This document shows positions 1 through 64,000 of a DNA stretch of 64,000 nucleotides, in pieces (the first letter of the stretch is position 1; the number at the start of each line of letters is the position of its first letter). This stretch comes from an uncultured Planctomycetota bacterium (lineage in GTDB: Bacteria > Planctomycetota > Phycisphaerae > Phycisphaerales > UBA5793): the NCBI GenBank assembly GCA_900696685.1, contig CAADHA010000027.1, positions 1 to 64,000 of the forward strand, read 5' to 3'. The notes below the pieces were generated by a model. It had not been told where the DNA came from and did no database searches. It saw nothing but the letters and a program-made list of their open reading frames with translations. Both the position numbers and the translations under genes were made by a program.

Positions 1-60
1 ACTCGATCCCTTGATGCTCTCCACCAGCGCCTGTTGCCTGATGCCAGGTGTCTCGCTTGA

Positions 61-1176
61 TCACTTCCCTGCGCCGAAGAAGGTTTTGAGCGAGTCGTAG
101 ATGCCGTCCTTGTCGTTGACCTTGCTCGTGATGAGTTTCTCATCGCGGTGGACGTCGCCGCGGCGGGGGAAGGCTTCGTGGAGGACGTTGATGAAGTTGC
201 CCGAGCCGTAGGCGCTGGCGACCTGGCAGTAGCCGAACATGTTGCAGCGCGGCAGGAGTTTCTCGTTGAGGACTTCGACGCACAGGCGGTTGTCCACTTC
301 CGATGAGTTGTCGCCGTCGGAGAAGTGGAAGAGGTAGATGTTCCAGTCGGCGGGGTTGTACTTGGCGGCGAGGAGTTCATCGGCGAGTTTGTAGGCGCTG
401 CTGATGCGCGTGCCGCCGTCCTCGCGGACTCGGTAAAATGTGTCGCGATCGACTTCGCGGGCGGTCACGTCGTGGACGATGTAGCGGCTGTCGATGCCTT
501 CGTAGTTGCGCCGCAGCCAGGTGTCGATCCAGAAGGATTCGAGTCGGACGAGTTCCTTCTGTTCATCGCCCATGGAGCCGGAGATGTCCATCATGTAGAG
601 GATGATGGCGTTGCTCTGCGGCTTTCTGACTTCGCGCCAGGAGCGGTAGCGGACGTCCTTGCGGATGGGGATGACGATGGGATCGTCGGGGTCGTAGAGG
701 CCGAGCATGAGTTGCCGCTTGAGGGCTTCGCGGTAGGTTCGCTTAAAGTGTCGGAGTGATTCGGGTCCGCTGGAGCGGATGCCGGAGTACTTGTCCTTGA
801 CGGTGGTGATGTTGTGCTTGCCGCGCGGCTCGATGCGCGGGAGTTTGAGTTCTTCGCCGAGGATGTCGGCGAGTTCGTCGAGGCCGACTTCGACTTCGAG
901 GATGTGCTTGCCTTCCTGTTCGCCGCCGGTGTTGTCGCCGGCGGAGGGCGCGCCGAGTCCATCGCCTTCGCCGCCTGGTCCGGCGCCGACGCCTTCGGAG
1001 TTGTCGCCGTAGCGGAAGGTGGGGATGTCGATGTCGTAGACGGGGATGGAGACGTAGCGACGGCCTTCCTTGCCGATGAGTTCGCCGCGCTGGAGGAACT
1101 TGCGCAGATCCTTGCGAATGCGACCCTTGACGATGTTGCGGAAGCGCTGGTGATCTTGTTCGATCTTGAGGACCAT
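61..1176 (-). CDS. DUF444 (YeaH-type) protein with a von Willebrand A-like domain
   Basis: The 371-residue product matches the DUF444/YeaH family: a basic N-terminal segment, a Gly/Glu-rich linker, then a C-terminal VWA-like fold with a metal-site DxSGS motif ([13 protein letters not shown]). The family usually lies beside a PrkA kinase and SpoVR and is linked to stress and stationary-phase physiology; its biochemistry is not settled. I chose the ATG at 1176 because the family core ([12 protein letters not shown]) begins there and AAGG lies 7 nt upstream. An open extension reaches 1266 but is low-complexity. The stop overlaps a possible GTG start of the next minus-strand gene, which would run off the left edge in bases 1-64; SpoVR would be expected, but too little is visible to say. 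It diverges from the ATP synthase operon across about 275 bases. Confidence 0.85.
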
Positions 1177-1452
1177 GTGGAGCCTTATGCGGCGGGCGTC
1201 GGGTTGCGTGCGGCGCGGGCCGGCTGTGGGGTTGAGTCGTTGGGGGCCTGGGTGTGTGCGGGCCACCGCGTCTCAAGAGGATAGAGGCCCATGAATATGA
1301 TCGGGCCGGCGGCGGGGGTGGTTCCGCAAAAGTCCGAGGACGGGGCGCGATTGCTGTGGCATGGGGGGGTGGCGGATGACGGCCTTGGGGGCTATTGTTT
1401 CCGCCACTCCGGTGGGATTGTGAAAAATGGCACGCAGCGGGGGCTGGGACGA

Positions 1453-1722
1453 ATGGATGGGCCAGACCCAGAGCGAAGGCGCCGCCGCGGAGCCGGGACT
1501 CCTTCGGTCAACCTCCTGAGCCTCACGGGCCTGTGGATGGAGATGCTCGCGTCGATCGCCGGACTCGGGCTGCTCGGGTTCGCGTTCGATCGGTGGCTGG
1601 GCTGGTTCCCCTGGCTGACGGTGACGGGGGTGGTTCTCGGGGTTATCGGCGGACTGTACAACGCGGTCAAGAAGGCAATGAGACTGCAATCGTCGGAATC
1701 ACATGGTCGCAAGCGAGATTGA
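1453..1722 (+). CDS. AtpI/AtpZ-like ATP synthase accessory membrane protein (5' end uncertain)
   Basis: The product is about 89 residues with two hydrophobic helices around a short turn (LASIAGLGLLGFAFD and LTVTGVVLGVIGGLYNAV). This is the layout of the ATPase gene 1 (AtpZ/AtpI) family, which assists F0 assembly or cation supply. It is the first gene of the atp operon and its 3' end overlaps the next gene by 20 nt. The 5' end is odd. The ATG at 1453 gives an Arg-rich N-terminus with poor third-position GC. A different frame starting with ATG at 1427 (MARSGGWDEWMGQTQSEG) has native-looking codon use but stops at about 1519, just before the conserved core. A one-base frameshift near 1500-1520, natural or an assembly error, would join the two. 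The family call rests on topology and position. Confidence 0.6.
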   Translation: MDGPDPERRRRRGAGTPSVNLLSLTGLWMEMLASIAGLGLLGFAFDRWLGWFPWLTVTGVVLGVIGGLYNAVKKAMRLQSSESHGRKRD

Positions 1723-2173
1723 ACAGAACGGAGCGCGGCGCACGATCGGCTGGATGGCGCTGCTGACGGCGCTGGCCTCGGCGCTGGGCGCGTGCATCGC
1801 GCCGCTCTTCGAGGGAGTCCGCTGGCATGAGGCTTCGCTGCCGTGCCTGGCGGCGGGGACGGTCTTCATCGCAATGACGCGCTGGTCGGTGCGGAGGATC
1901 GAGTCCGAACCGTCGTCGGCGGTGCGGGTGATGATGGCGGGGATCGGCGTGCACTTCGGCGTGATCGTGGGCGGCGGGCTGGCGCTGATTCTGGCGGGCG
2001 GGTTTGAGCCGGTGACGACGTTCGTTTCGCTGCTGGCGGCGTTCGCGATCGGGCAGCCCCTCGGGACGGCGGCGCTGCGGCGGGCGGTTTTCGCGTCGTC
2101 GCGGCCGGGATCGGGGGGGGGCACGGCGGGGGCGACTTCATCTCGGACTCTTATCGCGGAGGTCTCGGCGTGA
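1703..2173 (+). CDS. small ATP synthase operon membrane protein (AtpR/subunit I-like)
   Basis: This 156-residue protein has about four hydrophobic segments (roughly residues 17-36, 45-62, 77-99 and 103-125) and a Gly/Thr-rich C-terminal tail. It sits between the atpI-like gene and atpB, overlapping both: its ATG lies inside the end of the upstream gene and its stop overlaps the GTG of atpB. That position and topology fit the AtpR/ATP synthase subunit I group, which often pairs with AtpI/AtpZ in front of atpB. No diagnostic motif was seen, so the family call is an inference from context. A run of nine G encodes part of the tail near 2113-2121. Confidence 0.55.
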   Translation: MVASEIEQNGARRTIGWMALLTALASALGACIAPLFEGVRWHEASLPCLAAGTVFIAMTRWSVRRIESEPSSAVRVMMAGIGVHFGVIVGGGLALILAGGFEPVTTFVSLLAAFAIGQPLGTAALRRAVFASSRPGSGGGTAGATSSRTLIAEVSA

Positions 2174-3285
2174 CCGGCGTCCGGACGCTGGTGCTGGCGG
2201 GCGGCGACCCCCTGCACCACAACTACGACTACCCGATCCTCAGCCTGCCCAACGGCTATGCGATCCTGACGAATCACATCGTCATGATGCTGGTCGCGGC
2301 GCTGCTGATGCTGTGGGTCATGCCGCGCGCGGCCCGGGCGATCGCCACGGGCAAGACCGGCACGAGCCATGACTACGTGACCAAGGGAACACTGTCGCAC
2401 CTCATCGAGGTGATCTGCGTGTTCTTCCGGGAAGAAGTGGCCAGGCCGGCGCTCGGCCGGAACACGGACAGATTCATGCCCTTCATCTGGACCGTGTTCT
2501 TCTTCATTCTGTTCAACAACCTGCTGGGCATGGTGCCGCTGCTGGACGCGACGTCGCTGGTGCTGGACGGGGTGATCAACAAACCTCATGCGGCGGCGCC
2601 GCATGTCGAGGGCTCAGGCGCGGCGGCCGGCTTTGCCGGGAGCCATGGAGCCGAGGGGCACGAGGCGTCGAGCCTCGCAGCAGGCGATTCGCACGACTCG
2701 CACGTGATGAAACTCGGGCCGTTTACCCTCTTTCAGGATCTGACGAAGGAAGGGACGGCGTCGCATTTTCACGGCGTGGGCGGGACGGCGACGGGCAACA
2801 TCGCCGTCACCTTTGCGCTGGCGCTGATCGCGATCATGATCATCATCGGCTCGGGGCTACAGTCGCTCGGTCTCCGGGGCTTCGTCGATCACCTGACGCT
2901 GGGAACGAAGTTCCCGTTGTCGGTGCTGATGGTCGTGCTGGAGATCATCGGGCTGATCGCCAAGCCCTTTGCCCTGATGGTTCGTCTGTTTGCGAACATG
3001 ACGGCAGGGCACGTGATGCTCGCGTCGATCCTCGGGTTCTGCTCCATGGCGTGGAACGGCGTCGGGCCACTGGGAGGCGTGATTATCTCTGTGCCGGCGA
3101 TCATCTTCGCGACGCTCATCGGGTTGCTCGAGTTGCTGGTGGCGTTCATCCAGGCGTTCGTGTTCACGTTCCTGACGGCGATGTTCATCAGCCTGTTCCA
3201 GCATCATGACCACGAGCATGAGCACGAGGATGATCACAGCCACAATGAGGCGCCTGTTCAGGGGGAGTTGGCGGGGGCGCATTGA
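2170..3285 (+). CDS. atpB: F0F1 ATP synthase subunit a
   Basis: Subunit a forms the proton half-channels of the membrane F0 sector beside the c-ring. The C-terminal half holds the essential arginine (about Arg272 in ALMVRLFANMTAGHVML) and the final helix ELLVAFIQAFVFTFLTAMF. At 371 residues it is longer than usual (about 250-280) for two reasons. An insertion at about residues 127-208, between early helices, is rich in His, Gly and Ala. The last 29 residues form a His/Asp/Glu-rich tail (HHDHEHEHEDDHSHNE) that could bind metal. Translation starts at GTG, overlapping the previous stop as GTGA, so coupling is likely. Identity is certain; the roles of the insertion and tail are unknown. Confidence 0.95.
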   Translation: MTGVRTLVLAGGDPLHHNYDYPILSLPNGYAILTNHIVMMLVAALLMLWVMPRAARAIATGKTGTSHDYVTKGTLSHLIEVICVFFREEVARPALGRNTDRFMPFIWTVFFFILFNNLLGMVPLLDATSLVLDGVINKPHAAAPHVEGSGAAAGFAGSHGAEGHEASSLAAGDSHDSHVMKLGPFTLFQDLTKEGTASHFHGVGGTATGNIAVTFALALIAIMIIIGSGLQSLGLRGFVDHLTLGTKFPLSVLMVVLEIIGLIAKPFALMVRLFANMTAGHVMLASILGFCSMAWNGVGPLGGVIISVPAIIFATLIGLLELLVAFIQAFVFTFLTAMFISLFQHHDHEHEHEDDHSHNEAPVQGELAGAH

Positions 3286-3412
3286 GTGACCGGCCGTGAG
3301 GCAGGTGGGAGTGGGAATCGCGAGGCGCAGGAGCCTGCACTGTTGATACAAAGGGTCGAGGCTGGTCGAGCAAGGCGTCCGGTCCGTGCCTGCGAGGGTA
3401 GACCCGAAGAGC

Positions 3413-3431
3413 GACACGATCTTGCCGTGTC
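3413..3431 (+). promoter_or_regulatory. small hairpin in the atpB-atpE spacer
   Basis: GACACG and CGTGTC pair around a 7-nt loop, 19 nt before the atpE start and just ahead of its GGAGA ribosome site. The 165-nt spacer is long for an operon and shows no gene. A structured leader could adjust the high translation that atpE needs, but this is only a fold seen by eye. Confidence 0.3.
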
Positions 3432-3450
3432 AGATTGTGGAGAGTTTGCC

Positions 3451-3780
3451 ATGACGGTAAGCAAGTTGATGATGTGGACAGGCGCGGCGATCATCGCCGT
3501 ATGCCTGCTCGCCGGCGCTCCGGCGCTGGCTGCAGACGGGACGATGTTCCCCGACGCGGGACTCAAGTTCGTGGGGCTTGGTCTGGGACTGGGCCTGGTG
3601 GTGATCGGCGGCGGCAGAGGCATCGGCAACATCGGCTCTTCGGCCGTGGAGTCGATGGCGCGCCAGCCGGAGGCGAGCAACGACATTCGCGCGGCGATGC
3701 TGCTCTCGGCTGCGTTCGTCGAAGGCGCCACGCTCTTCGGCGTGGTCGTGTTGTTCGTGGGCATTTTCACGGTGAAATAG
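3451..3780 (+). CDS. atpE: F0F1 ATP synthase subunit c
   Basis: This is the c-ring proteolipid: two helices joined by the polar loop ARQPEASND, with the ion-carrying glutamate in the second helix (AAFVEGATLF). The residue after that Glu is Gly, and the place of the sodium-site Gln in helix 1 is Asn (GRGIGNIG). That argues for a proton rather than a sodium ring; this is my reading by alignment to known c subunits. The protein has 109 residues and an N-terminal signal-like leader of about 28 residues ending LAGAPALAA. Such leaders occur in some c subunits, so the mature chain is probably about 80 residues. ATG at 3451 is preceded by GGAGA. It lies between atpB and atpF with unusually long spacers on both sides. 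Confidence 0.93.
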   Translation: MTVSKLMMWTGAAIIAVCLLAGAPALAADGTMFPDAGLKFVGLGLGLGLVVIGGGRGIGNIGSSAVESMARQPEASNDIRAAMLLSAAFVEGATLFGVVVLFVGIFTVK

Positions 3781-3805
3781 CGGCGGCGAGTCGGATGGTC
3801 CATCC

Positions 3806-3828
3806 GACCCCGGCCGCCGGCCGGGGTC
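3806..3828 (+). terminator. strong hairpin between atpE and atpF
   Basis: A perfect 10-bp stem (GACCCCGGCC with GGCCGGGGTC) closes a 3-nt loop. It overlaps an alternative stem from TCGGAT and ATCCGA just upstream (3791-3807). No T-run follows, so it looks more like an attenuator or an RNA-processing barrier than a full terminator. Protecting the atpE message 3' end would help supply the many c subunits needed per complex. Confidence 0.45.
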
Positions 3829-3933
3829 GGGGATGAGGACCGGCCGGGCCGATCTTCATCCCCCGCCCCGTCTTGCCCGCACGGAAGTGTCGAGCGCAGA
3901 GTTTCAGAGGCACACATTGATCGGACACCTGCC

Positions 3934-4545
3934 ATGGCGAAGTTGAAACGTGTTTCCGCAGTCCTGTTCGTGCTGATGATCGCGCCGGCGGCGCTGGGCG
4001 CGCCGGAGGAGGGGGGGACGCAGGCGCACGCCGAACTGCTGGCGCGTCCGGAGACGGCAGTGCCTGCGGCGATCGCTGCAATCGTCATGTTCTTCCTGCT
4101 GTTCTTCCTCCTCAAGAAGATGGCGTGGGGCGCGATCCTCAAGGGGCTCAATGATCGCGAGACGAAGATCCGCACGGAGATCGAGTCCGCGGAGAACGCA
4201 CGGGCGCTGGCGACCAAGGCGCTCGAAGACTACCAGAAGGAACTCGCCAAGGCGCGCGCGGACTCGAACGCGATGATCCAGCAGGCGCGTGCGGATGCGC
4301 AGCGCGTGGCGGATGAACTTCGGGCGCGCAACGAAGCGGAACTGGCGGGGATGAAGAACCGGGCGAAAGACGAAATCGAGGCGGCCAAGCGGGCCGCGCT
4401 TACGGAGTTGTACAACGAGACGGCGATGCTCTCGACGCAGATCGCGGGGCAGATCCTCCATCGGGAGATCAGGCCTGCCGACCACGCGCGGCTCGTCGAG
4501 GAGTCGCTCTCGCAGATCGGCTCGCTGAGCCGCAATGGAGATTGA
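3934..4545 (+). CDS. atpF: F0F1 ATP synthase subunit b
   Basis: Subunit b is the peripheral stalk that ties F1 to subunit a. The 203-residue protein has a signal-like N-terminus (residues 1-22, ending APAALGA), one membrane helix at about 45-62 (AIAAIVMFFLLFFLLKKMAW) and then a long charged, Ala-rich helix to about residue 175, typical of b dimers. An N-terminal leader before the anchor is unusual among classic proteobacterial b subunits but matches the leader on the c subunit here. It is followed after 48 nt by atpH. Confidence 0.93.
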   Translation: MAKLKRVSAVLFVLMIAPAALGAPEEGGTQAHAELLARPETAVPAAIAAIVMFFLLFFLLKKMAWGAILKGLNDRETKIRTEIESAENARALATKALEDYQKELAKARADSNAMIQQARADAQRVADELRARNEAELAGMKNRAKDEIEAAKRAALTELYNETAMLSTQIAGQILHREIRPADHARLVEESLSQIGSLSRNGD

Positions 4546-4593
4546 CAGGTTTCGAGGGGCCGGCGCGAATCGCCGCTGGAGGAACGGGCTGAC

Positions 4594-5208
4594 ATGGCCA
4601 AATCGGGCACATCACGAGTCAATTCCCTCGCACGCATCTATGCGGCGAGCCTCTTCGAACTGGCCGAGGAGGAAGGCGGCCTTCCCACCTGCGAAACCGT
4701 CGGGATCGAACTGGCCGAAGTCGCGGCCGCGGCGCAATCCGAGCGGTCGTTCCGCGAGTTTCTGCGCACGCCGGTCGTGAGCACGTCGGACAAGGAGCAG
4801 ACGCTGCGGCGCATCTTCGGCGAAGGGCGCGTCTCAGACCTTCTTCTGCGGTTCCTTCTGGTGCTCAACCGCAAGGAGCGGCTGGGTGAAGTCTCGGGCA
4901 TTGCGGAGGCCTACACGCAGATTCTGTGGGAGAGGACGGGGCGCGTCGAGGTCGAGGTCTTCAGCGCCAAGCCGCTCGATGAGGGCCTTGCGGCCGTCGT
5001 GCGCAAGCGGATCGGCGAGGCGCTGGGCAAGGAAGCGGTGCTTCGCAGCCGCGTGAACGCGGAACTCATCGGCGGGCTGAGGCTGCGCGTTGGGGACCGC
5101 ATGATCGACGCGTCGGTGGCGACGAGGCTGAGCCGCATCCGGGAGTCATTGAACACGAAGGGCGCGGAGACCGTCCGTTCGCGGGCGGGCGCGCTGATAC
5201 AGGATTGA
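4594..5208 (+). CDS. atpH: F0F1 ATP synthase subunit delta
   Basis: The delta subunit caps the F1 head and joins it to the b stalk. The 204-residue sequence shows the OSCP/delta pattern: an N-terminal helical domain starting with [17 protein letters not shown], a middle segment [21 protein letters not shown], and the C-terminal signature around [21 protein letters not shown]. Its place between atpF and atpA is the usual operon order. The start ATG is well placed and the length is slightly above the usual 175-185. Confidence 0.94.
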
Positions 5209-5309
5209 CCGGCGGCCGCGGCCTCGGGCGAGCGGCCTGGTTGAGGAACGCATCAAGAGGTCGAGGCGCGGCCGCAGTCCGCAAGGCCCAACACCAGCGA
5301 GGTTCAGAC

Positions 5310-6839
5310 GTGAAGATCAGAACGGACGAAATCACCAGCGTCATCAAGCAGGAAATCGCGCAATTCTCCGATCGCCTCGAAGTCAGCGACGTCGGGCAGG
5401 TCGTCGAGGTCGGCGACGGGATTGCTCGCATCTACGGCCTGAGCAGCGCCATGGCGGCTGAACTCCTCGAGATCGAGACGAACGAAGGCTCTGTCATGTG
5501 CCAGGCGATGAACCTGGAGGCCGACACCGTCGGCGCCGTCATCTTCGGCGACTACCTTCACGTCCGCGAGGGCGACCGCGTCCGCTCGACGGGGCGCCTG
5601 CTGGAAGTGCCTGCGGGCGAAGAACTGCTCGGGCGCGTGGTGAATCCACTGGGCCAGCCGCTCGACGGCGGACCCGCATTGAGCACAAAGGAAACGCGCA
5701 AACTGGACATCGTCGCGCCGGGCATCGCCGAGCGGCAGCCCGTGCACCAGCCGCTCCAGACGGGCGTGAAGGCGATCGACTCGATGATTCCCATCGGGCG
5801 CGGCCAGCGCGAACTGATCATCGGCGACCGCAAGACGGGCAAGACGGCCGTCGCCATCGACACGATCATCAACCAGAAGAAGTTCTGGGGGACGAAGGAC
5901 GCAGTCATCTGCATCTACGTCGCCGTCGGCCAGAAGGAATCGACCGTGGCCGCGGTGGTCGAGACGCTCAAGAAGCACGGCGCGATGGAGTACACCATCG
6001 TCGTCAACGCCTCGGCCTCCGACCCCGCGCCCCTCCAGTACATCGCCCCCTACGCCGGCTGCGCCATGGGCGAGTATTTCATGTGGAAGGGCCAGCACGT
6101 CCTGTGCATCTACGACGACCTGAGCAAGCAGGCGACGGCGTATCGCCAGTTGTCGCTGCTCCTTCGCCGCCCGCCCGGCCGCGAGGCGTACCCCGGCGAC
6201 GTCTTCTACCTGCACAGCCGCCTGCTCGAGCGCGCGACCAAACTCTCCGATGAGAACGGCGGAGGGTCGCTCACCGCCCTGCCCGTCATCGAGACGCAGG
6301 AAGGCGACGTGTCGGCCTACATCCCGACCAACGTCATCTCCATCACCGACGGGCAGATCTACCTCGAACCCGATCTCTTCTTCGCCGGCGTGCGGCCGGC
6401 CATCAACGTCGGCATCTCGGTGTCGCGCGTGGGCGGCAACGCGCAGATCAAGGCGATGAAGCAGATCGCCGGCTCGCTGCGCCTCGACCTCGCGGCCTAC
6501 CGCGAACTCGAAGCCTTCGCCCAACTCGGCACCGAACTCGACAAGGCGACGCAGCGGCAACTCGACCGCGGGGCGGCGATGGTGGAACTGCTCAAGCAGC
6601 CGCAGTTCGTGCCGATGGACGTCGTGGACCAGATCATCTCGATCTTCGCGGGCACGAAGGGCTATCTCGACGACGTGAAAAAGTCGGACGTGCCTCGCTT
6701 CGAGCGCGAACTCATCGAATACATGCACGGCGGCGGCAAGGCGGTGCGCGATGAACTCGCCGCGAAGAAGGCGTTCAACGATGAACTCACCGAGAAGTTG
6801 AACGCCGCGATCCGGGATTTCAAGGCGAACTGGCAGTAG
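5310..6839 (+). CDS. atpA: F0F1 ATP synthase subunit alpha
   Basis: Alpha is the non-catalytic nucleotide-binding subunit of the F1 hexamer. The 509-residue protein carries the full family pattern: beta-barrel N-domain with [14 protein letters not shown], a Walker A loop GDRKTGKTA at about 172-180, and the arginine-finger region GISVSRVGG near residue 375. The start is GTG at 5310, with GAGG 8 nt upstream and the conserved MKIRTDEI-type N-terminus; an open extension further upstream is not family-like. It is the last gene of this operon. A minus-strand gene follows, and atpG, atpD and atpC are missing from the window, although they normally come next. Confidence 0.96.
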
Positions 6840-6884
6840 TGATCGCCACGCCTTGACTGGCGCTGCGCGAAACAACAAGAGACC

Positions 6885-6902
6885 CAGGCATAGCAATGCC
6901 TG
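6885..6902 (+). terminator. hairpin between converging atpA and the M61 peptidase gene
   Basis: CAGGCAT and ATGCCTG pair around the loop AGCA about 45 nt after the atpA stop. The flanking sequence is only moderately T-rich, so this is a modest terminator candidate, possibly working in both directions. Confidence 0.45.
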
Positions 6903-6959
6903 AGCTTTGAGTTGCGCTTTCGAACGCGTCGCAGATCGTGCGCGAGACGGAGTGCGAGA

Positions 6960-8921
6960 TCACCATTCCTGCCCGAGCCAATTCTGGTATGCGGCCTTCT
7001 GTTCGTCCGTCGGGTTCTTCACCTTGCGGAGTTTCCACGAGCCGTCGGGGACGGCAGCGAGGCAGATGGCGATCTCGCGCAGTTCATTGCGCCGAAAGAA
7101 GGTGAGACGGATCGTCTCGCCGGGTCCGACGTCGCCGAGGCGGCCGTCGAGGTCGCCCTGCGAGGTGATGCGCTTGCCGTCGGCCGCGACGATCTCGTCG
7201 CCGACCATGAGGCCCGAGCCGTACGCCGGACCGTCGATGAGCAATGACGAGACGTGCGTGCCCGAGAGGTTGAGCCCGAGGTAGGGGCGCATGGCAACCT
7301 CGGCGGGGACTTCAGGCGACACTTCGGAATCAGCACGATCGTCTGCGGCAACTTCGTCGTCGAAAACGTCTGCAGCGTCATCGTCCGAATCCGCCTCCTG
7401 ATGGGCGCTGTTCGTGTTCTCAGATGACGCGTCACTTGCCTCGTCTTCATCACCCGCGGCCGGCTCGAAGTAGAGTTCGAGGCCGCAGACTTCGAAGAGC
7501 GACTCGAAGGGGAAATCTTCCGTGCCGCGGATGTGGCGGTCGAAGAAGCCGGTGAAGTCAGCGCCGCTGATCTCGCTGATGACGGCGAGGAGATCCGCCG
7601 GTGTGTAGCCCGGCCCGCTGAGCGGAAAGCGATCGTACATCGTGCGCATCACGTCATCGAGACTCGCCGCATTGCCGGTGTTTGTGCGTATCGCAAGGTC
7701 GAGCGCCAGACTCGCCTGCGCGCCGCTGGTGTAAAAGGAGATGGTCGAGTTGACATCGTCCGGCGTCGATCGGCTGAACTTGATCCACGCGTCATATGAA
7801 GACTCTTCGACGCTCTGAACAAGACGGCCGGGCCGGCGTCGAAGCGAATCGATCGCGCTGCCGAGGTCTTCGAGATACTTCTTCGGCTTGACGCGGCCGA
7901 TGCGCACCAGCGTGAGATCGTCGTAATAACTCGTCGTGCCCTCGGCCACCCACAGCAGGCGCGTGTAGTTCTCCTGCTCGTAGTCGTAGGGGTGGATACC
8001 GGCGGGTCGAAGTTGCTTGACGTTCCAGGTGTGGAAGAACTCGTGCGAGACCAGGCCGAGGAAACGTTTCCAGCCGGCGTCGCTTTCGAAGGCGCCGCGG
8101 CCGGTCTGCATGATGGTGGAGTTGAGGTGCTCGGTCCCGCCGCTCGCGCCCATGCCGACGTGAGTGAGAAAGACGTAGCGCTTGTAGGGCAGGTTGCCGA
8201 AGATCTCGCGCTGGGCGCGGATGATGGCGGAGAAGTCGTCGATGAACTTCTGCGCGTCGTAGCCTTCCGTGTCGCCCCAGAGAATGACTTCGTGCGGAAT
8301 GCCGTCCACGTCAAAGTCAATGCGCTCGTGCAGGCCGATCTCGATGGGGGAGTCAACGAGGACGTCGTAGTTGGGTGCGATGAGAGTGCGCGGCTCGGTC
8401 GGATGCGCTTCGAGGCCGGAGGCGATGCGCCAGTCCGGCGGCGCATCAATGCGGATGACCGCGGGATCATCGCGCCGCTGCGGCACGAAGAGAAAGACCG
8501 ATGAGCCGGAGAGGAACGCGTGTCTGTCATCGACGTGGCGCGTGCGGTCGCCGAGGGAGTTGGCGTAGATGCGGTAATCGACGCGGATGGACCCGGCGCC
8601 ACGGCGCGCGACGCGCCAGGCGCTCTTGCGGATTTTCTCGATGGGCAGTGCTTCGCCTGTGTCGGCGTTGCTCGCGCGCACTTCGCGCACGGAGGACGCG
8701 GGGTCGAGGATGGTGTAGCGCCCCGGCCGCCAGACGGGCAGGATGAAGTCGAGCGTTTCATCCTCTGCCTGCGGCACGGTGATGGAGAGTTCGACCATCT
8801 GCGTGTGCGGCGCGGGCAGGGCGATCGTGTACTCGACCGGCGGCGGACTCGCCTGGGCCGCCGCAGCCACAGCGCAGAGGGCAGTTGCGAGCAGGAATCC
8901 GGCTGATCCGGGGCGTCTCAT
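6960..8921 (-). CDS. secreted M61-family metallopeptidase with C-terminal PDZ domain
   Basis: A signal peptide (residues 1-24, ending AAAAQA) targets this 653-residue protein to the envelope. The N-terminal beta domain (about 28-200) is followed by the gluzincin core of the M61 glycyl aminopeptidase family, with zinc motif HEFFHTWN at about 293-300 and the downstream Glu in WVAEGTTSYYDDLTL near 327. A PDZ domain near the C-terminus (about 545-625, starting RPYLGLNLSG) may bind substrate ends. Between core and PDZ lies an acidic Asp/Glu/Ser/Ala linker of about 50 residues, unlike the rest of the protein. Family activity is removal of N-terminal residues, often Gly or Ala; the natural substrate is unknown. 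It stands alone. Confidence 0.88.
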   Translation of the reverse strand: MRRPGSAGFLLATALCAVAAAAQASPPPVEYTIALPAPHTQMVELSITVPQAEDETLDFILPVWRPGRYTILDPASSVREVRASNADTGEALPIEKIRKSAWRVARRGAGSIRVDYRIYANSLGDRTRHVDDRHAFLSGSSVFLFVPQRRDDPAVIRIDAPPDWRIASGLEAHPTEPRTLIAPNYDVLVDSPIEIGLHERIDFDVDGIPHEVILWGDTEGYDAQKFIDDFSAIIRAQREIFGNLPYKRYVFLTHVGMGASGGTEHLNSTIMQTGRGAFESDAGWKRFLGLVSHEFFHTWNVKQLRPAGIHPYDYEQENYTRLLWVAEGTTSYYDDLTLVRIGRVKPKKYLEDLGSAIDSLRRRPGRLVQSVEESSYDAWIKFSRSTPDDVNSTISFYTSGAQASLALDLAIRTNTGNAASLDDVMRTMYDRFPLSGPGYTPADLLAVISEISGADFTGFFDRHIRGTEDFPFESLFEVCGLELYFEPAAGDEDEASDASSENTNSAHQEADSDDDAADVFDDEVAADDRADSEVSPEVPAEVAMRPYLGLNLSGTHVSSLLIDGPAYGSGLMVGDEIVAADGKRITSQGDLDGRLGDVGPGETIRLTFFRRNELREIAICLAAVPDGSWKLRKVKNPTDEQKAAYQNWLGQEW

Positions 8922-8972
8922 GTCTCAGGGTATGCCCGACCGCTACTCGGCGGAATGGAGAGCCCAAGTGGC

Positions 8973-9218
8973 TCAGCCGTCAAAGACGAGATCGACGTGG
9001 TCCGGGTGATACTCGACGCGCCAGGTGGCGCCCTTCACTGTGGGCGCGGTCGGCAGGATGAGTGCGTCGAACTCGCCATTGCGGGTCGTGCAGGTGATGA
9101 TGGTGAAGCGGTCGCCCTTGCTGGGGCGGAAATTGCTGATGAGTTTGACCTCGAGGGTGCCGGCGAGCCGCGGCGCCGGTGCGCACCATCGGTGTGGACG
9201 CGCGTCTAGAATGCACAC
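8973..9218 (-). pseudogene. C-terminal fragment of an autotransporter-like repeat/cell-surface protein
   Basis: About 65 residues (from GTLEVKLISNFRPS through DHVDLVFDG) resemble the end of large planctomycete surface proteins. In those, a G-L-V-L-F-P-G-D-F-I-T-F-G-F-L pattern recurs just before the C-terminus. The reading frame opens at ATG 9218, but the first 18 residues are not family-like, and nothing further upstream on this strand continues the domain. It therefore looks like the surviving tail of a longer gene, cut off near 9180 by deletion or rearrangement. The resemblance is from memory of the family pattern; a short intact gene cannot be excluded. Confidence 0.45.
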
Positions 9219-9302
9219 TCAGGCCCGACCGGACAGGAGTTGAAGACCGGGTCGGAGCAAGTCTGTCGAGCCGGGGCCGGCGTTGCAAGGCGTGGAGAAC
9301 GA

Positions 9303-10193
9303 ATGAAGAGGTTCTTTCGACGGTTGTGGGCAAGGTCGCCGCGCTTCATGCGCGTGGCGGCGGGAAGGACCTGGCGCCTTCGGGGCCACCTCGAGCGGCT
9401 CTGGCTGGGAGACAAGAAGGTCGACGCCCGCCTTGCCCGGACCAGGCTCTTCTTCCTCCTCGGAAGCGGCCGCTGCGGGACGCTGTTCGTGAGCACGCTG
9501 CTGAATCTCGACCCCGGTGCCGTGGTGCGGCACGAGCCGCGCGGGCACCCCGACCTCGATTCGCGCCCGCGCTCGCGCCGCGATGCCGACTTCGCGTATT
9601 TCTACATCCAGCACTACCGCAAGTATGTCATCTACCGCGACATCGTGGACACGGGGACGGGCCTCTACGGCGAGGTGTCATCGCCGCTTCGGGCGCTGGG
9701 CGGGGCCTTGGCGAGGAGTTTCCCCCACGCCCGCATGATGATCCTCGCACGCGACGGTCGAGACACGGTGCGCAGCGCCCTCAACCGGCAGGCAGGGCGG
9801 GGATTCAAAGCGATGCACGATCCTGTTCGGCCCCTGCCGGGCGACGCCTTCGCCGGCCGCTGGACATCGATGACCCCGTTTCAGAAGATCTGCTGGTGGT
9901 GGATGGATGCGTACCGGACGCTTCTCAACGACCTGCCCGGCGCGCCCGTGATCCACTTCGAGAAGACGTTGCGCGACTACGACTACCTCAAGGGCAACGT
10001 GCTCGACCCGATCGGGCTGAGCATCTCGCGCGAGCAGTGGACTGCGCACAAGGCCCGCAAGAGCGAGAACTCGGCCGAGACCTACCGCGTGCCGCACTGG
10101 CGCGAGTGGAGCGAGGCGGACAAGGCGTTCTTCGACGAGGTCTGCGGCGAGATGATGGAGCGCCTGGGATATCCGCGCGGGCAGTGGTCGTGA
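9303..10193 (+). CDS. sulfotransferase family protein
   Basis: The 296-residue protein has the two PAPS-binding elements of sulfotransferases. The 5'-phosphosulfate loop is LLGSGRCGTLFVSTLL near residue 55, and the 3'-phosphate motif is ARDGRDTVRSALNR near 150. Late segments (WTAHKARKSENS, DEVCGEMMERLGY) fit the family end. It should move sulfate from PAPS to a carbohydrate or similar acceptor; the acceptor is unknown. Start ATG 9303 has GGAGA 7 nt upstream. A TTG at 9240 is in frame, but its Shine-Dalgarno abuts the codon. A TAGAAT box at 9207-9212 may be the -10 of its promoter. A link with the glycan cluster at 53-64 kb is possible but distant. Confidence 0.82.
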   Translation: MKRFFRRLWARSPRFMRVAAGRTWRLRGHLERLWLGDKKVDARLARTRLFFLLGSGRCGTLFVSTLLNLDPGAVVRHEPRGHPDLDSRPRSRRDADFAYFYIQHYRKYVIYRDIVDTGTGLYGEVSSPLRALGGALARSFPHARMMILARDGRDTVRSALNRQAGRGFKAMHDPVRPLPGDAFAGRWTSMTPFQKICWWWMDAYRTLLNDLPGAPVIHFEKTLRDYDYLKGNVLDPIGLSISREQWTAHKARKSENSAETYRVPHWREWSEADKAFFDEVCGEMMERLGYPRGQWS

Positions 10194-10211
10194 GTTTCTC
10201 CGCCGTGCCGC

Positions 10212-10961
10212 CTACATGTACAGGCCGCCGTTGACGTTGATCTCCTGTCCCGTGATGTAGGACGCGAGGGGCGACGCGAGGAAGGCCACGGCGTGGGCCA
10301 CTTCCTCCGGCTCGCCGAAGCGCCCGATGGGAATGCCCGCCGTGATCTGGTCGCGGATGTTGGCCGGGACCTTCGCCGTCATGTCCGTGGTGACGAATCC
10401 AGGGGCGACGCAGTTCACCGTGATGTTCTTGCGCGCCACTTCGCGCGCGAGCGACTTGGTCAGCGCGATGAGGCCGGCCTTGGCCGCGGCGTAGTTCGCC
10501 TGGCCGAAGTTGCCGGTCTGCCCGATGATCGAGGTGATGTTGATGATGCGTCCCCAGCCGGACTCGACCATCTTGTTGAGCATGGCGTGCGTGATGAGGG
10601 CGGGGCCGGTGAGGTTGACATCCATGACCTCTTCCCACTGCTCGCGCGTCATCTTGGCGAAAGTGCGGTCGCGCGTGATGCCGGCGTTGTTGACGAGGAT
10701 CTGCACGATGCCGAAGTCCTCGTGAATCTGGCTGAGCATCTCTCGGTTCTCTTCATCGACGGCGACGTTGGCGCGGTAGATCTTCGCTTTGCGTCCCTTG
10801 GCGACGATGGTGTCGCAGACTTCGCGGGCCGCCTCCTCGGAGGTGGAGAAGTTGATGGCGACGTCGCAGCCCTCATCCGCCATCGCGATGGCGATGGCGC
10901 GCCCGATGCCGCGCGCAGCGCCGGTAACGAGACAATTCTTACCTTCAAGCGGCAGGGTCAT
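10212..10961 (-). CDS. 3-oxoacyl-ACP / acetoacetyl-CoA reductase (FabG/PhaB type SDR)
   Basis: This classical short-chain dehydrogenase of 249 residues has the NADP loop TGAARGIGRA near residue 15, NNAGITRD, the catalytic Ser in NITSIIGQ, and YAAAK for Tyr/Lys. The C-terminus FLASPLASYITGQEINVNGG is typical of FabG/PhaB. It is the last gene of a minus-strand polyhydroxyalkanoate operon, which favours reduction of acetoacetyl-CoA to (R)-3-hydroxybutyryl-CoA as PhaB over a fatty-acid role. The start ATG at 10961 is chosen over an open upstream extension because AGAGAGG lies just upstream and the fold begins there. FabG and PhaB cannot be told apart by eye. Confidence 0.87.
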   Translation of the reverse strand: MTLPLEGKNCLVTGAARGIGRAIAIAMADEGCDVAINFSTSEEAAREVCDTIVAKGRKAKIYRANVAVDEENREMLSQIHEDFGIVQILVNNAGITRDRTFAKMTREQWEEVMDVNLTGPALITHAMLNKMVESGWGRIINITSIIGQTGNFGQANYAAAKAGLIALTKSLAREVARKNITVNCVAPGFVTTDMTAKVPANIRDQITAGIPIGRFGEPEEVAHAVAFLASPLASYITGQEINVNGGLYM

Positions 10962-11109
10962 GATGCACCTCTCTCTTCCATGGACACCCGGCACCGGCGG
11001 TGACGGCAACGCCGGTCGTTCATCAGTGTACCGCCCGGCCAACGGGAGAACCACGGGGCGGATGCCTTGTTTCGGTCAGACCGGTCTGGCGGAAGGCTTG
11101 ATTGTGACG

Positions 11110-11922
11110 TCACGCCGGCGGGTGCCAGCCGGCGTCAACCCAGAGGGCGCCGCTGGTGGCCGAGTTGCGGATCATGAAGACGATCGCCTCGGCCACCTCT
11201 TCGGGCTGGAGGAGGCGGCGCAACTGGGTCTGCGGCAGAATCTTCTCGCGGATGTAATTCTGGTCCATCGCGCGGACCATCGGCGTGTCGGTGAAGCCTG
11301 GGTGAATGATGGCGCAGCGCACGCCGTGGTAGATCGCCTCCTTGGCAAGTGTGGATTGCGCGCCTTCCAGTCCGGCCTTCGTGGTGGCGTAGGAAATCTG
11401 CCCGCGATTGCCCGCCGAGGAGATCGAGCCGATGAAGATGATCGTGCCCTGGACGCGCTCGGCCGGCTCCCAGCGGCGCAGGCCGCGGCGCGCGCGGTCG
11501 GAGGCGACCGTGGCGATCGCTTCCAGGGCCCAGTAGATCGGCGCGAGGAGATTGACCTCGATCACCTTGCGGAAGAGGTGTTCGTCGTAAAGCACGGGCC
11601 GGCCCGATTCATCAACCTTCACGGCCAGGGCGTCGCGCACGATCCCGGCCGCAGGCACGCAGATGTGCACGGGGCCGAAGCGTTTGACCATCTGCTCGTA
11701 GACGCGCTGGCGAAACTCCGTGCTCGTGACGTCGCCCTTGAACGGAATGAGCACCTCGCGCTCGAGCTCTCGATTGCCCTTTTCGCAGGCGGTGAAGACA
11801 TCATCGGAAACATCGACGACACCGATGGCCCTGAGTCCTGACCCGGCCAGGCTCATGCAGGTAGCCCGGGCGATGCCGCTCGCCCCGCCGGTGATCACCG
11901 CGACACGATCGTGGAGTTGCAT
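11110..11922 (-). CDS. second short-chain dehydrogenase/reductase in the PHA operon
   Basis: The 270-residue SDR has TGGASGIARA near the N-terminus, an acidic segment VVDVSD that suits NAD(H), PAAGIV in place of NNAG, IGSISSAG and the YATTK active-site pair. The C-terminal segment ATSGALWVDAGWHPP fits the SDR superfamily. It is clearly diverged from the neighbouring FabG/PhaB-like reductase and has an extra loop at about residues 110-145. Within the PHA operon it could be a second hydroxyacyl-CoA reductase or dehydrogenase, perhaps for mobilisation, but the substrate is not readable. AGGA lies 5 nt before the ATG. Confidence 0.82.
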   Translation of the reverse strand: MQLHDRVAVITGGASGIARATCMSLAGSGLRAIGVVDVSDDVFTACEKGNRELEREVLIPFKGDVTSTEFRQRVYEQMVKRFGPVHICVPAAGIVRDALAVKVDESGRPVLYDEHLFRKVIEVNLLAPIYWALEAIATVASDRARRGLRRWEPAERVQGTIIFIGSISSAGNRGQISYATTKAGLEGAQSTLAKEAIYHGVRCAIIHPGFTDTPMVRAMDQNYIREKILPQTQLRRLLQPEEVAEAIVFMIRNSATSGALWVDAGWHPPA

Positions 11923-12015
11923 GATTTCCTTCGCCTCCTTGCCACGGACTGGTTCGCACCTCGCAACCTCGGGCGCGCTCCCTTGCGCTGAGCCTCCAGG
12001 TCGAGGCTGGACAGG

Positions 12016-13131
12016 TCAATCAACCGCGTCGGAGCGTGCGGCGAGCCAGTCGCACGCCTTGGGCCAGAGTTCCTTATGCGCCCTGGTTCCGACGGCCAGG
12101 CCGATGTGCCCCGCCTTTACGCGCAGAACCTCGTAGTCCTTTGATGAAATGTACTGGTTGAAAGGCAGGCTCTGTCCGCAGGGCACGAGATGGTCCGCGT
12201 CGGCCACGAGATTGAGCACGGGGCAGGTGATGTGGCGCAGATTGATGAGTTCGGGTCCGAGCGGGAAGCGCCCCTGGATGAGCAGGTTCTGCTGGAGGCC
12301 GAACTTCACGAAGTCGCGGTACACCTCGCCGGCGATGGGAATGTCGTCGTTGCTCCACGTCTCCATCGCGAAGAACTCTTCGAGGAACTTCTCATCCGTC
12401 ATGCGCTCGTAGAAGCCGATCCACTTGGAGAAGTAGTTCTCGACCGGGCGGAGCATCTTGAAGGATGTGCCGAGGAACTCGGGCGGGATGTTGCCCAGCG
12501 TGTCGACAAGGTTGTCCACGTCGAAGTACTTCGAGTCGGTCCAGACCGAGAGCAACTGGCTGCGGTCGGTCCAGTCGATGGGGGCGGCCATGAGGATGAA
12601 GTTTCGCACGAGATCCTGGTGCAGCGACGTGTACATCGCGCTCATCGTCCCGCCCATGCAGTAACCCAGGAGCGAGACCTGGTCGACGTCGCACGCCGCG
12701 ATCAGATGATGCACGACCCCGTGCAGATGGCCCTCGATGTAGTCGTGCAGCGTACGGTCGCTGTCGGCCGGGGTCGGCTCGCCCCAGTCCACGAGGTAGA
12801 CGTCGAATCCGCGATTGAGGAACTGCCGCACCACGCTCTTGTGGGGCAGCAGGTCAAGGACGTAGGGGCGGTTGACGAGTGCGAAGACGCACAGCAGGGG
12901 CTGGGCGTAGCGGATCCGTGCGTCGCCTCGATAGCGGCGCAGTTTGACGGCTCCGGACTCGTAGACCACGTCGAACTCCGTCGCGCCCTTGCGGGCCTTG
13001 CGCGCATACTCCATGACCTTGGGCATCATGCCCGCGCGCTCGAACCAGCCGTTCACATCGGCGCCGGCAAACGGAAAGGCGGCCGCAAATGGATCAACAA
13101 GAGGAGGCATTGCGGAGGATTGGGTAGTCAT
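12016..13131 (-). CDS. phaC: class III poly(3-hydroxyalkanoate) synthase catalytic subunit
   Basis: PhaC polymerises (R)-3-hydroxyacyl-CoA into PHA on the granule surface. The alpha/beta hydrolase fold shows the synthase lipase-like box GYCMGG with nucleophile Cys158, the acid Asp313 in ADADHLVP and His342 in AGHIGLAVG. The length of 371 residues fits class III, the short PhaC that works with PhaE, rather than class I (about 590). A candidate phaE lies directly upstream in the same operon. Start ATG has GGGAGA a few bases before it. No beta-ketothiolase gene (phaA) is in the window. Confidence 0.94.
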   Translation of the reverse strand: MTTQSSAMPPLVDPFAAAFPFAGADVNGWFERAGMMPKVMEYARKARKGATEFDVVYESGAVKLRRYRGDARIRYAQPLLCVFALVNRPYVLDLLPHKSVVRQFLNRGFDVYLVDWGEPTPADSDRTLHDYIEGHLHGVVHHLIAACDVDQVSLLGYCMGGTMSAMYTSLHQDLVRNFILMAAPIDWTDRSQLLSVWTDSKYFDVDNLVDTLGNIPPEFLGTSFKMLRPVENYFSKWIGFYERMTDEKFLEEFFAMETWSNDDIPIAGEVYRDFVKFGLQQNLLIQGRFPLGPELINLRHITCPVLNLVADADHLVPCGQSLPFNQYISSKDYEVLRVKAGHIGLAVGTRAHKELWPKACDWLAARSDAVD

Positions 13132-13205
13132 GGGTCTCCCGTGTTTGCGGCCTCTTGCGGCGCTGGTCCCGGGTTGAAGGGGCGCCAGGGCCGCATGGCG
13201 AGCCT

Positions 13206-13775
13206 TCAGCGTCTGCGTTTCGCCCCTGCCTTCTTACCGGGGTCGCTTTTCGCGCTCTTCTTCCTCTTCCTCGGGACGCGGGCCGGCGCGGAGCGAGCGG
13301 TGCGGCCGTGGCGGCGAGGCTTCGCCACGCCCAGCGCCTCTTCAATCGCATCGAGGCGCTCCGCCACTTCGTCGATACGGCGCGAGAGCCATGATTCGGC
13401 GTCGCGGACCGCACCCACCGCGTCATAGACGCCCAGCGTCGAGCCGAACGACTGTTCCGACGCCTTGCGGATGAAATCCTCGACCTGGCGCCGCATGGCC
13501 AGGGCGTTCTCGAGGGAGTGCTTCATCTGCTCGAGGAACTGCGGGCTTCGGAGGTACTCCTCCGCCCATCGGCTCATGGATTCGAGCCACGCTTTCTGCA
13601 TCTGCCGGAGCACTTCAGAGGATGTCTGCGCGACGGAGGCCGGCGCAGCGCCCGAGGCGGCCGGCGCGCCGGCGCGGGCGAACTGGCTCATCATCTGCTG
13701 CCACATCGCCTGCATGGGCGCGGGATCGAAGGGAGGCATCGTGAAGGGGGGTTGGGTTCCGGAAGTCTGACTCAT
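13206..13775 (-). CDS. phaE: PHA synthase subunit PhaE-like protein
   Basis: PhaE is the non-catalytic partner that class III PhaC needs. This 189-residue protein is largely helical, with a Met/Gln-rich start (MQAMWQQMMSQF), the segment WLESMSRWAEEYLRSPQFLEQM that resembles PhaE and phasins, a C-terminal coiled coil (SRRIDEVAERLDAIEEALG) and a Lys/Arg-rich tail. It is shorter than many PhaE proteins, so a granule-associated phasin is the alternative; the place directly before phaC favours PhaE. I prefer ATG at 13775 to the one at 13781, because AGGAG sits 6 nt before the former and abuts the latter. The basic tail may touch DNA or acidic partners (inference). Confidence 0.72.
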   Translation of the reverse strand: MSQTSGTQPPFTMPPFDPAPMQAMWQQMMSQFARAGAPAASGAAPASVAQTSSEVLRQMQKAWLESMSRWAEEYLRSPQFLEQMKHSLENALAMRRQVEDFIRKASEQSFGSTLGVYDAVGAVRDAESWLSRRIDEVAERLDAIEEALGVAKPRRHGRTARSAPARVPRKRKKSAKSDPGKKAGAKRRR

Positions 13776-13872
13776 CGGCATCTCCTGGCGAGTCGCGACG
13801 GTTGCGTGCTCGCCGCGACGATCATCGCCTGCGCCGCCGCCGGATCAAACGCGCCGCGTGGCGATCACGAAA

Positions 13873-13909
13873 GAAGGCCGCCCCGCGTCGTGGCGCGGCC
13901 GCGGCCTTC
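13873..13909 (-). terminator. hairpin terminator after the phasin gene
   Basis: GAAGGCCGC pairs with GCGGCCTTC in a 9-bp stem around a GC-rich loop, 29 nt past the phasin stop in its direction of transcription, followed by TTTCG. It would separate the phasin message from phaE-phaC. Confidence 0.6.
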
Positions 13910-13937
13910 TCTGCTTCGCACGTCAGCGGAGGGCGGA

Positions 13938-14450
13938 TCAGGCCTTGGCAGCGACCTTGACCCTGCGGGTCTCGGCCTCGGAAGGGCCCGTGCACGACCT
14001 GGCGGCCTCGAAGCCGCACTCCATAATGGAGCGGCTGAAGTCGGCCATCTCGGCGACGCGGTCATTGACGAAGGCGGCCTGGCGCTTCATGGCGTCGCCG
14101 GCCTGCTTCATGAAGCGGTCGGCATCGGCGCGGAAGGAGTCAGCGTCGAGGGGCCACTTCATCGCGCTGAGGCTGTTCACCTGCTCGCGGAAGGTGTCCA
14201 GGCCCTCGCGGCACAGGCCGGCGACGAACTTCTCGCCCTCCAGCGCCTGCCGCGCGACGAACTGGGTGGTCTGCTCGACGGCATTGCGGGCCGGCGCGGG
14301 CCAGTTCTCGACGCCCATCGGCCGGTTCATCGTGCCGACAACGTTGCCGACGAACTGCTCGTGCGCGCCGACGGCCTTGAGGGCGGCGTCGCTGAACTGC
14401 ATCGCTGCGGTGCGGAAAGTGTCGTTGACGTTTTGTGCGTTTGCGTTCAT
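13938..14450 (-). CDS. phasin (PHA granule-associated protein)
   Basis: Phasins coat PHA granules and control their size and number. The 170-residue, Cys-poor helical protein has amphipathic segments (AAMQFSDAALKAVGAHEQFVG and ADADRFMKQAGDAMKRQAAF) and the Ala/Lys-rich end of the phasin family. The start ATG at 14450 gives the typical short N-terminus MNANAQNVND; an upstream open extension looks non-coding. The gene is divergent from phaR across 311 nt that hold candidate operator repeats, and it has its own terminator, which fits a strongly expressed phasin under PhaR control. Confidence 0.75.
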   Translation of the reverse strand: MNANAQNVNDTFRTAAMQFSDAALKAVGAHEQFVGNVVGTMNRPMGVENWPAPARNAVEQTTQFVARQALEGEKFVAGLCREGLDTFREQVNSLSAMKWPLDADSFRADADRFMKQAGDAMKRQAAFVNDRVAEMADFSRSIMECGFEAARSCTGPSEAETRRVKVAAKA

Positions 14451-14761
14451 CGTGGTGCTCCCGGCCGGCGATCGCGGCCACTGCGGTGGGTCGAAGTCCA
14501 TTGGTTCCAACAGGACTATGATACCTCCGATCGGACCGCCGTCTAGCAAGAGTTTGTGCAAATGCAAAAAAACGTTGTGCAGACGCGGAAAGCGGCGGAA
14601 AGTCGGGTGCAGCCCCTAGGCCGCAGGCGCCGGGGAGCGGGCGCCGGCGAAGGCATCGAGCGGGTGTCTCGCCGCGACCCGGAGGCTCCGCGCAGGGCGG
14701 CGCAACGCGGGGCGGACGGCCTGCTGAACACAACGGATCTCCGGCGACGGGAGGAGCACGC
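14451..14761. promoter_or_regulatory. divergent phasin/phaR control region with TTGTGCA repeats
   Basis: This 311-nt gap has no gene. Two direct TTGTGCA copies start exactly 21 nt apart (14554-14560 and 14575-14581), with an ATGCA and an A-run between them. PhaR-family repressors bind TGC-rich sites and control phasin genes, and both flanking genes are a phasin and a phaR, so this is a credible PhaR operator. It is an inference from context. The A/T-rich stretch 14560-14573 probably overlaps the promoters. Confidence 0.45.
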
Positions 14762-15433
14762 ATGGCGAAGAAACGCAGGAGGAGGACCGCACAAGCGAAG
14801 AGCCGCAAGGCCCCGACGCGCCCGCGCCGCCGGGCGCAGGCACGCGAAGCCGGCGGACCGACTGAGCACGCAGGCATCATCACGATCCGCAAGTACGCCA
14901 ACCGCCGGCTCTACGACACAGCCGCGAGCGCCCACATCACTCAGGAGGACCTCTACCGAATGGTCGGGCGCGGCGCGATGGTGCGCGTGATTGACGCCTC
15001 AAGCGGCGAGGACATCACCAGCCAGGCTCTGGCGCTGACGCTGATCGAGCACGACCCGGCGAAGTGGCGCCTCATGCCCGCGTGGCTTCTGCACCAGATG
15101 ATCCGCTTGCGCGAGCAGGCGCTCGGGGGCTGGCTCGGCCCGCTGTGGGGGATGCTGGGCGCGGCGAGCCACGCGCCGGCGGGTCAGCCGACGTGGCCGG
15201 GTGCGGCGGCGGTTCCCTTCGCCTGGCCCGCAGGCGGCCCGGTCTGGCCCGCGGCGGGAGAAGTCTCCTGGGGCGTGCGGGCGCCCGAAGCAGCCGCAAC
15301 TCACAGCCGGCGGGCGACACCGACATCCGAGCGGCGCGAAGTTGAGGTGGCGGAGATTCGCGCGGAGATCGAAGCCCTTCTACAGCGCCTGGGAGAGATG
15401 GAAGCAGGAGAGCGTCGCCGGCCTCCGGCATGA
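14762..15433 (+). CDS. phaR: polyhydroxyalkanoate synthesis regulator PhaR
   Basis: PhaR is a DNA-binding repressor that also binds PHA and so senses granule formation. The N-terminal PHB accumulation regulatory domain is clear from about residue 40 (IRKYANRRLYDTAASAHITQEDL). It is preceded by a Lys/Arg-rich stretch of about 35 residues and followed by a Trp/Pro/Gly-rich middle (about 115-175) and a C-terminal helix with coiled-coil character. GGAGG lies before the ATG. It diverges from the phasin gene, the usual target. The low-complexity middle is not typical and may carry the polymer-binding role (inference). Confidence 0.9.
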   Translation: MAKKRRRRTAQAKSRKAPTRPRRRAQAREAGGPTEHAGIITIRKYANRRLYDTAASAHITQEDLYRMVGRGAMVRVIDASSGEDITSQALALTLIEHDPAKWRLMPAWLLHQMIRLREQALGGWLGPLWGMLGAASHAPAGQPTWPGAAAVPFAWPAGGPVWPAAGEVSWGVRAPEAAATHSRRATPTSERREVEVAEIRAEIEALLQRLGEMEAGERRRPPA

Positions 15434-15717
15434 TGTTCGCATTCCGTCAGGATACCCGGCCCGAAAAATCTGGTGATTTTGCTCGCGCGAATGTGGAATC
15501 GACTACTCAACAGCGCCATCTGGTGCTATTCTTTACTTATGGTGGAGCCGGTTGTCCGCGGTGGGCATCGGTGACTCGGGAGTCGGTGCCAGGCGTTCGA
15601 TGCACCGCCGTTGAGGGGTCGATCGGCAAGCAAGCCACACACCGCGTTCATCGCACCCGGTGCGCAGGCCGAGGGTGATGATCGCCTCGAAATGGAAACG
15701 AAGAAAGGGGTTGCGGC

Positions 15718-16590
15718 ATGTCACGCAAGTCTGTAAGAGGATTCACGCTGGTCGAACTTCTGGTGGTGATCTCGATCATCGCACTGCTGATCGGTCTGCT
15801 GCTTCCGGCTCTGAGCCGGGCCCGGGCTGCGGCTCGTACGACGACGTGCCTGAGCAACATGGGCCAGGTCTCACGCTCGAACACGATGTACCAGGACGAC
15901 GGCGAGGACTTCATGCCCATCCGCCATCCCTACTCGGGCGGCTGGTCGAACTTCAACCACGGCGGGCGCTATCCGCTGCAAGGCAGCAGCGTGCAGTGGG
16001 CGTGCGTCTACCCCTTTGACCGGCCGTTGAACAAGTACGCCCACCCCGAACTTCCGCTGGGTGGATTCCCGATCAACGGAAGCAGCGGGCCGGGGCGCTT
16101 TGACCAGGGCCTCAACCAGTCTTCCTTCCAGGACCCGAATCGCTTCAATTTCCCGATCTTCGAGTGCCCGGCCGACCGGGCGCTGAGCAGTAACTACCAG
16201 GAGGGCGGCGGCAACAACTTCGTCGGTCCGCGCTCCTGCTACCAGGCGATCGGCACAACCTACATGTTCAACTGCTACTGGTTCCTGCAGTTGACCGGCC
16301 ACCCGCGCCGTCAGGCTACATGGAACTGGGATCGCGGGACGCGCATGTTCCGCCGCGCCCGCCTCGTGTATCCCGCCCAGTTCGTCGGGTTCTTTGACGA
16401 TCCGTTCGACGCGACGTTCTGGGTGCGCCGGTCCCCTGCCGTTACTCACCACGGCCGGCCCGACGTGAACTCAGTTTCCTTCCTCGACGGCCATGCGACC
16501 CAGGTCAAGACGGAGTACAACGGGCAGAGCACCTTCCCCGAGTACAACACATCCATCTACTTCCTCGTCTACCCCGAGTACCTCCAGTAA
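15718..16590 (+). CDS. pseudopilin-like protein 1 (prepilin N-terminal methylation domain)
   Basis: The N-terminus has the type IV prepilin/type II pseudopilin signal: basic leader, then [19 protein letters not shown] with cleavage after Gly and a Glu at +5 of the mature chain, and one membrane helix. The 290-residue protein ends with the planctomycete pattern H-x9-DG ([15 protein letters not shown]), then PEYLQ. It belongs to the large planctomycete family of secreted prepilin-type proteins, whose roles are mostly unknown. It is the first of four tandem paralogues; it shares MSRKSVRGF with copy 3 and is the only copy keeping Asp-Gly rather than Asp-Ala in the motif. GAAAGGGG precedes the ATG. 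The 284-nt gap upstream (15434-15717) holds no gene; a T-rich stretch near 15525-15542 may be its promoter. Confidence 0.85.
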
Positions 16591-16618
16591 GGCGGCCGGC
16601 ATTCAGAATCGCCTGACA

Positions 16619-16647
16619 GAGGCCCCCGCGCCATGCGCGGGGGCCTT
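16619..16647 (+). terminator. terminator of pseudopilin 1
   Basis: GGCCCCCGCG pairs perfectly with CGCGGGGGCC around a 5-nt loop, followed by TTCTC, about 30 nt after the stop codon. Confidence 0.75.
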
Positions 16648-16804
16648 CTCCGTTGCGCTGCGCGCGGCCCCGCAACGGGCAGCGCCACCCGGAGCATTCG
16701 GTGCTTCCGCTCCCCCGAGGAGAGGGTCCTGGGACACTCGGGGAGTGTGGATTCAGCGGGTGGCCGGGGAGACACTTTTTGCGGTAATTCCCTCATTTCG
16801 GGGA

Positions 16805-16832
16805 TTGCATTGGAGCCTGAAATGGGTTAGTG
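16805..16832 (+). promoter_or_regulatory. promoter-like element of pseudopilin 2
   Basis: TTGCAT and TTAGTG are separated by 16 nt. The same pair (TTGCAT or TTGCAA, 16 nt, TTAGAG) precedes copies 3 and 4. In copy 4 the surrounding spacer is otherwise diverged, which supports selection on this element. Confidence 0.5.
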
Positions 16833-16926
16833 TCTATGGGGCCAGATCATCGGTCGCGGGCGGGGCGAATCTGCTCCGCCCCCATGCCGGCGCTTGCGGA
16901 CGGCAAGGAACGAAAGGGGTTGCGGC

Positions 16927-17835
16927 ATGACACGCAAGTCTGGACGAGGATTCACGCTGGTTGAGCTTCTGGTGGTGATCTCGATCATCGCCCTGCTGAC
17001 CGGCTTGCTCCTGCCAACGATGAGCGAGGCGCGTGACGCGGCCCGCACCTCGACCTGCCTGGCCCACCTCGGCATGGTCGCGGTGGCGAGCAGCCTCTAC
17101 CAGGATGACGGGGAGGACTGGATGCCCGTGCGCCAACCCTACGGCTTTGAGGGCGGCCGCGGCAACGCCTGGTCGAACTTCAACCACGGCGGGCGCTATC
17201 CGACGGGGGGAACGCTGGGCTCGATGTTCTGCGTCTACCCCTTCGACCGGTTGCTCAACAAGTATGCGCATCCGACGCTGCCACGTGGCGGCCGCGAGCC
17301 GCGCACCCCCGAGGAGTGGGACAGCCCCAGCGGGCGATTCGACGAGGGGCTCGGACCCCGGGATTTTACGATCGCGACGCGATTCAACTTCCCGATCTTC
17401 GAATGCCCGGCCGACCGGGCGCTGAGCGCGAACTACCAGGAGGGGGGAGGAATCAACTTCGTGGGGCCGCGATCGTGCTACCAGGCGATCGGGACGTCCT
17501 ACCTGTTCAACGTCTATTGGTACAATCAACTGACAGGGCATCCGCGGCGTAACGCGACGTGGACCTGGCGGCGCGGGGTGAAGATGTTCTCGCGCGCCCG
17601 GCTCGTGTATCCGAGCCAGTTCATCGCGTACTTTGATGATCCGTTTGACGCCACGTTCTGGCAGGCTCGTCCGCCGGATTTGACGCACCACGGCCGGGCC
17701 GACATCAACTCCGTCTCCTTCCTCGACGCCCACGCAGAGCAGATCAAGACCGAGTACGAGAGCACGGGCCAGAGCAAGCTGCCGATGTACAACTCGGCGA
17801 AGTACTTCCTCGTTTTTCCGGAGTACCTCCAGTAA
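16927..17835 (+). CDS. pseudopilin-like protein 2
   Basis: This is a 302-residue paralogue with the prepilin leader MTRKSGRG and mature start [18 protein letters not shown]. The globular part shares [36 protein letters not shown] and the C-terminal PEYLQ with its neighbours. The H-x9 motif ends in Asp-Ala (SVSFLDAHA). Over the last 148 residues it is about 74 per cent identical to copy 1 by my count. It is closest to copy 4, sharing MTRKSGRGF, length and the RGGREPRTP segment. It has its own promoter-like element and terminator, so it is probably transcribed alone. Conserved Cys pairs (one after the N-helix, one in FECPAD, one in RSCYQ) suggest a structured extracellular domain. Confidence 0.85.
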
Positions 17836-17863
17836 GGCGGCCGGCATTCAGAATCGCCTGACA

Positions 17864-17894
17864 GAGGCCCCCGCGACAGGCGCGGGGGCCTTTT
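17864..17894 (+). terminator. terminator of pseudopilin 2
   Basis: The GGCCCCCGCG/CGCGGGGGCC stem with a 5-nt loop (ACAGG) is followed by TTTT. The stem is identical to the one after copy 1 while the loop differs. Confidence 0.8.
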
Positions 17895-18048
17895 CCGTTG
17901 CGCTGCGCGCGGCCCCGCAACGGGCAGCGCCACCCGGAGCATTCGGTGCTTCCGCTCCCCCGAGGAGAGGGTCCTGGGACGCTCGGGGAGTGTGGATTCG
18001 GCGGGTGGCCGGGGAGACACTTTTTGCGGTAATTCCCTCATTCGGGGA

Positions 18049-18076
18049 TTGCATTGGAGCCTGAAATGGGTTAGAG
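18049..18076 (+). promoter_or_regulatory. promoter-like element of pseudopilin 3
   Basis: TTGCAT, a 16-nt spacer and TTAGAG, matching the elements before copies 2 and 4. Confidence 0.5.
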
Positions 18077-18170
18077 TCTATGGGGCCAGATCATCGGTCG
18101 CGGGCGGGGCGAATCTGCTCCGCCCCCATGCCGGCGCTCGCCGGCGGCAAGGAACGAAAGGGGTTGCGGC

Positions 18171-19064
18171 ATGTCACGCAAGTCTGTAAGAGGATTCACG
18201 CTGGTCGAACTTCTGGTGGTGATTTCAATCATCGCCCTCCTGATCGGTCTGCTGCTTCCGGCTCTGAGCCGCGCGCGGGCCGCGGCTCGTACGACGACGT
18301 GTCTGAGCAACATGGGGCAGATCGTTCGCGCCTGCACCATGTACCAGGATGACAAGGACGACGCCATGCCCGTGGCTTATCCCTACGGGAGCAACGGCAA
18401 CACGGGCGCGCTTTCAAACTTCAATCACGGCGGACGCTATCCGGTTGCGGGAAGCACGATGGGCATCTATTGCGTCTACCCGTTCGACCGGCCGCTCAAC
18501 AAGTATGCGCATCCGGACATTCCGCGCGGCGGGAGCGAAGTCCGCGACATCAGTCAATGGAACAACTGGCGGCAGCGAATGGACCCGCCGCTGGGTCCCC
18601 AGGACTTCCAGGATCCCAACCGGTTCAACTTCCCGATTTTCGAGTGCCCGGCTGACAAGGCCCTGAGCAGCAATTACCAGGAGGGCGGCGGCATCAACTT
18701 CATCGGGCCGCGGTCCTGCTACCAGGCGATCGGCACGACATACATGTTCAACATCTACTGGCAGTCATGGGCGAGCCGCCATCCGCGCCGAAACAACACC
18801 TGGAACTGGGAGCGCGGCACCAAGATGTTCCAGCGAGCACGCCTGGTGTACCCGAGCCAGTTCATCAGTTTCTTCGATGACCCGTTCGACGCGACCTTCT
18901 GGCAGATGCGCCCGCCGACGGTGACTCACCACGGCCGGCCCGACGTCAACTCCGCCTCCTTCCTTGACGCTCATGCCGAGCAGGTCAAGACGGAGTATTC
19001 GAACAACCTGCCCCTGTACAACACCTCCAAGTACTTCCTGATCTACCCCGAGTACCTCCAGTAG
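18171..19064 (+). CDS. pseudopilin-like protein 3
   Basis: This 297-residue paralogue begins with MSRKSVRGF like copy 1; the first 160 nt of the two genes are almost identical. It has the prepilin helix [18 protein letters not shown], the shared [16 protein letters not shown] and [10 protein letters not shown] segments, a distinct central loop ([15 protein letters not shown]) and the Asp-Ala form of the H-x9 motif. GAAAGGGG lies before the ATG. The alternation of N-termini (1 like 3, 2 like 4) suggests a two-gene unit was duplicated. Its function is unknown; secretion through a type II or type IV pilus-like machine is implied by the leader. Confidence 0.85.
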
Positions 19065-19095
19065 TCGTCGGCCTTGTCAACCTCTGACCATCCGA

Positions 19096-19123
19096 GGGCC
19101 TCCGCCTGCAGGCGGAGGCCCTT
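19096..19123 (+). terminator. terminator of pseudopilin 3
   Basis: GGGCCTCCGCC pairs with GGCGGAGGCCC in an 11-bp stem with loop TGCA, then TT. It differs in sequence from the terminators after copies 1 and 2. Confidence 0.75.
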
Positions 19124-19259
19124 GTGCTTTCGGAGTCGGCGGTCCCTCTGGGTTGCCGGGTTCGCCGCGACCGGTCAGGGGCCGCTCGAACCTCTTGAAC
19201 GGCCCGCTGAAGGCATGGTTCGCCCAACGGGATTCCACCCCGCTTTTCCGACGTGGGCA

Positions 19260-19287
19260 TTGCAATGCCGGCTGGAGTGGGTTAGAG
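19260..19287 (+). promoter_or_regulatory. promoter-like element of pseudopilin 4
   Basis: TTGCAA, 16 nt, TTAGAG. Spacing and the TGGGTTAGAGTC context are kept although the surrounding spacer has diverged. Confidence 0.5.
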
Positions 19288-19383
19288 TCATGGAGGGGCT
19301 GCGCCACTGGTAACGGGCGAAACGGCACCGTAGTGTCTCATTGCCGGCGCTCGCCGGCGGCAAGGAACGAAAGGGGTTGCGGC

Positions 19384-20292
19384 ATGACACGCAAATCTGG
19401 ACGAGGATTCACGCTGGTTGAACTTCTGGTGGTGATTTCGATCATCGCCCTTCTGATCGGCCTGCTGCTTCCGGCTCTGAGCCGCGCGCGGGCCGCGGCT
19501 CGCACGACAACGTGTCTGAGCAACATGGGGCAGATCATGCGGGCGTCGAGCATGTACCAGGACGACGGAGAGGACTTCATGCCCGTGCGACAGCCCTACG
19601 GGCAGCTGCCGGGCAATGAGGACAACGGCAACATGTCGAACTTCAACCACGGCGGGCGCTACCCGACCGGCGGTACGATGGGCGGACCGTTCTGTGTTTA
19701 TCCCTTCGACCGGATGCTCAACAAGTACGCGCATCCTGATGTGCCGCGCGGCGGGCGCGAACCGCGGACGCCGCAGGAGTGGTCCAGCCCGAGCGGGCGC
19801 TTCGATCCGGGACTGAGCGGCAACGACTTCGTCGATCCCAATCGGTTCAACTTCCCGATTTTCGAGTGCCCGGCGGACAAGGCGCTGAGCGCGAACTATC
19901 AGGAGGGAGGCGGCATCAACTTCGTCGGGCCGCGCTCGTGCTACCAGGCGATCGGCACGACGTACATGTTCAACATCTACTGGCATTTCCGCCTGACGCG
20001 GCATCCGCGCAACAACAACAAGTGGAACTGGGCACGGGGCGTGAAAATGTTCAAGCGCGCCCGCCTGGTGTACCCGAGCCAGTTCGTCGGATACTTCGAC
20101 GACCCCTTCGACGCCACGTTCTGGCAGGCTCGTCCGCCTTCGGTCACGCATCACGGTCGGCCGGATGTGAACTCAACTTCCTTCCTCGACGCGCACGCCG
20201 AGCAGATCAAGACGGAGTACAACGGGCAGTCCACCTTCCCCGAGTACAACACCTCCAAGTACATGCTCGTCTACCCCGAGTACCTCCAGTAA
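19384..20292 (+). CDS. pseudopilin-like protein 4
   Basis: A 302-residue paralogue with leader MTRKSGRG and [18 protein letters not shown], closest to copy 2 in length and in the RGGREPRTP and SPSGRFD segments. It carries the conserved Cys residues, [10 protein letters not shown], and the Asp-Ala form of the motif, and ends PEYLQ. Start ATG 19384 is set by the AAAGGGG site and the conserved leader. Two hairpins follow the gene. It closes the tandem array; mqnA follows after 258 nt. Confidence 0.85.
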
Positions 20293-20293
20293 G

Positions 20294-20353
20294 CAGGGCG
20301 CTGCGCCCTGAGACCGATTTTCAAGGGGCATCTGCCGCAGGCGGATGCCCCTT
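20294..20353 (+). terminator. double hairpin after pseudopilin 4
   Basis: CAGGGCG/CGCCCTG (loop CTG) at 20294-20310 is followed by AAGGGGCATC/GATGCCCCTT at 20323-20353, the latter running into CTTTCCT. The rest of the gap up to 20550 shows no gene. Confidence 0.65.
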
Positions 20354-20550
20354 TCCTCTGGGACCACGGTCGAGGCGACGGCCCTTCGTGTGCGGCGCCG
20401 GATCGGCTGACGGAATCGGCCGGGCATTGAAGCGACCACTGCGCTGTTGAGAGTGGGGAGATTCTCGAGGGCAGGATTGCGCCTGCGGCCGGCGGCTCCG
20501 ATCCATGACCCTTCACCCGGTCGGGGCGCGCGCCCCTACAGTTCTCCACG

Positions 20551-21414
20551 ATGAATGCCAGAGAGACACGGGCCCGATACCGGCTTGGAGTCGTGAGTTA
20601 TTTCAATACGCTGCCGCTGATCGACGGCCTGCAGAAACTGGCGGATGTGGAACTCGTGGCCGCGGTGCCCAGCCGGCTCATCTCCCTCCTGCTGAGCGGC
20701 GAGGTGGACGCGGCGCTGTGCTCGATCGTTGATTACCAATTGTCGGCTGAGCCGCTGCGGATCATCCCGGCCGGCCTTCTGGGGTGCGACGGCTCGACGA
20801 TGACGGTGCGGCTCTTTTCCCGCGTGCCGCCCCGCCGCCTGACGCGCATCCACTGCGACGTCGACAGCCACACCTCGGTGATGCTCCTGCGCGTGCTGCT
20901 GCACGAGCGATACGGCATCAGGCCGGAGATCGTGGACTTTGATGCGCTGCGGCACCGCACGGCTCAGGGACGGGACGCGCCCTGGCCGGAGGCGATGCTC
21001 CTCATCGGCGACAAGGTGGTGACCGACTCGACGCCGGCGATCCGCTATCCCTTCCAGATGGACCTCGGCGCCGAGTGGAAGGAACTCACCGGCCTGCCCT
21101 TCGTGTTCGCGGCGTGGATGACGCGTCCCGGGCGAGACGTGCGGACGATCGCGGCCGTGCTTGACCGCCAGCGGAGGCACAACCGCGAGCGGGTCGAGCA
21201 CTTCCTGCGCCTTGAGGCGCCGCGGCACGGCTGGCCGATCGACCTGGCGCGGTCGTACCTGTGCGAGATGCTGCGCTTCGAGTGGACTCCTGAAATGGTG
21301 CGGGGGGTTGAGCGGTTCTTCGCGCTGGCGCACGCGCTGGGGCTGGTGGAAGCGAATCGCGGGCTGGAGTGGGCGGGAGCGGAGGAGGCGGCGCCGGCCG
21401 CGGCGGCGCCGTAG
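20551..21414 (+). CDS. mqnA: chorismate dehydratase (futalosine menaquinone pathway)
   Basis: MqnA converts chorismate to 3-[(1-carboxyvinyl)oxy]benzoate, the first step of the futalosine route to menaquinone. The 287-residue protein has the family N-terminus LGVVSYFNTLPLIDGL, the substrate-binding segment DAALCSIVDYQL, the SHTSVMLLRVLL helix and the late LPFVFAAWM. The fold is that of periplasmic-binding-like enzymes, but it has no signal peptide and acts in the cytoplasm. An Ala/Glu-rich tail closes it. The stop is 4 nt before the next ATG, so the sigma-like protein downstream is probably co-translated. Other mqn genes are not in the window. Confidence 0.9.
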   Translation: MNARETRARYRLGVVSYFNTLPLIDGLQKLADVELVAAVPSRLISLLLSGEVDAALCSIVDYQLSAEPLRIIPAGLLGCDGSTMTVRLFSRVPPRRLTRIHCDVDSHTSVMLLRVLLHERYGIRPEIVDFDALRHRTAQGRDAPWPEAMLLIGDKVVTDSTPAIRYPFQMDLGAEWKELTGLPFVFAAWMTRPGRDVRTIAAVLDRQRRHNRERVEHFLRLEAPRHGWPIDLARSYLCEMLRFEWTPEMVRGVERFFALAHALGLVEANRGLEWAGAEEAAPAAAAP

Positions 21415-21418
21415 CCCC

Positions 21419-23104
21419 ATGAGCCGGCCGCCGCGCTTCCGAATCCCAGCCATCGAGGATCTCCTCGCGCAACTGCGCTACGCGCCGCCGGAACGACGCT
21501 ATCGGCTCATGGAGGCGGCGGAGAAACTCGTCGGCGAGATCGACCCGCAGCGCGAGTACCCCGCTGAATACATCCGGTTCCGCATTACGGGCTTCCGCGA
21601 GGAGAGCGCAGGCACAGGCGCGGGGCTGATCAGGGGGGCGCAGGTCATCGGCGATCTGAGCCGGTTCATCGATCGGCTTTGCGCGTCGCCGGTGCGGCGG
21701 GTCGAGGAGTTTGCGCCGCGCCGGCCTCTCACGCCCGAGCAGGTCATGGCGCGCTTGGGCGTGGGAGCCTCGGCCCTGAATCGTTACCGATCACTCGGGC
21801 TGGTGGCGCATCTCGTCGCGGCCGACGGCGGCCGCAAGCGGACGCGGCGGGTCTACTTCGAGGACGCGGTCGAGCGCTTCGTTCGAGGCCGGGAGCAGAC
21901 GCTGGCGGCGGCCTCGCGCTTCAACCGCATCGACGAGGCGACGCGGGCGCGGATCATCCGCCGAGCCCGGCGCTACGAGCAGCGGCTGGGCCTCACTCTC
22001 AACGAAGCGGCCACCCGCCTCGCGAAGCGCTTCCGCCGCAGCCAGGAGGGCGTGAGGCGCATTCTTCAGAGGCATGACCGGGAGAATCCGGCTGAGCGAA
22101 TCTTCTTCGATCGCCGCCCCATGTCGAGGCGGCAGAAGCGAGTCGTGCTTCGGGCGCTCGACCGGGGCATAGGCGCCCAGGAAATCGCCGAGCGCTTCGG
22201 CAAGGCGGTCAGTACGGTGTATCGCGTCAGCCTCGAGCAGCGCGCGGCGCGGCTGCGGTCGTGGGAGGTTTCGGCCGTGGAGTTGCCGACGTTCCGACTC
22301 GAAGGGGCGCAGGAGGTGATCCTCGCAGGCGAAGAGGTTTCTCGCGGCCTGGCGGTTTCGCTGCACACAGGAGGAGAGCTGCACCGCTGGATCGAGCAGG
22401 CGGGAGAAGTGGCGATCCGCGAAGAGGAGCGTGAGTTGCGCCTCGCGGTGGCGATCGACTACCTGCTCTGGAAGGCGCGGGGGATCGTGGACTCCCTGCC
22501 GCGCTTTCAGCCTCATGCCTCGAGTATCGACCAGGCGGAGACTCTGCTCCGCTGGGCGACGCGGTTGAAAGTCCGACTCCTGGCCGGCCTGCGGGCCTCG
22601 GCCCTCTCCACGATCGAGATACATCTCGGGCGCCGATTGGTGCAGTGCCCGGCAGGCGAGATTGAGTCGGCGTACCGCCTGGCGATCAGCGTGCTGGGCC
22701 GGAGCATCGACACGTTCGATCCGTCGCGGCAGGGGAGGCTGGGGGCGGTGGCGACGCACGCCCTGCGGACCGAGTTGGCGCGCGGGCCGATCGCCTCGGC
22801 AGCGGCGACGGCGGCGAGGGCGCGGCACGAGCGCGGCGGCGTCGTCCTGCCCGATCTGCCCGAGGCCGTGTACCCGTGGCGCAGGGCCCTTGAGTTGCCC
22901 GCTGCAGCATTCGCCGCGTCCGAGGCTCTTGCCGGGGAGGATCTGGCGCTGCTCATTGCCCGGTACGGATGGTGTGGGTCGCCGCCCCGGACTCACGCGG
23001 AGATCGCGGCGGCGACGCAACGGCCGGTGCATCGCATCGCGGCCGCTGAGCAACGCGTGCGGCGGGCGCTGGCGCAACTCATGCGCACCGGGCACAGGGA
23101 TTGA
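21419..23104 (+). CDS. divergent sigma-70-like protein with extra helix-turn-helix segments
   Basis: The 561-residue protein is not a recognised family member at first sight, but two parts read as sigma factor. Residues about 400-455 (SIDTFDPSRQGRLGAVATHALRTEL) line up with region 2 (the motif around VEKFDP-RGF-FSTYA-WWIRQ). Residues about 515-555 (RYGWCGSPPRTHAEIAAATQRPVHRI) line up with region 4.2 and its HTH. Earlier, residues 104-160 look like a MerR-type winged HTH (LTPEQVMARLGVGASALNRYRSLGLV) and 235-275 like another HTH (MSRRQKRVVLRALDRGIGAQEIAERF). It starts 4 nt after mqnA and has no clear ribosome site, so coupling is likely. It could be an atypical sigma or a sigma-derived regulator; whether it binds core polymerase is unknown. 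Confidence 0.6.
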   Translation: MSRPPRFRIPAIEDLLAQLRYAPPERRYRLMEAAEKLVGEIDPQREYPAEYIRFRITGFREESAGTGAGLIRGAQVIGDLSRFIDRLCASPVRRVEEFAPRRPLTPEQVMARLGVGASALNRYRSLGLVAHLVAADGGRKRTRRVYFEDAVERFVRGREQTLAAASRFNRIDEATRARIIRRARRYEQRLGLTLNEAATRLAKRFRRSQEGVRRILQRHDRENPAERIFFDRRPMSRRQKRVVLRALDRGIGAQEIAERFGKAVSTVYRVSLEQRAARLRSWEVSAVELPTFRLEGAQEVILAGEEVSRGLAVSLHTGGELHRWIEQAGEVAIREEERELRLAVAIDYLLWKARGIVDSLPRFQPHASSIDQAETLLRWATRLKVRLLAGLRASALSTIEIHLGRRLVQCPAGEIESAYRLAISVLGRSIDTFDPSRQGRLGAVATHALRTELARGPIASAAATAARARHERGGVVLPDLPEAVYPWRRALELPAAAFAASEALAGEDLALLIARYGWCGSPPRTHAEIAAATQRPVHRIAAAEQRVRRALAQLMRTGHRD

Positions 23105-23208
23105 GGGCAGGTCTTCCGCAGCGCTCGAACCCTTCAAGCGTCACACGGCAGTCTAAGTTGTTGATTTCAAACGACTTGCACCGGGCAGGCTGTGGCGTGG
23201 TCAAGCTC

Positions 23209-23224
23209 GGGCACGATGCTTGCT
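23209..23224 (+). promoter_or_regulatory. sigma-54 promoter of the flagellar operon
   Basis: GGGCACG-N4-TTGCT matches the -24/-12 consensus TGGCACG-N4-TTGCW except for the first base. The invariant GG (23210-23211) and GC (23222-23223) are separated by exactly 10 nt. The predicted start is near 23235, about 33 nt before the leader ORF and its AAGGAG site. Sigma-54 control of rod and ring genes is well known in other flagellates; it needs an enhancer-binding activator not seen here. Confidence 0.7.
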
Positions 23225-23267
23225 GTTGAGCGCAGGCAACCGAGGAGCAGGCAAGGAGTGCCGCATC

Positions 23268-23537
23268 ATGCTCGCCGATCGCATGGAGGCGAAACAACCC
23301 GAGCGCCTAGACGCCCGCTTGAACGGGCGGCCGGTCCGGCGGCTCGCGCCGGGCACGGCCGCGGAGGGGCGCGCGTCCCATTCTGAGGAGTGCGAGGCGC
23401 CGTTGATTGATGATGCGCTGGCGCGGCGGATCACGCGCCTGGCGTCATTGGCGGTGATGCTGCACATCGGCGAAGCGACGTCGAGGCGGCGCCTCGACGC
23501 CGCGGTCACTCCCGGCGCCAAGGAGAACGCGCGATGA
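23268..23537 (+). CDS. small hypothetical protein leading the flagellar operon
   Basis: This 89-residue protein is unrecognised. It is charged and Arg/Ala-rich (MLADRMEAKQPERLDARLNG), with a more helical stretch near residues 50-75 (LARRITRLASLAVMLHIGEA). It has no signal peptide or membrane helix. AAGGAG about 10 nt before its ATG and a 4-nt ATGA overlap with flgF support real, coupled translation. As first gene behind the sigma-54 promoter it may be a flagellar assembly or regulatory factor, or a translational leader for flgF; the sequence does not decide. Confidence 0.6.
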   Translation: MLADRMEAKQPERLDARLNGRPVRRLAPGTAAEGRASHSEECEAPLIDDALARRITRLASLAVMLHIGEATSRRRLDAAVTPGAKENAR

Positions 23538-24313
23538 ACTACGGCCTCTACGTCGCCGCGTCCGGAATGCATGTCAACATGCACCGCATGGACGTGCTCG
23601 GGAACAACCTCGCCAACGTTCAGACGACGGCCTTCAAGCCCGACGCCACGGCCTTCCAGTGGCGCCACGCGGAGCGCATCGAGGCCGGCCTGTCCGGCGT
23701 GCCCGCCAAGCGGATGCTCGAACGGCTCGGGGGGGGGGTCAAACTCAGTCCCAACTTCCCGCTCTTCCGCGAGGGGCAGCTCGTCGAGACGGGCAATCCT
23801 CTCGACGTCGCCGTCCAGGGAGACGGGTTCTTCAAGTTTGCCACCGGCCGCGGCGAAGGAAACGAGCGCATGCGCTTCGGCCGCGACGGGCGCTTCACGA
23901 TCGGCGCGGACGGATACCTGGTTCACGCGGCATCGGGGATGCGCGTACTGGACGCGGGCGACAATCCGATCCGCCTTGACTCGACAGGTGAAGTGAGGAT
24001 CCAGCCGGATGGTTCGGTGGAGCAGGGGGGGGTACAGGTGGCGCGGCTCGGGCTGGTCATGCCGCCCGACATGACGATGCTGCGCAAGGCCGGGTCGAAC
24101 ATGTACACGCTCGGCAACACGGAGCAGGAGAGCCTCCAGCCTTCGTCGGCCCAACTCAAGCAGGGCTGGACGGAAGGCAGCGCGGTGGACGCCATGAGCA
24201 TGATGATGGAACTGGCGTCAGCCAACGGCGCGATCGGCGCCAACGCGCGGATGATCCGCATGCACGATGAGATGATGAACGCGGCGATCAATCGCCTCGG
24301 TCGGGTCGGCTGA
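23534..24313 (+). CDS. flgF: flagellar proximal rod protein FlgF
   Basis: FlgF builds part of the rod that spans the periplasm. The 259-residue protein has the rod/hook N-terminus (NYGLYVAASGMHVNMHRMDVLGNNLANVQTTAFK, residues 2-36), the central VAVQGDGFFKF segment and a C-terminal helical region ending in a rod-like amphipathic helix. It is placed before flgG, as in many flagellates, and overlaps the leader ORF by 4 nt. Ten consecutive G at about 23729-23738 encode Gly-Gly-Gly and the frame is intact. FlgF and FlgG are similar; the order and the weaker C-terminal match make this one FlgF. Confidence 0.85.
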   Translation: MNYGLYVAASGMHVNMHRMDVLGNNLANVQTTAFKPDATAFQWRHAERIEAGLSGVPAKRMLERLGGGVKLSPNFPLFREGQLVETGNPLDVAVQGDGFFKFATGRGEGNERMRFGRDGRFTIGADGYLVHAASGMRVLDAGDNPIRLDSTGEVRIQPDGSVEQGGVQVARLGLVMPPDMTMLRKAGSNMYTLGNTEQESLQPSSAQLKQGWTEGSAVDAMSMMMELASANGAIGANARMIRMHDEMMNAAINRLGRVG

Positions 24314-24353
24314 ATGTGATTCGGCGCCGCCGCGGCGCACCAGGAGAAGAAAC

Positions 24354-25163
24354 ATGTCCGTTACTGCACTGCATTCGGCCGCGACGGGCCTCAGCGCACT
24401 GAGCACGGAACTCGACGTGATCGCGAACAACCTGGCGAACCTCAACACGACGGGGTTCAAGGCCAGCCGCGCCAACTTTCAGGACCTCCTCTACATCGAG
24501 AAGAAACAGGCAGGCGTGGAGAATCTCAACGGCGACCAGAGGCCCATGGGCCTCTACGTCGGCCTGGGCACGCAGGTCTCAGGCACTCAGAAGAACTTCG
24601 AGGGCGGGCCGGCGCAAGCCACCGGACGCGCGCTCGACGTCATGATCGAGGGCGCGGGCTTCCTCCAGGTCCGCATCGAGGACGACCGCGGCCCCGACGG
24701 CATCGGCTACACCCGCTCGGGCAACCTCACCATCAACAGCCTCGGCCAGATCGTGCTCGCCACCGACCAGGGGCGCGTCCTCGAGCCGGCCATCACCATC
24801 CCCGAAGACGCGGACAAGATCTCCATTACTCCGGATGGGCAGGTTCTGGTGAGTCTGCCGGGCGGCGACGTGGACAACGTCGGCCAGATCGAACTGGCGA
24901 CCTTCATCAATCCCGCAGGTCTGCGCGAGATCGGCGAGAACCTCTTTGTCCGCACCGACGCCTCGGGCGACCCCATCACCGGTGAGCCGGCCACGGACAG
25001 CCGGGGGCTGATCCGGCAGGGCTTCCTCGAAGGGTCCAACGTCGAGCCGGTTCGCGAACTGGTGCAACTGATCAAGAGCCAGAGGGCGTTCGAACTCAAC
25101 GGCCAGGTCGTGCGGGCCGCCGACGAGGCGCTTCAGCAGATCAACCAACTCCGCAGAGGGTAA
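24354..25163 (+). CDS. flgG: flagellar distal rod protein FlgG
   Basis: FlgG forms the distal rod, exported by the flagellar type III machine. The 269-residue protein has the hallmark N-terminus (SVTALHSAATGLSALSTELDVIANNLANLNTTGFK, residues 2-36), VMIEGAGFLQVR in the centre, and the C-terminal EGSNVEPVRELVQLIKSQRAFELN with the final DEALQQINQLRRG. Length is typical (about 260). It lies 40 nt after flgF and 4 nt before flgA. Confidence 0.94.
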   Translation: MSVTALHSAATGLSALSTELDVIANNLANLNTTGFKASRANFQDLLYIEKKQAGVENLNGDQRPMGLYVGLGTQVSGTQKNFEGGPAQATGRALDVMIEGAGFLQVRIEDDRGPDGIGYTRSGNLTINSLGQIVLATDQGRVLEPAITIPEDADKISITPDGQVLVSLPGGDVDNVGQIELATFINPAGLREIGENLFVRTDASGDPITGEPATDSRGLIRQGFLEGSNVEPVRELVQLIKSQRAFELNGQVVRAADEALQQINQLRRG

Positions 25164-25167
25164 CTGA

Positions 25168-26310
25168 ATGACGGGCAGACCAGGCCATGAGAACCTGTGG
25201 TCTCGAGGCGTCGAGGCATCGATCGGCCGTGACGTGGAGGCTCGGCGCAGGGGCGCGCCAAAGCGCCTCGCCGTCGTGACACGGGCGCTTCTGCTCTGCA
25301 TGACGTGGTGCAGCGCTGCGCCTGCGGCGGCCGGAGATGGAATTGCCTTGCGCGGCTCGGTGCGTCTGGAAGCGGATCAACTCGAGATCCGTCTTGCCGA
25401 CGTGGCGGACCTGACCGGTCCGATCGCCCAGGCCCTGGGCGACTGCGTCGTGTACGAGACCAGTTCGACTCCGCTTCGACCCGTGACGATCCATGTGGAC
25501 TCGGTCCGACGCCGCCTCGACTCGCAGGGCGCGAATCTCGGGATGCTGGCGCTGAGCGGGCGCGAATGTGTTCTGCGCTGGCGGGCGTCGGCCCCGCCGG
25601 CCGAGCCGGTCGCCGGCGGCAAACCTGTCCGGCAGGAGGCGCCCCGCGGCCTCGTCGCCGCCGAACTGATCGGCCAGCGGACGCTGCGCGGGGTGATCGC
25701 GGACTACCTCGCGCGCATCCTGCTCCGCACCGATCCGGACCAGGTGCAACTCACCTTCAGCGACGCGGACGCCGAGGTGCTCAATCGCTCCACCGCCGGC
25801 TTCGAGTTCGAGATCAGGCCGCTCGCCTCGGCGCTCTCTTCGACTGTTCCGCTGAACGTGAACGTGCACAAGGGGGGGGCGATCGCGGCGACGCACCGCG
25901 TGACCGTGGAGGTCGCGCTGCGGCGGAGAGTCCTGATCGTGCAGCGATACATGAGCCGGGGCGAGACACTTGCGGCCGGGGATGTGACGGAGGAGACTCG
26001 CCTCATCGAGCCTCATCCGGCGTCGCCGCTGGGCGCATTGGCTGAGGTCGTGGGATGCGAGGCGCGCGGGCGCCTCGTGCCGGGGCAGGTTCTCCGCGAG
26101 GGGGACGTGCTCACGCCCGTCGTCGTCGCCCGCAACAGCGAGGTCTGGCTGCGAGCACGCCACGGCTCGTTCATGCTGCGCATGAGGGCCCGCGCGCTCG
26201 ACGAGGGGCGCGCCGGCGACGCGGTCCGCGTGCGGCGGATCAGCGACCGGGCCGAGTTCGTCGGCATCGTGGACGGCGGCGGCGAAGTGGTTGTGAACCT
26301 GGGATACTGA
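25168..26310 (+). CDS. flgA: flagellar P-ring assembly chaperone FlgA
   Basis: FlgA is a periplasmic chaperone for P-ring formation by FlgI. The C-terminal half has the SAF/FlgA pattern (YMSRGETLAAGDVTEETRL, CEARGRLVPGQVLREGDVL, GDAVRVRRI, GIVDGGGEVVVNLGY). A signal-like hydrophobic segment lies at residues 36-56 (VVTRALLLCMTWCSAAPAAAG). The preceding 35 residues are Arg/Gly-rich and unusual for a leader, so the true start may be later, but no better ATG is present. At 380 residues it is longer than enteric FlgA (about 220) and resembles the extended FlgA of other phyla. A run of eight G lies at 25872-25879. Confidence 0.82.
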   Translation: MTGRPGHENLWSRGVEASIGRDVEARRRGAPKRLAVVTRALLLCMTWCSAAPAAAGDGIALRGSVRLEADQLEIRLADVADLTGPIAQALGDCVVYETSSTPLRPVTIHVDSVRRRLDSQGANLGMLALSGRECVLRWRASAPPAEPVAGGKPVRQEAPRGLVAAELIGQRTLRGVIADYLARILLRTDPDQVQLTFSDADAEVLNRSTAGFEFEIRPLASALSSTVPLNVNVHKGGAIAATHRVTVEVALRRRVLIVQRYMSRGETLAAGDVTEETRLIEPHPASPLGALAEVVGCEARGRLVPGQVLREGDVLTPVVVARNSEVWLRARHGSFMLRMRARALDEGRAGDAVRVRRISDRAEFVGIVDGGGEVVVNLGY

Positions 26311-26332
26311 GCGCGCGAGGAGGATCGGGATC

Positions 26333-27148
26333 GTGAATCAACAGCCCAATGAAGGAAACGCGCGGCGGCGCACCGGAACGCCGGGGCGGACCAGAGGCGC
26401 ATCAGCAGCAGCGCCCGGGATCGCCGGCGGTGCGGCTCGCGTGCTGCGCGGCGCCGCGATCACTTTTGCGGCGCTGGCGCTGCTCGCGATCGCCTCGCCC
26501 GCGGAGGCGCAGACCGGTTCGGTGCTGGCGAGGCGGAAGGCGGAGCCGGTGGGCCCCCCCCCCGAGGACGCCGACCCGGCCGAGGCTCTGCAGGGACTTT
26601 CGTGGTTCACCGTTCCCCAGCCCCGGCCCGTTGTCTGGCGCAAGCACGATCACGTGCAGATCATCATCCGCGAGACGAGCACGGCCCGGAGCCAGCAGCG
26701 CATCGACACGTCGAAGGAATACGAGATCAAGGGGGAAATCAAGGACTTTCCCCAACTGACGATCAATGACATTATCGAGGGCGTGCTCAAGGCCAGCCAG
26801 AACAGCCAGCCCGCCAAGCTGGACCTCAATCTCGAGAACGAGTTCAAGGGGGACGGAAAGTACACGCGCAGCGACGACCTCTCCGCACGCGTCACGGCCG
26901 AAGTGATCGAAGTCTGGCCCAACGGCCATCTCGTGCTCGAGGCGCGCACCCTGATCCAGACGGATGAGGAGACTTCGACGATCCTTCTCTCGGGCGTGTG
27001 CAATCCCAGGCACGTGTCTCCCGCGGGCACGATCATCAGCAATCAGCTCTTCGATCTGCGGGTGATCAAGTTGCACGAGGGGCAGTTGCGCAAGACCACA
27101 AAGAAGGGGTTGATTCCGCGGGTGCTCGAAACGATCTTCTCGTTCTGA
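26333..27148 (+). CDS. flgH: flagellar L-ring protein FlgH
   Basis: FlgH forms the outer-membrane L-ring bushing. The C-terminal two thirds match the family: LSARVTAEVIEVWPNGHLVLEA, LSGVCNPRHVSPAGTI and NQLFDLRVIKL. The start is GTG with GGAGGA 8 nt upstream. A hydrophobic signal at about residues 42-60 ends in PAEAQ. Unlike enteric FlgH, no lipobox cysteine follows; the only Cys is inside the ring domain. It is therefore predicted to be exported but not lipidated. Ten C in a row (26554-26563) encode three prolines. It lies between flgA and flgI in the usual order. Confidence 0.87.
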   Translation: MNQQPNEGNARRRTGTPGRTRGASAAAPGIAGGAARVLRGAAITFAALALLAIASPAEAQTGSVLARRKAEPVGPPPEDADPAEALQGLSWFTVPQPRPVVWRKHDHVQIIIRETSTARSQQRIDTSKEYEIKGEIKDFPQLTINDIIEGVLKASQNSQPAKLDLNLENEFKGDGKYTRSDDLSARVTAEVIEVWPNGHLVLEARTLIQTDEETSTILLSGVCNPRHVSPAGTIISNQLFDLRVIKLHEGQLRKTTKKGLIPRVLETIFSF

Positions 27149-27193
27149 GAGGGGTCAATCGAGGCGGCGCGGCCGCCGAAAGGAGAGCGGAAC

Positions 27194-28318
27194 ATGGAAG
27201 TTCGATTCATGCCTGTGGGACGGTCGCAAACGTGGGCCGCGGCGCTGGCGACGGGCCTGCTGCTTGCCGCCGCCCCAGCGCGCGCCACGGACGTGCAGAG
27301 CATGGTGCGCATCAAGGGGCTGGAGACCAACGAACTCTCGGGCATGGGGATCGTCGTCGGGCTGCCCGGCACCGGCGATTCCACCAAGCGCAGCCTGCAC
27401 GTGGCACGCTACCTGCACGAACTCCACCGCAACAACGGCCTGGGCGTGCAGTCGCCCGTTGAACTTCAAGGCTCCGACAGCGTCGCGGTCGTGACCATAA
27501 CCTGCACGATCCCGGGCACGGGGGCGCGCGAAGGCGACCGCCTTGACGCAGTCGTATCCGTGATCGGCAACGCCAAGAGTCTGAAGGGCGGCACGCTGCT
27601 CCAGTCCTTCCTGCGCATCACCAAGGATTCGGAAGCGGACGCCTGGGTCTCCGGCCCGATCGACATTGACCCGACGAACGCGAGGCGCGGGACGATCCGC
27701 GGCGGCGTGCAGCTTCTGACCGACTTCCGCACCAGCGCCTTTGCGCCGGGGTCGCGGGAAGTGACGCTGATTCTCAACCCCGAGTACGCCGGCTATCCCG
27801 TGGCGAGCATGCTGGCGGACCAGATCACACAGCAACTCCAGGTCGGGGCGACGGGGGGCGAGGGCCGCGCCGAGGTCCGTTCGCCCAACGAAGTCGTGCT
27901 CACGATCAGCGACTGGGCGTGGGAGAGGCGTGCAGCGACGCTCAACTACGTGCTGACGATGCCCATCGACACGAGCCTGCTGGAGATGCCGGCGCGGGTG
28001 GTGATCAACCGGCGGGCGGGCGTGATCGTGCTGTCGGGCGACGTGCAGATTTCGCCCGCGGTGATTTCGGCCAAGGGGCTGTCGATCACGCGCATCGTGC
28101 CCGAGCCGCAGCCGACTGCCGCGGACCCGATCTTCTACACCGACCATCACGTCCGGATGAGCACGGTGGACGACGGTCTTCCGACGACGAGGGCGAGGCT
28201 TGCCGACCTGATCGACGCTCTTGATGCGCTGAAGGTCGACTTCGAGACGCGCGTCGACGTGCTCTACGAACTGAGGCGCCTCGGCGCCCTGCACGCCCAA
28301 CTGGTGGAAGTGCGCTGA
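27194..28318 (+). CDS. flgI: flagellar P-ring protein FlgI
   Basis: FlgI forms the periplasmic P-ring around the rod. After a signal peptide (residues 1-33, ending APARA) the 374-residue protein shows the family signature VRIKGLETNELSGMGIVVGLPGTGDS, LNPEYAGYPVASMLADQI, and the late VVINRRAGVIVLSGDVQI. The length fits. Its stop overlaps the start of the next gene as TGATG, so coupling is likely. AGGAG lies before the ATG. Confidence 0.94.
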   Translation: MEVRFMPVGRSQTWAAALATGLLLAAAPARATDVQSMVRIKGLETNELSGMGIVVGLPGTGDSTKRSLHVARYLHELHRNNGLGVQSPVELQGSDSVAVVTITCTIPGTGAREGDRLDAVVSVIGNAKSLKGGTLLQSFLRITKDSEADAWVSGPIDIDPTNARRGTIRGGVQLLTDFRTSAFAPGSREVTLILNPEYAGYPVASMLADQITQQLQVGATGGEGRAEVRSPNEVVLTISDWAWERRAATLNYVLTMPIDTSLLEMPARVVINRRAGVIVLSGDVQISPAVISAKGLSITRIVPEPQPTAADPIFYTDHHVRMSTVDDGLPTTRARLADLIDALDALKVDFETRVDVLYELRRLGALHAQLVEVR

Positions 28319-28836
28319 TGAACGGCGTGGAGGCGAGACAACTTCACCCGATCTTCCTCGCCGATCCGTTGCGGGGCAGGACGGTCGGCATTGAGAAGTC
28401 GGGCGAGGCACACTTCGATCCGGGCGTGATTGACGGCGCGGCGGGCGGGCGGAAGGGGGGGGCAGAAGCGCCGCGGGCCGGCGCAGGAGCCTTTCACCGC
28501 ATCCTCGGCCAGCGGATGGCTTCGGAGCAGTCGCCTGAGCAGGTGCGCCGCGACGTGTACCGCCACGTCGAGGAACTGGTCGCCCAGACGCTGGTGGCGC
28601 CGGTCCTGGCGAAACTGGGAGACGATCCGCTCAACAGCGGCCTGTTCGAGCGAGGCCATGCGGAGAAGGCGCTGAGGCCGCTGCTCGAGGCCGAGGTGGC
28701 CAAGGACATCGTCGCGGGCATGAGGGCGGGGTTCGTCGAGCACGTGGCGCGCGGTTTGCTGCGCCATCTGCCGTCGGCGCCGCCGGCGCATGTGAACGCG
28801 GGAGGCGCTTCATTCGAGGGATCGAACCATGCCTGA
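28318..28836 (+). CDS. flgJ: rod-binding FlgJ-like protein (no muramidase domain)
   Basis: The 172-residue product holds a rod-binding segment at about residues 85-140 (LVAQTLVAPVLAKLGDDPL to LEAEVAKDIVAGM) that resembles the N-terminal half of FlgJ, the rod cap. The peptidoglycan-hydrolase domain found in enteric FlgJ is absent, as in many other phyla where a separate enzyme opens the wall. Position after flgI supports this. The N-terminal third is Gly/Ala-rich. Eight G lie at 28455-28462. The identity rests on a modest match plus position. Confidence 0.65.
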   Translation: MNGVEARQLHPIFLADPLRGRTVGIEKSGEAHFDPGVIDGAAGGRKGGAEAPRAGAGAFHRILGQRMASEQSPEQVRRDVYRHVEELVAQTLVAPVLAKLGDDPLNSGLFERGHAEKALRPLLEAEVAKDIVAGMRAGFVEHVARGLLRHLPSAPPAHVNAGGASFEGSNHA

Positions 28837-29359
28837 TTTGCGCCAGGAGACATCCGTCAACGTCTGCGTCCAGCGCATCGAGCAGATTCTGCGCGACGCG
28901 ACGAAGATGAACCGCGACCTTCTCGGCTGCATCGTGGATTCGCAGAACTGCCTGCGGTCGGCGGACACGAAGCGCCTCACCTCCTGCCTGAAGCGCGAGC
29001 GCGAACTGGTGGAGGCGATTGATGCGCTTGAGCAGAGGCGCAAGGTCGTGGCGGCGACGCTGGCGACGGCCCTGGGCCAGTCGAGCGAGACGGAGATGCG
29101 ACTCACATCCCTCGCGGAAGCGCTCGGCGAGCCGAACCGCTCGCGGCTGCTGGCGCTGGGCGAGGAGCTGCGCGAGAGCATCCTGGACGTGCGGGACGCG
29201 GGCGGGGTTCTGCGCGACAGTTGCGAGAATCTCCTCGGCCACGTTTCGGGCCTGATGCAGGCGATTCACGCCGGCCTGAGCCGCACCAAGGTGTACGGAA
29301 GCGACGGTCGCATCGGCATGAACGCGGCGATGTGCGGCGGTCTGGACCTCAAGACCTGA
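28829..29359 (+). CDS. flgN: FlgN-like export chaperone
   Basis: FlgN is the cytoplasmic chaperone for FlgK and FlgL. The 176-residue protein is an all-helical, charged coiled coil (LVEAIDALEQRRKVVAATLA, RLLALGEELRESILDV) and ends with the family-like tail LSRTKVYGSDGRIG. It overlaps the flgJ-like gene by 8 nt and sits 22 nt before flgK, its expected client. There is no signal peptide. Confidence 0.72.
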   Translation: MPDLRQETSVNVCVQRIEQILRDATKMNRDLLGCIVDSQNCLRSADTKRLTSCLKRERELVEAIDALEQRRKVVAATLATALGQSSETEMRLTSLAEALGEPNRSRLLALGEELRESILDVRDAGGVLRDSCENLLGHVSGLMQAIHAGLSRTKVYGSDGRIGMNAAMCGGLDLKT

Positions 29360-29381
29360 GCAGGGACGGAGGACGGGCATC

Positions 29382-31088
29382 ATGGGTCTGACGAGCGCCT
29401 TGCACATCGGCCGATCGGCGCTGCACTACGCCCAGGCGGCGCTGCAGGTGACGGGCAACAACATGGCCAACGCCGCCACGCCCGGCTTCACGCGACAGAC
29501 GGCCGTCGCCACCCCCCTGCGCGGCGAGCGCCTCAACGCCTTCTCCTTCACGGGCGGCGGCGTCATGCTTTCGTCCATTCAGCGCCACGTCGATGAAGCG
29601 GTCAACACCCGCATCCGCAGCGCCCTGGGCGATGAGCAGCGCGGCCTCACACGGCAGAGCCTGCTCAGCCAGATCGAGTCCATCCAGAATGAACTGACCG
29701 GCTCCGATCTCTCCAGCGCCCTGACGCGCTTCTTCAACGCCTGGTCCGAACTCGCCAACAACCCCGGCGACCTCTCCGTCCGCACGCTGGTCATCGAAGA
29801 AGGCGTCAGTCTGGCCGAGCGCCTGCGCGACGTGCGCGGCGAGTACACACAGGTGCGGACGCAGATCGACCGCGACGCGGCGCAGCAGGTCGCCCGCGCG
29901 GATGAGATACTGACCGAGAGCGCGTCGCTGAATCTCTCGATCGCCCAGGCGGAGCAGGGACAGGGGACTGCTTCGTCTCTGCGCGACCAGCGCGACCGCC
30001 TCATCGATGAACTGGCGGGGCTGATGGACGTGTCGGTGGTGCAGCAGCCGTCGGGCACGGTCGATCTCTTCGTGGGATCCACGCCGCTGCTCCTCGGGAG
30101 CACGTCGCGCGGAGTCACACTGCGCACGACGATCACCGACGACGGGCCGCAGATTCTCATCGAGACCAGGGCGGACGGGTCCGACCTCAGGATCGCCAGC
30201 GGCAGCCTCGGCGCCCTCCTGACGGCCCGGTCGGACGTGGTGGACGGCGTGATCAGCGACATCGACCGCCTCGCCTCCTCGCTCATCTTCGAGGTCAACC
30301 GCATCCACTCGCAGGGCCAGTCGGGAAAGGGCTTCGTGAGCGTGGAGGGGACCTACCGCGTCGTTGATCCCACGGCGGCGCTCAACAGCACGGCCGCCGG
30401 CCTGCCGTTCACCATTGTGAACGGGAGCGTCGAGATCCACCTCACGCACACGGCCACGAACGAGCGGACCTCGTACCGCATCGACATCGATCTTGACGGG
30501 ATCGGCTCGGACATGACCCTGAACGACCTCGTGAACGCGATCAACTCGACGATCGGCGCCCCCAACATCACGGCAGCGGTCACGCCCGATGGGCGGTTGA
30601 GCCTCACGGCAGCGGACGGCTTCAGCCTCACCTTCAGCGACGACACGGCGGGCGTGCTGGCGGGCCTGGGCGTCAATACCTACTTCGCCGGCGAAGACGC
30701 CTCGGACATCGAGGTGAACCCGATCCTCGTGGGCGATCCGTCGTATCTCGCGGTCGGCGCCGGGCACGTGCAGGGGAGCAACGGCACCGCGCTGGGGATT
30801 GCGGAACTCAAGACGCGCGGGCTGGATTCGCTCGACGGACGCACGCTCATCCAGTTGTGGACCTCGAGCGTGGAGTCGCTGGGCGTGCGGGCGCGGACGG
30901 CGATCGGGCAGGCGGCCTCGTCGCGCCTGGTGCGCGAGAGCCTCGAGGCGCAGCGGGCGGCAGTAAGCGGCGTGAGCCTCGACGAAGAGGCGGTGAACCT
31001 TCTTAACTTCCAGAGGCAGTACGAGGCCTCGGCTCGCTACATCAGCGCCGTGGATGAACTCATGCAGGTGCTGATCAGCATCATCTGA
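29382..31088 (+). CDS. flgK: flagellar hook-associated protein 1 FlgK
   Basis: FlgK is the first hook-filament junction protein. The 568-residue sequence starts with the axial-protein pattern LTSALHIGRSALHYAQAAL and VTGNNMANAATPGFTRQ, and ends with EEAVNLLNFQRQYEASARYI and DELMQVLISII, both typical of FlgK. The middle is variable. GGAGG is placed 9 nt before ATG. It follows its likely chaperone gene. Confidence 0.95.
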   Translation: MGLTSALHIGRSALHYAQAALQVTGNNMANAATPGFTRQTAVATPLRGERLNAFSFTGGGVMLSSIQRHVDEAVNTRIRSALGDEQRGLTRQSLLSQIESIQNELTGSDLSSALTRFFNAWSELANNPGDLSVRTLVIEEGVSLAERLRDVRGEYTQVRTQIDRDAAQQVARADEILTESASLNLSIAQAEQGQGTASSLRDQRDRLIDELAGLMDVSVVQQPSGTVDLFVGSTPLLLGSTSRGVTLRTTITDDGPQILIETRADGSDLRIASGSLGALLTARSDVVDGVISDIDRLASSLIFEVNRIHSQGQSGKGFVSVEGTYRVVDPTAALNSTAAGLPFTIVNGSVEIHLTHTATNERTSYRIDIDLDGIGSDMTLNDLVNAINSTIGAPNITAAVTPDGRLSLTAADGFSLTFSDDTAGVLAGLGVNTYFAGEDASDIEVNPILVGDPSYLAVGAGHVQGSNGTALGIAELKTRGLDSLDGRTLIQLWTSSVESLGVRARTAIGQAASSRLVRESLEAQRAAVSGVSLDEEAVNLLNFQRQYEASARYISAVDELMQVLISII

Positions 31089-31206
31089 TGCGCAGACGCA
31101 GGCGGGGGCAGATGCGAAGACGCAGGCGGTCCCGGAGATTGGACTTGATTCGGATGAAGTGAAGTTTCGTCGCACGTGTGAAGTCTTGATCTGAACCCAT
31201 CCCTCA

Positions 31207-33198
31207 ATGAGCGCCATCCCAAGCAATCTCGCACGCGTACCTGTCTCTCTCTCGTCGCAGGCGATGCTCAGCAACCTGACGCGCACGGGAGCGCGGCTGC
31301 TCGAGACGCAGGTGCAGCTGGCTTCGGGGCGGCAGGTGAACCGGCCGAGCGACAATCCCATCGGGGCCTCGCTCATGCTCAGCCTCCAGCGGGCGATGGA
31401 CATCCGCGAGCAGCGCTTCCGCAACGTGGACCGGGCGGAATCGCTCATGAACGTCGCGGACGCCGCGCTGAACGAGGCGACGGAGATCGTGCTTCAGGCG
31501 AGGGACATCGCCTCGGAGATGATCGGCCTCGGCGGCGATACGGTCACGCGGCGCCAGCAGGCCGAGATCATCAACGCCATGATCAACGAGATGGTCGATC
31601 TCGCCAACACGAGGTTCGGCGACCTGTATCTCTTCGGCGGGGAGCAGACGGGCGCAGCGCCCATTGAGCCGTTGCTCGGCGGGTATCGCTACACGGGCAC
31701 GCGCACGGGACTCTCGCTCGACCTCGGCGTCGGCCGGCCCCTGGAAGTAACGCTGCCTCTGGATCGCGCCTTCGGCGCCCTCTCGACGCGCGTTGAGGGA
31801 GACCGCGACCTCAATCCCGACCTCACCGGCGCGACTCGGGTGCGAGACCTGAACGGGGCGCGCGGCCTGGGTGCGGCCCTGGGCTCGATCGACATCAGCG
31901 TCGCCGGCGTCGGGTCGATCCAGGTCGATCTCGCGACCGCCGACAGCGTGCAGGATGTGATCGACCTCATAGACGATGCGATCGCCGCGATGGAACTGGA
32001 CACGGGCACGCCCGTGCTCGGACCCGGCCGCGTCGGCATCAACTCGACCAGCAACGGCCTGGCGCTTGATGTGCTTGGCGGCTTCACGCTCACCATCAGC
32101 GACGTGGGAGCGGGGACGAGCGCGGCAGACCTCGGCCTCTCACAGGGAACTTTCACCAGCGCCACGCCCGACGGGGCCGACATCGACCCGCGCCTGAGCA
32201 TGCTCACGGCCCTGACGGACCTGCCTGGCCTGGGCGCCTTGAGCGACTTCGTCATCACCAACGCCGGCCAGACGCGGACGGTGGAGATGACCGGCGTGGC
32301 GACTCTTCAGGACCTCGCCAACGCCATCGCCCGCACCGGGATCGGCGCGCGACTTGACATCTCGGAGAACGGGCAGCGCATCAACGTCGTCAACGCCCTC
32401 TCCGGCAGCGCGATGTCGATCTCGGAAACAGTCGGCGGGAGCACGGCGACTGACCTCGGCATCCGCTCCTTCACGTCGAGCACGCGCCTGGCGGATTTCA
32501 ACAACGGCCGCGGGGTCGAGATCCTCAGCGGGTCGATCGATCCCGTGACGGGCCTGCCCGACCCGGCGCTGGACATCGACTTCCGCGTAACTCTGAGCGA
32601 CGGCACGTTCTTCGACGTGGACCTGGCGGGGGCGGAGACGGTGCAGGATGTGATCGACCTGGTGACGGCCGCGGCGCCTCCCGGCACGATGACCATCGCT
32701 CTCACCGACGGTCCGAACGGGCTGACGCTGACGGACCTGACGGGTGGGGCGGGGACGTTCCGGATCGAGAGCCGCAACGGATCACGGGCCGCGGAGCACC
32801 TGGGCATTCTGGGCAGCGCGACGGGCGCAACTCTTGCGGGCGAAGATCGCGCGATGATCGAGGTGGACAGCGTGCTGACGCATCTTGTGCGCCTGCGTGA
32901 CGCCCTTCTTGCGGATGATTCGCTTGGCATTACGTTTGCTGGAGAGGCGCTGACCGCCGACGTCGATCGTCTGGCGCAGGCCCGGGCGGTGCTCGGGCAG
33001 AGGACCAATCGAGTGATGGCGATCCGGACGCGCGAGGAGGATCGACAGTTGATGGACCTGAGCGTAATGAGTCAGATCCGCGACCTGGACTACAACGAAG
33101 CGACGATTCGTTTCTCGACGCTTCAGGCGCAGTTGCAGGCCGCGATGATCACGACCTCGCAGTTGGGGAGTCTGAGTCTGTTCCGGTTTCTGAGTTAG
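31207..33198 (+). CDS. flgL: oversized flagellar hook-associated protein 3 FlgL
   Basis: FlgL joins FlgK to the flagellin filament. The N-terminal helical part (SNLTRTGARLLETQVQLASG, RPSDNPIGASLMLSLQRAM, residues 19-65) and C-terminal part (DYNEATIRFSTLQAQLQAAM) are flagellin-like. At 663 residues it is about twice the usual 300-320. The extra length is a central block of three related repeats, at about 213-335, 336-426 and 427-541, each with a flagellin IN-type segment (such as ADSVQDVIDLIDDA and AETVQDVIDLVTAA) and an NG-L-L-D motif. These probably form surface-exposed domains. The start ATG lacks a clear ribosome site. It is preceded by 118 nt without a recognisable promoter. Confidence 0.87.
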   Translation: MSAIPSNLARVPVSLSSQAMLSNLTRTGARLLETQVQLASGRQVNRPSDNPIGASLMLSLQRAMDIREQRFRNVDRAESLMNVADAALNEATEIVLQARDIASEMIGLGGDTVTRRQQAEIINAMINEMVDLANTRFGDLYLFGGEQTGAAPIEPLLGGYRYTGTRTGLSLDLGVGRPLEVTLPLDRAFGALSTRVEGDRDLNPDLTGATRVRDLNGARGLGAALGSIDISVAGVGSIQVDLATADSVQDVIDLIDDAIAAMELDTGTPVLGPGRVGINSTSNGLALDVLGGFTLTISDVGAGTSAADLGLSQGTFTSATPDGADIDPRLSMLTALTDLPGLGALSDFVITNAGQTRTVEMTGVATLQDLANAIARTGIGARLDISENGQRINVVNALSGSAMSISETVGGSTATDLGIRSFTSSTRLADFNNGRGVEILSGSIDPVTGLPDPALDIDFRVTLSDGTFFDVDLAGAETVQDVIDLVTAAAPPGTMTIALTDGPNGLTLTDLTGGAGTFRIESRNGSRAAEHLGILGSATGATLAGEDRAMIEVDSVLTHLVRLRDALLADDSLGITFAGEALTADVDRLAQARAVLGQRTNRVMAIRTREEDRQLMDLSVMSQIRDLDYNEATIRFSTLQAQLQAAMITTSQLGSLSLFRFLS

Positions 33199-33306
33199 TG
33201 AGGGGCGAGATGAGCGAATGAATCCTGTCGTGCCTCGGCCGCACGGCGGGAGCGAACATGGACGAGGGGGACCCGACGGCGATGGAACGCAATCGGGAAC
33301 CCCGTG

Positions 33307-33331
33307 CGCCGGACCAAGGAGTGGTCCGGTG
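33307..33331 (+). promoter_or_regulatory. GGA-loop hairpin in the fliW leader (CsrA site candidate)
   Basis: CCGGACCA and TGGTCCGG pair perfectly around the 5-nt loop AGGAG; one C-G and one G-U pair extend the stem to 10. An A-GGA in the loop of a short stem is the classic CsrA-binding form. It lies 38 nt before the fliW start, and csrA is the next gene. No T-run follows, so it is not a terminator. Confidence 0.5.
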
Positions 33332-33368
33332 CGACCAGGATGGTTCGGCCGAAAAGTGGAGCGTTCTC

Positions 33369-33815
33369 ATGAACGTGAAGACGAGTCGTTTTGGCACCGT
33401 GGAGATCGATGCCGATCGGATCATCACCTTCAAGTCGGGTCTGCTGGGATTCTCGAGCCAGACGCGTTACGCGCTGCTCCAGCCGAATCCGGAAGGCGTG
33501 TTCTATTGGCTTCAGGCCGTGGACGCGCCGGACCTGGCTTTCGTGGTGACGGATCCCAGCCTGTTCGTGACGGGATACGAAGTGCCCATTCGCGATGACC
33601 AGGCGGCGAACCTCGGGCTCAAGTCGCTCGAGGAAGCGCAGGTGCTGGTGATCGTGAACCGCTACGGCGAGAGCCTGACGGGCAACCTCCAGGGGCCGCT
33701 GGTCATCAACGTGGAGAACCGGGTCGGCGAGCAACTCGTGCTCGCGGATCAACGCTGGTCCACGCGGCAGAAACTGGTGGATGTGGGTCAGGCGGCGCAC
33801 GCGGCCACGGCCTGA
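33369..33815 (+). CDS. fliW: flagellar assembly factor FliW
   Basis: FliW binds flagellin and, when flagellin has been exported, sequesters CsrA; this couples flagellin translation to filament assembly. The 148-residue protein has the family core FGTVEIDADRIITFKSGLLGF near the N-terminus (residues 8-28), FYWLQAVDAPDLAFVVTDP, and the C-terminal GNLQGPLVINVENRVGEQLVL. Start ATG 33369 is chosen because the family begins right there and GGAG lies upstream; an open extension from 33258 is not family-like and would include the hairpin above. csrA follows after 125 nt. Confidence 0.93.
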   Translation: MNVKTSRFGTVEIDADRIITFKSGLLGFSSQTRYALLQPNPEGVFYWLQAVDAPDLAFVVTDPSLFVTGYEVPIRDDQAANLGLKSLEEAQVLVIVNRYGESLTGNLQGPLVINVENRVGEQLVLADQRWSTRQKLVDVGQAAHAATA

Positions 33816-33940
33816 GGCGACTTCGCCTCGCGTCACGAAGCCCGGCCGGGGCCAGGAAGGTCCCGGCGCCCTGATGTCTTGACGTCCCGGAGCCATCGGC
33901 CCCGCGGCGCGGCCCATCATGGGAGAAGTGGAGCAACGGA

Positions 33941-34261
33941 ATGCTTGTGCTCTCACGTCAGCGCGATGAAACAATCATGATCGGAGACCACATCGAGGTC
34001 ACGGTCGTGGATGTTCGCGGCGACAAGGTGCGTCTGGGGATCAACGCCCCGACGAGCGTGGCCGTGCATCGCAAGGAAGTCTACGACGCCATCAAGAAGG
34101 AAAACGAGGAGGCTGCCCGCTTCGACCAGCGGCAACTTGAGGGTTTCCCCCTCCCTGCCGCGGGCGGGCCGGCTCCACGCCGCGGCGGCTCCTCGGCCAG
34201 GAAAGCAGCCAACACAAACCGCGCTTCGGCCCTTGAAGCGCTTCGATGCAGGACCGCCTGA
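33941..34261 (+). CDS. csrA: translational regulator CsrA with extended C-terminus
   Basis: CsrA is a small dimeric RNA-binding protein that blocks ribosome access at GGA sites. The first 50 residues are classical (MLVLSRQRDETIMIGDHIEV, VRLGINAPTSVAVHRKEVYD). The protein extends to 106 residues with a Pro/Arg/Ala-rich tail, longer than the enteric 61. Longer C-termini are usual for CsrA proteins that are antagonised by FliW, and fliW is just upstream. GGAG and a further GGA lie in its own leader, so autoregulation is possible. The likely main target is the flagellin gene 97 nt downstream. Confidence 0.94.
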   Translation: MLVLSRQRDETIMIGDHIEVTVVDVRGDKVRLGINAPTSVAVHRKEVYDAIKKENEEAARFDQRQLEGFPLPAAGGPAPRRGGSSARKAANTNRASALEALRCRTA

Positions 34262-34275
34262 AACGCCGGCGAGGC

Positions 34276-34283
34276 GCCGATCA
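34276..34283 (+). promoter_or_regulatory. weak sigma-28-like -10 before flagellin 1
   Basis: GCCGATCA matches the flagellar sigma -10 (GCCGATAA) at seven of eight bases, about 76 nt before the start codon. No convincing -35 box lies at the right distance, so the site is doubtful. Confidence 0.2.
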
Positions 34284-34340
34284 CGATGAGGCGCCTCCGC
34301 CCTACGCCCCGCAAGGGCGCGACTCGACGAACAGCAGCCT

Positions 34341-34356
34341 CAATCAAGGAGGATTG
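34341..34356 (+). promoter_or_regulatory. hairpin that loops out the flagellin 1 ribosome site (CsrA target candidate)
   Basis: CAATC pairs with GATTG around the loop AAGGAG, which is the Shine-Dalgarno itself, 3 nt before the ATG. The sequence CAAGGAGG fits the CsrA consensus CANGGANG. CsrA bound here would block initiation, as described for flagellin mRNA in FliW-containing bacteria. Confidence 0.55.
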
Positions 34357-34358
34357 GC

Positions 34359-35828
34359 ATGGCTCGGATCAACACCAACATCGCTTCCATGATCGCTCGC
34401 AGCACGCTGAATCGATCCTACCAGGATCTCAATATCAGGCTCGAGCGTCTCTCAACCGGCCTGCGCATCAACCGCGGCGCCGACGACCCCGCCGGGCTGA
34501 TCACGTCCGAGCGGCTGCGGAGCGAACTCTCGGCCATCAACAAGGCCGTCTCCAACTCCGAGCGGGCCGCCTCCGTCATCGCCACCACGGAAGGGGCGCT
34601 GAGCGAGGTTTCCGAACTGCTCAACTCCATCAAGGGCCTGATCATCGAGGCCTCGAACACAGGCGGCATCAGCCCCGAGGAACTCGAAGCCAACCAGTTG
34701 CAGATTGACTCGGCCATTGACGCGATCACCCGCATCAGCAACACGGCGAGTTTCGCCGGCCTGCAACTGCTCAACGGTACTCTCGATTACCTGACTTCGG
34801 GCCTGCCCACCTCCGCCATCGCGAACACCAAGATTCTCGGAGCGAGTTTCGGCACGGCCTCCAACGTGCCCGTCAGCGTCCAGGTGCTCGGTTCGGCCCT
34901 CACTGCCCAGATCACCCTCACCGCCAACTATCCCGGAACCGCCAACGACGGCACCCTCCTCAGCAGCATCACCCTCGAAATCATGGGCAGGGAAGGCGTG
35001 ACCGTCATCCAGTTCGTTTCCGGCACGACCATGCAGGACGTGGTGACAGCCATCAACAGCCGTCGCGACTCCACCGGCGTCGAGGCCAGCCTGGTCAGCG
35101 CCGGAGACATGAGTTCAGGCATGGTCTTCACCAGCGTGGACTACGGCTCCAACGCCTTCGTGAGCGTGAAGAAAATCGGCAGCGGCGGCGAGTTCTTCGA
35201 CTCTCAAATCAGCGGCCAGCGAGAGGTCGGCCGCGACGTGACCGCGATCGTCAACGGCGTGCTCGCCACGGGGCGCGGGCTGGAAATCTCCGTCAAGTCG
35301 CCGGCCCTCAACATTGAGATGCTCCTGACCGCAGCCTACGCACAGGACACGACCAACGTCAAGACCTTCTACATCACCGGCGGGGGCGCCAAGTTCCAAC
35401 TCGGACCGGCCGTCAACGTCAACCAGCAGATCAACTTCGGCGTGCGCTCAGTTGCCGCCTCGCGCCTCGGCGCCACATACCTTAATGATGAACTCCAGTT
35501 CCTCAACTCCATCCAGTCGAGCGGGGGCAACAGCCTCAACTCGGGCAACTTCCTCAACGCGAGCAAGATCGTCGCCTCCGCCATCGACGAGGTCGCGGTC
35601 CTGCGCGGACAACTCGGCGCGATCGAGCGCAACACGATCCAGCCCAATATCCGCTCGCTCAGCGTGGCCCTGGAGAACATTACGGCCAGCGAGTCGAAGA
35701 TCCGGGACGCGGATTTTGCGCTCGAAACCAGCCAACTGACGCGTGCCCAGGTCCTCGTTCAGGCGGGCACCGCGGTGCTCGCGACGGCGAACAGCACGGC
35801 CCAGAGCGTGCTTCAGTTGCTCGGATAA
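34359..35828 (+). CDS. fliC: flagellin 1
   Basis: The 489-residue protein has conserved D0/D1 ends: an N-terminal INTNIASMIARSTLNRSYQD with LERLSTGLRINRGADDPAGL, and a C-terminal segment ESKIRDADFALETSQLTRAQ ending SVLQLLG. The central variable region (about 150-390) probably forms outer D2/D3 domains; part of it is shared with flagellin 2 (FYITGGGA). It is exported by the flagellar machine. AAGGAGG lies 6 nt before ATG inside a small hairpin. A terminator at 35978-36003 follows. It is the first of two paralogues. Confidence 0.96.
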   Translation: MARINTNIASMIARSTLNRSYQDLNIRLERLSTGLRINRGADDPAGLITSERLRSELSAINKAVSNSERAASVIATTEGALSEVSELLNSIKGLIIEASNTGGISPEELEANQLQIDSAIDAITRISNTASFAGLQLLNGTLDYLTSGLPTSAIANTKILGASFGTASNVPVSVQVLGSALTAQITLTANYPGTANDGTLLSSITLEIMGREGVTVIQFVSGTTMQDVVTAINSRRDSTGVEASLVSAGDMSSGMVFTSVDYGSNAFVSVKKIGSGGEFFDSQISGQREVGRDVTAIVNGVLATGRGLEISVKSPALNIEMLLTAAYAQDTTNVKTFYITGGGAKFQLGPAVNVNQQINFGVRSVAASRLGATYLNDELQFLNSIQSSGGNSLNSGNFLNASKIVASAIDEVAVLRGQLGAIERNTIQPNIRSLSVALENITASESKIRDADFALETSQLTRAQVLVQAGTAVLATANSTAQSVLQLLG

Positions 35829-35977
35829 CCGGGACTGAGACGTCCGCCCCCGGGCGAGCCGATCAATCGCCTCGCCGAATGCTGCTTGCGTCCTTGCTTA
35901 CGCATGTCGCAGCGGCGGACGGCACGACTGAGTCCGCGTAACCTGGCCGATAAGTCGAGGCTCACGAGACGCCCCCA

Positions 35978-36003
35978 GCGGCTCCCGATAATCCGGGAGC
36001 CGC
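35978..36003 (+). terminator. terminator of flagellin 1
   Basis: GCGGCTCCCG pairs with CGGGAGCCGC (10 bp) around ATAATC, followed by CGGTCGTTTTG. It lies 150 nt after the stop. Confidence 0.75.
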
Positions 36004-36239
36004 CGGTCGTTTTGACTTGCGGCGTGAAGGAAGTCCGGCCGGCAGGCAGTGCCAGGGAAACCGATGTTTCGAAACAAAGGGCTTAACCCGAGTGCACCGG
36101 CGGACGATAGCAGTGCTTGGCCGCTCTGGATGGGTGCCCAACGTGGGCGCGAGACGGCCGACGCATCTGACCGGCTTCGAAGGAGCGAGGTCGATTAGAG
36201 GCCAACAACAGACCGCCCTGAGAAGGGCACACTTCCAGT

Positions 36240-36252
36240 CACGGAGGATGGC
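36240..36252 (+). promoter_or_regulatory. CsrA-type motif at the flagellin 2 ribosome site
   Basis: CACGGAGG fits CANGGANG and contains the GGAGG ribosome site, 5 nt before ATG. Flagellin 1 has the same arrangement, but here there is no comparable stem. A second AAGGAG lies upstream at about 36179. Confidence 0.4.
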
Positions 36253-37722
36253 ATGAGTCGCATCATCACGAATGTTCCGTCTCTGATCGGACAGCGAAAC
36301 CTCGGTTTGCAGAACCGGTCGCTGAACCTCACTCTCGAGCGGCTGAGCACCGGTCTCCGGATCAACCGCGGCGGCGACGATCCCGCCGGCCTGATCGCCT
36401 CAGAGAACCTGCGGGCCGAAATGAAGGCCATTACTGCCGCCATCAAGAACGGCGAGCGGGCTGAGCAGGTCGTCAACGTCGCCGAAGGCGGCTTGCAGGA
36501 AGTCAGCAACCTGCTTCAGGAACTCCAAGGCCTCGTCGGCCAGTCCGCCAACCAGGCCGGCCTGAGCGATGAGGAGAAGGCTGCGAACCAGCAGCAGATC
36601 GACTCGATCCTTCAGACGATCGATCGCATCAGCAACGCGACCTCCTTCCAGGGCACCAAGCTGCTCAACGGCAACTTCGACTACACGACCTCGGCCGTAA
36701 ACGGCACGCTCCTTTCGGACGTGACGGTCAATTCGGCCAAGTTGCCGACGACGGCAGGCGCGTACCTCGGCGTGTCCGTGGACGTGCTTACCTCCGCCCA
36801 GCGCGCAGAGGTCTATCTCTCCACGACCGGCACCTTCGACGGCAACGGCGGGTCGTACACCATCGAGATCACCGGCAACATCGGGACGCAGCAGGTTACG
36901 ATCAACTCCGGCGCCAGCCAGGCCAACATCATCGCCGCGATCAACCAGTTCAAGGAAGTGACCGGCGTGTCGGCCGCCCAGAACGGGACCAACACGGATC
37001 GCATCGAGCTGCGCTCCAGAGGCTTCGGAAGCGATGCCTTCGTCCGCGTGAAGGAACTGGCGGGCACCACGAGTAATCTCCTCTTCAGCGCCGCGACGGG
37101 AGGCACAGGCACCGACGACTACAGGGACGCGGGCCGCGATGCGACCCTCCTGATCAACGGCATCCAGGCCACTACGAACGGCCTGACGGCGAGAGTGTCC
37201 AGCGATGGGTTTGACGTCTCCGTCACCATCGACGGCGACAGCGCCGTGAACATGACCAACGGCAACACGAATTTCTACATCACGGGCGGCGGGGCGACCT
37301 TCAGCCTCAACCCCACCGTGAATCTCGCCGGCAAGGTCAGCCTGGGCATTCAGTCCGTCTCCTCGGGCAACCTTGGAAACGCCGTCACCGGCTACCTCTC
37401 TGATCTCAAGTCGGGCCAGGCGGCCAACGTGACTACGGGCGACATTGACAAGGCCCAGACCATCATCGACGCCGCGATCAAGCAGGTCTCGGGCCTGCGC
37501 GGCCGCCTCGGCGCCTTCCAGTCGAACACCGTCGGCGCGACCGTCCGTTCGCTGGGCATCTCCTTCGAGAATACCGCGGCCGCGGAAAGCCAGATCCGCG
37601 ACACCGACTTCGCCGCAGAGACCGCCAGCCTCACACGGTCGCAGATCCTGGTTCAGGCCGCGACCACGGTCCTGTCGCTCTCCAACGCTCAGCCGCAGGC
37701 AGTCCTGGCGCTGCTCGGCTAA
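36253..37722 (+). CDS. fliC: flagellin 2
   Basis: A second 489-residue flagellin with conserved ends (SRIITNVPSLIGQRNLGLQN, LERLSTGLRINRGGDDPAGL, and C-terminal IRDTDFAAETASLTRSQI). Its central region keeps some segments of flagellin 1 (NFYITGGGATF) but is otherwise diverged, so the two are probably both filament proteins, perhaps in different positions or amounts. It has its own leader, CsrA-like motif and strong terminator. No chaperone fliS or cap fliD gene is in the window. Confidence 0.96.
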   Translation: MSRIITNVPSLIGQRNLGLQNRSLNLTLERLSTGLRINRGGDDPAGLIASENLRAEMKAITAAIKNGERAEQVVNVAEGGLQEVSNLLQELQGLVGQSANQAGLSDEEKAANQQQIDSILQTIDRISNATSFQGTKLLNGNFDYTTSAVNGTLLSDVTVNSAKLPTTAGAYLGVSVDVLTSAQRAEVYLSTTGTFDGNGGSYTIEITGNIGTQQVTINSGASQANIIAAINQFKEVTGVSAAQNGTNTDRIELRSRGFGSDAFVRVKELAGTTSNLLFSAATGGTGTDDYRDAGRDATLLINGIQATTNGLTARVSSDGFDVSVTIDGDSAVNMTNGNTNFYITGGGATFSLNPTVNLAGKVSLGIQSVSSGNLGNAVTGYLSDLKSGQAANVTTGDIDKAQTIIDAAIKQVSGLRGRLGAFQSNTVGATVRSLGISFENTAAAESQIRDTDFAAETASLTRSQILVQAATTVLSLSNAQPQAVLALLG

Positions 37723-37809
37723 GGAATGAGACGGGGCGCGAGCGCCTCACGGGAAATCTCCTCGAACGCTCGAGTCTTCGCCTTGCTCCGAAAACTCCGT
37801 GACTTCAAG

Positions 37810-37833
37810 CGCGGCGGCCGAAAGGCCGCCGCG
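37810..37833 (+). terminator. terminator of flagellin 2
   Basis: A 10-bp stem (CGCGGCGGCC with GGCCGCCGCG) with a GAAA tetraloop is followed by TTTGCTTTC. This is a textbook intrinsic terminator. Confidence 0.85.
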
Positions 37834-37906
37834 TTTGCTTTCAGACCGGGGCGTGGCCTGGCCCGGGCGTTCCTGATCCGCGGCCGCCGGCGAATAGGAT
37901 TGTTCC

Positions 37907-38968
37907 ATGCACTCCAAAGCCGACCTGGGTCTCTTCTATCGCGGCCTGCCCGTTGTCGTCACAGGCGGCGCGGGGTTCATCGGCTCGCACCTCGCCCGCG
38001 CGCTCGTCGGGCATGGCGCAGAAGTTCGCGTAATCGACGATCTCTCCGGTGGGACGCTCGACAATCTCGCGCCGCTGCGCATCCAAGAAGCGACGTCGCA
38101 GGCGAGCGCGGCGGCCGCGCGCACATCCATCAGGACTTCGCCTCCGCCGATCCGCTTCTTCCGATCGTCGATTCTCGACGCGGAGGCCCTCGCGCGTTGC
38201 TGCGCCGGCGCGGCGGTTGTCTTCCACGAAGCGGCGCTCGCTTCCGTGCCCGCGAGCATCGAACAGCCGCGGCGGTACCTCGAAGTCAACGTCCTCGGCA
38301 CGCAGCAGTTGCTCGAGACGGCCGTGAAGTGCGGCGTCAGGCGCGTCGTCTTCGCCTCGTCGAGCAGCGTGTACGGCGACCAGCCGGCTCTGCCCAAGGT
38401 GGAGACGCAGCTTCCTGATCCCCTCAGCCCCTACGCCCAGCAGAAACTGACGGGTGAGCATCTGATGCGCGTCTGGTCGCTGTGCTATGGCCTGAGCACG
38501 GTGTGCCTGCGCTACTTCAACATCTTCGGGCCTTACCAGCGGGCGGACTCGGCCTATGCCGCGGTCGTTGCCGCGTTTGCCAACGCGTTGCTGACCGGTC
38601 GCCCGCTGCGCATTTTCGGCGACGGCTCAGCCTCGCGCGACTTCACCTTCGTGTCGGACGTGGTGCAGGCGAATCTGCTGGCCGGCGCAGCGCACGGGTT
38701 GGACGCGCCGCCTTCGGCTGATCCGCTGCTTGCCGGCGGGGTGGTCAACATCGCCCGCGGCGAGCGGATCACCGTGGCCGAACTGGCGCGGCTGATGTCG
38801 GAGATTGCACGGCAGGAAGCGCCGCCGGTCTTCGAGCCGCCGCGGGCCGGCGATGTTCTCCACAGCCTCGCCGACATCACGCGCGCAAGGCAGTGGCTCG
38901 GCTACGAGCCGAAAACAACTGTCCGCGCCGGCCTGGAGGAGACGATGGCGTGGTATGCGCAGCAGTAG
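37907..38968 (+). CDS. NAD-dependent UDP-sugar epimerase (extended SDR)
   Basis: The 353-residue enzyme has the NAD loop GGAGFIGSHLA near residues 20-30, SSSSVYGD around 151-158 and the active-site pair Tyr176/Lys180 in SPYAQQK, then RYFNIFGPYQR. It resembles UDP-N-acetylglucosamine/galactose 4-epimerases (WbpP/Gne type), which supply sugars for surface polysaccharides; a related epimerase or dehydratase is possible. An unusual Ala/Ser/Arg-rich insertion at about 62-82 follows the cofactor domain start. It lies alone after the flagellins. It may feed flagellin glycosylation or the glycan cluster, neither of which is proven. Confidence 0.85.
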   Translation: MHSKADLGLFYRGLPVVVTGGAGFIGSHLARALVGHGAEVRVIDDLSGGTLDNLAPLRIQEATSQASAAAARTSIRTSPPPIRFFRSSILDAEALARCCAGAAVVFHEAALASVPASIEQPRRYLEVNVLGTQQLLETAVKCGVRRVVFASSSSVYGDQPALPKVETQLPDPLSPYAQQKLTGEHLMRVWSLCYGLSTVCLRYFNIFGPYQRADSAYAAVVAAFANALLTGRPLRIFGDGSASRDFTFVSDVVQANLLAGAAHGLDAPPSADPLLAGGVVNIARGERITVAELARLMSEIARQEAPPVFEPPRAGDVLHSLADITRARQWLGYEPKTTVRAGLEETMAWYAQQ

Positions 38969-39045
38969 ATTGATTCAGACCTTGTTTTCCAGCGCCTTCG
39001 GCGGGAAGGGTGAACCCCCGGCTGCAAACAGGCAGCGCGCGGGTG

Positions 39046-39051
39046 TACAAT
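39046..39051 (+). promoter_or_regulatory. TACAAT -10 box giving a probable leaderless start
   Basis: TACAAT ends 7 nt before the ATG at 39059, so transcription would begin at or next to the start codon. No ribosome site precedes the gene, which agrees. The -35 match is poor. Confidence 0.45.
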
Positions 39052-39058
39052 CACGGCG

Positions 39059-40360
39059 ATGAGCACGCATCACTCCTGCGGCCGGTCGTTGCGTCGCCTG
39101 CGAAGTATTCTCGCGGCTGCGGCTGCGGCCGGCCTGCTCGCCGGTGTGGTCAGCGCCCAGGAAGCGGCCGACGACCCCGCGCCAAAGGCAGCGCCTGCGG
39201 CGACGCTGCCCGAGTTCGACCGCAGTCTCGCCGGCGTGACGCGCGGCCGCGATCTCCTCGACACCGTCGTCGAGAAGTACCGCAAAGCGGCGGCCATCCG
39301 CGACAAGGCAGTCATCACGCTCCGCACGGTTTCGAGCCGCCCTGTCCCTGATCAACGCCACGAGGTGCCGCTGATCATCAGCCGCGACGCGGCGATGATC
39401 GTGCTCGACAAACTGACGTTTACCGCCATCGACGGGACACTCTATGGTGAGTACGCATCCAAGCCCGATCGCCTCTACTCCGAGGACTACGAGGGCCCGC
39501 TTACGGCCTCTCTGTTCACGACGCACCAGGCCATTTTCCCCCTGCCTCACTTCGGGCTGTGCCTCTCCGTGCATCCCGTCGATGATCTCTTCTTCTTCAC
39601 GTTTGACGCGCGCGTGGTGGGGCACCGGACCATCACAGACCCGGAGCGCGGCGTGCTGGAGCAGATCCGCATTGAATCGACGACGGACGGCGCGCCCTGC
39701 ACGCTCTCGATCGATGCCGCGACAGGACTCGCCGTCCGATTCGAGGCCGAGTTGCGCAGCGTGGACGATCCGACGACGGGCTGGGATGTGACGACGGAGA
39801 TGACGCCCGCCGTGCTCGAAGAATTCCCTCTTGAGGAGTTCGTCGTGCGGACGGAAGGCCGCAAGGAGGTCTCGTCGATCGGTTTCCTGACGGCCGAGGC
39901 GGTGACGTCGGACCTGGTCGGAACGCCGGCGCCGCGCTTCGAGTTCGCCGACCCCGAAGGGAAGTCGATCTCGCTTGATGACTGCTTCGGCAAAGCGGCG
40001 GTGATCACGTTCTGGTGGATCCCGTCCGAGGCGCAGTTCCCCGTACTCGACATGCTCGGGGAGATCGAGAAGTGGGTGCAGGAGGAGAAGGTCAATGCGG
40101 TGGTCGTGCCCGTGAACTGCGGAGACCGCGTGGAGGATCTGGACCTCTACCTGGCAAGCCGGTCGAAAAGGGTTGCGCGCTGGCGTGACGAGGGCGGCCG
40201 GACTTCGATCAAGGACTACTTCGCGCCGATCTGGCCGACGACAGTGGTGATTTCGCCCGCGGGCAAGGTAACGCACGCGTTCATCACGACCGACCCCGGC
40301 GCGACGTTCGTTGAACGCGTGCGCAACGCCGTGAAGCGGTCGCTCCAAGAGGATCTGTGA
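39059..40360 (+). CDS. secreted thioredoxin-fold protein without CxxC
   Basis: A signal peptide (residues 1-33, ending GVVSA) is followed by a beta-rich domain (about 60-270) and a C-terminal TlpA/AhpC-like thioredoxin fold (about 295-430: GTPAPRFEFADPEGKSISLDD, ITFWWIPSEAQFP, IWPTTVVISPAGKV, with the cis-Pro in place). At the redox site the usual WCxxC reads WWIPS (near residue 318), so both cysteines are gone and disulfide chemistry is not expected. The N-terminal part resembles lipoprotein-carrier-like beta domains. Its role is unknown; binding or scaffolding is more likely than catalysis. It is probably leaderless and is followed 25 nt later by the FAD/Fe-S gene. Confidence 0.72.
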   Translation: MSTHHSCGRSLRRLRSILAAAAAAGLLAGVVSAQEAADDPAPKAAPAATLPEFDRSLAGVTRGRDLLDTVVEKYRKAAAIRDKAVITLRTVSSRPVPDQRHEVPLIISRDAAMIVLDKLTFTAIDGTLYGEYASKPDRLYSEDYEGPLTASLFTTHQAIFPLPHFGLCLSVHPVDDLFFFTFDARVVGHRTITDPERGVLEQIRIESTTDGAPCTLSIDAATGLAVRFEAELRSVDDPTTGWDVTTEMTPAVLEEFPLEEFVVRTEGRKEVSSIGFLTAEAVTSDLVGTPAPRFEFADPEGKSISLDDCFGKAAVITFWWIPSEAQFPVLDMLGEIEKWVQEEKVNAVVVPVNCGDRVEDLDLYLASRSKRVARWRDEGGRTSIKDYFAPIWPTTVVISPAGKVTHAFITTDPGATFVERVRNAVKRSLQEDL

Positions 40361-40385
40361 TGCACGAGCGCCCGGCGCGCCGGCC

Positions 40386-43300
40386 ATGACCTCCACCGCC
40401 CTTCCCGTCATTCCGACGCAGGACGCCGAACTGATGCGGCACGCGGCCGCGCTGCGCGGCTTCGTGCGCGGCGAGGTGCGCTTCAGCCGGCACGACCGCA
40501 TGCTCTACTCCACCGACGCGAGCATCTACCAGGTCGAGCCGCTCGGCGTCGTCGTGCCCGCCGATGAGGACGACGTGGCGCGCGTGATCGAGTATGCGCG
40601 GGAGCACGCCCTGCCGGTCCTGCCGCGCGGCGGGGGCACCAGCCTTGCCGGACAGTGCGTCAACCGGGCGATCGTCATCGACACGTCCGTTCACCTGCGC
40701 GGGCTGGAATTCACGTCTCAAATCACCAAAACCTGTGGTGTGCGGGCCGGAACCACGATCGACGATCTCAATGATGAATTGCGCCCTTCGGGTCTGTTCT
40801 TTGCTCCTGATCCTGCGACGTCGCGGCAGGCCAACATCGGCGGGTGCATCGGCAACAACGCCGCGGGCACACGGTCCATCAAGTACGGTCGGACGGTCGA
40901 GAATGTTGAGGCTCTCAGAGTTACGCTGGCAACAGGCGAGCGCGTCGAGTTGGCCAGGGGAGTCGCTTCTGACGGTCATCATCGTCAAGTCGAGATTCCC
41001 GAGCCCCTCCGGCTGCGAGTGGAAAGGGACCGTGCGATTGCACGCCGCCTCACCGAGGGCGTGATCGACATCGTCCGCCGCCACGAACGCCTCATCCGCG
41101 AGCGCTACCCGACGACGCTGCGGCGCAACGCGGGCTATGCGCTGGACCTGATCCTCGCCGACCTCGATGAAGCGCAGCGCCAAGGCGTCGATCCTCTCGA
41201 AGTGGTTGACCTTTCCAGACTCATCTGCGGGTCGGAAGGAACGCTGGCTTTCGTTACCGCCGCAACGCTCTGGCTGCATCCGATTCCCAGGGCGACGGGA
41301 CTGGCGGTGCTGGGCTTCGCCTCGCTCGAAGAGGCGATCGATGCGGTCGTGCCCCTGCTCACGCTCGGGCCATCCGCAGTCGAACTGCTCGATGATCTCA
41401 TTCTCAGCCTGGCGAGCGAGAACGCGGAGTACCGGCAGTACGTCGCACTCATGCCGCGCCCGGGCGGCGGTGATGATGCGAATCGTCCGCCGCTCAAAGC
41501 GGTGCTCTACGTCGAGTTTCAGAGCGAGCATGGCAGCGACGAGATCGAAGATCGCTTCGCCGCGCTGCGGACACTCACCGCAGCGCACATTCCCCGCGTC
41601 GCGGTGGCGACCTACAGCGATCAGGCGGCAATCCTCCAGGCGCTCAACCTCCGCAAGGCGGGTGAGCCGCTCCTGCACGGCATTCCCGGCCGGCGCAAAC
41701 CCGTTGGGTTTGTCGAGGACAACGCCGTGCCCGTCGAGCACCTGAGTCAGTTCGTGCGCGAGTTTCGCCGAATCGTCGAGTCGCGCGGCACCATCGCCTC
41801 CTTCTATGCGCACGCCTCGGTTGGAGTGCTGCACGTGCGGCCGCTGCTCGATCTGCGCGATGAGCAGGACCGCAGGCGCATGGAGGAAGTCGCCGTCGAG
41901 ACGGCCGACCTGGCGCGAACGCTCGGCGGGGTGATGTCCGGCGAGCACGGCGACGGACGCGCCCGCGGGCCGCTGCTCGAGCGCTTCTACGGCCCGGAAC
42001 TCATGAACGCGTTCCGCGAGATCAAGCGAGTCTTCGATCCGCACAACATCCTCAACCCCGGCAACATCGTCGCGCCCGGGCCGATCGCGTCAATCCACGA
42101 GCACACGCGCGTCGGGCAGGCGCGCTTCACGGATGATGCGGCGATCCATAACAGCACGTTCTTTGACTACTCGCGCGAGGGCGGGTTCGATCACGCGGTT
42201 GAACTCTGCAACGGCGCCGGCGTCTGCCGCAAAAAGAGCGGCCAGACGATGTGTCCCTCCTACATGGCCACGCTCGACGAGCGCCACAGCACGCGCGGCC
42301 GCGGCAACGCCCTGCGCCTGGCGATCTCCGGCCAGTTCAGCGGCGCCGGCCGACCGGACTGGAACGACGCCGAGACCCCCGCCACGCTCGACCTGTGCCT
42401 GAGTTGCAAGGCGTGCAAGACGGAGTGTCCGAGCAACGTCGATATCAGCAAGTACAAGGCGGAGTACTTCGCGCAATCGCACCGGGCCTCGGGGCGCGTG
42501 CCGTTTGCTGCTCGCGTGCCTGGGCGTATCGATCGGTTGAATCGGCTGGGGTCGGCCATGCCCGGGCTGAGCAACGCGATCGCGGGCTTTGCGCCGATGC
42601 GGGCGCTGCTCAATCGAGTGCTGGGGCTGGCGCCGCAGCGTTCGCTGCCGCGCCTGGCGCGATCGCTCTTCAAGCAGGCGCGCGGTTTCCGGCGCACGGC
42701 CGGCGCCGATGCGCCGGCGGTCGTGCTCTACGGCGACTGCTTCACCGCCTTCAACGAGCCGCACGTCGGTCTTGCGGCGATGCGCGTGCTCGATGCGCTG
42801 GGCTATCGCGTGATCGTCGCGGACGCGGGCTGCTGCGGGCGCGCGATGATCTCGACGGGTCTGTTGCCGCAGGCGCAGCGGACCATCGCGCGCACGGCGG
42901 ATCGGCTCGCGTCGCTCGGGAAGGAGCACGAGGCGCGGGCCGTGCTCGTCTGCGAGCCGAGTTGTCTCGCGAGCATGCACGATGAGTGGCTGACGCTGCG
43001 GCTGCACGGTGCGGACGTCCGGGCCACCGCGGCGGCGCTGGCGCCCCGCGCCTGGCTCGTCGAGGACTTCATCGCGAAGTTCTTCGGCGAGCATCCGCGA
43101 GCGCCGCAGTGGCAGCCGAACCTCCACAGTTTCGACGCCGGCCGGCTCCTGCTGCATGGCCACTGCCACCAGAAGGCCCTGTGGGGGGTTGAGACGTCGG
43201 CGGCGCTGCTGCGGCGTCTCTACGGCCCGCGCGTGCGTGTCCTGGACACCGGCTGCTGCGGCATGGCGGGCGCGTTCGGCTATGCCGCACACCGCTACGA

Positions 43301-43469
43301 CCTTTCAATGAAGATCGGCGATCTGGCGCTCCTTCCGGCCGTGCGCGGGCGAGGCGAGCGGGATGTCATTCTCGCGCCGGGGACGAGTTGCCGCCACCAG
43401 GTGCGCGACGGCACGGGGGCGGAGGCGCTGCACCCGGTGGAGTTCCTTGCCGCGTCGCTGCGCCAATAA
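40386..43469 (+). CDS. YdiJ-like FAD/Fe-S oxidoreductase (2-hydroxyacid dehydrogenase type)
   Basis: The 1027-residue protein fuses a GlcD-type FAD domain with a GlpC-like iron-sulfur domain. The FAD loop PRGGGTSLAGQCV is near residue 80 and the C-terminal FAD-oxidase domain runs to about 560 (HGDGRARGPLLERFYG, HNILNPGNI). Then come the 4Fe-4S sites CNGAGVCRKKSGQTMCPS and CLSCKACKTECPSNVD (about 610-690) and two Cys-rich CCG motifs (DAGCCGRAM, DTGCCGMAG). The size and order match E. coli YdiJ, a D-2-hydroxyglutarate dehydrogenase, so oxidation of a D-2-hydroxyacid coupled to the respiratory chain is likely. The substrate cannot be read from the sequence. No ribosome site is evident. Confidence 0.87.
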   Translation: MTSTALPVIPTQDAELMRHAAALRGFVRGEVRFSRHDRMLYSTDASIYQVEPLGVVVPADEDDVARVIEYAREHALPVLPRGGGTSLAGQCVNRAIVIDTSVHLRGLEFTSQITKTCGVRAGTTIDDLNDELRPSGLFFAPDPATSRQANIGGCIGNNAAGTRSIKYGRTVENVEALRVTLATGERVELARGVASDGHHRQVEIPEPLRLRVERDRAIARRLTEGVIDIVRRHERLIRERYPTTLRRNAGYALDLILADLDEAQRQGVDPLEVVDLSRLICGSEGTLAFVTAATLWLHPIPRATGLAVLGFASLEEAIDAVVPLLTLGPSAVELLDDLILSLASENAEYRQYVALMPRPGGGDDANRPPLKAVLYVEFQSEHGSDEIEDRFAALRTLTAAHIPRVAVATYSDQAAILQALNLRKAGEPLLHGIPGRRKPVGFVEDNAVPVEHLSQFVREFRRIVESRGTIASFYAHASVGVLHVRPLLDLRDEQDRRRMEEVAVETADLARTLGGVMSGEHGDGRARGPLLERFYGPELMNAFREIKRVFDPHNILNPGNIVAPGPIASIHEHTRVGQARFTDDAAIHNSTFFDYSREGGFDHAVELCNGAGVCRKKSGQTMCPSYMATLDERHSTRGRGNALRLAISGQFSGAGRPDWNDAETPATLDLCLSCKACKTECPSNVDISKYKAEYFAQSHRASGRVPFAARVPGRIDRLNRLGSAMPGLSNAIAGFAPMRALLNRVLGLAPQRSLPRLARSLFKQARGFRRTAGADAPAVVLYGDCFTAFNEPHVGLAAMRVLDALGYRVIVADAGCCGRAMISTGLLPQAQRTIARTADRLASLGKEHEARAVLVCEPSCLASMHDEWLTLRLHGADVRATAAALAPRAWLVEDFIAKFFGEHPRAPQWQPNLHSFDAGRLLLHGHCHQKALWGVETSAALLRRLYGPRVRVLDTGCCGMAGAFGYAAHRYDLSMKIGDLALLPAVRGRGERDVILAPGTSCRHQVRDGTGAEALHPVEFLAASLRQ

Positions 43470-43539
43470 TCACCGCCGATACGGACGCGCACTCGGTCGA
43501 GGCAAAGGCGCAAGCGGTCTCGGAACCTCAAGGAACACG

Positions 43540-44883
43540 ATGGACCAGTTCAATTATCGTGACGGGCGGCTGTATTGCGAGGATGTCCCGGTGGAGGAGG
43601 TCGCCGCCGCGGCGGGCACGCCCGTCTACATCTACAGCGCCGCCACGATCACCGACCACTACCGCAAGATCGTCGCCGCGTTCAAGCGCGTCGATCCGCT
43701 CATCTGCTACTCGATCAAGAGTTGCTCGAACCTCTCGATCCTGCGCCTGCTCGCCGACCTCGGCGCGGGGATGGACGTGGTGAGCGGCGGGGAACTCTTC
43801 CGCGCCGGTCTGGCGAAGGTCCACGGCCACCGCATCGTCTACGCCGGCGTGGGCAAGACCGACGAGGAGATCATCGAAGCGCTTGACTACAGCCCCGATG
43901 GGTCGACGCATCGCGGCATCCGACTCTTCAATATCGAGTCCGAAGCAGAGTTCGAGAACATCGCCTCGCTGGCGCGCGCGCGCGGCGTGACCTGCGAAGC
44001 CACCCTCCGCGTCAACCCCGACGTTGATCCCAAAACCCACGTCTACACGACCACGGGCAAGAAGGAGACGAAGTTCGGCGTCGATCTTGAGCGGGCGCGG
44101 GCCTTCTTCCGCAGGTACGGCCGCAACGAGCACTGCCGCCTGACCGCGATTCACCTGCACATCGGCTCGCCGGTCTACACCGTCGAGCCCTACATCGAGG
44201 CCGTGAAGCGCGCGCTGGCGCTGATTGACGAACTTGCGGGCGAGGGCTTCAGAATCACCGCGCTCAATCTCGGCGGGGGTTTCGGGGCGGATTACACCTC
44301 GGCGCAGTCGCCTGTGGCGTCTGACTACGCCTCGGCGATTGTGCCGCTGCTGGAGGGTTACTTTGATCGCGGGCTGAAGATCATCCTCGAACCCGGGCGC
44401 AGCATCGTCGCCAACGCCGGGATTCTCCTGACGCGCGTGCAGTATCTCAAGAAGTCGGGCCAGCGGCACTTTGTCATTATTGACGGCGGAATGCACACGC
44501 TGATCCGGCCGGCGCTCTACGGCTCGTTTCACTTCATCTGGCCGGCGCGGGTGTCGAAGCCTTACGTGCCGGTGAAGCGCGAGCAGGAGATGGACCTGCC
44601 GGGGCTGGACTTGTGCGACGTGGTGGGGCCGATCTGCGAGAGCAGCGACTTTCTGGCCAGGGACCGCCGCCTGCCGCCGCTGGTGCGGGGCGACCTGCTT
44701 GCAGTGTTTTCGGCCGGGGCGTACGGCATGGTCATGGCGAGCCACTACAACTCGCACGCGCTCCCGCCTGAGGTGCTCGTGAGCGGCTCGCGGGCGACGA
44801 CGATCCGCTCGCGCGAGACGTATGATGATCTGGTCGCGCGGGAGCAGGAGGCGACGCTGCTGCTCGGGCGCGAAGAGGACTGA
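43540..44883 (+). CDS. lysA: diaminopimelate decarboxylase
   Basis: LysA removes CO2 from meso-diaminopimelate to make lysine. This fold-III PLP enzyme of 447 residues has the cofactor lysine at about Lys60 (CYSIKSCSN), the HIGSPV segment, the Gly loop LNLGGGFG, EPGRSIVANAG, and CESSDFLARDR with the active-site Cys, then AGAYGMVMASHYN. AAGGA precedes the ATG; an open upstream extension covers the end of the previous gene in another frame and is ignored. It is a slightly long family member. Ornithine-type decarboxylases are less likely given the CESSD motif. Confidence 0.93.
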   Translation: MDQFNYRDGRLYCEDVPVEEVAAAAGTPVYIYSAATITDHYRKIVAAFKRVDPLICYSIKSCSNLSILRLLADLGAGMDVVSGGELFRAGLAKVHGHRIVYAGVGKTDEEIIEALDYSPDGSTHRGIRLFNIESEAEFENIASLARARGVTCEATLRVNPDVDPKTHVYTTTGKKETKFGVDLERARAFFRRYGRNEHCRLTAIHLHIGSPVYTVEPYIEAVKRALALIDELAGEGFRITALNLGGGFGADYTSAQSPVASDYASAIVPLLEGYFDRGLKIILEPGRSIVANAGILLTRVQYLKKSGQRHFVIIDGGMHTLIRPALYGSFHFIWPARVSKPYVPVKREQEMDLPGLDLCDVVGPICESSDFLARDRRLPPLVRGDLLAVFSAGAYGMVMASHYNSHALPPEVLVSGSRATTIRSRETYDDLVAREQEATLLLGREED

Positions 44884-44889
44884 GAAGCC

Positions 44890-45765
44890 GTGAATGATCA
44901 TGCCTCGTCAGAGCGCTGCCATTCGGTGCAGGTGCTGCACACGCTGCCGTTGTCGCCGGGGCATCCGTGCGCGTACCTGCCCGGGCGCGCGGCGCGGGAT
45001 CGCGGCTTCATCGTGCATCACATGGAGCCGCGCACGTGGGAAGCGCTGCTCCAGGAGGGCTGGCGCCGCTCGGGAATGACGATCTACCAGCCGGCGTGCG
45101 CCTTCTGCACGGCCTGCCGATCGCTGCGCTTGCCCGTGGGGGAGTTGCAGCCTGACCGGACGATGCGCCGCCTCCTTCGCCGCAACGCCGACCTGTCGTC
45201 GCGCCTGATGCCTGTGACTGTTGATGACGAGCGCTACGACCTCTATCGCCGCTACGTCACGCGCCGTCATGACGGGATGATGAGCGGCTCGCGGCGCGAG
45301 TTCGAACTCTTCCTCGGCCAGTCGCCGGTGGACACGTGCGAATTGGAGATGCGACTCGACGGGAGGCTCGTATCGGTCGGGACGATCGACCGCGTGCCGG
45401 GCGGATGGAGTTGCGTGTACTGCTTCTACGACCTCGACCTGCCTCGCCGCTCCCTGGGGACATTCAACATTCTGACGGCGGCCCAATGGTGCGCGCAGCA
45501 GTGCCCCGCACGGCGCGAGGCGCGGCTGTATCTGGGCTACTGGGTCGACGGTTCGCAGACGATGGCCTACAAGGCGCGCTTCCTGCCGCACGAAGTGTTG
45601 CAGCCCGATGGGGTCTGGCTGCGCGTGGACGGCGAGCAACGGTTGCGCGGGTGCGCGGCTGCACGTCGTGCACGGTTGCGCATCGAGGATGACCCGGGTC
45701 ACGCGTCGGCACCCGGCGTGTCCTGCTCCTCAAAGTCGTCGGGAAGTTCGTCTTCGATGCCCTGA
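44890..45765 (+). CDS. bpt: aspartate/glutamate leucyltransferase-like (Bpt) N-end rule enzyme
   Basis: Bpt adds leucine from Leu-tRNA to proteins with N-terminal Asp or Glu, marking them for ClpS/ClpAP. The family Cys cluster YQPACAFCTACRSLRLP is at residues 66-82, followed by GTIDRVPGGWSCVYCFYDLD and the ATE core LYLGYWVDGSQTMAYKARFLP. The start is GTG 44890, 6 nt after the lysA stop. The last 50 residues form a Cys/Ser-rich tail that is not family-like and overlaps the end of der on the other strand by 67 nt, so the functional core probably ends near residue 245. An arginyltransferase of the eukaryote type is an alternative. Confidence 0.82.
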   Translation: MNDHASSERCHSVQVLHTLPLSPGHPCAYLPGRAARDRGFIVHHMEPRTWEALLQEGWRRSGMTIYQPACAFCTACRSLRLPVGELQPDRTMRRLLRRNADLSSRLMPVTVDDERYDLYRRYVTRRHDGMMSGSRREFELFLGQSPVDTCELEMRLDGRLVSVGTIDRVPGGWSCVYCFYDLDLPRRSLGTFNILTAAQWCAQQCPARREARLYLGYWVDGSQTMAYKARFLPHEVLQPDGVWLRVDGEQRLRGCAAARRARLRIEDDPGHASAPGVSCSSKSSGSSSSMP

Positions 45766-47237
45766 GACTCCTCGAACGCATCGCGATCCTCCGGCGCCTC
45801 GGCGACTTCCATCTCGCTGCGCCTCGGCCCGTGCTTGAGGTCATGCAGCGCCTTGCGCTTGCGGTCGCGGAAGATGAGGCGGATGGGAACTTCGCTGAAG
45901 GGCAGTTCCTCTCGCAGCCGGTTGAGCAGGTAGCGCTCGTATTGATTGTCGAAGAGGTCGGTGCGGTTGACGACGAGGACGATGGTCGGAGGATGGACGG
46001 CGATCTGGCTGACGTAGAAGATGCGGGCCTGGCGTCCGAGCCGGCTGCTCGGGCCGCGCGCTTCGAGGATGCGCTGAAAGGCCGCGTTGAGCGACCCGGT
46101 CGTCTCGCGGTGCCCCGCCTGCTGAAAGAGGTTGAACGCCATCGCCGCCGCGTCGCGCACGCCCTCGCCCGTCGCAGCCGAGATGAAGACGCACGGCGCG
46201 TAGTCCAGCCCGCCGAGTTCCTTCGTGAGATAGTCGAGATAGTCCTCCGGCGTGATCGGCTCGCCCTTGCGGTTGGTCTTCCCGGCGGTGAGGTCCCACT
46301 TGTTGACGACGATGACGCAGGGCTTGTAATGGTTCTGAATTTCCTGAGTAAGTTGCTTGTCCACCTGGCTCACCGGCACCGTCGCGTCGATGAGCAGGGC
46401 GACGACGTCGGCCCGGCGGATCGAGCGCAGGGCGCGATGCTGCGAGTAATACTCGACGTCGCTCTGGAGGCTCTTGCCCTTGCGCACGCCGGCGGTGTCG
46501 ATGGCGGTGAAGGCCCGGCCGTCAATCTCGAAGCGGACGTCGACGCTGTCGCGCGTCGTGCCGGGGATTTCGGAGACGATGACGCGCTGCTCGCCGGCGA
46601 GTGAGTTGATGAGCGTGCTCTTGCCCGCGTTGCGCTTGCCGACGATGGCGAGTTTCATCTCCGGCTCGCGCTCGCCCTCGCTCAACGGGACGAGGTCGTA
46701 GAGCATCTCAAAGAACCGGCGACGGTTGTAGCCGTTGAGGGCCGAGATCGGCGTGGCCGGGCCGAATCCCAGCGCTGCGGCCTCGGCCGCGTGAACCTCC
46801 CATGATTCGGCATCCACCTTGTTGGCGATGAGGCGCACGCGGTCGGAGGCGCCCTGCCGGCGAAGAAGATCCGCGACCGTTCGATCAAGCGGCGTCAATC
46901 CGCTCTGCGCGTCGAGGACGAAGAAGATGAAGTCGGCCTTCGCGATCGCCTGGCCGATCTGAAACTCGACGTCGCCGATGAGGGCTTTGGAGTCGGCGTC
47001 GTCCTCATCGCCCGAGTAGATGCCGTAGCCGCCGGTGTCGATGATCTCGACCTTCTTGGTCGGCAGGCCGTCGCGCCGGTCGGGGGGGGGCTGGAGGTCC
47101 ACGATGACGGAGTTGCGGTCGCGCGTGACGCCCGGCGTGGGATCGACGATCGCGACGCGGTGGCGTGCGATCATGTTGAGCAGGCTGCTCTTGCCGACAT
47201 TGGGCCGGCCGACAATGGCGATGCGCGGAATGGGCAT
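45699..47237 (-). CDS. der: ribosome assembly GTPase Der (EngA)
   Basis: Der has two tandem GTPase domains and a KH-like C-terminal domain and acts in 50S assembly. G1 motifs are GRPNVGKSS (residues 10-18) and GKRNAGKST (about 199-207); NKVD and NKWD are the G4 motifs; DTGGY and DTAGVRKG are the G3 motifs. A loop of about 20 residues in the first domain (LQPPPDRRDGLPTKK), containing nine G on the plus strand at 47082-47090, is longer than usual. An acidic C-terminal tail of about 40 residues extends past the KH domain. Start ATG 47237 gives the standard N-terminus. The 3' end overlaps bpt. Confidence 0.95.
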   Translation of the reverse strand: MPIPRIAIVGRPNVGKSSLLNMIARHRVAIVDPTPGVTRDRNSVIVDLQPPPDRRDGLPTKKVEIIDTGGYGIYSGDEDDADSKALIGDVEFQIGQAIAKADFIFFVLDAQSGLTPLDRTVADLLRRQGASDRVRLIANKVDAESWEVHAAEAAALGFGPATPISALNGYNRRRFFEMLYDLVPLSEGEREPEMKLAIVGKRNAGKSTLINSLAGEQRVIVSEIPGTTRDSVDVRFEIDGRAFTAIDTAGVRKGKSLQSDVEYYSQHRALRSIRRADVVALLIDATVPVSQVDKQLTQEIQNHYKPCVIVVNKWDLTAGKTNRKGEPITPEDYLDYLTKELGGLDYAPCVFISAATGEGVRDAAAMAFNLFQQAGHRETTGSLNAAFQRILEARGPSSRLGRQARIFYVSQIAVHPPTIVLVVNRTDLFDNQYERYLLNRLREELPFSEVPIRLIFRDRKRKALHDLKHGPRRSEMEVAEAPEDRDAFEESQGIEDELPDDFEEQDTPGADA

Positions 47238-47254
47238 AAGGGAAGATCCTAGGA

Positions 47255-47304
47255 GCGAGCCGCCGCGTTCTCGCGGCGCCGCGAGCCGCCGCGTCCCCGC
47301 GGCG
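47255..47304. repeat. GC-rich direct repeat before der
   Basis: A 24-nt unit (GCGAGCCGCCGCGT, then CGCGGCG at the end) occurs twice with a 26-nt period and two mismatches. Further CG-rich inverted repeats fill 47306-47420. A related palindrome lies at 55026-55055. It may be part of a dispersed repeat family. Confidence 0.5.
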
Positions 47305-47421
47305 TGATCGCGCACGACGTCCACACCGCGCGTCCTCGCGATCGCACGACGTTCTCATCGCGCGTACGAGCGATTGCCCGTCGCACGCGATCGCGCGTCG
47401 AGGACGACGCGGCTCGCGGGA

Positions 47422-48639
47422 TTACGACGTCGCCGATGTCGCGGCGTACTCGCCGCAGATCTCGCGCAGGGCATCGCAGAGGATATCGACGTCCGCCTCG
47501 GTGTTGAACGCGCCGAAACTGATGCGCGTCGTCCCGCCGAGGCGGTCGGTGCCGAGCGTGCGGTGCGCCAGCGGGGCACAATGGAATCCGGCCCGCGTGA
47601 GCAGGCTGTACTCGTCCTCGAGAATCGCCGAGAGTTCATTCGGTTCGACGCCCTCGATGACGATCGAGAAAACCCCGCAGCGGTTCTGGTAGTCGGGCGG
47701 GCCGATGAGGCGCAATCCCGGCATGTCATCTTCGTCGAGACGCTGGAGCATGCGGTTGCTGAGTTCCTCCTCGTGCTCCCAGATATGCTCGACGCCGCGT
47801 TCGAGAATCCACTGCACGCCGGCGGCGAGGCCCGCGAGACCGATGGCGTTGTGGCTGCCCGCTTCAAACTTGTCGGGCATGGTGAGCGGTTGAACGTCGC
47901 TCTCCGAGAGGCTTCCCGTCCCGCCCTCGCGCAGCGTGCGCAGGCGCTCTTGAAGGCCCGGGCGGATGTAAAGCACGCCCGTGCCCAGCGGGCCCAGAAG
48001 GCCCTTGTGTCCGGGCATCGCAAGCAGGTCGATGTTCATCGCGCGCACGTCGATGGGAACGTGCCCCGCCGTCTGCGCCGCATCGACCAGAAACGGAACG
48101 CCGCGCTCACGGCAGATCGCGCCGATCTCGGCGATGGGCATGAGCGTTCCTGAGACGTTGGAGCCGTGAACGACCGCGACGAGGCGCGTGTGCGGCGTGA
48201 TGGCGCGCGCGATGTCGTCCGGATCGACAAGGCCGGTCTTCGGATCGCAGGGAATGCGCGTCTGCTCCGTGTCGCCTCGTTCCGCCAGCGCGTTGAGCGG
48301 TCGCAGGACCGAGTTGTGCGCCATCCACGTGGTGATGACGTGGTCGCGCGTGCCGGGATTGATGAGTCCCTTGATGGCGATGTTGAGCGCGTCAGTGCCG
48401 TTGAGCGTGAAGATGACGTGATCGGGCGAGGCGCCGTTAATGAGGCGGTTGATGCGCTCCCGGCACTCGTGCATCAGTCGCCCGGCCTCGCGCGCCTCGG
48501 CGTACCCGCCGCGCCCGGCCGAGGCGTCCACCTCCGTCGCGAAGCGCATCATCGCCTGGTAGACTTCGGCCGGCTTGGGGTGGCTGGTGGCGGAGTTGTC
48601 GAGGTAGATGCGCGCGCGGGTTGGGCTGCTGTTCTTCAC
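47422..48639 (-). CDS. cysteine desulfurase (class V aminotransferase, SufS/CsdA-like)
   Basis: This PLP enzyme releases sulfur from cysteine for Fe-S clusters or thio-cofactors. It has the N-terminal YLDNSATSHPKP, the PLP Lys212 in AMPGHKGLLGPLG, His/Asp/Gln contacts (VDAAQTAGH), and the mobile catalytic Cys354 in RAGFHCAPLAH. At 405 residues it is type II-like in length, though the loop around Cys is short. No other suf or isc genes are nearby. The gene lies between dnaE and der, all on the minus strand. Confidence 0.88.
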   Translation of the reverse strand: MKNSSPTRARIYLDNSATSHPKPAEVYQAMMRFATEVDASAGRGGYAEAREAGRLMHECRERINRLINGASPDHVIFTLNGTDALNIAIKGLINPGTRDHVITTWMAHNSVLRPLNALAERGDTEQTRIPCDPKTGLVDPDDIARAITPHTRLVAVVHGSNVSGTLMPIAEIGAICRERGVPFLVDAAQTAGHVPIDVRAMNIDLLAMPGHKGLLGPLGTGVLYIRPGLQERLRTLREGGTGSLSESDVQPLTMPDKFEAGSHNAIGLAGLAAGVQWILERGVEHIWEHEEELSNRMLQRLDEDDMPGLRLIGPPDYQNRCGVFSIVIEGVEPNELSAILEDEYSLLTRAGFHCAPLAHRTLGTDRLGGTTRISFGAFNTEADVDILCDALREICGEYAATSATS

Positions 48640-48694
48640 CGGTTCATTCTATGACGAACATCGGCATCGGAGTCGAGGTGAGGGAGAACCCCGG

Positions 48695-51600
48695 TCATTC
48701 CCTCGACGCCGCCCAGCGACGCTCGCGGTGGGGGAGTTTCGGGATGCCGCAGGACGTTACCGTGCACGCTCCCTCGCCGATCGTCTCGCGCAGAAAGCCC
48801 AGCAGCGATTCACTGGCCGTGACACGCAGACGGCCCGGCTCAAGGATGATGTGCCTGCTCCGGGCATAGAGGTGCAGGCGCACGGGCACGGGCCGGCCGG
48901 CGGAGCCGTTGAGCCTCGCCTGGCGCTGGAGTTCGCCGTTGAGCAGCGCCAGCGTCGCCTCCGCTTCATCGCTCTCGTCGAGGTGAATCTCGATGGAACC
49001 GGCCAGTTCGGACGCGGCCCGGGCGATGGGGAGAACGCGATCAACCTTGATGCCGGCAGCCCCGCGCGATTTGTCCACCTGCCCGACGACGAAGATCATC
49101 GCGTGGTCCGTGAGCGCCTCGCCGTACTGGGCGTAGGTATCGGCGAAGAGCACGCCGTCGATCTGCCCGTGCAGATCCTCGATCGTGATCATCGCCATCT
49201 TCTGTCCGGCGCTGCGCCCGTTGCGGACGAGGAGCGGGCGCACGCGCGTGAGCATGCCGCCGATGACGACGGGCTGGTCATGGTCCAATTCGGCCGCCTC
49301 AATGGTCGTATGCGAGCCGAAAGTCTCGATCTGTCGGCGATAGCGTTCGAGGGGATGACTGGAGACGAAGAAGCCCAGCACTTCCTTCTCGTTCATCAGC
49401 GCCTGCTGCAGATCCCACGGGGCGGCGCGCGGCAGGGGTGTCTCGGCGGCGGCGGGCGCGGCGCCGCTGGGCGTCTCCTCCGCAGCCCCGAAGAGCGAGC
49501 CTTGTCCCGAGGCGCGGTCGGCCGCAATCGCCTGCCCGGCCCGCACCGCCGCGTCGATCGCCTCCACCATCGCCGCGCGCTGCGCCATGCCATGCACCGA
49601 GTCAAACGCCCCCGCCTTGATGAGCGCTTCGATCGTCGCCTTGTTCACGATCGCCGGCGGCACGCGCTCGCAGAAGTCAAAGAGCGAACGGAACGGGCCG
49701 CCCCTGCGCCGCTCCTCCACCACGGCCGAGATCGCCTTGTCGCCGGCCCCTTTGAGGGCCCGCAGGCCGAAACGCACATGACCGTGATTCTGATCGTGCG
49801 GCTCATCGGGATCGAAGACCACGGAGAAGTCCGCAGCCGAGAGATTGATGTCCGGCGGCTTGACGTCCAGGCCGGCGTGCCCGTCGGGAAACACGGCGCG
49901 GCGGCAGTCCTCCAGATACGCGATCCAGTCCGAGACCTTCTGCGCCTGCGACTCGTAGGTGAGCACCGCAGCCATGTACTGGTTGGGAAAGTAGGTCTTG
50001 AGGTACGCCGTCTGGTAGGCGACAATGGCGTAGCCCGTCGAGTGGCTCTTGTTGAAGCCGTAGCCTGCAAATTTGAGGATGAGGTCGAAGAGTTCCTCAG
50101 CCTTGCGCCGATCAAGCCCCTTCGCCGCGGCGCCTTCGATGAAGACTGGGCGCTGCGCGTTGATCACGCTCTCCTTCTTCTTGGAAATGGCCTTGATGAG
50201 CGTGTACGCGGCACGAAGCGGGATGCCTCCCAGTTCGTGGCAGATCTGCATGACCTGCTCCTGGTAGACCATCACGCCATACGTTTCGGCTGTGAAACGA
50301 TCGACGATGGCGTGAACTTTCGGCACTTCCTCCTGCCCGTGCTTTCGGCGGTTGTAGTGGGGGATGAGATCCATGGGGCCGGGACGATAGAGTGCGTTGG
50401 CGGCGATGAGGTCTTCCAGGCGGTCCGGCTTCATCTCCATCAGCAGTTTGCGCATCCCGCCCGACTCGAACTGGAATACGCCCGCCGTGTCGCCGCGCTG
50501 AAACAACTCGAACACGCGCGGATCGTCGAACTCGAGGTGATCCAGATCGAGCGGGTCGCGGCTGAGATCTTCAACGCCCAGCGCCGCGCGGATCGTTTCC
50601 TCGCTGAGCGACGCGCGGATGAGTTGCTTCGCCCGCTCGATGATCGAGAGGGTGCGCAGGCCGAGGAAGTCCATCTTCAGAAGACCGAACTTCTCGACCG
50701 TCGGCCCGTCCCACTGTGTGAGCGCTTCGCCCTCATGTGCCTTGGCGCCGGTGGGGCGGCAGAGGGGGATGATGTTGTCAAGAGGCTGCGTGGCGATGAC
50801 GACGCCCGCGGCATGGACCCCCGCATGCCGCACCTGACCCTCCAGCGCCCGGGCCGTGTCGATGAGCGTGCGGATCTCCTCGCGCGAGTCATACTCCTTG
50901 CGCAGGTCCGGCTCCTTCTCGAGCGCCTCGTCGATCGACACGTTGAGTCCGTCGGGCACCATGTTGGCGAGGCGCTGAGTCTCGCCGGGCGTGAGGCCGA
51001 GGACGCGGCCGACGTCCTTGATCGCCGCGCGGGCCTTGAGCGTGCCGAAGGTGATGATCTGCGCCACGTGCCCGTACTTCTGCCGCACGTATTCGATAAC
51101 GGCGCCGCGGCCGTCCTGGCAGATGTCGATGTCGATGTCGGGGTATTCGCTGCGGTCCGGGTCGGTGAATCGCTCAAAGAGCAGGCCGTAGCGGACCGGG
51201 CAGGCGTTGGAGAGGCCGAGAACGTAGCCGGCCATCGTGCCCACGCCCGACCCGCGCGCGGCCGCGGGAATGCCCCGCTGACGCGCCCAGTTCACGAAGT
51301 CCCACACGATCAGGAAGTAGGCGGAGATCGACTTGTCGGCGAGGATGCGCAGTTCGCGGTCAAGCCGGTCGCGGATCTCGTCGGTCACACCGTCGATGCC
51401 GTAGCGCCAGATCAGCCCCGCCTCGCTCAGTTCGCGCAGGGCGCGATCGCAGCGCTGCTTGAGTTCCTCGGGCGTTTCGTGGTCGCGCGTGGCGTCGAAG
51501 GGTTCGAGGTTGTACAGCGCGCAGAACTCCGTGTACCACTTCGTCCGATCGCCGCCGGCGTACTCAATGCGGCGGGCGGGGATGACAGGCTTGACAACGG

Positions 51601-52504
51601 GCGCATGGTTCCGTCCCGTCGGCAGGTCAACATTGCAGCGCTGCGCAATGTGGATCGTGTTCTCGATTGCCGCGGGCAGGTCGGCGAAGAGTTCCGCCAT
51701 CTCCTCCGGACTCTTGACGTAGACTTCCTTCGGATAACGAAGGCGGTTCGTCTCCGTCTTCGCCTTGCTCATCGAGATGCAGCAGAGCGTGTCGTGGGCG
51801 TCGTAGTCCTGCTCGCGCATGAAGTGGGCGTCGTTGTCGCACACGAGCGGAAGGTCGAGCAGACGCGCCAGGCGGATCAGATGCGGGTTGATCGCCTCCT
51901 GCTCCGCCACACCGTTGCGCTGCACTTCGACATAGAAGCGAGGCTCGCCCTTCTCGTTGCGCCCGAAGGTCTCTGCGTGCCACTTCGCCTCTTCAACCGC
52001 CGCATCCCAGTGAGACGCCGCATCCGGATTCTGAACGAACTTGAGCAGGTGGTGCGCAATGCTCGAACCGAGGTGCCCGTTGATGGCAATCAGCCCGTCG
52101 GACCACTGCGCCAGCGTGCTCTTGTCCATGCGCGGCTTGAAATAGAAGCCGTTGCGGTAGGAGTCGCTGGTGAGTTTGAGGATGTTCCGCCATCCCTGGT
52201 CGTTCTCGGCGAGGAGCACGAGGTGAAAGCCGCCGTCCGCTACGCCGGTGTACTGCCGGTCGCCGCGCTCGCCGGGGGCGACGTATGCCTCGATGCCGAG
52301 GATCGGCTTGACGCCGGCCTCTTTCGCGAGGGTGTAGAACTCAACGGCCCCGAAAACGTTGCCGTGATCCGTCATCGCCACCGCGTCCATCCCCAGGTTC
52401 CGGACGTACCGGACCAGGGCCGGGATGCGGTTGCCCCCATCGAGCAGGCTGTACTCGGTGTGGAGGTGGAGGTGAACGAATCGCGGCTTGGGTTGTTCGG
52501 TCAT
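48695..52504 (-). CDS. dnaE: DNA polymerase III alpha subunit
   Basis: This is the replicative polymerase. The N-terminal PHP domain starts with FVHLHLHTEYSLLDG and AMTDHGNVFGAVEFY; the catalytic aspartates are in PDIDIDICQDGR at about 454-465; later come the polymerase palm/finger segments (PGPMDLIPHYNRRKHGQEEV, YGVMVYQEQVMQI, FNKSHSTGYAIVAYQTAYLK). The C-terminal part holds an OB-fold (VVIGGMLTRVRPLLVRNGR). At 1269 residues it is longer than E. coli DnaE (1160), mainly through a linker rich in Pro/Ala near residue 1015. A TTGACA promoter lies upstream. Downstream, 55 nt separate it from the cysteine desulfurase gene. Confidence 0.97.
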   Translation of the reverse strand: MTEQPKPRFVHLHLHTEYSLLDGGNRIPALVRYVRNLGMDAVAMTDHGNVFGAVEFYTLAKEAGVKPILGIEAYVAPGERGDRQYTGVADGGFHLVLLAENDQGWRNILKLTSDSYRNGFYFKPRMDKSTLAQWSDGLIAINGHLGSSIAHHLLKFVQNPDAASHWDAAVEEAKWHAETFGRNEKGEPRFYVEVQRNGVAEQEAINPHLIRLARLLDLPLVCDNDAHFMREQDYDAHDTLCCISMSKAKTETNRLRYPKEVYVKSPEEMAELFADLPAAIENTIHIAQRCNVDLPTGRNHAPVVKPVIPARRIEYAGGDRTKWYTEFCALYNLEPFDATRDHETPEELKQRCDRALRELSEAGLIWRYGIDGVTDEIRDRLDRELRILADKSISAYFLIVWDFVNWARQRGIPAAARGSGVGTMAGYVLGLSNACPVRYGLLFERFTDPDRSEYPDIDIDICQDGRGAVIEYVRQKYGHVAQIITFGTLKARAAIKDVGRVLGLTPGETQRLANMVPDGLNVSIDEALEKEPDLRKEYDSREEIRTLIDTARALEGQVRHAGVHAAGVVIATQPLDNIIPLCRPTGAKAHEGEALTQWDGPTVEKFGLLKMDFLGLRTLSIIERAKQLIRASLSEETIRAALGVEDLSRDPLDLDHLEFDDPRVFELFQRGDTAGVFQFESGGMRKLLMEMKPDRLEDLIAANALYRPGPMDLIPHYNRRKHGQEEVPKVHAIVDRFTAETYGVMVYQEQVMQICHELGGIPLRAAYTLIKAISKKKESVINAQRPVFIEGAAAKGLDRRKAEELFDLILKFAGYGFNKSHSTGYAIVAYQTAYLKTYFPNQYMAAVLTYESQAQKVSDWIAYLEDCRRAVFPDGHAGLDVKPPDINLSAADFSVVFDPDEPHDQNHGHVRFGLRALKGAGDKAISAVVEERRRGGPFRSLFDFCERVPPAIVNKATIEALIKAGAFDSVHGMAQRAAMVEAIDAAVRAGQAIAADRASGQGSLFGAAEETPSGAAPAAAETPLPRAAPWDLQQALMNEKEVLGFFVSSHPLERYRRQIETFGSHTTIEAAELDHDQPVVIGGMLTRVRPLLVRNGRSAGQKMAMITIEDLHGQIDGVLFADTYAQYGEALTDHAMIFVVGQVDKSRGAAGIKVDRVLPIARAASELAGSIEIHLDESDEAEATLALLNGELQRQARLNGSAGRPVPVRLHLYARSRHIILEPGRLRVTASESLLGFLRETIGEGACTVTSCGIPKLPHRERRWAASRE

Positions 52505-52585
52505 TGTCAGGATCGTGGGTCAGGCACAGCACCGGGAATCAGATCCAACGGACACCACCATATCTTGGATGAAGTCCCAACTGTA

Positions 52586-52616
52586 ATACTATGGCTGGAC
52601 TCGATCGTCTTGTCAA
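52586..52616 (-). promoter_or_regulatory. promoter of dnaE
   Basis: On the minus strand, a perfect TTGACA (52611-52616) is followed by CATAGT at 17 nt or TAGTAT at 19 nt. The region is AT-rich compared with its surroundings and lies about 85 nt before the dnaE start. Confidence 0.55.
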
Positions 52617-52683
52617 GGCAATAACAGGTTATCCACGACTCGTCATCGAGAAGCGACGCGGCGTTGGGGCCGGACGCCGTGAC

Positions 52684-53010
52684 ATGGAAGCACGCCGCAA
52701 TCCCTATCATCTCGCGATGCCGGTCGATTTCCGATCCGTGAATGCCCAGCGCCTCAACGAGGTCCGCGCCCGTATCGCCGCCCAGCCGAACTGGGTTGTT
52801 CGGGCTGCGGCGTTGACCTTCGCCCTCATCATCCTCCTGCCGATCCTGGTTCTCGTGGCCGTCGCCTTTGCGGCGGCGTTCATCGTGCTGCTGGTGCTGG
52901 GGCTGGTGAACCGCGTTGCAGGGCTGTTCGCGGGGCGAACCAATGGACTCCTGCCCCGCCGCGACGGGCAGGGCCGGCGGAACGTCAAGGTGCTGCCGCG
53001 CGAAGGGTGA
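52684..53010 (+). CDS. small membrane protein of unknown function
   Basis: About 108 residues: a charged N-terminal stretch (NAQRLNEVRARIAAQPNWVVR), one long hydrophobic segment at about 38-75 that could form one or two membrane helices (ALIILLPILVLVAVAFAAAF), and a basic tail (LPRRDGQGRRNVKVLPREG). The start is uncertain: ATG 52684 or 52717; the upstream frame to 52591 covers the dnaE promoter and is unlikely. It diverges from dnaE. I do not recognise a family. Confidence 0.55.
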   Translation: MEARRNPYHLAMPVDFRSVNAQRLNEVRARIAAQPNWVVRAAALTFALIILLPILVLVAVAFAAAFIVLLVLGLVNRVAGLFAGRTNGLLPRRDGQGRRNVKVLPREG

Positions 53011-53039
53011 GGCGCCTTCGGGCTTCCGCCTGCTCACAT

Positions 53040-54407
53040 TCAGCGCCTCAGAAGCACCGCCTGGCCGGTGGTGAGTCGGATCGGCCGCACACCGCTGCCG
53101 GCGGCGAACTCATCCACCGCTTGTCGCGCGCCCGGGCACGTCAGAAACCCGTCATCATCGATGATGATGATCCCGCCGGGAGCGAGGCGAGGGTAGAAGA
53201 ACGCAAGCGCCGCGCGAGTCGGTTCGTGGAGGTCCACATCGATGTGGACGAAAGCGAAGCGCGCCTCGCACGCCGCCTCGAAGCACGCAGGGATCCAGCC
53301 TTGATGAAACGCCAGGTCGCTCCAGCGCGCCAGGGCGGCCTGCACATCTTCAATTCCCCATCTCATGTCGCCCGGCCGCCATGGTCTCACTCCCGGCTCG
53401 GGACGGTCGGCGGGCGTCGGCGTCGAGAGGCCCTCGAAGGAGTCGAAGAGGTGGTGGGCGTAGGCGGCGTGGCGCGGCAGCATCTCGGCGTAGCGGCGGA
53501 TGATCCACGAGCCGAGGCCGCGGTAGACGCCGCACTCGGCCGTGTCGCCGTCGAGCCGGCCCAGCGAGAGCAGGCACTCCTTGATGGTGTAGTAGCGGTC
53601 GCGCGGCCCGGGGCCGCAGAGCGCTTCGCCCTCGGCGCAGATGCGGTTGAACTCCTCCTCGCGCGGCCAGTAGAGCAGGTCGTCGCGCAACCTCGCCGCC
53701 GTGCGCGCCGCCTCGGACTGGTGCGTGTCGATGGGAGTCGTAATGATCAAGACTTCTTCGCGTTTGCGCGCCGCGAAAAGAAGCAGCGTGTACTCGCGCA
53801 GCGAGTCTGTCTGGAAGGGCGCTTCGAGTCCGACGATCGCTTCGATTTCACCAAGGCGCATCGAGCCGGTGCGGGGCAGGCGGGCCAGCCAGCCTCCATC
53901 GATCTCGAAGCCGTTGGCGCGATAGAACTGGTCGAGCACGCGGGGCTGCAGGGAGTAGAAGCCGTGGTTCTCCCAGCCGGCGACGGGTGAGACATGCAGG
54001 ACGGTCCCGCCGGTTCGGAGCATCGCGACGATGCCGCGAAGGGCCGCGGGAATGTCGAAAATGTGCTCGAGCGTTCCGCCGTCGATAATCAGATCGAAGC
54101 GGCCGCGCCACGGCTGCGGCGGAGGCTGCGAGAGGTCGTGGATGATCGAGGCGCCTTCGCCGCCGAACAGGTCGAGCGCGTGATACTCCCGAAAGCCCAG
54201 GAGAGAGAAGAAGCGATCGGCGGCAACGCCGGTGCCCGGCGCGAGCGCCTGGATCGGCGCAGCGACGGGCCGTCCGTCGAGCAGGTCACGGACCTCCGTT
54301 TCTGTGGCGCCGATGTCCTGCACGCCCAGCGTGAGCACCGACCTCCCCGGCGCGCGGGGACGGTGCCGCTCGATGAGCCAGCGGACGATCGGCAGCGCCA
54401 GGCCCAT
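53040..54407 (-). CDS. fusion of a class I methyltransferase and a TylF/MycF-type sugar O-methyltransferase
   Basis: The 455-residue protein has two SAM-methyltransferase parts. Residues 1-215 contain VLTLGVQDIG, HALDLFGGEGASIIHDL and FDLIIDGGTLEHIFD with a methyltransferase-11-like layout. Residues about 225-455 are like TylF/MycF macrocin O-methyltransferases: GDTAECGVYRGLGSWIIRR, HHLFDSFEGLSTPT, FAFVHIDVDLHEPTRAALAFFYPRL and the metal-binding-type GGIIIIDDDGF. TylF enzymes methylate sugar hydroxyls, often with Mg2+. It is the last gene of the minus-strand glycan cluster, so methylation of a polysaccharide or glycan precursor is likely. GGGGAG lies before ATG. Confidence 0.8.
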   Translation of the reverse strand: MGLALPIVRWLIERHRPRAPGRSVLTLGVQDIGATETEVRDLLDGRPVAAPIQALAPGTGVAADRFFSLLGFREYHALDLFGGEGASIIHDLSQPPPQPWRGRFDLIIDGGTLEHIFDIPAALRGIVAMLRTGGTVLHVSPVAGWENHGFYSLQPRVLDQFYRANGFEIDGGWLARLPRTGSMRLGEIEAIVGLEAPFQTDSLREYTLLLFAARKREEVLIITTPIDTHQSEAARTAARLRDDLLYWPREEEFNRICAEGEALCGPGPRDRYYTIKECLLSLGRLDGDTAECGVYRGLGSWIIRRYAEMLPRHAAYAHHLFDSFEGLSTPTPADRPEPGVRPWRPGDMRWGIEDVQAALARWSDLAFHQGWIPACFEAACEARFAFVHIDVDLHEPTRAALAFFYPRLAPGGIIIIDDDGFLTCPGARQAVDEFAAGSGVRPIRLTTGQAVLLRR

Positions 54408-54443
54408 CAGCGACTCCCCTTCATCGCGCGCGAGGGTCCCCGT

Positions 54444-55982
54444 TCAGGCGGTACGGGGGCACTCATGCGCCGCCTTGCTCCACCGCGACGGCGGGTCATA
54501 GATCTGCTTGAAGGGAAGGTCATCACGGTAGAAGCCCAATGTCGCGACCCGCCACCGGCGCAGCAACTGATCGGCCGGAGTGAAGTGCCGCGCCTTGGGG
54601 GCGATGCCCACTCCAACATGATACTTGCCGTCGCACAGGAACAGCCTCGGGAACTCGACGCGGAAGACCTGCCGGCCGCGCCGGAGGTTGAGACGCTGCG
54701 GCGAGGGTCTCCCCGTCTCGTCGAGTTGTGTGAGGTTCGTCGAAGTGAGCACGTGAACGTCCGCTTCGTTGAAGATCTGCACGCCGACGGCGACGTTGTC
54801 TTTGCGCACGCTGCTGTCCACGGTGATCTCGACCGTCACGGGCTCGCCGGTGTGGAAGCGATCGCGCGGCGCGCCGCTCGCATCGAGGATTCGCACGGAG
54901 ACGAGGCGGACGAGATTGAGATGAAGAATCGGCGGGCATCGGTCTTCGGGATCGTCAAGCAGCGCCTGGATTTCCTGTGGCGGTGGGGGGATCGAGGGGT
55001 CATCCTCATCAACGGGCGGCGCGCCGCGAGCCGCGGCGTCCCCACCGCGGCTCGCCCCCGAATCACCCAACGCCCCCGCCACCCCCGCGCCGCGCCGCGC
55101 CGTCGTCTGTGCAAACTCCGCGAGGAGTTCCCTCTCATACATCTGCGTGATCTCGCGGCTCGGGCCGTCGGCCGCGAGTTCGCCGCGGCGCAGGTAGAGC
55201 GATCGCGAGCAGAGCGTCTCGATGAAGAACATGCTGTGGGAGACGACAAGGGCCGTCGCCCCGCCCGTACACAGGTCGAGAATGTGGTTCGTGCACTTCT
55301 GCTGAAAGGCGAGGTCGCCCGTCGCCAGCGCTTCATCGACGATGAGAATGTCAGGCCGGCGACAGAAGGTGACGGCAAAGGTGAGACGCGACTTCATCCC
55401 GCTGCTGTAGGTGCGGAAGGGCTGGTCGATGACGTGGCCCAGGCCGGAGAAATCGATGATCCAGTCGATGGACTCCTCGATCTCAGCCCTGGAGTATCCG
55501 AGGCAGTAGCCGCCCATGAAGATGTTCTCGCGGCCGCTGTATTCCTCGTGAAAACCTGTGCCGAGTTGGAGGATGGCGCGGAGGTCGCCCTCGATGCGGA
55601 ATGAACCGCCGGTGTGATCGAGCGTGCCGGCGAGGATGCGCAGCAGGGTGCTCTTGCCCGCGCCGTTGGCGCCGACGACGCCGACGATCTCCCCGCGCTT
55701 TACCGAAAACGAAACGTCGCGCAGCGCCCAGTGAGGCTGGTAGAGCGGGCGGCGGACGATCAGTTCCTTGAGAATCTGCGAGGGACTGGAGTAGATCCTG
55801 TAGAGTTTGGAGAGGCCGCTCACGACGATCGCGGGACGAGGCGGTGATTCGCTTGACGGCGGAGGGTCGGGGGAAATGCCGCCGGCGCGCACCGACCCGG
55901 CTTCGTCCGCGAATGCAGGCTGCCCTGAAGCGCCGACGTGGACTTCAACGGGAGGCGAAGATCGTGTGAGCACGTCGGTCAT
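54444..55982 (-). CDS. polysaccharide ABC exporter ATPase, Wzt-like
   Basis: The ATPase domain (about 50-300) has Walker A GANGAGKST, the signature TYSSGMKSRL and Walker B DILIVDEAL, and the pattern FSVKRGEIVGVVGANG typical of O-antigen/teichoic acid exporters (Wzt, TagH). The C-terminal 150 residues form a beta-rich domain (VRILDASGAPRDRFHTGEPV, YHVGVGIAP) like the Wzt glycan-binding domain that recognises the finished chain end. Between them is a Gly/Ala/Pro-rich linker (about 305-345) that includes a palindromic repeat. The permease partner (Wzm) is not in the window. It lies 36 nt before the methyltransferase/TylF fusion. Confidence 0.86.
   Translation of the reverse strand: MTDVLTRSSPPVEVHVGASGQPAFADEAGSVRAGGISPDPPPSSESPPRPAIVVSGLSKLYRIYSSPSQILKELIVRRPLYQPHWALRDVSFSVKRGEIVGVVGANGAGKSTLLRILAGTLDHTGGSFRIEGDLRAILQLGTGFHEEYSGRENIFMGGYCLGYSRAEIEESIDWIIDFSGLGHVIDQPFRTYSSGMKSRLTFAVTFCRRPDILIVDEALATGDLAFQQKCTNHILDLCTGGATALVVSHSMFFIETLCSRSLYLRRGELAADGPSREITQMYERELLAEFAQTTARRGAGVAGALGDSGASRGGDAAARGAPPVDEDDPSIPPPPQEIQALLDDPEDRCPPILHLNLVRLVSVRILDASGAPRDRFHTGEPVTVEITVDSSVRKDNVAVGVQIFNEADVHVLTSTNLTQLDETGRPSPQRLNLRRGRQVFRVEFPRLFLCDGKYHVGVGIAPKARHFTPADQLLRRWRVATLGFYRDDLPFKQIYDPPSRWSKAAHECPRTA
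55026..55055. repeat. palindromic repeat inside the Wzt-like linker
   Basis: GCGAGCCGCGG and CCGCGGCTCGC form an 11-bp perfect stem with an 8-nt loop (CGTCCCCA). The sequence resembles the repeat at 47255-47304 and, more loosely, 62450-62497. It encodes part of a low-complexity linker in frame. Confidence 0.45.
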
Positions 55983-56002
55983 GGGCAGGCAGGCGCAGGA
56001 GC

Positions 56003-59000
56003 CTATTTTCCTTCAATGATACGGTCGATGAGCCTGCGCCAGATGTTGCGCGCCCGGGCGGGCCGCGGCGCGGGACGGTTCGTCCGGCGGAGGACGAAGC
56101 GGCCGCTGAGCGTGAGAAGTTGCTCGTCGGTCATGCGGGCGAAGCGCGGTGCGAGGCCGGGGCGAGCTTCGGCCAGTTGGCGCGGATCGGCAAAGAGGTT
56201 GGCCTCGTGGCGCATCACCTCGAAGCCGGCACGACCGAACTCGACGGCCCACTCGTGCGGCCGCACGCGGTTGCCGTTCTCGTTGCGCGTCTGAAGGAAG
56301 AGGCGGCGGTAGCGGGCGTCGCCGTGGCGCAGGAAGCCGTAGGGTCGGGCGAAGTCGTCGTGGTCGCGGTAGTCGATCTGGTGCAGGCCCAGTCCGCCCG
56401 CCTTCGTCAGCCGCGCCAGTTCAAGCGACGCGCAGGCGGCGTCGCCGACGTGCTCAAGCACGGCGTTGGAGACGATCGCATCGAAGGACACGCCCGCCGG
56501 CCCCGACGAGGGTGAGCCGAGGTCGCCGGCGTACTGCGGAATCACCTCAGACGGGTGGGCTGCGGCCTTGATCACCGCATCAAGGGGCGAGCGGTCGGCC
56601 GCCGGAAGGCGCTGGCGCACGACGTCGCGCAGGCGGCGGTAGAAGCCCGCGTGATAGGATTCGTCCCACGGCGCAAGGTACTTGTCCAGCACGGCGATCC
56701 GGGCCCCGAGTGCGGCGCAGATCAGCATGGCCCCGAAGTTGCGCCCCGGTCCGAGTTCGAGGACGTGCAGGCCCGTGAGGTCGGGAAGGTCCCTGATGAC
56801 GCGGACCTTCTCGAAATCCGGTCTCGGGCCGCGCAAACGGCCGAAGTGAGAGGCGATCTCGTAAGCGTAATCGATCGCGTTTCGCAGGCAGTAGCCGACC
56901 TGGTCGTTGACGTGGTCGGCGGGATCGACCAGGTCAGCGCGGCGCTGCGTGAATGCGCGGGCGATGGGCTGCTCATCGTCATCTCCGGCGCTCTCCTCGC
57001 GGCGCACATAGAAGCGCGCGCTGACGACGCGCAACTGCTCGTCGCTCATCGATGCAAAGCGGGGCTGGAGGCGCGGCCTGATTTCCTTCAGGTGCACTTC
57101 GTCGGCAAAGAGATTCGGCTCGGTCATCTCGATTGAGAATCCCGCTGATTCAAGATCGCCGGCGAGTTCGTGGGCGCGGACTCGATTGCCCTGGCTGTTG
57201 TTCGACTTGACGAACCGGGGGATGAACTCGCCGTCGGGGACCGTGAGGAAATCGAGCGGCGACTCCTGGTGCTCGTGGTCGCGAAAATCCACCTGGTGGA
57301 TGCCGATGCCGCCGGCGCGCGTGAGGCGGGCGAGTTCGCGCGACATCGCGGCCGTGTCGCCGATGTGCTCGACCACGGCGTTGGAAACGACGGCGTCAAA
57401 AGAGGCGTCCGCGTAAGGGCTGGGCGGCTGCGCGAGGTCGCCCGAGGCGGCGGCGACGACCGGGCCGGCATGCTCCCCGGCGTCAATGACCTGCCGCAGT
57501 CCGCGCCAGTCGGCATAAGGGAAGTGGCGGCGGCATGCCCTCAGCAGGGCGCGGTAGTAAAGCGGGTGATAGCGAGGATCCCACGACGCCAGGTACTTGT
57601 CCAGGACTGAGACGCGCGCGCCGCATGCGTGCGCAATGAGCACCGCTCCGAAGTTCGGGCCCGGCCCGAGTTCGAGAACGGAGAGACCGGACAGGTCTGC
57701 GAGAATGCCGTACTCCGATACCGCTCCGTCGCCGGCGCCCGCGAGAGGCGGGCGGCCGAAGCGATGCGCGATCGCGGAAACGTAGAACACCCCGTTGATG
57801 ATCGCGTAGCGGACGTGCTCGTCCATCGCGCCCTCGACGGCCCATCGGTCTTCGGCGAGATCGGTGTCGGCGAACTTCTTGTTGCGGCCTGCCGGGGCGA
57901 GAGAGACGGCCTCGAGCGCGAGACGTCGCAGGTAGAAGCGCCCGCTCACCACCGACAATTCATCGTCGCTGAGGCGGGCGAACTGCGGGCGCAGGCGCGG
58001 CCGGACCTCGGCGACGTGCTCGGCCGAGGCGCGGATGTTGGCGGCAAAGCGCCCGACCGCGAATCCCGCGCAGCGGAACTCGTCGCCCATCTCCTCCGGG
58101 CGGACCCGATTGCCGTTGCCGTTCATCATCTCGTCGAAGAGGCGCCGGTACGCCTCGTCGGGCATCGTGAGAAAGTCGAGGGGGCGGGCGAAGTCGCGGT
58201 GGTCGCGGAAGTCGACCTGGTGGAGGTTGATGCCGCCGGCCGCCGTGAGCCGGGCCATCTCCGCCGCGGTCTTCGGCACGTCGCCGACGTGCTCGAGCAC
58301 CGCGTTGGAAACGATCACGTCAAAGGACGCATCGGCGAACCCGCTGGGCGGCTCGGCAAGGTCAGTGCGGTCCTGCGCGATCACGTCCGGCAGATGGGCT
58401 GCGGCGTCGAGGATGCGGTCAATCCCCGACCAGTCGTTGTGAGGCCGGCGCTGCGCAAGCATGTCGCGCAGGAGGCGGTAGAAGCGGGGGTGATAGCCGA
58501 CGTCCCAATCGGCGAGGTACTTGTCGAGGACTGCGACGCTCGCGCCCAGACCCTGCATCACCAGCGGCGTGCCGAAGTGCCGGCCGGGGCCGAGTTCCAG
58601 CACGCGCAGTCCGCTGAGTGGGAGGACACTCTCCGCGTCGCGACTCATTTCGCCGCAGATGAGCGCGGCGTACTCCTCCGCCACTCGGATCGCGTACTCG
58701 ACGTCTTCGCGGACCTGCGCATCGGTGATGGCGCGGAGGTAGAAGCGGCCGCTGATGGGGCGCAGTTCCTCGTCGGTCATCACCGCGAAGCGGGGGGCAA
58801 GGCGCGGACGGACCGCGGCGAGGCAGTCGTCGTCCGCAAGCATGTTCGGGCCGAAGTGTTCCACGCGGAATCCGGCGCCCTGGAACGCGCGGAGCATCTC
58901 GGCCGGCCTGAGGCGGTGACCCGGAGACCATCGGCCCGCCGCGCGCTGCTGCTCCACCTGCTCATCGGTCAGGGTGAGGAACTCGAGCGGCCGGCTGTAG

Positions 59001-59581
59001 TCGCGGCCATCACGGAAGTCGACCTGGTGAATGCCGAACCCGTCGGGCCGCGTGATGCGGTACAACTCCGAAAGCAAGCCGCGGAGATCGACCTGGTTGA
59101 GCACCGCGTTGGTGACGAGGGCGTCGAACGAATCATCCTCGATCGGCAGAGGCCCCGCGAGGCAGGGGGCCTCGATGAACTCGATCACCCCCTCGCCGTA
59201 CGATCCGGCTTCGAGCGTGGAGTCAATCCACGACCAGTCGGCGCCCGGATACTCCTCGGCGCCGACCCGGCCCAGCGCCCGGAGGAACGCATGTGTGCCG
59301 GCATCCCAGCGCACAAAGTGCGTGTGGACCGCCGCGACGCGCGCGCCGAAGGCGCGGCAGACCAGCAGGGGGCTGAAGCGGTCAGGCGTGCCGAGTTCCG
59401 CCAGGCGCACGGCTGAGAGATCGGGAAAGGGCTGCATCCGCCGCGAGAGGCGAGTCGCGATCGACTTGGCGTACTCGCAGCCGTTGTCGAGCGCGAAGCG
59501 CACTTCGCGCATTGTCGAATCATCGATGGGCGCTTCGACGGCGAGGGCGCGGGAGGGAATGCGGGCGGCGGCTTGCGTCAT
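56003..59581 (-). CDS. four-module SAM-methyltransferase-like protein
   Basis: The 1192-residue protein consists of four related modules of about 260-275 residues: M1 24-283, M2 288-553, M3 586-861, M4 891-1166. Each has a motif I, the segment V-VLDKYLA-WD-YH-FYR, SFDA-VSNAVLEH, G-HQVDFRDH and an end like SGRFYLRR. M2, M3 and M4 keep the SAM loop LELGPGRHFG, LELGPGPNFG and LELGPGRNFG. M1 reads LAELGTPDRFSP and NAVLNQVDL, so it has probably lost SAM binding. GGGAG precedes the ATG. The gene sits between a glycosyltransferase and a Wzt-like ATPase, which suggests methylation of a surface glycan at several positions. No known family with four such modules comes to mind. Confidence 0.8.
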   Translation of the reverse strand: MTQAAARIPSRALAVEAPIDDSTMREVRFALDNGCEYAKSIATRLSRRMQPFPDLSAVRLAELGTPDRFSPLLVCRAFGARVAAVHTHFVRWDAGTHAFLRALGRVGAEEYPGADWSWIDSTLEAGSYGEGVIEFIEAPCLAGPLPIEDDSFDALVTNAVLNQVDLRGLLSELYRITRPDGFGIHQVDFRDGRDYSRPLEFLTLTDEQVEQQRAAGRWSPGHRLRPAEMLRAFQGAGFRVEHFGPNMLADDDCLAAVRPRLAPRFAVMTDEELRPISGRFYLRAITDAQVREDVEYAIRVAEEYAALICGEMSRDAESVLPLSGLRVLELGPGRHFGTPLVMQGLGASVAVLDKYLADWDVGYHPRFYRLLRDMLAQRRPHNDWSGIDRILDAAAHLPDVIAQDRTDLAEPPSGFADASFDVIVSNAVLEHVGDVPKTAAEMARLTAAGGINLHQVDFRDHRDFARPLDFLTMPDEAYRRLFDEMMNGNGNRVRPEEMGDEFRCAGFAVGRFAANIRASAEHVAEVRPRLRPQFARLSDDELSVVSGRFYLRRLALEAVSLAPAGRNKKFADTDLAEDRWAVEGAMDEHVRYAIINGVFYVSAIAHRFGRPPLAGAGDGAVSEYGILADLSGLSVLELGPGPNFGAVLIAHACGARVSVLDKYLASWDPRYHPLYYRALLRACRRHFPYADWRGLRQVIDAGEHAGPVVAAASGDLAQPPSPYADASFDAVVSNAVVEHIGDTAAMSRELARLTRAGGIGIHQVDFRDHEHQESPLDFLTVPDGEFIPRFVKSNNSQGNRVRAHELAGDLESAGFSIEMTEPNLFADEVHLKEIRPRLQPRFASMSDEQLRVVSARFYVRREESAGDDDEQPIARAFTQRRADLVDPADHVNDQVGYCLRNAIDYAYEIASHFGRLRGPRPDFEKVRVIRDLPDLTGLHVLELGPGRNFGAMLICAALGARIAVLDKYLAPWDESYHAGFYRRLRDVVRQRLPAADRSPLDAVIKAAAHPSEVIPQYAGDLGSPSSGPAGVSFDAIVSNAVLEHVGDAACASLELARLTKAGGLGLHQIDYRDHDDFARPYGFLRHGDARYRRLFLQTRNENGNRVRPHEWAVEFGRAGFEVMRHEANLFADPRQLAEARPGLAPRFARMTDEQLLTLSGRFVLRRTNRPAPRPARARNIWRRLIDRIIEGK

Positions 59582-59596
59582 CAGTCACTCCCGGTG

Positions 59597-61654
59597 TCAG
59601 GTTCGCACGGCCTCGGGGCGCTTGGTCTGCACGAGCGGCGCGGCCTCCGGCTCGACTGACTGTTCGGTCGCGGTCGCATCGCCGGCGTCGGCGAAGCGGG
59701 CCCGGGGAGTCTCGATGCGCGCGCCGCCGGATTCTCCGTCAAGCGCATGGTTGTAGATCCGCCACGTCAGATCGACCATCTGGTCGAGGTCGAAGCAGGC
59801 ATCGACAAACGCCTGGGCGGCGCGCCCCATGCGCTCGCGCCGGCTCGGGTCGCGCAGGAGGCGCTCAAGGCCGACGACGAGTCCGGCCGCATCGTTCACC
59901 CCGCACACGAACCCGGTGACGCCATGGCGCACCGCGTCGCGCGTCCCTCCCGCGTCCGTGGCGACGACCGGCAGGCCGATGTGCTGCGCTTCGAGCGCCA
60001 CGTTCGGGCAGCCTTCGTAGCGGCTCGTGAGCAGGAGGACGTCGGCGGCGCTCATGATCTCGACGACGTCGCTGACGCGCCCCAGCAGAGTTATGACCTG
60101 TTCCAGATGACGCCGTGCGATGATCTCGCGCACGCGAGCCTCGAGCGGGCCGCTGCCCGCCACCACGACGCGCACGCCCGGCAGGCGCTCGCGAAGGAGG
60201 GTGACGACCTTGAGCATGAGTTCCGGCTGTTTCTCCTCGTCGAGGCGGCTGACCACGGCGACGACCGGCGCGCCCGCCGGCAGGCCGAGTCGTTCGCGTG
60301 CGGCCCGGCGCTGCGCAGCGGCCGGCCGGTCGAAGTGATCGCGGAACAGGCCGTTGAAGACGATGTGGAAGCGCGACTCCTCAACGCCGAGGTACTCGGC
60401 GTAACTTGCCGCGCCGCGATGCGAATTGGCCAGCCACTGCAACCGCCGGCTCGGTGCGATCACTCGATACCAGTCCACGAACGGCGCGTAGAAGCGCGGA
60501 AAGTGCGTCGGGTTGTAGTTGCGCGTGCTCAGCACGACGCACGGCACTCCGGCGGCAATCCCCGCCAGGCCCGCGATCACGTTCGGATGATCCAGCCAGG
60601 CGTGCAGGACATCGGGCGCCTCGACCGCGAGCTCCAGGGCCAGCGCCGCGACGTAAGAGCGGATCGCCTCGGGCGCCGCGGCGACAAGATCCCACCGCAC
60701 GCGGGAAAGCGATTCACGCGTCAGATGCAGTCCGCGGCCGGCGCGCCGGGCCTCGACGCCCGCTTCAGCGAGCAGGGGAAGGTAGTGCGCGTGCTGCCCG
60801 GAAAGGTCGTGCTGCGTGCGGACGATACAGCGGTGGCCTCGCTGGTGGAGGCCGATGGCGGTGTTGCACAGTTGGCGCTCGGCCCCGCCGCTGTAGAGGC
60901 AGCCGGTGTATTGGACAATGCACAGCGGGCGGTCCGGTCGGGGCGCACGCGAGGCGAGCGACTTGTTGTCCGCCTCGATGAAACGCCTCCACGCCGACTC
61001 CGCCTCGTCCGCGCTGCGCCCGATCGTTGCGTGAACGAGACCCTCGCCGGGGCTCGGTGCGCTGTCCTTGCCGTCCTGCTCATGCCGGTCGCGGCGCATC
61101 CACGCGCCCAGCCCGTCGGCGACCGCGGCGCTGTCGATGGGCAGGCCGGGACAGAGGCGGCGCAGCAGTGGCTTGATCCTTCGTGTCACGAGCAGGTCGG
61201 CAAGAATGGTCGAGGGATCAGCGCAGGTCCAGCCCCGATCCTCCAGCATCCACAGCCGCTTCACGCCGGCACGGCGAAGCCACATCATCGCCTTGATTGA
61301 CACATTGGCGCGCGACGTCGGGATCAGCGCCGTCGCGTCTGCCTGCGGCAGCGACGGCAGGCGAGCGAGCCTCGGCAGGCCGTCGGCGACGTCGAGCAGC
61401 CAGAGAGCGGCGCCGTGGCCGACGGGCCGCACGCCGCTCACGGCCGCCTGCGCGAACAGCAGCGCATTGAGGAGATCGAGCCAAGGGCCGGGCGCGAGCG
61501 TGCCGCGATGCACTGCCACGCCGCCCTCCTCGTGCCAGTGACGCACGGCCAGGGCGAGCGCATCGAGGTCAGCCTCGCGGTTGGGCGAAGGCGCGACTGG
61601 GATGCTTTCGGCCCAGTGGTCTTCAGGGCGTGCGTTGGTTACGGCGGGCGTCAC
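59597..61654 (-). CDS. GT4 glycosyltransferase with a novel N-terminal domain
   Basis: Residues about 245-640 form a GT-B family 4 transferase: YTGCLYSGGAERQLCNTAIG, then VVAVVSRLDEEKQPELML, LLGRVSDVVEIMSAADVLLLTSRYEGCPNVALEAQ with the EGxPxxxLE nucleotide-sugar motif, and PVVATDAGGTRDAV. The first 240 residues are not GT-like and not recognised (LDALALAVRHWHEEGG, GHGAALWLLDVADGLPRL), with an Asp/Trp-rich pattern. The start is GTG overlapping the previous stop (GTGA). The C-terminal tail is unstructured. Sugar donor and acceptor are unknown; context suggests surface glycan assembly. Confidence 0.85.
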   Translation of the reverse strand: MTPAVTNARPEDHWAESIPVAPSPNREADLDALALAVRHWHEEGGVAVHRGTLAPGPWLDLLNALLFAQAAVSGVRPVGHGAALWLLDVADGLPRLARLPSLPQADATALIPTSRANVSIKAMMWLRRAGVKRLWMLEDRGWTCADPSTILADLLVTRRIKPLLRRLCPGLPIDSAAVADGLGAWMRRDRHEQDGKDSAPSPGEGLVHATIGRSADEAESAWRRFIEADNKSLASRAPRPDRPLCIVQYTGCLYSGGAERQLCNTAIGLHQRGHRCIVRTQHDLSGQHAHYLPLLAEAGVEARRAGRGLHLTRESLSRVRWDLVAAAPEAIRSYVAALALELAVEAPDVLHAWLDHPNVIAGLAGIAAGVPCVVLSTRNYNPTHFPRFYAPFVDWYRVIAPSRRLQWLANSHRGAASYAEYLGVEESRFHIVFNGLFRDHFDRPAAAQRRAARERLGLPAGAPVVAVVSRLDEEKQPELMLKVVTLLRERLPGVRVVVAGSGPLEARVREIIARRHLEQVITLLGRVSDVVEIMSAADVLLLTSRYEGCPNVALEAQHIGLPVVATDAGGTRDAVRHGVTGFVCGVNDAAGLVVGLERLLRDPSRRERMGRAAQAFVDACFDLDQMVDLTWRIYNHALDGESGGARIETPRARFADAGDATATEQSVEPEAAPLVQTKRPEAVRT

Positions 61655-63801
61655 GCGTCGGCGCTCCCGTTGCGGTGAGGATTCACGGCCGGTCGATCCA
61701 GATCATCTTCCAGATCGTAGACCTTTCCCTCGACCGTCAGGCAGCGCCGATCGACCTGTTCAAGCGATTGCTCCAGCAGCGATTCGATCCGCTGGAGGAG
61801 TTTGCGCCGATCGTCGTCGAGCCGCGCCGACAGGCGGTTGATCTGGGCCATGAGTTCGGCGTGAGTCCGATCTCGGTGCTGCCGCTCGGCCTGCACCTGA
61901 GCGGTCGCCGCATCGAGGCGCTGCCGGAGGCGGTCATTCTCCGCGCGCATCTCGACGATGGTGGCCTGCGCGGCGGCGACGGACTCGGCATGCCTTGCGG
62001 CAAGCACCTGCTGTTCGGCAAGGCTGCGATGGGCGGCCCGGAGTTCATCGGCCGCGGCGCCCCGCTGCCTCATCGCTTCGTTGATGACGTTGGTGTGATG
62101 GTTGACTTCCTTGAGCCAACGCTGAGCCTCCTGCTCGCGCTGGGCGCGGGCCGCGGCGAGTTCGGCCGTGATCGACTCGATGGCCGAATGCGTCTGGTCG
62201 ATTCTCTGGCGGAGGGAAGCGAGCTGCTCATCGCGGTTCGCCCGGCCGCGCCATTGCTCGACCTCGTTTCGCGCCGAGGCCAGTCCCGCCGTCAGGTCGC
62301 GCAACTGGGCTTCAAGCAGATTGGCGCGGCACCACGACTCGAATCGCTCCCGGCGGACGCGCACCAGCGCTGCCGCTTCGGCGCTTCGCAGATCCATCAC
62401 CTCGTCGGTGCGGCTCGAGTAGAGGCGAAGTCTCGAGGTCAACGGAGCAGCCCGGCGCGCGGACCCGCGGCGCGCCGTCCCTCCCGCGGCTCGCGCCTTG
62501 GCGCACAGCGCCATCACCACCTGCGGCCTCGAATCGCTCGCCGACCACGGCTCCTGCACGTCAAAGCGCCCGCCGTGCACTTCACCCGCACGATCTTCCT
62601 CGAACACGAATGAGCCGGTGACGTCTGTCTGCCGGAGCCAGCGCAAGGATTCGAAGCCGCTCAACCACGAGGCGAGTTCCTCGCGGGCGGGCACGTACAG
62701 GTGGAACGCGTTGCCGTGCTGGTTGATTCTCTCCCACACCGTCTCGCACTCGCGGTCGGGCACCGACACAAGAAGCGTGCCGCCCGGCGCGAGCACGCGG
62801 TCGAACTCCGCGATCGCCTCGCGCTGGGCCGTGATGTGTTCGAGCGTCTCGAGGCAGATGACGAGGTCGAATGCGCCGTCCTCGAAGGGCAGGGGCGTGC
62901 GATTCAGGTCCCACTCGATGAACTCGGCGCGATCGTCGCCTTTGAACTGTTCGCGCCCGAGGCAGATCGCTTCGGCCGAGACGTCAAGGTTGACGACATG
63001 CGCTGCGCCGGCATCGAGAAAGCGCCGGGCGCCCAGGCCCGCCCAGCCGCCCGCGTCGAGGACTCGGCGTCCCCTGGCCAGCGAGGCTGCGATGTCCAGC
63101 CGTGCGCCGCAATGAGCCATGATTGCGGCGTGGCCCGGCACGGGGTGATCCGACATCGGGGCGCTCAGACGCACCAGGCTCAGGCCGTTCGCCTCGCCCG
63201 CCGATTCCGCGCACTCGGCCATCGGCCGCACGCCGAAGCCGATCGCAATCGCCCGCCGGCGCACCTCTTCGATGACCGCCTCGACGTTCTCATCGCCATC
63301 ACGAGGGATGATTTCGATCGACGAACTCCATTGCGTGCGATCGTGAATCAGCCTGAGCAGGGCGTCGGCATTGCGCGCGAGGCGCTTGATGCCGTCGATC
63401 ACGACGATTTCGACGGGGCCTTCGATGAGGCGCGGCAGATCTTCATCGCCGCATTGCTCGTAGGTATAGCCCCAGCGGCGGCGGAAGTTGTCCGGCGCGA
63501 TGCCGTCGAGCGGGTAGCTGATCAACCGCGGTTCACCCCCGAGGATTGCCTGGCGGAGGGCGGGCATGAGAGCGTCGTCCCGCTCCGGTCGCCAGGGCTG
63601 CTCATCGGGGCAGCAGACCTGCACCTGACAGCCCGCGCAGGCGAACCACAGCCCCAGCGCGAGGTCGGCGGGCTCGTCCTGGATGACGGTGAGGCGCTGC
63701 CACAGCGACCGCCCGCAGCCCCCCGGCCAGCGGGCGACGATCGATTCCGCCCGGTCGATGACGCTGCGGGCCGCTGCACCGCTCTCCGGGCCGGCAGGCA
63801 T
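61651..63801 (-). CDS. methyltransferase with a long C-terminal coiled coil
   Basis: The 716-residue protein has an N-terminal domain of unknown type (1-230), a class I methyltransferase at about 235-420 (GRRVLDAGGWAGLGARRFL, VNLDVSAEAI, FDLVICLETLEHI, APGGTLLVSVPD), a variable part, then about 220 residues of heptad-rich coiled coil (LRDLTAGLASARNEVEQWRG to LNR-type repeats), ending VYDLEDDLD. This layout recalls WbdD-type chain terminators, whose coiled coil sets polysaccharide length next to a methyltransferase; the resemblance is structural, not by sequence. Start ATG 63801 has AGGGGA upstream. It overlaps the glycosyltransferase by 4 nt. The bases 63802-64000 beyond it show no supported gene. 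Confidence 0.78.
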   Translation of the reverse strand: MPAGPESGAAARSVIDRAESIVARWPGGCGRSLWQRLTVIQDEPADLALGLWFACAGCQVQVCCPDEQPWRPERDDALMPALRQAILGGEPRLISYPLDGIAPDNFRRRWGYTYEQCGDEDLPRLIEGPVEIVVIDGIKRLARNADALLRLIHDRTQWSSSIEIIPRDGDENVEAVIEEVRRRAIAIGFGVRPMAECAESAGEANGLSLVRLSAPMSDHPVPGHAAIMAHCGARLDIAASLARGRRVLDAGGWAGLGARRFLDAGAAHVVNLDVSAEAICLGREQFKGDDRAEFIEWDLNRTPLPFEDGAFDLVICLETLEHITAQREAIAEFDRVLAPGGTLLVSVPDRECETVWERINQHGNAFHLYVPAREELASWLSGFESLRWLRQTDVTGSFVFEEDRAGEVHGGRFDVQEPWSASDSRPQVVMALCAKARAAGGTARRGSARRAAPLTSRLRLYSSRTDEVMDLRSAEAAALVRVRRERFESWCRANLLEAQLRDLTAGLASARNEVEQWRGRANRDEQLASLRQRIDQTHSAIESITAELAAARAQREQEAQRWLKEVNHHTNVINEAMRQRGAAADELRAAHRSLAEQQVLAARHAESVAAAQATIVEMRAENDRLRQRLDAATAQVQAERQHRDRTHAELMAQINRLSARLDDDRRKLLQRIESLLEQSLEQVDRRCLTVEGKVYDLEDDLDRPAVNPHRNGSADA

Positions 63802-64000
63802 ATGGTTTCCCCTGCGGTGGTGTCCGCTTGTCCCTGCTGAATCAAAGGTATCGGGGCCAGGCGAGTCAACACGACCTCCGTCGCCCACTACCGCACCGCG
63901 CACTTGTTTGCGAGGGGTTCGACTCCTATCGAGGTCGAGCCTTGCCGACGAGAGGACGGCCGCCGCACCCCTGCTTCGCGCAGCCAGAGTTCGAGGATGA

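Follow-up and report, generated by a model that had tools for sequence, protein, structure and literature searches.

In this study, we show that one gene of the analysed DNA, a stretch of 64,000 nucleotides referred to here as the window, encodes four homologous class I methyltransferase modules (M1 to M4) arranged in tandem in a single protein, named 4xMT. It is a real, unusual and conserved protein, and its four-module layout is a variant within a known and common methyltransferase superfamily. M1 is, as far as sequence can tell, a conserved pseudoenzyme and not a product of recent decay. The best explanation, which we regard as somewhat probable, is a cytoplasmic four-module glycan methyltransferase that belongs to a WbdD-like capping and export system and in which M1 serves as a binding or scaffold module.

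The reading frame of 4xMT (56003..59581, minus strand) is intact from an ATG at position 59581 to a stop at position 56003. It encodes 1192 amino acids, and its GC content by codon position (0.73/0.47/0.85) is of the coding type. On the same strand, M1 comprises aa 1-283 (58733..59581), M2 aa 284-552 (57926..58732), M3 together with a variable linker aa 553-860 (57002..57925) and M4 together with a second variable linker aa 861-1165 (56087..57001). The signature S[GA]RF[YV][LV]R closes each module, at residues 277, 546, 854 and 1159. Among the five species of the genus the M2-M3 and M3-M4 linkers differ; M1 and M2 are joined without a linker, and this junction is invariant. M1 is 38-40% identical to the other modules (M1-M2 39.7, M1-M3 38.0, M1-M4 37.5%), and these share 47.6% (M2-M3), 53.5% (M2-M4) and 46.2% (M3-M4). 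BLASTP of module against module yields 156-255 bits (E 1e-50 to 1e-89) and 60 shuffled controls at most 22 bits, which rules out chance similarity. An assembly or frame artefact is ruled out as well, since the same layout is encoded in four other genomes of the genus. Searched separately against protein families, as the preliminary description of the sequence had proposed, all four modules pass the Methyltransf_11 cut-off of 21.2 bits (M1 31.5, M2 34.7, M3 33.9, M4 21.7); M4 also matches Methyltransf_23 with 28.6 bits. NCBIfam gave sub-threshold generic methyltransferase matches only, and methyltransferase domains are the only ones detected in 4xMT by profile search and in the full-length model. 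The intact frame, the similarity between modules and the profile matches thus bear out the four tandem methyltransferase modules that had been read at first sight.

That description had also noted intact SAM loops in three modules and a broken one in the first, and this is what we find. Motif I reads LELGPGRHFG in M2, LELGPGPNFG in M3 and LELGPGRNFG in M4. The glycine-rich motif I and the acidic residue after beta-2 are intact in all 15 M2-M4 sequences of the five species, and an EH pair after motif IV is likewise kept, so M2, M3 and M4 are probably active. The EH pair is present in 26 of 26 modules other than M1, and a profile alignment matches its His with a His in the phosphoethanolamine methyltransferase of plants. 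A structure model of M2, built from a 31-row alignment, shows a class I SAM methyltransferase fold (pLDDT 96.9, pTM 0.93). The presumed Rossmann SAM fold is thereby modelled with confidence for M2; M1, M3 and M4 are seen only in the low-confidence full-length AlphaFold model (five sequences, pLDDT 63.7, pTM 0.41), in which an identical order of secondary structures recurs four times and which is too weak for the packing of modules, M1 on M2 included. Single-sequence PDB searches returned no match. The best PDB matches of the M2 model are all SAM methyltransferases, namely plant PEAMT, MitM, RebM, AtmM and sarcosine/dimethylglycine methyltransferase, with TM-scores of about 0.45-0.5, so the match is one at superfamily level with no close relative. 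AtmM carries the name D-glucose O-methyltransferase, in a superfamily that is broad. The plant and nematode PEAMT/PMT enzymes (5wp5, 5wp4), the best PDB profile and fold matches, resemble 4xMT in that a single chain contains class I methyltransferase domains in tandem. However, they have two modules and no glycan context, the identity of the fold match is about 14%, and the profile match to the 4xMT family is partial, covering about 45 residues around motif IV.

M1 departs from its sister modules at the SAM site. Instead of LELGPG it carries AELGTPDRFSP (aa 61-71, 59369..59401, minus strand), conserved as AELGTPxRFxP in all five species. The acidic residue D that ends beta-2 is replaced by H or N, again in every species. 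After motif IV the family sequence EHVGD has become [NS]QVD (NQVD in the window; aa 162-165, 59087..59098), so that the EH pair is found in none of the five M1 sequences. M1 is accordingly a homologue but not an intact member of the class in all five species, and SAM binding in the usual mode is unlikely, judging from these residues. The degenerate first module of the preliminary description is hence confirmed as a module without SAM-site residues, and the loss is fixed in five species. One might suppose that M1 is a decaying remnant without function, as the disappearance of the SAM motif and of EH would suggest. We consider this extremely improbable: M1 is present in 5/5 genomes, its dN/dS in four species pairs (0.10, 0.14, 0.17, 0.31) lies within the range of M2-M4 (0.06-0.37), and the altered motif residues are mostly invariant, with A61, T65, P66, R68, F69, P71, T87, H88, F89 and Q163 unchanged across five species. 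By dN/dS and invariance, decay of M1 is rejected. M1 appears instead to have changed fast once and to have been constrained since.

The losses in M1 are unevenly distributed. Positions with a conservation of 80% or more among the 26 modules other than M1 were counted as conserved in the family; M1 has lost 15/27 of them up to the EH motif vs 3/23 after it (Fisher p = 0.003, with the split chosen post hoc). By analogy with class I methyltransferases, the first part is referred to as the SAM half and the second as the acceptor half. The latter retains HQVDFRD (aa 185-191, 59009..59029, minus strand), which is HQ[VI]DFRD in 5/5 M1 sequences, as in nearly all family members. It had been suggested that an inactive first module might be kept for binding. 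Degeneracy that is fixed in five species and lies mainly in the SAM half favours binding or scaffolding over recent decay. Counting against our explanation, constraint within the genus is about as strong in one half of M1 as in the other, so the altered pocket may itself serve some purpose.

M1 might also be no more than a structural partner of M2, forming a pseudo-dimer without any glycan binding, while the three active modules do the work. The invariant, linker-free junction of M1 with M2 and the position of M2 as the slowest-evolving module fit this well, and there is a precedent in PRMT7, where a SAM-dead tandem module forms a homodimer-like structure with an active one (PMC8399567). As in 4xMT, the modules of PRMT7 stand in tandem and one cannot bind SAM, which for M1 is a prediction; PRMT7 is, however, a eukaryotic protein arginine methyltransferase with two modules, the inactive one C-terminal, and is not known to be related to 4xMT in sequence. 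Against a purely structural M1 stand the retained family positions in HQxDFRD, PLEFL and G-R-R, which a pure scaffold would not obviously need, although some may be structural. We treat this as a less probable reading, and return to M1 as a binding or scaffold module.

The four-module protein is present in 5/5 genomes of the genus (G000-G004), the other four being 63-65% identical to that of the window. A scan of a collection of 84,980 species with a single-sequence query, which reaches close relatives only, returned a sole locus, apparently that of G003. Overlapping sets of genomes from the class (298), the phylum (392), the order (350) and a second order (14) were searched as well; single modules occurred in them, but no other tandem array was seen. 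The array thus appears to be genus-specific within the genomes of the phylum searched, other phyla being barely sampled. In the window's own genome no second copy of 4xMT was found, nor were relatives in viral contigs or plasmids, and a phage or plasmid origin was rejected on the latter ground. The preliminary description knew of no enzyme of this shape, and no four-module homologue with an assigned function turned up; in the open literature searched for glycan pathways with several methyltransferase domains in one protein or in tandem, there was nothing of four-module shape.

Single-module relatives in the phylum (G003 C38, G007, G756, G373, G452 and others) share ELGPG, EH, HQxDxRD and NRxR with 4xMT but possess one module, which either stands by itself or is joined to a methyltransferase of another kind, and in none is there a tandem array. 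The relative in G003 (C38, L009 1465-2484, minus strand) is a single-module paralogue outside the operon, 43% identical to M4, that the tree places within the M1-M4 clade, with a long branch. In G007 (L020 / L014), from another family of the order, the single-module relative adjoins an asparagine-synthase-like gene, which repeats the association with AsnB described below. In a tree of the 20 modules of the five species, sequences from different species cluster according to module position, with one group for each of M1 to M4; the array is therefore older than the genus. When eleven outside modules are added, one clade (96/99) unites all genus modules with the G003 paralogue, and the branch leading to M1 is long. 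Both trees suggest that a single ancestral module was duplicated in the lineage before the genus diversified, and the one clade at 96/99 rules out the recruitment of four different methyltransferase families. M2 is the most conserved module (80% mean identity). This common origin bears on how M2 to M4 share their work. They belong to one duplicated family with 46-54% identity and the same motifs, and they could be redundant, performing one reaction on successive units for dosage or processivity and not on different positions. Yet they were already distinct before the genus split, each is marked by invariant residues not shared with the others, and there is no sign of homogenisation between them. 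Redundancy is a reading to which we give rather low probability.

The gene lies in a same-strand run of genes for glycan handling. 4xMT sits between a GT4 glycosyltransferase gene (59597..61654; Glycos_transf_1, E 3e-39) and the gene of Wzt (54444..55982), an ABC ATPase with a C-terminal carbohydrate-binding domain (ABC_tran and Wzt_C above cut-off). Near it are MT-CC (61651..63903) and a Wzm-type permease, an ABC2_membrane protein encoded beyond the end of the window (L010:4145-5056). MT-CC combines a methyltransferase (Methyltransf_11) with a long C-terminal coiled coil (SMC-like match 530-717), a possible terminator or ruler; in the tail a 3.5-residue periodicity is clear and proline is absent, and its length ranges from 236 to 289 residues depending on the species. 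In minus-strand order, two sulfotransferases, a protein without assignment, the Wzm-type permease, a radical SAM protein and AsnB (beyond the window end, L010) are followed by MT-CC, GT4, 4xMT, Wzt, a TylF-type methyltransferase (53040..54407; TylF E 4e-17), a short ORF of uncertain status and a long ORF (48695-52504) that we read from its sequence as dnaE. The order from AsnB to TylF is identical in G001, G002 and G004, and in G003 it is confirmed from MT-CC onward. The first domain of the TylF-type protein is methyltransferase-like, with an unusual motif I, LTLGVQDIG. For MT-CC aa 1-250 and for the N-terminal aa 1-240 of the GT4 protein there is no Pfam family, and both regions are conserved across the genus. 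GT4, Wzm, Wzt with Wzt_C, AsnB and the sulfotransferases in one run agree with the glycan context that had been proposed for the methylation.

At least six to seven domains of methyltransferase type are encoded in the operon vs one recognisable glycosyltransferase. That only one glycosyltransferase and no kinase were found there counts against our explanation. The product could also be a modified small molecule or peptide that is methylated by the methyltransferases of the operon, in keeping with its radical SAM, AsnB-like and two sulfotransferase genes and with the many class I methyltransferases among the PDB matches that act on natural products. Wzt_C, the Wzm-type permease and GT4 speak for a glycan, however, and in relatives, too, the modules directly follow Wzt. 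A small molecule or peptide is in our judgement improbable, and we retain a glycan as the putative substrate.

Two further gene groups were observed on the contig. Roughly 20-25 kb from 4xMT, and in 5/5 genomes of the genus, there is a pair of flagellin-like genes (34359-35828 and 36253-37722, plus strand) of exactly 489 aa each and about 43% alike. Three prepilin-like genes with near-identical N-termini stand in a row (15718-16590, 16894-17835 and 18171-19064, plus strand). Runs of prepilin-like genes with near-identical N-termini are common in Planctomycetota.

A close known parallel in gene context is WbdD of E. coli O9a and K. pneumoniae O3/O5, together with related chain terminators that carry a coiled coil. 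In WbdD systems a coiled-coil protein sets the chain length and a terminator modifies the chain end; the carbohydrate-binding domain of Wzt reads the terminal group, and only modified chains are exported (PMC3482155, PMC11231755). Here, too, a methyltransferase is found with Wzm (ABC2_membrane) and a Wzt that has a carbohydrate-binding domain, and the operon has a coiled-coil methyltransferase. WbdD differs in having one methyltransferase domain, whereas 4xMT is without a kinase and without a coiled coil, the latter being on a separate neighbour; the union of methyltransferase and coiled coil in one protein is thus a trait of MT-CC and not of 4xMT. Distant relatives connect the two proteins. 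In G452 and G373, which share only the phylum with the window's genome, a relative of Wzt (47% over 423 aa in G452) is directly followed by a fusion of about 560 aa, in which a 4xMT-family module (44% identical to M2 in G452) is joined to a methyltransferase 37-41% identical to that of MT-CC. Being fused in one lineage and near each other in another argues that 4xMT and MT-CC act on the same substrate, close to Wzt. The long coiled coil is absent from the fusion, and this counts against our explanation.

From the architecture and conservation of 4xMT, the pattern of loss in M1, the gene order and the fusion in relatives, we infer activity, a substrate, a physical complex and chain-end capping as follows. 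4xMT would be a cytoplasmic enzyme with a surface glycan as its substrate, and the adjacent Wzm/Wzt ABC transporter would export this glycan. M2, M3 and M4, with their SAM-binding and EH residues kept, would be sugar O-methyltransferases that add methyl groups to the same glycan, at the chain end or along it. The preliminary description had suggested methylation at several positions of a repeating glycan; the modules may instead modify the end of the chain, or may all target a single position. As SAM binding by M1 is unlikely, its other conserved half is kept and no linker separates it from M2, the most likely role of M1 is to hold the acceptor glycan or to pair with M2 as a pseudo-dimer scaffold. 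4xMT and MT-CC, whose gene lies two genes upstream, probably work together to cap or decorate the glycan, in a role comparable to that of WbdD, and the methylated chain would then be recognised by the carbohydrate-binding domain of Wzt. In a far more specific version, to which we give little weight, M1 holds the nascent chain and feeds it to three active modules that differ in specialisation, with a separate coiled-coil methyltransferase as ruler and Wzt as reader, and a multi-methyl terminal code gates export.

The precedent found for a SAM-dead supporting module is eukaryotic PRMT7, and this principle would be broadened by a bacterial case that is fixed and belongs to a sugar-chain pathway. 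With its series of four modules, 4xMT is a naturally occurring system in which the division of labour among duplicated enzyme modules can be studied. Moreover, the operon adds a methyltransferase-rich design to ABC-transporter-dependent glycan export.
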